DNA from: a virus | IMG/VR virus record: IMGVR_UViG_3300042861_001289 | Coordinates: 1 to 30,855 of that record | DNA length: 30,855 nucleotides | Direction: 5' to 3' (one strand) | Shown: piece by piece, positions 1 through 30,855 of the stretch | Position numbering within the stretch: the stretch's first letter is position 1 | How the letters are laid out: each line of letters opens with the position of its first letter | Program-made: the position numbers and the translations under genes | The notes under the pieces: model-generated | The model's database searches: none | Told to the model about the DNA's origin: nothing | The model's input: only the letters and a program-made list of their open reading frames with translations

Positions 1-354
1 CCTTTTCAAAGAATGATTATTAAAAACTTTGTTGAAGAATATCTAAATCCTTTTGTAGCAAAAATGCCTAAAATAAATTACCCATTGTATATGGAATCTG
101 AAGTTCATGCAATTTATCAGCATAGATTACCAGATATGAACAATATAGGTTATGTATGGGATAAGATACTTACTGATGTTATGGTAAAACAAGGTAAAAT
201 AATAGACGATAGTCCTTTGTACTTAACAAGGCCAGGATCAGCGCCATTGTATTGTCCAGTAGAAACAGAAGAAGAAAGAAAAATAGTTTTTAAATTTTAC
301 AAAGACTTGAGGCCGGAGATTGCAGCCGCAAGACAATTATACTTAAATATATGA
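1..354 (+). CDS. Possible RusA-like Holliday junction resolvase, 5' partial
   Basis: The frame is open to the left edge of the window. The ATG at 13 has no convincing start context, so the gene probably begins upstream. Residues from that ATG include a PDMNNIGYVWDKILTD segment followed about 20 residues later by GKIIDDS. This resembles the RusA pattern, in which an acidic D-x-D/N-N turn, a helix and a second DD carry the catalytic aspartates. RusA proteins are about 120 aa with some 60 residues before the first aspartate. Only about 40 are visible here, which again suggests a missing N-terminus. RusA enzymes resolve recombination and replication junctions in phage DNA, which suits the replication block. 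The C-terminal third (RPGSAPLYCPVETEEE) is not typical of RusA, so the fold call is weak. The ATGA at the 3' end overlaps the next gene. Confidence 0.45.
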   Translation, partial: PFQRMIIKNFVEEYLNPFVAKMPKINYPLYMESEVHAIYQHRLPDMNNIGYVWDKILTDVMVKQGKIIDDSPLYLTRPGSAPLYCPVETEEERKIVFKFYKDLRPEIAAARQLYLNI

Positions 355-827
355 GAAATTGGATTAAAGATATAGGAATAGTACTTTCAATATTTATATT
401 TGGAATATGTTCTGGGTTTTTATTAAGAAACCAAGAGGTTAAAATGTTAGCTAAAACGGTAATAATTAAGAAAGATAGCTTAAATATTAGCCAATTATTA
501 GATAAACATAAGATTAAATTTAGCCATATTGTTTTAGCACAAGCTAAATTAGAAAGCAATAATTTTAAATCTGATTTATATAAACGTAATTGGAATTGTT
601 TTGGAATGAAAGTGCCAGCACAAAGATGGACATTTGCAGAAAATACACATGATTGGGGAAATTACGCTAGATATTCTTCTTTAGAAAATTGTATTATGGA
701 TTACAAAAGCTGGCAGCTTAGTAACACTACTACAATAACAAATGATAATGCTTATTTACAATTACTTGGTAATATGTATGCTGAAGATAAAAGATATGTT
801 GAAAGATTAAAACAAATAATAAAATGA
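351..827 (+). CDS. Membrane-anchored glucosaminidase-type endolysin
   Basis: 158 aa. Residues about 8-26 (IVLSIFIFGICSGFLL) form one hydrophobic segment after a short positive start, so the protein is probably membrane-anchored or a signal-arrest-release type. The rest matches the FlgJ/GH73 glucosaminidase family. HIVLAQAKLESNNF carries the expected catalytic Glu in the A-x-L-E-S/T context. It is followed by a WNCFGMK stretch (family: N-x-F-G-[IM]-K), then W..Y.S.E.CI.DYK and a C-terminal Y(A/V)xxLKxII helix. Such enzymes cut the glycan between GlcNAc and MurNAc. In a phage the likely role is host lysis, although a role at infection or in wall remodelling cannot be excluded. It overlaps its neighbours on both sides by 4 bases. 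A two-TM small protein two genes downstream could be a holin partner (inference). Confidence 0.78.
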   Translation: MRNWIKDIGIVLSIFIFGICSGFLLRNQEVKMLAKTVIIKKDSLNISQLLDKHKIKFSHIVLAQAKLESNNFKSDLYKRNWNCFGMKVPAQRWTFAENTHDWGNYARYSSLENCIMDYKSWQLSNTTTITNDNAYLQLLGNMYAEDKRYVERLKQIIK

Positions 828-1114
828 AAACAATGCCATTTGGTAAATTTAAAGGTGAATACATAACTGAATTGTCAACAAGTTATATTATTTACGCTTT
901 AGAAAATTTTAATAATATGGCAGAAGATCTATCATATTTACTAAAAGAAGAAATAAAATTTAGATTAGATTTAATAGACAATATTGATGAGAATACATTT
1001 AAAACAGTTTACCGTAAAATGGCACTTAAATATCATCCTGATAAAGAAGGTAATGATAATGCAATGAAAATAATAAATGAATTTAATGACCTTTATAAAC
1101 AAATAATAAAATGA
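824..1114 (+). CDS. DUF3820-like protein fused to a minimal J-domain
   Basis: 96 aa in two parts. Residues 1-25 (MPFGKFKGEYITELSTSYI) match the start of DUF3820-type small proteins (MPFGKYKG...LP.SYL.W), whose function is unknown. Residues about 56-96 look like the helix II/loop/helix III part of a DnaJ J-domain. A basic helix YRKMALKY runs straight into HPD (71-73), then KEGN, then a helix IINEFNDLYKQII. The HPD tripeptide is the signature that stimulates the ATPase of DnaK/Hsp70. Helix I is not obvious, unless the stretch at residues 36-50 plays that part. If functional, the protein could recruit host DnaK to a phage replication or assembly step (inference). Start and stop are both in ATGA overlaps with neighbours. 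Confidence 0.65.
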   Translation: MKTMPFGKFKGEYITELSTSYIIYALENFNNMAEDLSYLLKEEIKFRLDLIDNIDENTFKTVYRKMALKYHPDKEGNDNAMKIINEFNDLYKQIIK

Positions 1115-1284
1115 AAAAGATAGTAATATTAAATTATAACTCAGGAGAAGTTATAATTAGAAATTTTCCAAAAGATTTAGAAAATGGAGAAGATTGGTTT
1201 GATAGCCATTACAACGATGAAGACCTTAGAGAAGCAGATTGTAATTACATGGTAGTAACCGATTTAATAATAAATAGTAGATGA
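1111..1284 (+). CDS. Small hypothetical protein (57 aa)
   Basis: A 57-aa reading frame from the ATG at 1111 (MKKIVILNYNSGEVII...) to TGA at 1282-1284. It is supported mainly by its position. Its start overlaps the stop of the J-domain gene (ATGA, 1111-1114) and its stop overlaps the start of the next gene (ATGA, 1281-1284), the pattern used along this operon. The protein is acidic in the middle (GEDWFDSHYNDEDLREADC) and has a beta-strand-like N-terminus. No family was recognised and no function can be assigned. Confidence 0.65.
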   Translation: MKKIVILNYNSGEVIIRNFPKDLENGEDWFDSHYNDEDLREADCNYMVVTDLIINSR

Positions 1285-1475
1285 TAGTAGATAAAGAAAT
1301 AAAACAAATAATAAAAATGTATTTTTTAGTATTATTATTTGCTACTATACCACTATTAATATTATTATATTTTTTTGGCAATACTAAAATTACTGTTAAT
1401 ATTTATATAAGTTTTGTATTAATAACATTTCCTTTTTTTGTAATTTATTGTTTAAAAAAATTAAAAATGATATGA
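1281..1475 (+). CDS. Small two-TM membrane protein, possible holin
   Basis: 64 aa with two clear hydrophobic segments: residues about 12-31 (MYFLVLLFATIPLLILLYFF) and about 39-57 (NIYISFVLITFPFFVIYCL). A short polar turn (GNTKITV) separates them. The C-terminus is basic (KKLKM) and the N-terminus is charged. Size and topology would suit a class II holin, and a glucosaminidase lies two genes upstream. Small two-TM proteins are common in phages and have other roles, so holin is only a suggestion. Both ends overlap neighbours by 4 bases (ATGA). Confidence 0.7.
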   Translation: MIVDKEIKQIIKMYFLVLLFATIPLLILLYFFGNTKITVNIYISFVLITFPFFVIYCLKKLKMI

Positions 1476-3355
1476 AAAAAAAAGTATGGATTTGGGACGT
1501 AGAAACCTTATCTATTTTTACAGCTACCTTTTTAGATAAAAATTCTGATGAAGTAAGAACTTTTGTATTAACTGATACAATAAATGAAATACCTCAAATG
1601 TTAGAATTTTTATCTAAAGAAGTAGCTGGTTTAGTAGGTTATAATTCATTACATTTTGATGCTCAAATATTAGAATTTATTTATAGAAATAATAATTGTA
1701 CAGCTCAAGATATTAAAGAATATGCTAATTTAATTATTAATTCATTTGATAGACGACCTGATGTACCAGAATGGAAACTTAAAGATAAACATTTAGATTT
1801 ATATAAAGTTAATCATTTTGATAATAAAAATAGAAGAACTGGTTTAAAATGGTGTGAATTTGGAATGGATTTAGAAAATATTGAAGACATGCCTGAAGAA
1901 ATTACTTTAGAAGGTATATTACAATACAATTTAAATGATGTTATAGCTACTAAAAAATTATTAGAATATTCAGAACCTTTATTATCTGTAAGAAGACCTT
2001 TAAGTAAATTATATAATATAAATTGCATAAATTATTCAAATACTAAATTAGGTTCTGAAATTCTTTTAAAATTATATTGTGAAAAAACAAAACAAAATAT
2101 TAATGATGTTAGACAATTAAGAACTTATAGAAATAAAATTATAATTAAAGACATATTATTTGATTATATTTCATTTAATTCTTTACAGTTTAAAAAATTA
2201 TATGATGTTTTTTACAATATGGAAATTGTTGGTACTAAAAAAGATGAAGATCTTTCTATTAATTATAAGAATTTTGAATTTGTTTACGGTAAAGGTGGTA
2301 TTCACGGTTCTGTTAGTAATAAAATAATTACAAATAATGAAGAATACGTTATTATTGATGCTGACGTAGCTTCACTATACCCTTCAATAGCTATTGTAAA
2401 TGGTTTATATCCTGAACATTTAGGAAAAGTTTTTCAAGATATTTATAAAAAAGAAATTGTTGATGTTAGATTAGCAGAAAAAGCTAAAAAAGAATTAGGT
2501 AATAAAGCTATTGTAGAAGGATTTAAAGAAGCTGCTAACGCAACTTATGGTAATTCTAATCAGCAATATTCATGGTTGTATGATCCTCAATATACTATGG
2601 CTACTACAATTAACGGCCAATTATTATTAACTATGTTAGCTGAAGATTTAATGGAAATACCTAAATCTAATATTATTCAAATAAATACTGATGGTTTAAC
2701 AATGCGTATTCCTAAAAATCAAGTTGATAATTATTACAATATTTGTAATAAATGGATGAAGTTAACTAAACTTCAATTAGAATATGCAGAATATTCTAAA
2801 ATGATTATAAATGATGTTAATAATTATATTGCTGTATATACTAATGGTAAAATAAAAACTAAAGGTAAATATGAATATAAAAATATTCCTTTACATAAAA
2901 ATAAATCTCATTCTATAATTCCTAAAGCAGTTCATGATTATTGGGTTTATAATACACCAGTAGAAACAACAATTAAAAACCATACTAATATATTTAATTT
3001 TTGTGCTGGAGTTAAATCTAAAAAAAGTGAACAGAAAGGAAACGCTCATTATCAAATGTGGAAAGTTGTTAAAGGTGAAATAGTTAAAGAAAAGTTATCT
3101 AAAACAGTTAGATATTTTATTTCTAAAAAAGGAGGAACTTTAATTAAATTTTATGAAACAGGTGATTTTGAACAAGTTGAAGCTCCTGTAACAAATGGTA
3201 AACAAATAATTAAAGATTGGAAAATAACTTATTTTAATAAATCATATAAATTAGATAATTTTGAAGATTATAATATTGATTATTCATATTATATTAGCAA
3301 AGCTAAAAAATGGATAAATGATATAGAACAAATAGGGCAACACAAATTAATATAA
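1472..3355 (+). CDS. Family B DNA polymerase with 3'-5' exonuclease
   Basis: 627 aa; copies the phage genome. The ATG at 1472 is preferred because it overlaps the preceding stop as ATGA, like neighbouring genes. The frame can be extended only to a TTG at 1448. The proofreading exonuclease motifs are complete: Exo I WDVETL (D9, E11), Exo II NSLHFDAQIL and Exo III YNLNDV. Polymerase motif A is DVASLYPS (D298-S305). Motif B is KEAANATYGN (from K352). Motif C reads INTDGLT, with D407 as the second carboxylate, so the usual DTD is NTD. The length is close to compact phage polymerases of the phi29 type, but no terminal protein gene was recognised, so protein priming is not claimed. Family B polymerases are known in some crAss-like lineages. 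Confidence 0.93.
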   Translation: MKKKVWIWDVETLSIFTATFLDKNSDEVRTFVLTDTINEIPQMLEFLSKEVAGLVGYNSLHFDAQILEFIYRNNNCTAQDIKEYANLIINSFDRRPDVPEWKLKDKHLDLYKVNHFDNKNRRTGLKWCEFGMDLENIEDMPEEITLEGILQYNLNDVIATKKLLEYSEPLLSVRRPLSKLYNINCINYSNTKLGSEILLKLYCEKTKQNINDVRQLRTYRNKIIIKDILFDYISFNSLQFKKLYDVFYNMEIVGTKKDEDLSINYKNFEFVYGKGGIHGSVSNKIITNNEEYVIIDADVASLYPSIAIVNGLYPEHLGKVFQDIYKKEIVDVRLAEKAKKELGNKAIVEGFKEAANATYGNSNQQYSWLYDPQYTMATTINGQLLLTMLAEDLMEIPKSNIIQINTDGLTMRIPKNQVDNYYNICNKWMKLTKLQLEYAEYSKMIINDVNNYIAVYTNGKIKTKGKYEYKNIPLHKNKSHSIIPKAVHDYWVYNTPVETTIKNHTNIFNFCAGVKSKKSEQKGNAHYQMWKVVKGEIVKEKLSKTVRYFISKKGGTLIKFYETGDFEQVEAPVTNGKQIIKDWKITYFNKSYKLDNFEDYNIDYSYYISKAKKWINDIEQIGQHKLI

Positions 3356-3358
3356 ATT

Positions 3359-3505
3359 ATGAATAAAGAATATTTAGAAGGGTTAAAAGCAGCTTACCAA
3401 CAAGCAGTAGAAGAAAAACAACAAAGTTTTTATTATCAAGAAAAGGAATTTTTAGTAAGTTATGCAAAATACTTACTACAGTATATGGAATCAGATTATG
3501 AGTAG
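3359..3505 (+). CDS. Small hypothetical protein (48 aa)
   Basis: A 48-aa frame starting 3 bases after the polymerase stop (TAA, then ATT, then ATG at 3359) and ending at TAG 3503-3505. The sequence (MNKEYLEGLKAAYQQAVEEK...) is strongly charged and would form an almost continuous helix, perhaps a short coiled coil. No family was recognised. It is supported by position and by the lack of any other gene between the polymerase and the next frame. The long open frame on the opposite strand here is probably a shadow. Confidence 0.5.
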   Translation: MNKEYLEGLKAAYQQAVEEKQQSFYYQEKEFLVSYAKYLLQYMESDYE

Positions 3506-3519
3506 AAGAAGTGTAAATT

Positions 3520-3864
3520 ATGAAAATAACATTTATATCAATGAGAAAGTATAAAATGTGTTTAGGTTGGAAGTATCGCTTAAAACACTTTATCAGTACC
3601 GACAAGTCATGGTCAGGCAAAATAATTAGAATAATGTTTTTATGTGAATATGGAATTAGAATTGATTTGCGTAATAGTGGTTTTAAATTAATTGATTTAT
3701 TAACAGATAAAGAAAAACATAAATTAAAAAACCATAATTATTTACCAGGTTTTATTAATCAATTTGACCCAGAAGTAGGAGAATTAGATGAAAACAATTG
3801 GACTGCTCGTGAATTTTTAAAATGGTTACAATTAAATAAATTTAAAATAACAAAACATGAGTAA
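3520..3864 (+). CDS. Hypothetical protein (114 aa)
   Basis: 114 aa from the ATG at 3520; in-frame ATGs at 3541 and 3556 are also possible starts. The N-terminal half is basic and aromatic (KMCLGWKYRLKHFISTDKSW). A central IRIDLRNSGFKLIDLL stretch looks like a beta-strand and a helix. The C-terminus carries an acidic patch and a TAREFLKWLQLNKF helix. I do not recognise the family. The stop overlaps the next gene's ATG within 8 bases, which keeps the gene within the same transcriptional unit. Confidence 0.55.
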   Translation: MKITFISMRKYKMCLGWKYRLKHFISTDKSWSGKIIRIMFLCEYGIRIDLRNSGFKLIDLLTDKEKHKLKNHNYLPGFINQFDPEVGELDENNWTAREFLKWLQLNKFKITKHE

Positions 3865-4030
3865 CGAAAAAAAAGAAGTAGAAGTAACCAGATTTGAGGT
3901 TATAAACCATGCAGAAAACGATAATCAGTTTGGTAGATTATTAACTTTATATAAAGAACTGGGTGATTTTAAAAATATTGAGGTTCAATATCAAGACGGT
4001 GGTAGAACACTTAAAATATTTTTAAGTTAA
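3857..4030 (+). CDS. Small hypothetical protein (57 aa)
   Basis: A 57-aa frame (MSNEKKEVEVTRFEVINHAE...) that overlaps the previous gene by 8 bases and shares its last base with the next ATG (TAATG at 4028-4032). It has alternating charged N-terminal residues, one likely helix (NDNQFGRLLTLYKELG) and two short beta-strands (NIEVQYQ, GRTLKIFLS). No family was recognised. The tight coupling to both neighbours is the main reason to call it. Confidence 0.6.
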   Translation: MSNEKKEVEVTRFEVINHAENDNQFGRLLTLYKELGDFKNIEVQYQDGGRTLKIFLS

Positions 4031-4227
4031 TGATGTTGCAATTAAATCCAATGGTGCCTATATTTAGAGTATCGGATAAAATGGAAGGTTATGCTTTTAT
4101 GGTTATAGACTATAGCCAGGAGCATAACCTGCTATTTGTTTGCGCTATGGATAATGGCGAGATTTGGACATTGAAAAACCAAGAAATACGATTTTGTAAA
4201 AACATATCATTAGATAGAAAACAATGA
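4030..4227 (+). CDS. Conserved phage protein of unknown function (LNP...IDYG..W type)
   Basis: 65 aa. The pattern LQLNPMVPIF, then GYAFMVIDYSQEHNLLFV, then NGEIWTL and a closing NQEIRFCKNISLDRK matches a small protein I recall from many phages. In those, an LNPPIP start is followed by an IDYG..D..W core and an N..IR...N.T.GR end. Its function is not known to me. The predicted make-up is mainly beta-strand, perhaps an SH3-like barrel (inference). Translation may start at 4030 or at the next codon, 4033. It overlaps the following gene by 4 bases. Confidence 0.65.
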   Translation: MMLQLNPMVPIFRVSDKMEGYAFMVIDYSQEHNLLFVCAMDNGEIWTLKNQEIRFCKNISLDRKQ

Positions 4228-4400
4228 AAGAAGACGCAATTAAAAATATGATAGCCGAGCTTAAAACTAAACTAGTAGGTAATCTTTTTATGGATTCAGA
4301 AATCCATGATGAAATATACCGTTTAAAGCTGCAGTTAAATCCAGAAATAGCAACTCGTCCAGAACTAGATAATGATGAGTGTATAGCATGTGGGAGTTAA
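4224..4400 (+). CDS. Small hypothetical protein with C-terminal CxxC (58 aa)
   Basis: 58 aa from the ATG at 4224, which overlaps the preceding stop (ATGA). The bulk is predicted helical (MKEDAIKNMIAELKTKL, DSEIHDEIYRLKLQL). The last residues, DECIACGS, contain one CxxC pair. A single pair could bind a metal only as a dimer or with another protein, so no zinc finger is claimed. No family was recognised. Confidence 0.55.
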   Translation: MKEDAIKNMIAELKTKLVGNLFMDSEIHDEIYRLKLQLNPEIATRPELDNDECIACGS

Positions 4401-4403
4401 ATT

Positions 4404-4685
4404 ATGGAAAGACTTAAACAAGAAACGCTTGAAGAAGCTGCTGAAAGATTGCAGAAAGACAAATATGGTATTTTTATTTCTAAAGATGCTGATGTAAAAG
4501 GTCAATTAGTGATTGATACAGCAAAAGCAGCATTTCTATCAGGAATGACTGAAGGTGCTAAATGGCAAGCTGAAAGAATGTATAGTGAGGAAGATTTAAG
4601 AAATGCTTATAGGTGGGGAACTACAGTTAATCACGGAACTAAAGAACATTTTAATGAATGGTTTGAACAATTTAAAAAGAAATAA
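4404..4685 (+). CDS. Conserved phage hypothetical protein (93 aa)
   Basis: 93 aa. The N-terminal half is helical and charged (KQETLEEAAERLQKDK). The C-terminal half has the GAKWQAERMYSEEDLRNAY stretch followed by an end rich in W and F (FNEWFEQFKKK). This arrangement is very common in small proteins of Bacteroidetes phages and prophages, but I know of no assigned function. It starts 3 bases after the previous stop and ends 2 bases before the radical SAM gene. Confidence 0.7.
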   Translation: MERLKQETLEEAAERLQKDKYGIFISKDADVKGQLVIDTAKAAFLSGMTEGAKWQAERMYSEEDLRNAYRWGTTVNHGTKEHFNEWFEQFKKK

Positions 4686-4687
4686 TA

Positions 4688-5557
4688 ATGAGTACTTTAA
4701 TAGAAAAAGTAACTAGAAAATCAATGATTATAAGAGAATCTTTTAGATCAACAGATTTTATTAGTCCTTCTTTTGGATATGGTTGTTTAGGTTTTAATTG
4801 TTCTTATTGCTATATGAAAAGACATAAACCAATTGGTCTTTCTGTAGCTAAAAATACAGGAGATATTCTTACAGCTATTAACAACCATTCATATTTTACA
4901 AATGTAAATAAACCTAATCAAACACATGGTAAATATACAACTTATGACATTTCTTGCAATGAAGATTTTTCTTTACATTTAAAATATCATGAATGGGAAA
5001 GAATATTTGATTTTTTTAAACAGCATCCTATAGCTATGGGATCATTTGCTACTAAATATGTAAATGTAAATTTATTAGATTATAATCCTGAAGGTAAAAT
5101 TAGAATTAGATTTAGCCTAATGCCTCAAGCCATGTCTGATAAATTAGAACCTAATACTTCTAAAATTATTGATAGAATTAAAGCTATTGATGCTTTTATA
5201 GATGCTGGTTATGATGTGCATATTAATTTTAGCCCTGTAATAGTTGCCGGTAATTGGTTAGAAGAGTACAAAGATTTATTTACAATGGTTAATGAGTATG
5301 TTGATTATAAAGATGTAGTTAAAGCAGAAGTTATATTTCTTACTCACAATGAAGGTAGGCATAAATACAATTTAGATAATGATATTCAAGGTGAAGAAGA
5401 ATATTTATGGGTTCCTACAATACAAGAAGATAAAATATCTCAATATGGAGGTAAAAACATAAGATATAGACGTAATTTAAAGAGCGGGTTTATAGATTCT
5501 TTTACAAAACTACACGATAGTATAATACCTTGGAATACAATAAGGTATATATTTTAA
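4688..5557 (+). CDS. Spore photoproduct lyase-like radical SAM protein
   Basis: 289 aa. The iron-sulfur site lies near the N-terminus: SFGYGCLGFNCSYCYMKRH puts cysteines at 33, 38 and 41. Downstream regions follow the order seen in spore photoproduct lyase (SplB) relatives: YDISCNEDFSLH, an FATKYVNVNLL strand, KIRIRFSLMP, a helix RIKAIDAFIDAGYDVHI, then SPVIVAGNWLEEYKDLF. SplB uses S-adenosylmethionine to repair UV thymine photoproducts. In this phage the substrate is unknown; DNA-lesion repair or base modification are both possible. The cysteine spacing is CX4CX2C instead of the usual CX3CX2C. It is shorter than B. subtilis SplB (about 340 aa), mostly at the N-terminus. It is the only obvious redox enzyme in the block. 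Confidence 0.75.
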   Translation: MSTLIEKVTRKSMIIRESFRSTDFISPSFGYGCLGFNCSYCYMKRHKPIGLSVAKNTGDILTAINNHSYFTNVNKPNQTHGKYTTYDISCNEDFSLHLKYHEWERIFDFFKQHPIAMGSFATKYVNVNLLDYNPEGKIRIRFSLMPQAMSDKLEPNTSKIIDRIKAIDAFIDAGYDVHINFSPVIVAGNWLEEYKDLFTMVNEYVDYKDVVKAEVIFLTHNEGRHKYNLDNDIQGEEEYLWVPTIQEDKISQYGGKNIRYRRNLKSGFIDSFTKLHDSIIPWNTIRYIF

Positions 5558-5567
5558 TTAATTAAAA

Positions 5568-5852
5568 ATGCTAAATAAAGAGAACTTAGATTTAATAGAA
5601 CAAATGATATTATCTAGAGATATAGATAATGCAAAAATAGCAGCAACAATGTTACGTAATTCTAGAGCAGAATTTAAAGAATTAAATAAACGAAAAAGAA
5701 CATTGCAATGCGCGGTAGAACATTTACTTAAAAATCCATTGTACTTACCTAAAGTATATGCCAGTAAAGAAATGAAAGACTGGTTTTCTAAAAATTTTTA
5801 CAGAGAAGACATTAAAAAGAATATGTGGTTAAAAGGAAAAAATAAAATATGA
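5568..5852 (+). CDS. Hypothetical protein (94 aa)
   Basis: 94 aa, almost wholly helical and rich in Lys, Asn and Leu. The segment LIEQMILSRDIDNAKIAATML resembles a small helical repeat. RAEFKELNKRKRTLQCAVEHLL may be a short coiled coil. The C-terminus is basic (KKNMWLKGKNK), so nucleic acid contact is possible but unproven. The stop overlaps the nuclease start (ATGA), so the two may be made in a fixed ratio and work together. No family was recognised. Confidence 0.6.
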   Translation: MLNKENLDLIEQMILSRDIDNAKIAATMLRNSRAEFKELNKRKRTLQCAVEHLLKNPLYLPKVYASKEMKDWFSKNFYREDIKKNMWLKGKNKI

Positions 5853-6814
5853 GTTACTATGAAAAACCAGCAGTTTCAGCATCTGCTTTAAAAAAGTTTG
5901 AATACAGCCCTAAGTTATTTAACGATATAATAACTGGCGTGGCTAAAAGTAAAGATAGTGTAGCATTATCATTTGGTAGACTAGTTCATGAATTAGTACT
6001 TACTCCTGAAGAGTTTGATAATAAGTATGTTATATCTACAATAGATAAACCATCGGGTCAAATGGGAGAGTTATGTGATAACTTGTTTTTAAATAAGTTA
6101 TATGATGAGTTTACAGATAACGAGTTTATCTGGGATAACGCATATGCCCAAGTAGGATTTAAAAGAGATAAAATAGAATCTGTAAAAGAAAAGTTTATTA
6201 CTACAGGTAAAGCATATTATGATTTTTTAGTGTCATCTATTGGTAAACAGGTTATTTCTAAAGAAGAATTAGCTAAAGCTAAAGAATACGTAGAAAGACT
6301 AAGAGGCCATAAAGGAGCTAATAAACTATTGTTTGAAACTACAGGTTTAGTAGAACATGAAATATTCTGGAATTGGGAAGGGTTAGATTCTAAATCTAAA
6401 CTAGATAAGTTTATTATAGATGAAGATAATAAAAAGATTTACTTAATAGATTTAAAAACTACATCTCAACAAGTTTATGGTAAACAGTTAGCTTCTAATT
6501 CTAACCCTTACTTAGGGACATTTACAGGATTTCTAAAAGATATTATAAGTTATGATTATTTATTACAAATGGAATTTTATGCTCAAGCACTTAGACAAAA
6601 ATACCAGGAATATGAAATAATTTGTTATTTAATCCCAGTAAATGATTATTCTTGCACTGTTTATGAGTTACCTGATAGATGGTTGTTTTACGCAAAACAA
6701 AAATTGCATTATATAAGAAAAGAGATTCAGTTTTACACTGATACTAATCAATGGGAGCTAAGTAAACACGATTATTACCACGGTATAATTAATTTATCAG
6801 AAATAATGGTATGA
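5849..6814 (+). CDS. PD-(D/E)XK exonuclease, RecB/exonuclease VIII-like
   Basis: 321 aa. The opening YYEKPAVSASALKKFEYSP is the usual S-x-S-x-L-K-x-F start of the phage exonuclease VIII/DUF3799 group. LSFGRLVHEL carries the conserved His (H47). The metal site follows: D186 in KLDKFII, then IDLKTTS with D201-x-K203, which is the PD-(D/E)XK signature. YDYLLQMEFYAQAL supplies the usual Gln and Tyr. Enzymes of this group are 5'-3' double-strand exonucleases in phage recombination, or Cas4-like nucleases. No single-strand annealing protein was recognised nearby, though the small unknown just upstream, coupled by an ATGA overlap, is a candidate partner. The gene overlaps the next one by 4 bases as well. 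Confidence 0.85.
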   Translation: MSYYEKPAVSASALKKFEYSPKLFNDIITGVAKSKDSVALSFGRLVHELVLTPEEFDNKYVISTIDKPSGQMGELCDNLFLNKLYDEFTDNEFIWDNAYAQVGFKRDKIESVKEKFITTGKAYYDFLVSSIGKQVISKEELAKAKEYVERLRGHKGANKLLFETTGLVEHEIFWNWEGLDSKSKLDKFIIDEDNKKIYLIDLKTTSQQVYGKQLASNSNPYLGTFTGFLKDIISYDYLLQMEFYAQALRQKYQEYEIICYLIPVNDYSCTVYELPDRWLFYAKQKLHYIRKEIQFYTDTNQWELSKHDYYHGIINLSEIMV

Positions 6815-7002
6815 GATACAATATAAAATTTAGTGTTACAAAAGGAAAATCTACTGATATAAAATTTGAAGTACATTTTATTGAAAGTAAGTTTAGATTC
6901 TATGAATCAATTTTAGAATTACTTAGAAAAAAGTATCCTGAAGGAGAAATAAAAATTCTAAAAACTAGAGAAGCGCTAGAAGGTGTATCGCATGGGTTAT
7001 AA
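6811..7002 (+). CDS. Small hypothetical protein (63 aa), last gene of the rightward operon
   Basis: 63 aa. The pattern is strand (MRYNIKFSVT), strand (DIKFEVHFI), helix (RFYESILELLRKKY), strand (GEIKILKT), so it could be a small alpha/beta fold. No family was recognised. The start overlaps the nuclease stop (ATGA). The stop lies just ahead of the bidirectional terminator, so this is the end of the + strand block. Confidence 0.6.
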   Translation: MRYNIKFSVTKGKSTDIKFEVHFIESKFRFYESILELLRKKYPEGEIKILKTREALEGVSHGL

Positions 7003-7005
7003 TTT

Positions 7006-7031
7006 AAAAAAGGGGCCTTTGCCCCTTTTTT
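7006..7031. terminator. Symmetrical bidirectional intrinsic terminator
   Basis: Six A, then GGGGC, loop CTTT, then GCCCC and a run of T. The GC stem is 7012-7016 with 7021-7025, extended by A/T pairs. Both strands therefore show a GC-rich hairpin followed by a U-tract. It lies between two converging genes, the + operon ending at 7002 and the - strand giant gene ending at 7031. The T-run even includes the start of the opposing stop codon. Confidence 0.9.
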
Positions 7032-10000
7032 TATTTTCCTTCTGTCCAATCAGTATTTAAGTTTACAGTAAACTCATCTAATTCTGCATCTAGAATATTT
7101 GGAAGCTCTGTAAAATCAAGCCCTACATTTTTGCCACTTTGTGTTCTATTAAGTGCTTTATCAATATCATATATAGTAGAGAATGGAGGTATTACCTTAG
7201 CTATTTCATTTGAAGATTTGTAATCTCCGTATTTATTTTTTTCTCCTGTACCTACTGAATAGAAAAATTCTACAAGTGCTTTAGATAATTTAAATACTTT
7301 GTAACCCGCAACACTTTGATATTGAAAGTTTTCCATCATATCAAAAGGATTGCCTCCTTCAGATAAATCTTTTAATATTTTTTTATAAGATACAGCTAAC
7401 CATTTGTCTTCATCATCATCGTCAAAAGCAAGTGATCCTAAAAGATAGCCTAAAGCACTCATAGCTATAGTAAAATAAGCAGATACTAAATCTTCTTTTT
7501 GTCTAGAACTTAATTTATCCCATTTATAATTACCTGCACCAAATCTAGTTAATAAAAGTAATTGGTTAAATAATAATCTATATTTACCTTCAATTACTTG
7601 AGGTTTCCAAGAGTATATAGATTCACCGTCTTTATCTAATTTAGGCTTACCTGTTACAGGATCTATTAATTCTACAAAGTTACCATAAGCTTCTGATGAT
7701 TGTGCAGATTGCCCCAAGTTCATCATTTGTTGAGGAACAAATCGTTTAAACTGCATTGCAAGCCTGCCCCAAGCATATAGCTCTATTGCAGCGCGCTCGT
7801 CTTGACGATAGTTACCATGTATAGCAGAACTAGCTTTTTTAAATTTATTTAGTTCTTCATAAGTAATTCCTCGTATTTCTGAGCCATCGGTACGCTTGCC
7901 CCTTAATCCTCCTACCCATTCTAATTTACCGTCTTTAACTTCATAGCTGTCTAATAAACTTTTACCTGTTTTTTTATTTTTGTTATGTAACAATAATGCA
8001 GTAAAAATGGTACCCGTGCCCCAATCTTCAAAAACTGAATGAAAAAAGTATAAATGATCAGTAGTAAGCATTTTATTTTTCTTAGACTTAATAGCTGCTG
8101 CTTGTACTTTGTAATCATAAGCATCTGGTAAATAATTATACTCCTTTAATAAAAGGAGCAGTTTATTATCATTTCTTTCACCTGTTAAAGCAGATTTCAT
8201 AATGTCTGCTCTAGTTTCTGCCCAAAGCGCATCAGCTTTTAGCATGTCCCCTTCAGTAAAATCTAAATCATCTTCAGGTATACCAATTCTTTTACTTATA
8301 CTTTTTATAGTAGCATTTTTATGATTGGTCATTATAGTGTAAACACCATTTCTTAACCCGGCAAATGGTTTTAACCACATAGTACCGGCCGTAACAAAAT
8401 TCTTTAAACTATCTAATAGATTATCTAGGTCTATTTCTTGTTTACTTCCTTTTTTAGTAATGTTAAATCCTTTTTTAGAAAATTTAGTTTTCTTTTTTAC
8501 ATCCATTATCTCTATAAGAATACGATCATTTAAGAAATCAGCTGTATTTTCATATCCTTTTTCTCTTAAAGATATAGATAATCCATTTCCTATAGCTTGC
8601 ATTTTATCAAGATGCTTTTTCTTTAATAAATTTTGAGTCATTTGTTTAAACCCAATTTCCGCATTAAATGTATGCATTTGACTACCTATAATAGCATCAG
8701 AACCCATATGTTTAAAAGGAATAACCTCATGTGCATTTTCAGCATAGAATTCACTTTTAATAAATTTATTTTTAAATTGTAAATAGTTCCAGTCCTTCAT
8801 TAATGTAGTTAAAGGAAGATTTTCTTTATTAAAATACTCTTCTCTAGATAAATATACTCTAGCCATAAAATCTTTAGGTAATGTAGCAGGTTGTTTATTA
8901 AACTGCGCGTTAGTCATAGGATTACCAAAAACATCTTTAGACACTACTTCATTAGCAACTTCAAAATAAAGTTTTTCTAAAGTAGTAGAATAAAACTCAA
9001 GGTATTCTTTTTGAATAGCAGTTAATTTAGCGTATTTAGCGTCTCCTTCAGTAACTCTATAGTACCCTTTATTAACCCCTTTATCTTTTTCTACCCACAT
9101 AAAATCAAATAATCCTGTATTTTCTTTATTGTGGTAACTTAAAAATAGGTTTCCTTTTTTTGCCCCGTGTTCTTTTAAAAGCTTTTCTATAATAACATCA
9201 TGCTTTTTTTCAATTGCTTTATATTCATCATTATATTCTGCTTTAGCTTTATCTAATAATCTTTTAAATGTAACAACTAAACTATTAGATACACTAGATA
9301 GATTACCAAAATGACGTTTAAACCAACTTACATCTGTAGTATCACCTACTAATGAGCCAGTTATAGTATTTTCTAATTCGGTTCTTTTATTAACTAATTG
9401 AGTAAGTTTATACCTTAAAGCACTTTTACGATCTTCTCTTACTTCAGTATTCATTTGATTGTTTACGCTTTTTATTTGCTTATCAATATCAGCTATACTT
9501 TCTTCTTTTTCCTGAAACGATTTATTATAATCCTCGGAAATTCTTATATCGTAATTACGCGCATCAAATAGGCCTTTAGAATTAAATTCCTCATATAATT
9601 TAGGATCGTTTTTCTTAAAATGGTCTTTTAGTAAATTTAAATAGCTTTCTAAGTTAATATCATAAGTACTTAATAATGTATTTTTATTTAAATGCTCTAT
9701 AGATAACTGTCTAAATGTAGCTGTAGGGTTTTTATACTTTATCATTAAAGCACGTAATGCTACTTCTAATTTAGCTCTATCTAATTTACTATCATGAATG
9801 TCTTCAAGCTGAGTACCAAACTCACCTAACATTACACTAGTAAACTGATCACTTAATAGTCTACCAGTTTTCCAATCTTTAATAGATATAGTACCGTCAC
9901 TGTGAAAAATTGCACCATCTATAGTTGTACCAACACCTAAACTTTCTAATATATAAGGTAATTCTGATAGCACCTTATCTCTTTCTTCGGGAGAAAATCT

Positions 10001-13000
10001 ACTATCAGCAATATTAATATTAGCCATTGCTAAAATCTGTTTAATGTTTTTACCAATCCAATCTAGATTATCAATATCGATAGGATTTTGAGTATCAGAC
10101 CCTTGACAAATAATTTCTATTTTTGCATCTAATCCTTTAGTATCTTCGCCCATTAAATTCTTAATAGCTCTTTCAATAAGTAAATGCGCTAATGTACCAT
10201 AAGCTTTAGATGTCTCAAACTCTATTGCTATTTTTTTAGTTAATTCTTCCATAGACATAAAAATACCGTCTGGTAATTTTATCTTAGGAACACCATCAAC
10301 TATGGTGCTTTCTTGTAAGTTAAATTGTTTTTGAGCTACAGTTTTAGCCCAATCTACCATGTTTTTATTTCCTATAGTACTAATTTTAGATCTAATCCAT
10401 TCAGTTAAACGCTCATATTTTACATTGCCTTTATCTTGATATGTCTCATCTAATAATTTGTAACCACCAACTAAAACCTGATCTTTTATATCATCCATTA
10501 GATTAAAAGTAGGAGCCGCTAAATATTCTACAGGTAAATCTAACCCAGTAGTATTTAATAAATTAGCTAATTGACCTAAGTCCATAGTACTAGGAAGAGA
10601 TTCTACTTCAAGAGTATTTCCTCCAAGCCATTTATTAAAAAAGCTAAGAACATCTCTAAATAATTTACCTAGTTGTGTTTTTATGCCGGGTATAGTATTA
10701 GGTTCTTCAGTTAGATAATTATTATGTAATAACTCAGCTAACTTTTGAGTAACCATTTCTTTTTTCTTATCTAGCACTGTAAAAGAACTGTATCTTTCTA
10801 CTATAGTTTTAAGTAATTCTTTATCATTTTTAGCATCTTCATATAAATTATCAAATAATTCTCTATTATTAGTATAAGTATATTGAATAAAAGGATGTAA
10901 AAATTCTTCTATTAAAGTCTCGTCTGTTATTCTATCATCTATTATATGAACAGTATCGTTTAAAATAAACGTAGGTGATTTTCTAGCTATATCCCCTACT
11001 AACGCAATAGCTTCAGTAGAAGAGATAAATTTAAGTTTAGTTTTAGGAAATAATTTTTGTAGTTTATTTAAAACATCTTGGTTAATAAGTGTTCCGCTTC
11101 TAACTTCTTCTAATTTAATATCAAGTCTGGCCCCAGCTACTATGCTTGCTTTTACATATTTATAAGTAGAGTTTATAGCTTTTACTATTTTACTAAGAGT
11201 GGCTTCACTTTGACCGTAAAAAGGAGGAAATCTTTTTTCAATATCCGCCAATTCCTTATCATAAGAATTAAATACTTTGTCTTGTATATTGAACATTCTA
11301 CCTGCTAATAAAGTACTAGCTTGTTCTACTGAAGGTATAATTGGCTCAGTAGGTTTTTTAGAAAATTCTTTAAATCCTTCTATATCTTGTTTAGAACCTA
11401 AGAATAAATCAGAAAGATATTTATCTGTATTTATTACTTTATTTGCAGGTAATTTAGATATAGCCTCATTAATTTGAGATTTCCATTCTTTAGCATCATA
11501 CTTAGCACCTCTTTCTTGTATTCTTCTTTCAAACTCTTTATCTGTAAGATTTATAACTTTATCAAAAGACTTAGTATTATTTCTTAATAAATTAGTATTA
11601 GATGTAAACAATGTTTTGTTTTCAGAAATAGCTCTTTGTTTTGCAACATTAAACATTTCTTGCATCATTTGGTTATACTCATTATTCCAACTTTGAGTAC
11701 CACCATCTTTAACTTGATAAGTTGTTACATTATATTTATCAGCTATTTCTTTTACTTTATTATTTATTTCTGTAGCATAATCATCATCTAAAGAAATAAA
11801 TTTATTTTCTCCTTGATTTTTTAAAAAGCTTTTACCTATAGTAGGATGTCCAAATACTATTTTATCTGTTGGTAATATTACTTGACTTTGTGTACTATCT
11901 AAGTATTGAGAGTATAGTTGTAAAGCTTGTTGTTTTTGTTGTTCAAGTAAATCTATTCTATTTTGATAAGCTGTTTTTTGTGTTTGATCAGCTATTGCAG
12001 AATAATCATTATTATTAATAAAACTTGTAAGATTTGAAACAAACTCATTATATAAACTATCATTTTTAGTTAATCCTATAAATTCAGATATTAAATCAAT
12101 AATAGATTGAAAAATAGATTTATTGTTTTTATAGTCTATGTTTTTAAGTTGTTCTCTAAAATTAGCATCATTCATAAAAGTTGCTAAAAATTCAGATAAT
12201 ACAGTGTCTCCTTTAAAACTTGAACTATTAAAATAATAATAATCTTTATCCCCTTTTTCTCTTTCTTTTAAAGTATCTTCTCTAAATTTTATTATACCAT
12301 CTAATTTATTTAATACATCCTCTTTAGACAAACCATCATATTCTTTAAAATTAAGACGTACTTCTTTTATTATAGAAACAACTCCTACTTTGTTAAAGCT
12401 TAATTCAATTTTTATAGCATCTTCAGGCAAAGCTTGGAAATATTCTTTTAATCTTTTATATTTTTCAAGCTCTTTTGATAAAATTTGTATAAGGGGTTTA
12501 TCAATTTTCTTATTTTCTTCTAAGTGTTTATCAAAAACATCGTATAAACTTTTAACTTTATTATAAAAGTCTTGATTAAATAAATCAGAATCTTTTACAA
12601 TAAATTGAGTAGTAAGATTATGAATCAACTCATGTAAAAAAACATCGTCATAAGTATTATTTTTAAACATGTCTAATTCTAAAACAATTTTATTAGGAGA
12701 TAAATTACTAAATATTGACCAATGAAAAGCTCCTGTATCTCCTACACCATTAGGTCTTGCATACAAATTAGGATTATTTAATAGTTTTTCTAAACCTTTA
12801 TTTGATTTAGAAAGTTTAATTATTAAATCTGCAAATTGCTTAGTTGTTCCTGTATTTCTATTAGAAACAGTTTGTAAATGTGATATTAAAGTTTTACCAT
12901 CTTTAATATTTGGTAAAGCCTCTTTATATTTTTTAATAAATTCATTTACTTTCCTAGTGTCTGCTATTTCATTTATTTGTTTATCAAACCCTAAAGCTTC

Positions 13001-13186
13001 ATACACTTGATTAGCTAACTCAGGGTTAGAATCAAATAGTTCTTTTACTCCTGGTTTAACAGGCATAGGAGCCTCATTAAGTAGTTCTTTATTTGCTTGA
13101 TACCAAGCAGAATAAGCACCAGTTTCTCCAAATTGAGAAACTAATGCTTTATATTCTTTAGATGATTTATTAGGGCAAAAGCTCAT
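7031..13186 (-). CDS. Giant multidomain virion-type protein: zincin, P-loop, PD-(D/E)XK nuclease (2051 aa)
   Basis: 2051 aa. Domains in order: an N-terminal motif CPNKSSKEYKALVSQFGE..AY..W..N, which I recall from the starts of other large phage proteins. Next a zincin with HELIH (185-189) and probable third ligand E332. Then a P-loop kinase-like domain (GHPTIGKS, 446-453; LDDDY). Then a second zincin-like domain with a degenerate EEFLH (760-764). Then a RecB-type nuclease (H1001, D1090, D1104-x-K1106). The long C-terminal part is mostly helical, with a hydrophobic stretch (FTIAMSALGYLLGSLAF) followed by DDDDED. It starts 2 bases after the 4361-aa gene ends, so they are co-expressed. By comparison with crAss-like phage cargo proteins it is probably packaged and ejected (inference). 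The nuclease could act on host or incoming DNA together with the helicase of the neighbouring giant. Confidence 0.85.
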   Translation of the reverse strand: MSFCPNKSSKEYKALVSQFGETGAYSAWYQANKELLNEAPMPVKPGVKELFDSNPELANQVYEALGFDKQINEIADTRKVNEFIKKYKEALPNIKDGKTLISHLQTVSNRNTGTTKQFADLIIKLSKSNKGLEKLLNNPNLYARPNGVGDTGAFHWSIFSNLSPNKIVLELDMFKNNTYDDVFLHELIHNLTTQFIVKDSDLFNQDFYNKVKSLYDVFDKHLEENKKIDKPLIQILSKELEKYKRLKEYFQALPEDAIKIELSFNKVGVVSIIKEVRLNFKEYDGLSKEDVLNKLDGIIKFREDTLKEREKGDKDYYYFNSSSFKGDTVLSEFLATFMNDANFREQLKNIDYKNNKSIFQSIIDLISEFIGLTKNDSLYNEFVSNLTSFINNNDYSAIADQTQKTAYQNRIDLLEQQKQQALQLYSQYLDSTQSQVILPTDKIVFGHPTIGKSFLKNQGENKFISLDDDYATEINNKVKEIADKYNVTTYQVKDGGTQSWNNEYNQMMQEMFNVAKQRAISENKTLFTSNTNLLRNNTKSFDKVINLTDKEFERRIQERGAKYDAKEWKSQINEAISKLPANKVINTDKYLSDLFLGSKQDIEGFKEFSKKPTEPIIPSVEQASTLLAGRMFNIQDKVFNSYDKELADIEKRFPPFYGQSEATLSKIVKAINSTYKYVKASIVAGARLDIKLEEVRSGTLINQDVLNKLQKLFPKTKLKFISSTEAIALVGDIARKSPTFILNDTVHIIDDRITDETLIEEFLHPFIQYTYTNNRELFDNLYEDAKNDKELLKTIVERYSSFTVLDKKKEMVTQKLAELLHNNYLTEEPNTIPGIKTQLGKLFRDVLSFFNKWLGGNTLEVESLPSTMDLGQLANLLNTTGLDLPVEYLAAPTFNLMDDIKDQVLVGGYKLLDETYQDKGNVKYERLTEWIRSKISTIGNKNMVDWAKTVAQKQFNLQESTIVDGVPKIKLPDGIFMSMEELTKKIAIEFETSKAYGTLAHLLIERAIKNLMGEDTKGLDAKIEIICQGSDTQNPIDIDNLDWIGKNIKQILAMANINIADSRFSPEERDKVLSELPYILESLGVGTTIDGAIFHSDGTISIKDWKTGRLLSDQFTSVMLGEFGTQLEDIHDSKLDRAKLEVALRALMIKYKNPTATFRQLSIEHLNKNTLLSTYDINLESYLNLLKDHFKKNDPKLYEEFNSKGLFDARNYDIRISEDYNKSFQEKEESIADIDKQIKSVNNQMNTEVREDRKSALRYKLTQLVNKRTELENTITGSLVGDTTDVSWFKRHFGNLSSVSNSLVVTFKRLLDKAKAEYNDEYKAIEKKHDVIIEKLLKEHGAKKGNLFLSYHNKENTGLFDFMWVEKDKGVNKGYYRVTEGDAKYAKLTAIQKEYLEFYSTTLEKLYFEVANEVVSKDVFGNPMTNAQFNKQPATLPKDFMARVYLSREEYFNKENLPLTTLMKDWNYLQFKNKFIKSEFYAENAHEVIPFKHMGSDAIIGSQMHTFNAEIGFKQMTQNLLKKKHLDKMQAIGNGLSISLREKGYENTADFLNDRILIEIMDVKKKTKFSKKGFNITKKGSKQEIDLDNLLDSLKNFVTAGTMWLKPFAGLRNGVYTIMTNHKNATIKSISKRIGIPEDDLDFTEGDMLKADALWAETRADIMKSALTGERNDNKLLLLLKEYNYLPDAYDYKVQAAAIKSKKNKMLTTDHLYFFHSVFEDWGTGTIFTALLLHNKNKKTGKSLLDSYEVKDGKLEWVGGLRGKRTDGSEIRGITYEELNKFKKASSAIHGNYRQDERAAIELYAWGRLAMQFKRFVPQQMMNLGQSAQSSEAYGNFVELIDPVTGKPKLDKDGESIYSWKPQVIEGKYRLLFNQLLLLTRFGAGNYKWDKLSSRQKEDLVSAYFTIAMSALGYLLGSLAFDDDDEDKWLAVSYKKILKDLSEGGNPFDMMENFQYQSVAGYKVFKLSKALVEFFYSVGTGEKNKYGDYKSSNEIAKVIPPFSTIYDIDKALNRTQSGKNVGLDFTELPNILDAELDEFTVNLNTDWTEGK
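9677..10309 (-). other. Domain: RecB-like PD-(D/E)XK nuclease of the 2051-aa protein
   Basis: AYGTLAHLLIERAI gives H1001. GTTIDGAIF gives D1090. SIKDWKTGR gives D1104-x-K1106. This is the order and spacing of RecB/Cas4-type nucleases. No four-cysteine iron-sulfur cluster is visible, so Cas4 is less likely. Confidence 0.75.
10547..10984 (-). other. Domain: degenerate zincin-like region of the 2051-aa protein
   Basis: The sequence LIEEFLHPF places E760 where the first His of HExxH is expected (EEFLH, 760-764). It is followed by KEMVTQKLAELL and a tail RDVLSFFNKWLGG. The order matches the two intact zincins of this operon, so it is probably an inactive or altered copy. Confidence 0.5.
11387..11884 (-). 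other. Domain: P-loop kinase-like region of the 2051-aa protein
   Basis: KIVFGHPTIGKSFL is a strand plus Walker A loop (446-453). FISLDDDY follows about 15 residues later. LFTSNTNLL and the arginine-rich FERRIQERG resemble the later strand and lid of small nucleotide kinases. The substrate is unknown. It could be nucleotide or protein phosphorylation. Confidence 0.55.
12047..12739 (-). other. Domain: zincin metalloprotease 1 of the 2051-aa protein
   Basis: HELIH at residues 185-189 is preceded by an edge strand (NKIVLELDMF) and followed about 140 residues later by LSEFLATFM with E332, a plausible third zinc ligand as in gluzincins. A tail SIIDLISEFIGL ends the module. Boundaries are estimates. 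It probably acts in maturation of virion polyproteins (inference). Confidence 0.7.
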
Positions 13187-13187
13187 A

Positions 13188-16100
13188 TTAACATTTGTTT
13201 TTTATTTTATGCATTGCTTCTTCATGGATTACACCTGATTTTATCAAATTTTGATAGGCTTCAGAGTTCATAATTTCAGCATCACTCATTATACTATTTA
13301 CAAAAGTACTACTTTCTACTGTATATTCATATAGTCCTTTTGTATTAGGAGTTTCACTAGCTGTTCCTATAGTTACTTCTACTAATTTTAATCTAGTATC
13401 ATCTGAGTAGTTAACAAGCCTTACTTTCTGGCCTGGTACAAATACTTTTCTACTTTGAAAATTATTTGCTTGAATATCAGATGTTTTTACAACAGGAGTA
13501 TCTAAACTAAATGCTTTTTGTATACTGTATGTACCTCTTAATAAATTAGAATCATATTGATATGAAGGGAAAGTTTTAATTTTACCTACTAAAGCATAAG
13601 TTAATTGTTCGTCTAAAGGATTAGATAACAATACATAAAGTTTAGAGTTACCTTTAAATCCAGTTTTTACAAACAATGCCCCTAGTTTATTAGGTTCATT
13701 TTTTAAAGTAAGAACACCATTTTCTTCAGTTTTTTCTGCATCTTTTTTAACATATTGTACAGTAGTTTCTCCAGTATTTAATGCATATTGCACTTTAAAG
13801 TTAGCGGCTATATTATCTAATAGCTCTTTAAATTTAGTAGGGTTACCTGTTAATTCTTCAAAATAAGTATTAAACTCTTTCATCATAGGTCTGTAAATTT
13901 CTGATGGTAAAAGTAAAGAAAAATTAGTTATACCAAAAGACATACCTTGATTAACTATAGCATATTTTACAAAATCATATTGTAATTTAGTAAAGCCTTC
14001 AGTACCTTTTAAAGCCTCAAATTGCATTTGGAAATTTAATAAATCTGCTTGATTTGCATTTCTAGCAGCAGTAAATACTAATTTACGGTATTTATTAAAT
14101 GACACATTTTTTAAAAACACATTGCCAGGGTTAGCTTTTTTAAGGGCTTTTACTTCTTGTTCAAATCTAACATTAAATGCATCTACACCATATCTTTTTT
14201 TACCTTCTGAATCAGTATGCTCTTCTTCAGCTAAAGTACTATTGTCTATAACATATCCTTCAGGAGTAGTAAAAGATAATCCGGTCATTAAGTAATGAAT
14301 AACAGCTTCTCTAATGTTATAAGTAGTATTATTAATACCTTTACCTTTAAGAAAATCTGTTGCTACTTTAGCAGTTTCATCTTCTCCTATAACTTCAGTT
14401 TCCATTAATCTTTTTGAAAATTCTTGTAAAACTTTATTATTAACAAATAATAGGTTTTCCATATTACTTTTTAAAGTTTGTAATAATTTAAACGCTTTGT
14501 TTATATGCGGAAGATGAGTAACGTCTACATTTGTAAATACAAAATCATTAGATTTTAAAGCATCAAAATCTTCTAAATTATCTTGCATTGCAGGAAAATC
14601 TACAGGAAAACTTTTAAGCACTTTATATGCGCTACTTCCTTGAGAAATACTTTCTCCAATAGAATTAGCTTTATTCATATAATATTTAATTATAGCAGCT
14701 TGAGTTACAAGTTCATTTATATCCATTTCACTTATTTCTTTATTGTGTAAAGAAGTAATATCTGGAGATTCATTTTCTTCTACCAAATCTTCAAATTGCT
14801 CTACAGTTAAACTTTTAAGATTTTCTAACCTTTGGTATATAGCTTTTCTAGCATTTGCTTTACCGTTTTTATAGACATTTTCTGAACTAATAATCTTAAC
14901 AACCGGTTGTTGCATTAAAAGAACAATGTCTTTTAAAGGAACTCCCATAGAAACTAAAGCTACAGTTGCACCTCCAGTACTATTACTAACTCCTATTATA
15001 GGAAGAATCTGCTCTTTTACACTATCAATAGCCGCATTTATTAAAGAATCTATTGTTTCTGTAATACTAGGTTTAGAAAGAACAGGATTACCGTCTTTAT
15101 TATAAGCTACTGTAATTTCTTTTGTGTTTTCAAAATAATTTAAACCGTCATAAGTATTGCCGCCTATTTTAATATGGTAACTATCTTTAAGCTTAGGGTA
15201 TTTAACTTCTTGTTTATTATACTCTTCTGCTAATTTATTTATTTTTTCAAGTTGTTTTGTTATAAGAGCAATTGCTTTTTCTGCAGTGTATTCTTTTTTA
15301 TTTAACATTACAATATCTGTAGGATTTTTAAGAGAAAAAACTTCAAGTGCGCTTTTAAGATCATCTATAGTTTTAATATAAGGGTTAACTGTAGATTGGA
15401 AGTAATAAGCTACAGCTTTAGCCATACTTGCAAAAATACCTGTTAAACTAGTACTACTAAAGTTATCTTTATGCATAAGCATTTGATCTTCAATATTATA
15501 CAAATCTCTATTAGGGAAGATTACTTTATTTCTATTTTCAATCCAATTTTCTACAGCTTCTTCATATTGATCTCTAGTTGTAAAATCAGCATAATTAGGT
15601 TTCTTTTCATCAAAACCATTAAGCCTAGCTACTGTATCAAATGCAGATTCTTCACCAATACCCATTCCTTTAAATCTCTCCATAGTAATAGGAGACATCA
15701 TTAGTTCTTCATTTACTTTATCAGTAGTAATTTTTAAGAAACTTTCTACTACTACATTTTTATAATGAGATACTTTTAAATCAGATAATAAATCAAGGTG
15801 TTTACGTAAAGCAGTTACTCTTTCTTTATCTCCTTGTTTTTTAGCTAATTGTATAGCAACGCGGCTAGCTTCAAAATCTTCTTGTACTGCATTAAGAAAC
15901 TCTTCACTTGTAGGAGTAATAGTACCACCTTTATATAATTCTTTGCCTCCTATAGTTAAAATAGATTTATTAGAAGAAAATTCTTCTCTTCTCATTACGT
16001 ATAACTTATCTACGTCATAATCGGAACCGTGGAAATATACAATTTCTTTAGGTGCAATAATTGCGTTTTTATTACCAGGATAAAATCCTACTACTTTTAA

Positions 16101-19100
16101 AGGTACAGCAGAGTGAAGTTCAGTTGAAGGTATACGGAAACCTACCATTGTATCAAACATAATAGTATCTCCTTCTTTAAACTTACCTTTCCACATATCA
16201 GGTAAAACTACTTCAGAATAACCATCTTTATCTCTCCATAAAAGATCGCGTTTAATTAAATTACCATCTTTGTCTGTAAATTCAGCAGTACCATAAGCAG
16301 ATTGTAATACTAAACCTGCCCCAGGAATTCTTATACCTACAGTAGCTTTAGTAAAAAGAGAAGCTATATCAATAACTATTTTTTTAACTAAAAAAGGAGT
16401 ATTTATACCTAATTGAGGATCATTAATAAACTGTTGTTGTCTATCACTTACTCCTTGAGATTTCTTTTCAGCTGCAGCAGCTCTTAACTTTTCACGTTGT
16501 TCTTTTTGTGTTTGTTTACGAGACTCTTCTTCAATTCTATCTTTTATACCTAATTTTTGTAATAGCTTTCTACCTCCAAGATTCATTAACTCAGTTTGAG
16601 CATTAAATAATCTTGCAGCTTCTACAGTGTTATTACCACTAAAATCAACAAAATAATTTAACTGATTAGGTAAGGCTACTTCTTTACCTTCTACAGATTT
16701 CTCAGGATTTTCTTGTATTCTATAGTTACTATTTTGTAACGTCAAAACAGAATCTTCATCTATTGTATAAGTATTACCTATTAAGCTACCTATACTGCCA
16801 TCAGCATTAGGCTTCATAATATTAGAAGGTTTTCCAACTTTAACAGCAGATTCAAATACCATTTCATCAATGTTGTTTTCTTCTAAAGCTTGTCTAACTT
16901 GTTTAAGTTTAGGAAACATGTCACATAACTCATCAGTTAATTCTATAGAAGAATACTTTACAGCTCTAGGTATACCTTTTTCATCTATTTCAAAATGTAC
17001 TGGTTTAAGTATTGATCCTAATTTAAATGCATTACCAAATCCTCTACGAACTTCAGCAGCACGTTTAGGAGTCATATAACCCTGAGCATCTGTTAAATCA
17101 AATTTACTACCCCATATTTTTTGGAATTTTACAAAGTCTTCTCCTAAAACTGATTTTATATCTTTAACTACTAAAGACCTGTATGTTTCAGGTAACGCAA
17201 AACTAGAAACTAATCCACTGTAACCAGTAGCAAAAGCAATAGACATACGCTTAATAACATCAAATGATCCTTTATAAAATGCTTGGTCTCCGGCAACTAA
17301 ATGATTTAATTGATGAGAGTTAACATAAAAGTTAGCAAAATATAAAGCAGCTAAATCTTCTTCACTTTCTGCATATGTTGAAACAGCAGTTTTTAGCTTT
17401 GCTAAATCTACATTGTTTTTTAAATCAAATACAGTAGTAAGGCTAGAACCTTTTGCTTTCATAGCTTCAACTATTTGTTTAGCATATTCTAAATCTGTTT
17501 GATTTTCTTTTCTAGGAGAAAGCGCGTCAAAAATATTTAAGTTATTATCTACTTTTACTTTTGTAAAAGCTCTATTGTTTTGCTGATCAAGAATAGATAA
17601 AATGCTTTTTTCTACATCATTCCATTTTAAAAAGTTTATTTCTGCAGCAACAATATTAGGTTTATTAGAAATAGTAAGAAACTGTTGAACGTATCTACCT
17701 TTTCCTATTTCATCAATAGTGCTAGCTAAAAAGAAATATTTAAAATTCCTTGCAAACCAATCTTTTTCTGTTTCACTACTATATCTTACATTGTAATCAT
17801 TATATGAAGATCTTACAGCATCAAAGTTTACATATTTATGTATTGTATTTATTCCGTTTACAAAAGTATTTCTAAGATAATTAGGAGAATTTAAAAATTT
17901 AGGTTTTTTATGTCTATCAGTAAAATATTGTAAAATATTAATAGCTGAAGAAGAAGAAGAAAATAAATAAGCAATTTTTTTATCTGACCTTCTATAACTC
18001 GCAGGCCTAGCTCTATCTTCTAAGTTAATTAGATTTTTAGATATACTATTTACCCAACCAGTTGTATTTTCAGTAAATATAACTTCTAAATCCTCATTAG
18101 GTTTACCGTCTTTAGTAAATTGGTTTTCTTTATAAGTTTTAATTATATTTTCTACAGCCGATATAAAAGAACCATAATCAAATTTAGATGCTTCAATTTG
18201 TATATCTTCATTAAAAAGCTTTGTGTATATTTCTTTAACTGTTTGAATAGAAACAGGACTGAATTTTTTCTGTCTTTCTTTCTTTAAAATAGCTAATTTA
18301 CCTCCAATCCATTTCATTGCAGGCATGCCTTCTATTTCTCCTTTAATTCTAGTAAAGAAAATATCTCTAATATTATTATTATATGTAGCTAACTGATCTT
18401 CTACAACAGCATTTTTAAATGTATGTGTTTGATTTGCAGCTGCTCCAGAATATTCTCCATAATATACATCTTGTTTATATAATGAAGCTACTTGAGCATA
18501 AAGTTCAGTAAATGTATTTTGAGCATCATTTACAATATATATTGCAGAAATCTCATTTAAATTTAAACCTGTTTTTTCTGATATGTTTTTAAAATATTTA
18601 CTAGTAGATTGTTTACCTCTATGTAAATATTTACCGTCAAGTCCTTTAAAAGTATTTTCATTAATAAATGAATAGCCTGCAGGAATTCTGGTTCTATTCA
18701 TTACCCCAGTATTGTAAGCATTTTCAATTAATTTATTAAGAGAAGTTTGAATAGCTTCAAAATCTTCACTTTTATAAGTAGAGTTTTTAAATCTTTCTTC
18801 TATTTCTGCTAATAGTTTTTGTTTTGTCTCAGTATCTATATTAGATAAAGTTTCTAAACAAGCTAAATAAGCAAACCTAGGGTTAATTTGTACAAGGCCT
18901 CCATTTTTTTTACCAATTATTGTAGATAAAAACTGTTTTACTTTGGCCGAAAGTTTAGCTTCATGATTAGTCTGTTCTGCATCTTTAGAAGAATCGCTCC
19001 AATCTCCTGCTAATATTTCTTGAGAGTCTTCATTTACATTATCTTCTGAGAATGTAACTTCTTCAAACATATCCGCAATAAGCTTAGAGTATATATCTTT

Positions 19101-22100
19101 ATTTTTTAATCTAGTAAGTAACTCTAACTCTTGTTTGTCTTCTACAGATAATGTTTCATTTTTTGCAATAAGTTCTTTTTGTTTTGCAAGTAATTCAGAA
19201 TGCTCTTTTACAATAGAATTAAATATAGAAGTAAATTTCTCACTAGAAGATTTAGGAAAATATCCGTTATCTACTAAAGTTTGGCCTTTTTTATCTACTT
19301 GTAATAATTTTTCATTAAATAATTGTATTTCATTTAATTTTTCAATTATAATTACTTCAGAGTTTTTAAAATTAACTGCATTACCAAAATCTTTTTTAAT
19401 ATCATCGTAGTTTCTAGTAACACCATCAAAACTTACTATTTCTGTAAACTGTCCTGATTCAATATTTTCAAAGAAAGTATTCATATCAGGGGCTAAAGAA
19501 GACGCCATTCCTAAGAATTTCTTTATTTTATTAAACAAGATATTGAAAAAAGAAGATACTTTGCTACCGTTTCTCCATTCCTGGTATTGTTGAGCTATTG
19601 CTTCTTCTATAGTAACAATATCTGAATTAGGATCTAAATTAAATTCTTGTATAGCTTTTTGTCTTACTAATTCCTGTTGTGCAGGAGTAAGCATCATGTT
19701 AAATATTCTATGAAATAGCTCATGTCGAGCTACATTTTCATATGATTTACCAAACTCATCTTTATTTAAATAAATAATACCGTCTCTAAATAATCCCCAA
19801 GTTTCTGAACCTTCAGATATTTTTAAAAGTTCTGCCGCTGTTACAAATTTTACCTCTTCTGCAGTTAACGTTTTATCTATAGACTGTAAGTATTTTAAAA
19901 TATCAGCAGTGCTTTTTTGCGCTCCTAAAGTTCTATTTACAGTTTTTAATAAAAACCTAGTTAACCTAGTTCTAGTAGGAGGCATAGAATTATCTTTATC
20001 TTCTTCTTCTTCTATAAACGGATCAATGCTATCTTCTTGTGCAGATATCTTTACCGTGGTAGGAATAACTTCTTCAAGTTTATCTAAGAATAACATGTTA
20101 TCTATATCTGAATTACCAATGTATCCATCAGTGTAATCAAAAATTCTACCTTCTAAAATATTACTTTCTAATAAAACCGGATCTAATTGAGAGTTTCTTA
20201 TAATAGGTACTCTTAAATCAGAAATGTTTCCATTTTGGTCTGTAGTAAAAATACTAGCAAGTTCTTCTAAAGACATAGAACCTTTATTAAGAGGATCACT
20301 AAACTCCATTTTAGGAAGTAAAGATTTACCTGAAGTAAAACTATTTCTAGCAGTTTTAACATCTACTCTAATTGGGTAACCATTTGCAAGTTCATTTCCT
20401 TTTGCTATTAAATTAAAAGCAACTTGTGCTTTACCTGGTCTTCTATTACCTGTAACTTTAAGATCATCAATAGAAACTTCCATAACTTCATTTCCAAATT
20501 TTACTTTGGCTATTCCATTATCTATAGATTTTACTTCTCCTGATATTTCTTTACCGTTAACCATTACCGGGTCTTTAGCATTTTTTACTTTTGTTCTTAC
20601 AGCAATAGTAGGGTCTAAAGGTTGGTGTAATAAAAGATCAATGTCCTTTATAAGTTCTATTTGATTGTTAGTTAAAATTATATCTTTACCTGTCTCATTT
20701 TTAATTTTTTCTAATAATGTAGGCAAATATCCACCTTCTTCACCTCTAGTAGAAATAATATCAGATAGCTCTTTAACACTAACGCCTAATTCATTTTTTA
20801 AAGTATTATACTTTTCTACAAATGACATTATTGGAGCCATTAAGAAAGAATGCTCAGTAATATTTAAAGGTTTTCTTTCTAAAGCAATAAATTGAGTGTT
20901 TGCTGTATTAGAAGAACCTTGAACTGGATTTTCTATAACTAAATAAGGAAGGCCTGCTTCTAATATTTTATCTGTATTTAATGCTTTGATTTCATTATTA
21001 TTAAATACTCTAATCTTAACATTTTTAGCATCAAATTTTTTACCTAAGTTAAAAGCTTTTTTAAATTTATCTAAAACATTAGACATGTTAAATTGTTTAA
21101 ACTCAGCAGGTATTTTGCTATACACATATTTTAGTGTGCTTACAGATTCAATTTGCCCATAGCCTAAAACAATTAAATCGCTACTATTAGGTATAGTAAA
21201 ATATCCGGTAACAGCATCTTTTACAAATGATGTAGTAACCATATTTGGATCTAAAGCTTCTTTAAACTTTTTAAATAGTTCTTTTTGTTTTGGACCAGGA
21301 TTATCAAGTTGATTTTGACTTAAAACACCTACCTGTAAATATTTATCTTCTCTTTGTACATAAATACCTATAGATGCATATCCTTGGCTATTTATAATAG
21401 GAACATATATAATTCCTTCACCTGCTAAAATCTTTTCAGTTTTTTTCTTACCTAAAAATGATGAATTTGTAGGATAGTCTAAATTAAATGCATCAGGAGA
21501 AGGTGTATGCTCAGTAGGAACATCAGGTTCTTCTCCAGGAAGATCTCCGCCTTCTGGAGGATTAGGAGGATTATCAGAATCATCATCGTCTATAGGAGGA
21601 TTAGGAGGATTGCCAGGAGGTGGCGGAGGAGTAGGTGTAACAGGAGGAGTAACAGGAGGAGTTGGAGTAACAGGTTTAGGTGCTACATATTCCTCATCTA
21701 ATTGTGTTAACTCGTCTTGTCTATCTTTTAAAAACTTATCGTTTGCTTCTTTTATAGAAGCTGCATTTTTAGCTGTATCTTCAGATATTACATCATCAAT
21801 TACAGTAGTAACTTTTATTCCTTGAAAATAAATAAAGTTAGTTGCTCTAGAAGCAGCAGTATACATAGCTTTATTGTACATAAAATCTTCTTGAAAAGAA
21901 GTTCTAGGTAAATCAATAAATACTTCATCAATAGTTCTACCTTGTACATCTATATAAGATACTACTTCTACGCCTAGGTTTTTAGCTTCCCATGCAGCTA
22001 CATCATTAGGATGAACTACAATAGCTCTAGTTTTACCGTCTTTTAAATCTCTTTGTTTTAAAGATTCTTCTATACCATTAGTAGCTAATGAACCATCGGC

Positions 22101-25100
22101 TCCTAGTGATCTGTCTAGGTTAGTGCTTAAATAAACTCCATCTTTTATAACATCTTTAGTTTTACCTAAGAATATATCTTGCGCTTCAACTACTGCTCTT
22201 ACATTACTTCTATATCTAATAGTTAAAGGAGTAATAAGAGTCATTTTTTTATTTTCTTCAGATAGTGAATCTAAAGGAGAAAAAGTAGCATTTTGGCTTT
22301 TAGTTATCTGGTTAGGATCACCTAAAGCTACTATTTTTATTTCTGTATTATTTTTTTTATTGTACTCATTAAGTAAATCTACTATCTCTTCTATCTCTTT
22401 GTAACTTAATGCATTTATCTCATCAATTACAATTAATTTTATTCCAGGAAGACTAGTTTTTAAAGCGTCTTTAAGTTCACTTATACTTCTTTGTTTGTTA
22501 GTACCAATTGAATCATTGATGGCTTTACTTGAATGCTCGTTATGCCCAGTTGCAAATATCTCTTCAGTTTTAAGACCTGATAATCTAGAAAACCATTTTA
22601 ATACAATATTAGTTTTACCTGTTCCTGCATATCCTTTAAGATAGGCTAACCCGCTAAATCCGCTATTTGGTTTTTTAGTAAAAAAGAATCTAACTAAATC
22701 ACGTATAGCTAATAATTGTTGATTTGTAGGAGTTATAAGGTTTTTAGTTAAAGCAATAGCATTTTCAGTAACAACTTCAGTAACAATGTTTTGAGTTGAA
22801 TTTATAAAATCTAAAGTATTTTGTATGCCTATTACTTGTTTATGTAAATCTAATATCTCATCAATAACTGAAAGATCTACAAGATTTTCAAAATCATTAT
22901 TTTTAAGAGATTGTCTAAGGTTATTTACAGAGAAGTCTTTAGCAAAATCATTAATTAAATCAGTATCCTTGCTTTTATTTCTGAATAAAAAAGGAAGAAG
23001 CCCTTTAAAAACAAGAACAGGGTTTTTATTATAATTTTTCTTTATAAATGCTCTAGATGATCCGCTTTTTTTATTAGTATCTACTAATTCTAATACTCTT
23101 GTAGTAAGAGTTTTCTTTATTTCTTCTAATTGAGCAATTTGATCTTTAGAGATATTCTTTTTTACAGTAAGTAAATGGTTAGTCAAATAACCAATTTTGC
23201 CCCAAGCAGATAAATCTTTTATACCTGAAAGTATTTTATCTAACTCGTCTCCTAAAATATCTTTATAGAAATCATAAAGCGCTTTATTTATAGTATTTCC
23301 AGCTTCATCTAAACCAAACTGGTTTAAATTAGTTTCTACAGCATTGTTAATAATTTTTTCTTGTTGAAGAGCTTTATCTGCTACACGTTTTTTTACAACT
23401 TCAATAGCTGCTACAGTCTCGTCTAATAAAGTTTTATATTCTTTTATAACATCAGCATAATCATTATCCTTTTTTTCTTCTAATACTTTTACCATATTAG
23501 TTAAAGCCTTTTGTTGCTTTTCTAATTCAGCAAGGTTATCGTACTCTTCACTAGAGTTAAAGTTAAAAAGGTTACTTCTAACAGCATTAGTTATAAATGA
23601 TAACAATTGCTCTTTAGTGCTTTTAGTTGTTACAGGTACACTGTTTTGAGTTTTTAAATTATTAAGATCTTCTTTAGCTTTAGCTATTTTAGCTTGTTCT
23701 TCTAATATATAATCATCAGTAGCGTATTCTCCTGCTTCATCTAATAATGCTAGTTCTTCAACTTTAGCTATAACATCCGGATTTGTAGTAGTGTAATCCT
23801 CTCCAGTAGCAAACTGACCTGCAGCTTCTGCAAATTCTATAAGCGCTGCTTCTTTAGCGTCTAGTTCTTTTTGTAAAGATTCTCTACTTTTATCAGAAAT
23901 AGCTACGTCATCTTCTAATAAATCATTTAATACATCAATAGCATCTTCTGGTTCTTCACCATATAATCTATCTTCAATACCTTTTTCAATGAATTCATTT
24001 TCAATGTTTTGCCCCTTTAAATTTAAATTCTCTTTGTATAATCTAGTTTTTTCAAAAGCGTTAAACTCATCTAATGTAGTAATCTCTGGTACAATTGTAT
24101 TAGTTTTATCTAAGATAGATTTTTTAAATTCATTTTTAAAATACTTTTCTCCTGTAACAGGATTAGCTATTTTTTGAAATTCTTCTGTAAATTTAGATTC
24201 TGCTTCAGTTAACTCGTTTAGTTTTAAATCTATATAAGCTAATCTTTTTGCTCCTAATGCTGCAGATTCTGGAGTAGATTCTATTTGTGCTTTTTCAATA
24301 GATAGTCTATTTCTTTCACTTTTAACATTAGATAAAGTTGTACCTATATTATATAGTTCTTCTTTTCTTTTTAAAAATGATTTAGCCCCGGTTTCACTAT
24401 TATCTTTAGTAATTAAACTGCTATCTATACTATTAGCTAATTTTGAAAACTCGGCAGTTCTAGTTTTTAATTCTGAAATAAGAGCACCTTTTTCAGCTGG
24501 GTTAAGACCCATTTCTAAGTATTCTTTATCAGATAAATTTTCTAAGAAAGATATTTTTTCTTCTATTAAATCTTCTGTACCTGTGTTATAATGGCTTTTT
24601 ACCCAATTAGCTATTGCTTGACCTTTAGCTAAATTTGCTAATACATCATTACCATTACTTTCAGCAAGAGTAGCAATATCATCTAAGTACTCTAATTGGT
24701 CTTTACCCATAGCTAAAGCATCTACTTTAGCTTGATCTATAATAGGACGGCCATCAACATCTAATTTATATCTAGATTTTGTAACCGGTTTACCTTCAGC
24801 ATCGTTCTCAGTATAATCTTCTTTTTCAAACAAATCATTTGCTTGATATAGATTAAGATTTGCTAACATAGATTCAGTTACTGCTTTTCTTTGTTTCTTT
24901 TTATTTCTATTACTGTCTATAAGACCACCTCTAGCATTAGCTACGCCTCCTATAATTGCACCTAAGAACATAGATTTTTTACCTTCTTCTGTTCTAAAGT
25001 TATCAGACATATTATTAGCTATATCAGAATAAGTATTTAAATCAAATAATGATGAAGTAGGATTTCTTTTAAATAAATCTGAAATAGCTAGCTGAACGTT

Positions 25101-26273
25101 TTCTTCCCATAGTCCTTCACTTGCTACTCCAATTGCAGCAGATTTAAGCGCTGAACCAGCAAGAGTATTACCAAATTTATTAAACCCTTTAACAGTAGCG
25201 CCTAAATACGGAACTTTACCAACATCTATACCTGCAGATTTAATAAGTCCGCCAAAAAGTTCACCTTTAAGCATTTTACTAGAAGCTCCTTCTACAGTAG
25301 TATTTAACCCTTGACTTGTTAATCCTTTAACACCGGTATTTATTCTACCCGCAGTCTTCATTAAAGACTTCATTTGAATAAGATTAGGTATAGCTAATGC
25401 CATTGAATTAAGAGCAAATGTTTTAGCCGCACCTTCAGCAGCAACTTTATTTACAGCTAGCTTTTGTTCTGCATTTAATTGGTCAAAAGGAACACCGTAT
25501 TCTTCATTTGCTTTTTGCTCTCTTATAGCATCACGTACTTCTTTACCTTCAAACATAGCTTCAGAAGCAGTGTTGACTGCAGTAGCGGTAAGTAAATTAG
25601 TTGCGGCAGCAAGTTTAGCTAACTTAGTTCCTTTTGTTAAACCGGCTTTAGCTAATCCCAAAGCGGCATTTTCTCCTAGTTTTAAACCTGCAGTACTTGC
25701 TCCGGTTAAATAAGCAGATAGTAAAAAGGCACCTGCATCTACAGCATCGCCAGCCCAGAAATCGCCGTCTTTTAAATTATTAAAAAAATTAGATTTGTTA
25801 GCAGCCTTGTCTTCTAAACTATTATATAAAGGAGTAACGTCTTCTAAATCTTTTTCTAAATCCATAGCAGCTACAGCTAACCCATTATCAGCTGCCCCGG
25901 CAATCCAAGCGTTTATATCTTGGCCTATAGTAGAGTTATCTCCTTTATAATCTTCATTACGATTATCTATTCCAAATAATCCTCCTAAAAATCCAGCACT
26001 TGCTGCTGTTTTAGTAAGAGTTTTACCTGCTAACCTGGCTCCTGCAATACCAAGTGTTTCCCAAACACCTTGATTTCTACTTCTTCTTTCTTCTACATTT
26101 TCAGAAGGATTAGTTCCAATATCATAATTAGACCATTCAGTATTAGATGTTTGTGGACCAGATAAACTTTGAAAATTAAATGAATTTCCTGCAACTTTAT
26201 CTTTATTTAAATATTCTTGATATGAAGCCTCATTTAAGTAGGCGTTAAGATCTTCTTTTAATTTTTTTGACAT
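13188..26273 (-). CDS. Giant 4361-aa virion RNA polymerase polyprotein with SF1 helicase and zincin
   Basis: 4361 aa in one frame. Residues about 50-450 hold Ala/Gly-rich hydrophobic stretches (AGARLAGKTLTKTAASAGF, DAGAFLLSAYLTGAS) like membrane-active ejection proteins. About 450-1180 is charged and coiled-coil rich. About 1205-1490 is a complete SF1B helicase. About 1530-1592 is a proline-rich linker with acidic patches. HELFH at 2184-2188 marks a zincin. From roughly 2500 to the end lies an RNA polymerase core whose second double-psi barrel has GFRIPS (R3380) and GSDYDVDK (D3418, D3420, D3422). In crAss-like phages this polymerase is carried in the virion and transcribes early genes. The ATG follows eight A after the preceding stop. 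The protein may be cut by the zincin (inference). The combination is the key feature of the window. Confidence 0.88.
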   Translation of the reverse strand: MSKKLKEDLNAYLNEASYQEYLNKDKVAGNSFNFQSLSGPQTSNTEWSNYDIGTNPSENVEERRSRNQGVWETLGIAGARLAGKTLTKTAASAGFLGGLFGIDNRNEDYKGDNSTIGQDINAWIAGAADNGLAVAAMDLEKDLEDVTPLYNSLEDKAANKSNFFNNLKDGDFWAGDAVDAGAFLLSAYLTGASTAGLKLGENAALGLAKAGLTKGTKLAKLAAATNLLTATAVNTASEAMFEGKEVRDAIREQKANEEYGVPFDQLNAEQKLAVNKVAAEGAAKTFALNSMALAIPNLIQMKSLMKTAGRINTGVKGLTSQGLNTTVEGASSKMLKGELFGGLIKSAGIDVGKVPYLGATVKGFNKFGNTLAGSALKSAAIGVASEGLWEENVQLAISDLFKRNPTSSLFDLNTYSDIANNMSDNFRTEEGKKSMFLGAIIGGVANARGGLIDSNRNKKKQRKAVTESMLANLNLYQANDLFEKEDYTENDAEGKPVTKSRYKLDVDGRPIIDQAKVDALAMGKDQLEYLDDIATLAESNGNDVLANLAKGQAIANWVKSHYNTGTEDLIEEKISFLENLSDKEYLEMGLNPAEKGALISELKTRTAEFSKLANSIDSSLITKDNSETGAKSFLKRKEELYNIGTTLSNVKSERNRLSIEKAQIESTPESAALGAKRLAYIDLKLNELTEAESKFTEEFQKIANPVTGEKYFKNEFKKSILDKTNTIVPEITTLDEFNAFEKTRLYKENLNLKGQNIENEFIEKGIEDRLYGEEPEDAIDVLNDLLEDDVAISDKSRESLQKELDAKEAALIEFAEAAGQFATGEDYTTTNPDVIAKVEELALLDEAGEYATDDYILEEQAKIAKAKEDLNNLKTQNSVPVTTKSTKEQLLSFITNAVRSNLFNFNSSEEYDNLAELEKQQKALTNMVKVLEEKKDNDYADVIKEYKTLLDETVAAIEVVKKRVADKALQQEKIINNAVETNLNQFGLDEAGNTINKALYDFYKDILGDELDKILSGIKDLSAWGKIGYLTNHLLTVKKNISKDQIAQLEEIKKTLTTRVLELVDTNKKSGSSRAFIKKNYNKNPVLVFKGLLPFLFRNKSKDTDLINDFAKDFSVNNLRQSLKNNDFENLVDLSVIDEILDLHKQVIGIQNTLDFINSTQNIVTEVVTENAIALTKNLITPTNQQLLAIRDLVRFFFTKKPNSGFSGLAYLKGYAGTGKTNIVLKWFSRLSGLKTEEIFATGHNEHSSKAINDSIGTNKQRSISELKDALKTSLPGIKLIVIDEINALSYKEIEEIVDLLNEYNKKNNTEIKIVALGDPNQITKSQNATFSPLDSLSEENKKMTLITPLTIRYRSNVRAVVEAQDIFLGKTKDVIKDGVYLSTNLDRSLGADGSLATNGIEESLKQRDLKDGKTRAIVVHPNDVAAWEAKNLGVEVVSYIDVQGRTIDEVFIDLPRTSFQEDFMYNKAMYTAASRATNFIYFQGIKVTTVIDDVISEDTAKNAASIKEANDKFLKDRQDELTQLDEEYVAPKPVTPTPPVTPPVTPTPPPPPGNPPNPPIDDDDSDNPPNPPEGGDLPGEEPDVPTEHTPSPDAFNLDYPTNSSFLGKKKTEKILAGEGIIYVPIINSQGYASIGIYVQREDKYLQVGVLSQNQLDNPGPKQKELFKKFKEALDPNMVTTSFVKDAVTGYFTIPNSSDLIVLGYGQIESVSTLKYVYSKIPAEFKQFNMSNVLDKFKKAFNLGKKFDAKNVKIRVFNNNEIKALNTDKILEAGLPYLVIENPVQGSSNTANTQFIALERKPLNITEHSFLMAPIMSFVEKYNTLKNELGVSVKELSDIISTRGEEGGYLPTLLEKIKNETGKDIILTNNQIELIKDIDLLLHQPLDPTIAVRTKVKNAKDPVMVNGKEISGEVKSIDNGIAKVKFGNEVMEVSIDDLKVTGNRRPGKAQVAFNLIAKGNELANGYPIRVDVKTARNSFTSGKSLLPKMEFSDPLNKGSMSLEELASIFTTDQNGNISDLRVPIIRNSQLDPVLLESNILEGRIFDYTDGYIGNSDIDNMLFLDKLEEVIPTTVKISAQEDSIDPFIEEEEDKDNSMPPTRTRLTRFLLKTVNRTLGAQKSTADILKYLQSIDKTLTAEEVKFVTAAELLKISEGSETWGLFRDGIIYLNKDEFGKSYENVARHELFHRIFNMMLTPAQQELVRQKAIQEFNLDPNSDIVTIEEAIAQQYQEWRNGSKVSSFFNILFNKIKKFLGMASSLAPDMNTFFENIESGQFTEIVSFDGVTRNYDDIKKDFGNAVNFKNSEVIIIEKLNEIQLFNEKLLQVDKKGQTLVDNGYFPKSSSEKFTSIFNSIVKEHSELLAKQKELIAKNETLSVEDKQELELLTRLKNKDIYSKLIADMFEEVTFSEDNVNEDSQEILAGDWSDSSKDAEQTNHEAKLSAKVKQFLSTIIGKKNGGLVQINPRFAYLACLETLSNIDTETKQKLLAEIEERFKNSTYKSEDFEAIQTSLNKLIENAYNTGVMNRTRIPAGYSFINENTFKGLDGKYLHRGKQSTSKYFKNISEKTGLNLNEISAIYIVNDAQNTFTELYAQVASLYKQDVYYGEYSGAAANQTHTFKNAVVEDQLATYNNNIRDIFFTRIKGEIEGMPAMKWIGGKLAILKKERQKKFSPVSIQTVKEIYTKLFNEDIQIEASKFDYGSFISAVENIIKTYKENQFTKDGKPNEDLEVIFTENTTGWVNSISKNLINLEDRARPASYRRSDKKIAYLFSSSSSAINILQYFTDRHKKPKFLNSPNYLRNTFVNGINTIHKYVNFDAVRSSYNDYNVRYSSETEKDWFARNFKYFFLASTIDEIGKGRYVQQFLTISNKPNIVAAEINFLKWNDVEKSILSILDQQNNRAFTKVKVDNNLNIFDALSPRKENQTDLEYAKQIVEAMKAKGSSLTTVFDLKNNVDLAKLKTAVSTYAESEEDLAALYFANFYVNSHQLNHLVAGDQAFYKGSFDVIKRMSIAFATGYSGLVSSFALPETYRSLVVKDIKSVLGEDFVKFQKIWGSKFDLTDAQGYMTPKRAAEVRRGFGNAFKLGSILKPVHFEIDEKGIPRAVKYSSIELTDELCDMFPKLKQVRQALEENNIDEMVFESAVKVGKPSNIMKPNADGSIGSLIGNTYTIDEDSVLTLQNSNYRIQENPEKSVEGKEVALPNQLNYFVDFSGNNTVEAARLFNAQTELMNLGGRKLLQKLGIKDRIEEESRKQTQKEQREKLRAAAAEKKSQGVSDRQQQFINDPQLGINTPFLVKKIVIDIASLFTKATVGIRIPGAGLVLQSAYGTAEFTDKDGNLIKRDLLWRDKDGYSEVVLPDMWKGKFKEGDTIMFDTMVGFRIPSTELHSAVPLKVVGFYPGNKNAIIAPKEIVYFHGSDYDVDKLYVMRREEFSSNKSILTIGGKELYKGGTITPTSEEFLNAVQEDFEASRVAIQLAKKQGDKERVTALRKHLDLLSDLKVSHYKNVVVESFLKITTDKVNEELMMSPITMERFKGMGIGEESAFDTVARLNGFDEKKPNYADFTTRDQYEEAVENWIENRNKVIFPNRDLYNIEDQMLMHKDNFSSTSLTGIFASMAKAVAYYFQSTVNPYIKTIDDLKSALEVFSLKNPTDIVMLNKKEYTAEKAIALITKQLEKINKLAEEYNKQEVKYPKLKDSYHIKIGGNTYDGLNYFENTKEITVAYNKDGNPVLSKPSITETIDSLINAAIDSVKEQILPIIGVSNSTGGATVALVSMGVPLKDIVLLMQQPVVKIISSENVYKNGKANARKAIYQRLENLKSLTVEQFEDLVEENESPDITSLHNKEISEMDINELVTQAAIIKYYMNKANSIGESISQGSSAYKVLKSFPVDFPAMQDNLEDFDALKSNDFVFTNVDVTHLPHINKAFKLLQTLKSNMENLLFVNNKVLQEFSKRLMETEVIGEDETAKVATDFLKGKGINNTTYNIREAVIHYLMTGLSFTTPEGYVIDNSTLAEEEHTDSEGKKRYGVDAFNVRFEQEVKALKKANPGNVFLKNVSFNKYRKLVFTAARNANQADLLNFQMQFEALKGTEGFTKLQYDFVKYAIVNQGMSFGITNFSLLLPSEIYRPMMKEFNTYFEELTGNPTKFKELLDNIAANFKVQYALNTGETTVQYVKKDAEKTEENGVLTLKNEPNKLGALFVKTGFKGNSKLYVLLSNPLDEQLTYALVGKIKTFPSYQYDSNLLRGTYSIQKAFSLDTPVVKTSDIQANNFQSRKVFVPGQKVRLVNYSDDTRLKLVEVTIGTASETPNTKGLYEYTVESSTFVNSIMSDAEIMNSEAYQNLIKSGVIHEEAMHKIKNKC
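15924..16766 (-). other. Domain: two-barrel RNA polymerase active centre of the 4361-aa protein
   Basis: First barrel: NYRIQENPE (Q3187) followed by VALPNQL, comparable with the RIQ.E.P...GTQ pattern I recall from related phage polymerases. Second barrel: GFRIPS (R3380), PLKVVGFYP, then YFHGSDYDVDKLYVM with D3418-x-D3420-x-D3422, the magnesium-binding triad. The order and a gap of about 230 residues suit the single-chain crAss-type/YonO-type RNA polymerases. Confidence 0.85.
19404..19826 (-). other. Domain: zincin metalloprotease of the 4361-aa protein
   Basis: ARHELFHRIFNMM carries HExxH at 2184-2188. TIEEAIAQQYQEW carries E2223/E2224 as possible third ligand. The segment NILFNKIKKFLGM closes the module. 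It sits between the helicase and the polymerase, a natural place for an activity that separates them (inference). Confidence 0.78.
21500..21690 (-). other. Proline-rich linker of the 4361-aa protein
   Basis: About 60 residues (1530-1592) of repeated PTPP, PPVTP, NPPNPP and PPEGG units with a DDDD patch. It separates the helicase from the protease/polymerase half. The DNA is correspondingly repetitive (reads aggagg/gtaacaggagga on the + strand). Such segments usually act as flexible, extended tethers and might hold a cleavage site (inference). Confidence 0.85.
21804..22661 (-). other. Domain: SF1B (RecD/Dda/Pif1-like) helicase of the 4361-aa protein
   Basis: Motif I GYAGTGKT (1214-1221), motif II LIVIDEINAL (D1284, E1285), motif III ALGDPNQI (about 1315), motif V VQGRTIDEVFIDL (about 1442-1454) and motif VI MYTAASRATN (about 1470-1479) are all present and in order. 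The G-x-AGTGKT and LGDPNQ forms are typical of RecD, Dda and Pif1, which move 5'-3'. The set looks catalytically intact. Confidence 0.88.
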
Positions 26274-26279
26274 TTTTTT

Positions 26280-28310
26280 TTATTTTGTTTTTCCTTGTGC
26301 TAATTCCCAAACTCTAAATTTAAATTCATCTTTTGTCATTTTTTTACCGTCTAATGTAACATACTTATCAGTTGTACTTATTGTTTTTATTATAGGTTTA
26401 TTATTTGCATCTGTTCCCCACATTATTTTTTCTTCAGGATTCCAACCGGTTAAATATTGAGAATAATTAGCAATAATTGCATTAGGTGTATTTTGATGCT
26501 CTTGACCAGGATTTGCCATAATAACCTGTCTTCCATTTACATTAATTACAACACCGTCTCCAAAATATTGAGCACCTCCATTTTCTTGAGCATATTCATT
26601 TTTATTGTTAGCCATTTGTAAAGTTGATGGATCAGGATGTCCTACAATTTCTGTATGTAATGATTGTCCAGAACTTAAATTATTTTGCTCCTTTTTAAAG
26701 AAATCAGCAGCTGGAATAATATGTCCAGTTAAAGGATCTAAAATATTATAATTTTGAGCAGTACCTAATACAAGAGGTTTATCTTTTTCAACAGTTAATC
26801 CATTTTTATCTCCAAAATATTTTTGATCTAATGCTTGTTTAGCTTTTTCTGTATCATATTGTCCACCTGTTTTTACTTCATCTCCATATTCTCTTTCAAT
26901 AGTATTTTTAAAGTTAGGATCAGAAGTAGAAACATAACTAAAATTAGAAGTCATAGGAATATTTTCATTTTGCATTAAGTTATTAACAATAGACATTTCA
27001 GCTGAATTTAAAGTTTCTCCTTTTTTTAATTTCATAATTGCCTGTATTGGAGTTACATAGTCTTCTTTTTTTAGATTTATTCCTAAAGGATTTTTAGATA
27101 AATCTAAATTAGGATCGGAAAGAGAATTATACAATTTTGGATTTGTTTTTTTAATTTTGTCCATGTTTTCAATTAAATTAGACGCAAAACTATATAACAT
27201 TGTTTTGTTATTTTTACTATTTTGAAATTTAACGGCTGATTCATTATTACTAAAAGCCCCTGCTTCTCTAGCTTTTTGTGCAAAAGAGCTAACAGAAGAT
27301 TTAATGGCACTTGGAATATTAGAAGAAGGTATAGGATCAAATTCTCCAAATGGAAGTTTTTCATTGTTATTACCATTTCCGGCATTAAAATAACCTGTTG
27401 CTTGAAGATTAATACCTTGATCACTACTAGATATATCAGAACTATGTGCATATTTAGCAATAGCAGGTTGAACAGCTTTTTCTATAACATTATTATATGC
27501 TTGATTTTGAGCTTCTTGTTTACTCATACCAAGTTTATTTTCATAATAATCTTCTACACCATTTAAATAAGCAGCAACTTCAGGACTTCCTTTAGCATAA
27601 CCTTCAACAACTTTTCTAACTCTATCAGGAGTTACAACAGATCTTTGTCTTCCAGAAGCCACATCATATACAGTTATTCCAGGAGCAACTTGACCATTAG
27701 GTAATGTTTCACCTTTTTGAAATACTTTTTCTCCTTTAGTTGTATTACCTACAATATCAGCTATTATTCCTTGTCCAAATTGATCAGTAAATTTAGCCAT
27801 ATCTACATCTTTATATAAACTAGGAGCAACTACTCCCACGTTTTCTAAAACTCCTGATTCAGGATTAAACATTGTTTTAGATTGAGATTGTAACCATTTA
27901 TTTTTTTCATAAGCTCGTCTATTAACATCTGTAATTCCAGATTTAGTGTCAATATCTTCAGCATATTTCATTAATTCTTTATTCCTATTAGCCAACCCTT
28001 CATACAATCCAGCAGCATCCATAGCATCTTGTTGTGTTTGCCATTTCATATTTTGGTAATCTCCAGCTTCAGTTCTTTCTTTCATTTTATTACCATAAAA
28101 TTCCATTATTTTATTAGCTGTTTCTCTATCAGCAGCATTGCTAGAAGATGCTAGCTTTTTAGTTAAAGCCATTGTTTTAGTTTCTGTGTCTTTAGCAGCA
28201 TCGTATCTTCCTTGAAGAATATCGCCTGTTTTTTCCATAGCAGCTAATGGAACTTCTTTTCCTATAATATCTATTTTAGGAGAACTATACAGTTGTGTAT
28301 TAAAATCCAT
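26280..28310 (-). CDS. Putative virion protein, first gene of the giant-protein operon (676 aa)
   Basis: 676 aa with no enzyme motif that I recognise. The start MDFNTQLYSSPKIDIIGKEV leads into a long charged helical part (about 20-200), rich in Lys, Glu, Gln and Met, which could form a coiled coil. The rest is Asn/Gly/Ser-rich (for example SSSDQGINLQATGYFNAGNGNNN), as in many tail or internal virion proteins. No signal peptide or membrane segment is visible. The gene lies 6 bases upstream of the 4361-aa gene and just downstream of a promoter-like box, so it is probably made together with the giants. By gene order in crAss-like phages it may be a capsid cargo or tail-hub-associated protein (inference). 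Confidence 0.7.
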   Translation of the reverse strand: MDFNTQLYSSPKIDIIGKEVPLAAMEKTGDILQGRYDAAKDTETKTMALTKKLASSSNAADRETANKIMEFYGNKMKERTEAGDYQNMKWQTQQDAMDAAGLYEGLANRNKELMKYAEDIDTKSGITDVNRRAYEKNKWLQSQSKTMFNPESGVLENVGVVAPSLYKDVDMAKFTDQFGQGIIADIVGNTTKGEKVFQKGETLPNGQVAPGITVYDVASGRQRSVVTPDRVRKVVEGYAKGSPEVAAYLNGVEDYYENKLGMSKQEAQNQAYNNVIEKAVQPAIAKYAHSSDISSSDQGINLQATGYFNAGNGNNNEKLPFGEFDPIPSSNIPSAIKSSVSSFAQKAREAGAFSNNESAVKFQNSKNNKTMLYSFASNLIENMDKIKKTNPKLYNSLSDPNLDLSKNPLGINLKKEDYVTPIQAIMKLKKGETLNSAEMSIVNNLMQNENIPMTSNFSYVSTSDPNFKNTIEREYGDEVKTGGQYDTEKAKQALDQKYFGDKNGLTVEKDKPLVLGTAQNYNILDPLTGHIIPAADFFKKEQNNLSSGQSLHTEIVGHPDPSTLQMANNKNEYAQENGGAQYFGDGVVINVNGRQVIMANPGQEHQNTPNAIIANYSQYLTGWNPEEKIMWGTDANNKPIIKTISTTDKYVTLDGKKMTKDEFKFRVWELAQGKTK

Positions 28311-28327
28311 ATTTTATCTTTAGTTTA

Positions 28328-28335
28328 CAAATATA
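28328..28335 (-). promoter_or_regulatory. Bacteroidetes-type -7 promoter box
   Basis: Read on the - strand the bases are TATATTTG, matching the TAnnTTTG -7 consensus of Bacteroidetes housekeeping promoters. It lies between the upstream terminator and the 676-aa gene, with its 3' end 17 bases before the ATG, so the leader would be very short. A clear -33 TTTG at the normal distance is not visible, although TTTTTG occurs 11 bases upstream. The match could still be chance in AT-rich DNA. Confidence 0.45.
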
Positions 28336-28346
28336 CAATTTTATTT

Positions 28347-28381
28347 CAAAAAGAAACCCTACCATTTTATTGGTAGGGTTT
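28347..28381 (-). terminator. Intrinsic terminator after the Gly/Asn-rich virion gene
   Basis: A perfect 11-bp stem (28354-28364 with 28371-28381; AAACCCTACCA on the - strand) with a 6-base loop. On the - strand it is followed by CTTTTTG. It lies 3 bases beyond the stop codon at 28385. The U-tract is short, so termination may be partial. The sequence could also protect the 3' end of the upstream mRNA. Confidence 0.8.
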
Positions 28382-28384
28382 ATA

Positions 28385-30855
28385 TTAGTAGTTACTTTTT
28401 AAACTTCTTTTTTTAATCGTGCCTCCATATTTAAATGGAGGTAAGTTACGTTTAGCCCTTTCAGCATTCCAGGCTGCTTTTTGTTCTGGAGTACCAGCAT
28501 TAAACATTGCTCTAGCGCTTTCAGTATCTCCTAACATTTGGTTTTGAACAGTGCCTTCTCTCGCATTACCATAAATCTTAGCAGATTCTAATGCATTAGC
28601 ATAAGCAGTTTTGTTTCTACCTATATCTGAAACGCCTTTACCTATATCTCCTATAATTGCATTTTGATTTCCTATTCTACTTTCATTAAATTTATATCTA
28701 TTTTCAAGATTTGCATTTTCTATTTCATTATTAACAAGCGCTTCTTTCATAGCTGCTTCGCCTTGCATTCCTGCAAATTTATTATAAATATCAGAATTTA
28801 GATTTTCTTGTGTTTGATAAGATTTACCAGCACCTTCTAATTGGTTTATTCTAGCTTTGTTTTTAAATGCTTGAGCACTAGCGGAGTTACCAAAACTTCT
28901 TTGAGCATCTCCCATTGCATTCATAGCTGATCTATTAATAGCGCCTCTTTCTGCAGACAAATCTACATATCTAGGATTAGGGATATTTCCAGTTAACCTT
29001 ACATTAGATCTAATTCCAGGAGCTGCTAATCTATTAATATTATTTAATTGCATAGCTGCGCTACCTGCTAAAGCAGCTGCTTGTATTAATTCTCCTTTAT
29101 TGTTTCTAAAATATCCTTGATTAGCATTAGGATTTTGAGATGCTGCATCAAGACTACGTTGCTTTTCATATTCATTACCGTAACCTGTAGCATTACCACT
29201 AGGTACAGTATTGTTCATATAAAAATCGCCATTAGCGTAATTGTTTTTATTAAATAAAGCAGGATTTACACCTCCAGGTCCGATTCCTGTAGTAGGTAAA
29301 TTTGTTCTACCTGTTCTAGACATTTGGTAATTAATTGGCGTTTCAATAGGCATATTTTCTACAGTTTGCATAGGAGTAATAGGATCTACGTATCCAGCAG
29401 GTCTATTCATAGGGCCCATAGGTTGCCTTTCAGCAATTTGATTATTTCTATAGTTTACAACAGCGTCTTTGCTATATATACCTCTAGTATTAAAAGGACT
29501 ATTAAAACTATTAGTATTTACACCTGATAAATTTAATACAGGATCTCCAGTAAGGTTAAAGGTACCTGCGTCATAAAATTTAGGTAATACATTACCACCA
29601 CCATCATATTTCATCATGCCTCCCATAGCCATTTTATTACGGTTTTCAGGTTTAATATAAATACCACCATTAGCGTAATGATAGTTACCCATATCATCTA
29701 CTACGCCACCTTCTTGTTTTTTTAAAGTTCTTTTCATTTCATCTTGTTGTTTATTAGACTCTTGTATATCAAAGAAAAAGTCTAGCTGTGAATTTAATAA
29801 TTTAATAGAGTTTTGTTTAAATCTAGAATTAGGATTATCTTTTGTTCCTTTTTCTAAAACAGCTATTTTATTTATAATAGGTTTAGTTAAGCTAGCAAAA
29901 GTTCTACCGTTATGTTTTAATCTATCTGACCATATTTGTGTACCTTCAGCTAAACTCATTTCAATACCACCATTATCATGAGATGGGCCGTCTACCATTC
30001 CAGTCTCGCCAGTCATAGGGTCTCTAAACGTTTCGTTTAATTCTAACTCAGCATTAGGATTACCCATGTCTTCATCAATAACAGTTCCACCGTTAGCAGC
30101 AATCATTTGATCGTTGTTATACCTATTAACAGAATAATTATTTTGATTAGTTAAAAATTTATTACTTAAATTTTTATTTTGTATTCCTATATTTGCTTGT
30201 TTTTGTGCTTCTTCTACATCGTTATTGCCCATAAAAGTTGTTATACCACCATATAATGCTCCAAGACCTCCACCAACTAAAGCGCCTACAGGTCCTGCAA
30301 TTGCTCCCATAGAAGCTCCTTGAGCTGCACTATTAAGTACTCCTTTGCCCATATTTACTTTAGAACCAATTTCATTTCCTTCAGAATCTGTTACTTTATC
30401 ATCAGGTATAAAATTAGTTAACATAGGCACTACAGAACCTGCAATGCCTGCACCTGTAACTACGTTTTTTCCTGCTGTACTGTTGCTAAAATTAGTTTTT
30501 ATAGCGTTACCATTTGCATCAACGCCATTCCAATTACCTCCTTGATTAAATCTAGGTAAAACTCTACCGCCTTTAGCAAATTTCTTTCCTATTTTAACAC
30601 CTACAGTATTTCCTATATTGTTTATATCGTATTTACCTTCAAGATAAGCATTATTACCTAAATTAACATTTCCTTTAATTCCAATACCTAAATTATTAGC
30701 GCCTGTCATGTAATTATTAAAAGAAGGATCTCTTGCCATATTACCTTCATACATATCGCTTCCTTCAAATTTACTTCTAAGATGAGGATTTATACTTACG
30801 CTTCCTATATTTTTTTTACGGTTGTTAATATCATATTTTAATTCAGGACTGACTT
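28385..30855 (-). CDS. Gly/Asn-rich virion-type protein with GG motifs and glycine-zipper segment, 5' partial
   Basis: The frame is open through the right edge, so the ATG at 30754 is probably internal and at least 822 residues are visible. Residue numbers here count from that ATG. Near the start are two related beta segments: KYDINNRKKNIGSVSI, just before residue 1, and KYDINNIGNTVGVKI. Then FAKGGRVLPRFNQGG (about 57-71) recurs as YDGGGNVLPKFYDAG further on, with more GG turns in between. A stretch QGASMGAIAGPVGALVGGG is a glycine-zipper-like membrane segment. A middle region LNETFRDPMTGETGMVDGPSHDNGGIEMSLAEGT resembles a GPSHExGGI...PEGT..FSD.L motif that I recall from crAss-like phage structural proteins. 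The C-terminal half is helical, ending in KYGGTIKKR. A structural or ejected role is likely, but no exact function can be given. Confidence 0.72.
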   Translation of the reverse strand, partial: VSPELKYDINNRKKNIGSVSINPHLRSKFEGSDMYEGNMARDPSFNNYMTGANNLGIGIKGNVNLGNNAYLEGKYDINNIGNTVGVKIGKKFAKGGRVLPRFNQGGNWNGVDANGNAIKTNFSNSTAGKNVVTGAGIAGSVVPMLTNFIPDDKVTDSEGNEIGSKVNMGKGVLNSAAQGASMGAIAGPVGALVGGGLGALYGGITTFMGNNDVEEAQKQANIGIQNKNLSNKFLTNQNNYSVNRYNNDQMIAANGGTVIDEDMGNPNAELELNETFRDPMTGETGMVDGPSHDNGGIEMSLAEGTQIWSDRLKHNGRTFASLTKPIINKIAVLEKGTKDNPNSRFKQNSIKLLNSQLDFFFDIQESNKQQDEMKRTLKKQEGGVVDDMGNYHYANGGIYIKPENRNKMAMGGMMKYDGGGNVLPKFYDAGTFNLTGDPVLNLSGVNTNSFNSPFNTRGIYSKDAVVNYRNNQIAERQPMGPMNRPAGYVDPITPMQTVENMPIETPINYQMSRTGRTNLPTTGIGPGGVNPALFNKNNYANGDFYMNNTVPSGNATGYGNEYEKQRSLDAASQNPNANQGYFRNNKGELIQAAALAGSAAMQLNNINRLAAPGIRSNVRLTGNIPNPRYVDLSAERGAINRSAMNAMGDAQRSFGNSASAQAFKNKARINQLEGAGKSYQTQENLNSDIYNKFAGMQGEAAMKEALVNNEIENANLENRYKFNESRIGNQNAIIGDIGKGVSDIGRNKTAYANALESAKIYGNAREGTVQNQMLGDTESARAMFNAGTPEQKAAWNAERAKRNLPPFKYGGTIKKRSLKSNY

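Follow-up and report, generated by a model that had tools for sequence, protein, structure and literature searches.

How an injected polymerase reaches the template strand in native double-stranded DNA is an open problem; the giant vRNAP of phage N4 shows no in vitro activity on native duplex DNA (PMC10925440). The locus analyzed here raises the question of whether a virion polymerase can carry its own DNA motor within the same chain, and what such a motor would do. The window, meaning the whole stretch of DNA analyzed, is an IMG/VR virus record of 30,855 bases. The original prediction read one of its genes as an unbroken frame holding a complete RecD/Dda-like helicase, a zincin, and a two-barrel RNA polymerase, and suggested that DNA entry or unwinding is thereby tied to early transcription. 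We find that the encoded chain is a crAss-like giant virion polymerase with a distinct, compact SF1 motor on its N-terminal side. The chain makes it testable whether such a motor opens or reels in DNA for early transcription, and the helicase domain is small enough for stand-alone expression and assay.

One intact frame encodes the whole chain

The gene runs from 26273 to 13188 on the minus strand, a placement that the original prediction had left unstated, and its intact frame encodes 4,361 aa from an ATG start to a TAA stop. It belongs to a run of four long minus-strand genes (at least 789 aa, 676 aa, 4,361 aa, and 2,051 aa) that converges with a plus-strand block encoding a DNA polymerase and a glucosaminidase. 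All motifs were located at the positions previously claimed for them. The chain and its neighbors comprise the following features.

28385..30754, minus: second upstream gene of the same block, conserved in the clade
26280..28310, minus: 676-aa upstream gene of the same block, conserved in the clade
13188..26273, minus: gene for the 4,361-aa giant multidomain virion RNA polymerase chain; intact relatives L011, L012, L013, and L168
23994..26156, minus: N-terminal region homologous to phi14:2 virion protein gp67, aa 40-760 (blastp, tblastn, jackhmmer)
21711..22814, minus: compact SF1 helicase/translocase domain (“W-type”), aa 1154-1521 (Pfam, PDB profile, tree)
22611..22634, minus: helicase motif I (Walker A), GYAGTGKT, aa 1214-1221
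22413..22430, minus: helicase motif II, VIDEIN, aa 1282-1287
22308..22328, minus: helicase motif III, ALGDPNQ, aa 1316-1322
21912..21947, minus: helicase motif V, VQGRTIDEVFID (VQGRTIDEV from 1443), aa 1443-1454
21843..21863, minus: helicase motif VI, YTAASRA, aa 1471-1477
21504..21674, minus: proline-rich acidic linker from the helicase to the next region, aa ~1534-1590 (from sequence)
20019..21476, minus: “mid” region, aa 1600-2085, kept along with the helicase by most W-type chains, those of the split genes in G030 and L165 among them
19284..19991, minus: zincin-like domain, aa 2095-2330 (HELFH at 2184-2188; conserved E2224 and A2227)
15354..17396, minus: two-barrel RNA polymerase core, aa 2960-3640 (6VR4 by profile and structure)
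16008..16022, minus: catalytic DYDVD (DxDxD), aa 3418-3422, within GSDYDVDK from 3416
13191..15356, minus: C-terminal region, aa 3640-4361, homologous to the C-terminal part of gp66
7031..13186, minus: next gene, for a 2,051-aa gp65-type RNAP-associated protein starting MSFCPNKSS

The same fused frame and domain order recur in no fewer than five further IMG/VR contigs (L011, L012, L013, L168, and L169), whose helicase regions show 29-57% identity. By jackhmmer, the window, L011, L012, and L013 share the order gp67-like region, coil, helicase, mid, zincin, pre-polymerase, polymerase, and C-terminus, while in L168 (4,864 aa) and L169 a single frame encodes the helicase, then the zincin, then the polymerase. 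The alignment by blastp spans the whole chain at 44-46% identity. Although homologues do occur as split genes (G030 and L165), the chance that a misassembly or frameshift joined separate genes is vanishingly small, because five further contigs of moderate identity keep the fused frame and order. The unbroken frame first proposed is thus real, and the survey for the same domain order in crAss-like genomes found it again in other IMG/VR contigs. An initial viral scan using a poorly conserved stretch had found no relatives.

The polymerase is of the crAss-like virion type

A tblastn search with aa 2900-3900 matched 81 phage records, the named ones nearly all crAss-like; phi14:2 gp66 was among the matches (E=3e-6). 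Against the PDB, a profile of the clade matched a single entry, 6VR4 (phi14:2 gp66), at E=5.9e-23 over both barrel regions (chain residues 870-1415). An AlphaFold model of aa 2960-3640, built on a 52-sequence alignment, reached a pLDDT of 83.5 and a pTM of 0.82, and Foldseek placed it closest to 6VR4 (E=3.1e-22), with phage P32/P74 and cellular two-barrel polymerases next. All three aspartates of DxDxD, together with K3145 and R3380, show no variation among the 52 sequences. The partners of the transcription block are also present, as the gp67-like N-terminus and the gp65-type next gene. The polymerase part (aa ~2960-3640) is therefore almost certainly a crAss-like virion RNA polymerase. Both the two-barrel fold, which structure prediction was to recover, and the kinship with the phi14:2 enzyme had been anticipated, and both were confirmed.

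The window itself is a 30.9-kb fragment lacking crAss-type terminase, portal, and capsid genes. In the record of one relative, L014, the terminase matches that of phi14:2 over 97% (E=8e-86); matches to portal and capsid families were seen in relatives.

We count phi14:2 gp66, grouped with the gp47/gp49/gp50 cargo of crAss001, among the closest known systems. Crassvirus RNAP cargo has been found in virions by mass spectrometry (PMC10172136). Like the window chain, gp66 is a two-barrel single-chain polymerase with DxDxD, and the gp67-gp66-gp65 gene block is shared, with homologous N-terminal (gp67) and C-terminal parts. In phi14:2, however, these are separate proteins of 1,797 and 2,180 aa, Pfam finds no helicase in either, and gp66 is without HExxH.

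A PHROGs search with the four big window proteins gave no useful match, and general Pfam scans of the chain found no conflict-type domains (polyvalent-protein set). Polymerase and gp67 homology account for the chain better than a polyvalent-protein reading does.

The chain joins neighboring virion genes

The N-terminus belongs to the gp67 family: aa 59-719 match phi14:2 gp67 by blastp (E=1e-22), and the homology is also found by tblastn (E=2e-8) and jackhmmer. In phi14:2, gp67, gp66, and gp65 are adjacent genes, and gp65 to gp68 were identified as virion proteins by MS/MS. The chain thus joins two neighboring virion genes, one gp67-like and one gp66-like.

Relatives show this block in several other arrangements. 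G030 and L165 divide the modules of the chain between two adjacent genes at the mid-zincin junction: the first stops with TAA after the mid region, and the second restarts at an ATG (MSCVNINS...) before the zincin. In L052, the gp67-like, zincin, and polymerase parts are fused without the helicase. In L014 (record G004, 55185-73289), a 6,035-aa chain results if TGA is read as Trp, and the gp65-type protein is also fused. Four in-frame TGA codons occur in this chain, one of them at a Trp position of the window (DFWAGD). This suggests that TGA encodes Trp in L014 and that the gp67, helicase, polymerase, and gp65 parts form one predicted chain. An L014 chain without the gp67 part was considered and rejected, as the break is due to the in-frame TGA codons. 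Fused, split, and extended chains among relatives indicate that fusion and fission are common in the gp67-gp66-gp65 block. Polymerase genes of up to about 6,000 aa have already been mentioned in a review (PMC10136315).

Separately, we observed the polymerase fused to the gp65-type protein in two loci of other lineages (L113 and L098).

The helicase is a compact SF1 enzyme on its own branch

Pfam identifies an SF1 helicase at aa 1209-1482 (Viral_helicase1 over the whole domain, E=6e-8; AAA_30 over the N-half, E=4e-7), and among PDB entries its profile matches PIF1, RecD, and Dda. Motifs I, II, III, V, and VI are intact, as first described, and the motif and catalytic residues are invariant in the clade. 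The description as a complete RecD/Dda-like enzyme did not hold: the motifs are complete, but the accessory-domain insertions of Dda and RecD2 appear to be missing, and the domain falls elsewhere in the helicase tree.

Motif spacing and the tree both speak against a Dda/RecD2-type helicase. Motifs III and VI are 153 aa apart in the window and 152-197 aa across window-type (W-type) helicases, vs 264-311 aa in the Dda-like set where scorable and about 286-311 aa in its clearly scored members; ~130 residues are missing relative to Dda-like enzymes. Motifs I and II are separated by 70 aa in the window and 70-76 aa across the W-type, vs 83-102 aa in Dda-like members with a clear motif II and 83-95 aa in the clearly scored ones; several automatic motif II assignments were unreliable. 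W-type helicases form their own branch (100/100 support, with long branches as a caveat), to which neither the stand-alone nor the C-side crAss helicases belong. Judged from sequence, the domain is a genuine SF1 helicase of a separate branch rather than a Dda/RecD-like one, and its spacing suggests a shortened 1B pin region and no 2B (SH3) insertion.

RecD2 separates strands with a pin located in domain 1B; a mutant without the pin hydrolyzes ATP but fails to unwind (PMC8469786). Given this role of the pin and the short spacing, duplex unwinding by the W-type domain cannot be assumed. From the spacing, we would expect a translocase, with unwinding only where a wedge is provided from elsewhere in the chain.

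W-type helicases were found in nine other virus records, in all of which they lie beside this polymerase where the flanks allow a check. A single pattern-based, non-exhaustive scan of cellular genomes (~85,000 species) returned no W-type relative, and one plasmid gave a weak match.

Helicases appear to have been tethered to this polymerase more than once

The novelty originally claimed for the exact domain set stands only in part, as helicase-polymerase fusions already exist in two RefSeq genomes of the Suoliviridae. The cr50_1 protein (L005 2947-17271; 4,774 aa) is named “DNA helicase”, and that of cr118_1 (L006 2794-17634; 4,946 aa) is named “exonuclease V”; several public crAss-like polymerases are thus hidden under such names. 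As in the window, each combines a zincin motif, a crAss polymerase, and an SF1 helicase in one giant chain. Their helicase, however, is Dda-like, full-sized, and C-terminal, while that of the window is compact, of another SF1 type, and on the N-terminal side of the polymerase, where it had been predicted to lie. Further C-side helicases occur in L135, L136, L114, and L138. G047 (L137) resembles the window in having an SF1 helicase N-terminal to a crAss polymerase, in one 3,401-aa frame, but the helicase is Dda-like and the polymerase falls in another RNAP clade. The zincin motif is common ahead of this polymerase, with or without a helicase.

In the polymerase tree, whose sample was picked with a degenerate DxDxD pattern, the W-type loci, G030 among them, group in a single clade (SH-aLRT 99); the C-side helicases are spread over two distant clades, and yet another holds G047. 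Because helicase-bearing polymerases occupy distinct RNAP clades, the sequences suggest about four separate tetherings, a count that takes as true negatives those chains in which a PF13604 scan of possibly incomplete records found no helicase. By the same scan, most sampled crAss-like polymerases have no in-chain helicase detected. A single in-chain helicase shared across crAss-like phages is disfavored by the different helicase branch and the mostly opposite chain end, although a single clade of N-side and C-side helicases is compatible with the data in an AU test (p=0.30).

What is new here is the W-type helicase, its N-side placement, and the recurrent tethering in about four polymerase lineages. 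In the literature covered, we found no paper on a crAss polymerase-helicase fusion; a helicase in this block may nonetheless figure among the domains drawn in PMC7886860 (Fig. 3). Recurrent tethering of different SF1 branches to either chain end amounts to a natural experiment on template opening.

The motor may serve the polymerase on entering DNA

The gp67-type protein, SF1 motor, and gp66-type polymerase form one chain in the window and two adjacent genes in some relatives. By analogy with phi14:2 and crAss001 (PMC10172136), the chain would be packed in the capsid and then injected, passing through the tail in a partly unfolded state. The gp67-like N-terminus would probably serve packaging or ejection. 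The compact SF1 domain would probably translocate on DNA beside the polymerase, feeding it or opening the incoming duplex, whereupon the polymerase could begin early transcription and assist in drawing in the genome. Tethering would ensure that motor and polymerase arrive together, 1:1, on the same DNA. Taken as a whole, this account of a fused, packed, and injected chain whose motor serves the polymerase has, in our judgment, about an even chance of being right. A motor role on entering DNA, for or with the polymerase, is a tentative assignment that falls somewhat short of that.

The proposed coupling of DNA entry or opening to early transcription stays plausible. The giant vRNAPs of N4 and DEV (Schitoviridae), which serve here as analogues, are injected, and the N4-like vRNAP has been proposed to pull the genome in (PMC10925440). 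P23-45 gp96 (PMC10770324) is likewise a giant virion protein with a two-barrel RNAP and a metallopeptidase region; it differs from the window chain in being a tape measure fusion of a different RNAP lineage, and the part of that study covered here reports no helicase. Repeated tethering of helicases at either chain end points to a useful coupling, and a motor acting on entering DNA would fit the template-opening problem known from the N4 vRNAP (PMC10925440). Nonetheless, most sampled crAss-like polymerases lack an in-chain helicase, so that the coupling is not generally required, and the short motif spacing means that strand separation may be absent.

A bolder version, in which the W-type domain represents a class of compact SF1 motors confined to phages, so far known only from chains or loci with the crAss-like virion polymerase, and is co-injected with that enzyme as its ATP-driven DNA feeder, is speculative and somewhat unlikely. 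If true, the virion would carry a ready-made polymerase-translocase.

Alternatively, the helicase might be co-delivered cargo with a separate job, such as early replication, recombination, or linear-end protection, and be fused for delivery only. Giant injected proteins often gather unrelated enzymes. Intestiviridae and Crevaviridae encode a Dda-like SF1 helicase in a gene of its own, and the C-side fusions bear this same type. The W-type helicase, in contrast, tracks its polymerase, with its loci forming one RNAP clade (99) and one helicase clade (100/100). Its position beside the polymerase is constant throughout the clade, and in split forms it lies in the directly preceding gene. Separate lineages also appear to have tethered helicases to this enzyme independently. 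We therefore consider fusion for delivery alone unlikely.

It is improbable that the SF1 domain acts on RNA or an RNA-DNA hybrid, in transcript release or R-loop clearing, instead of on duplex DNA. The best full-domain Pfam match is Viral_helicase1, the core of SF1 RNA-virus helicases, and motifs III and VI lie about half as far apart as in Dda; the PDB profile matches, however, are the DNA helicases PIF1, RecD, and Dda, and compactness alone does not fix the substrate.

The zincin-like domain is conserved and is not tied to fusion

Most of 26 families carry a conserved HExxH..EExxA ahead of this polymerase. The window chain has HELFH with E2224 as third ligand and A2227, and the modeled core has a pLDDT over 90 (local confidence). 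A Foldseek search of this model against the PDB gave no match below E=0.8, so the zincin assignment rests on motif and conservation. The zincin first proposed therefore stands as a conserved motif between helicase and polymerase, and falls short in having no PDB fold match.

We also noted that HEVFE or HEAFE replaces HExxH in L027, L096, L028, and L017, the second motif histidine being lost in one lineage. With HEVFE in several lineages, zincin activity is not universally kept.

A zincin directly after the junction at which relatives have two genes could mean that the chain is a polyprotein, cut by this or another protease at assembly or after ejection into gp67-helicase and gp66-type subunits. 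Yet chains beginning at this junction (G030 and L165) have the zincin too, as does the helicase-less fusion L052, and some lineages have lost a ligand. The domain is thus not tied to the fusion, and cleavage of this kind is improbable.

Chain starts carry a short signature

An N-terminal M-x(1-3)-C occurs in all 19 stand-alone gp66-type proteins and in 34 of 36 gp65-type proteins (53/55 together), is absent from 17/17 long fused chains, and is present in 24/173 other ORFs, many of them apparently truncated gp65-type proteins; Fisher values overstate this association, as the pattern was noticed post hoc and the sequences are related. It takes forms such as MSC, MAC, and MSFCPNKSS, and its carriers include the 2,051-aa protein of the window (P0002, window 13100-13186), L007, L008, L009, L139, and L165. 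From its sequence distribution, it looks like a candidate packaging or processing signal that was lost upon fusion behind a gp67-type N-terminus. We found no report of this signature in the literature.

Other features of the window

The gp65-type protein P0002 contains an insert of ~570 aa (window 11342-13100; aa ~35-608) that is absent from close relatives. It includes HELIH (aa 185) and a P-loop-like GHPTIGKS (aa 446), and part of it matches the L048 polymerase chain. On the plus strand, the window encodes a 96-aa protein with a C-terminal DnaJ domain (824-1114; PF00226, E=8e-7) and a spore photoproduct lyase-like radical SAM protein (4688-5557; PF20903, E=2e-22).
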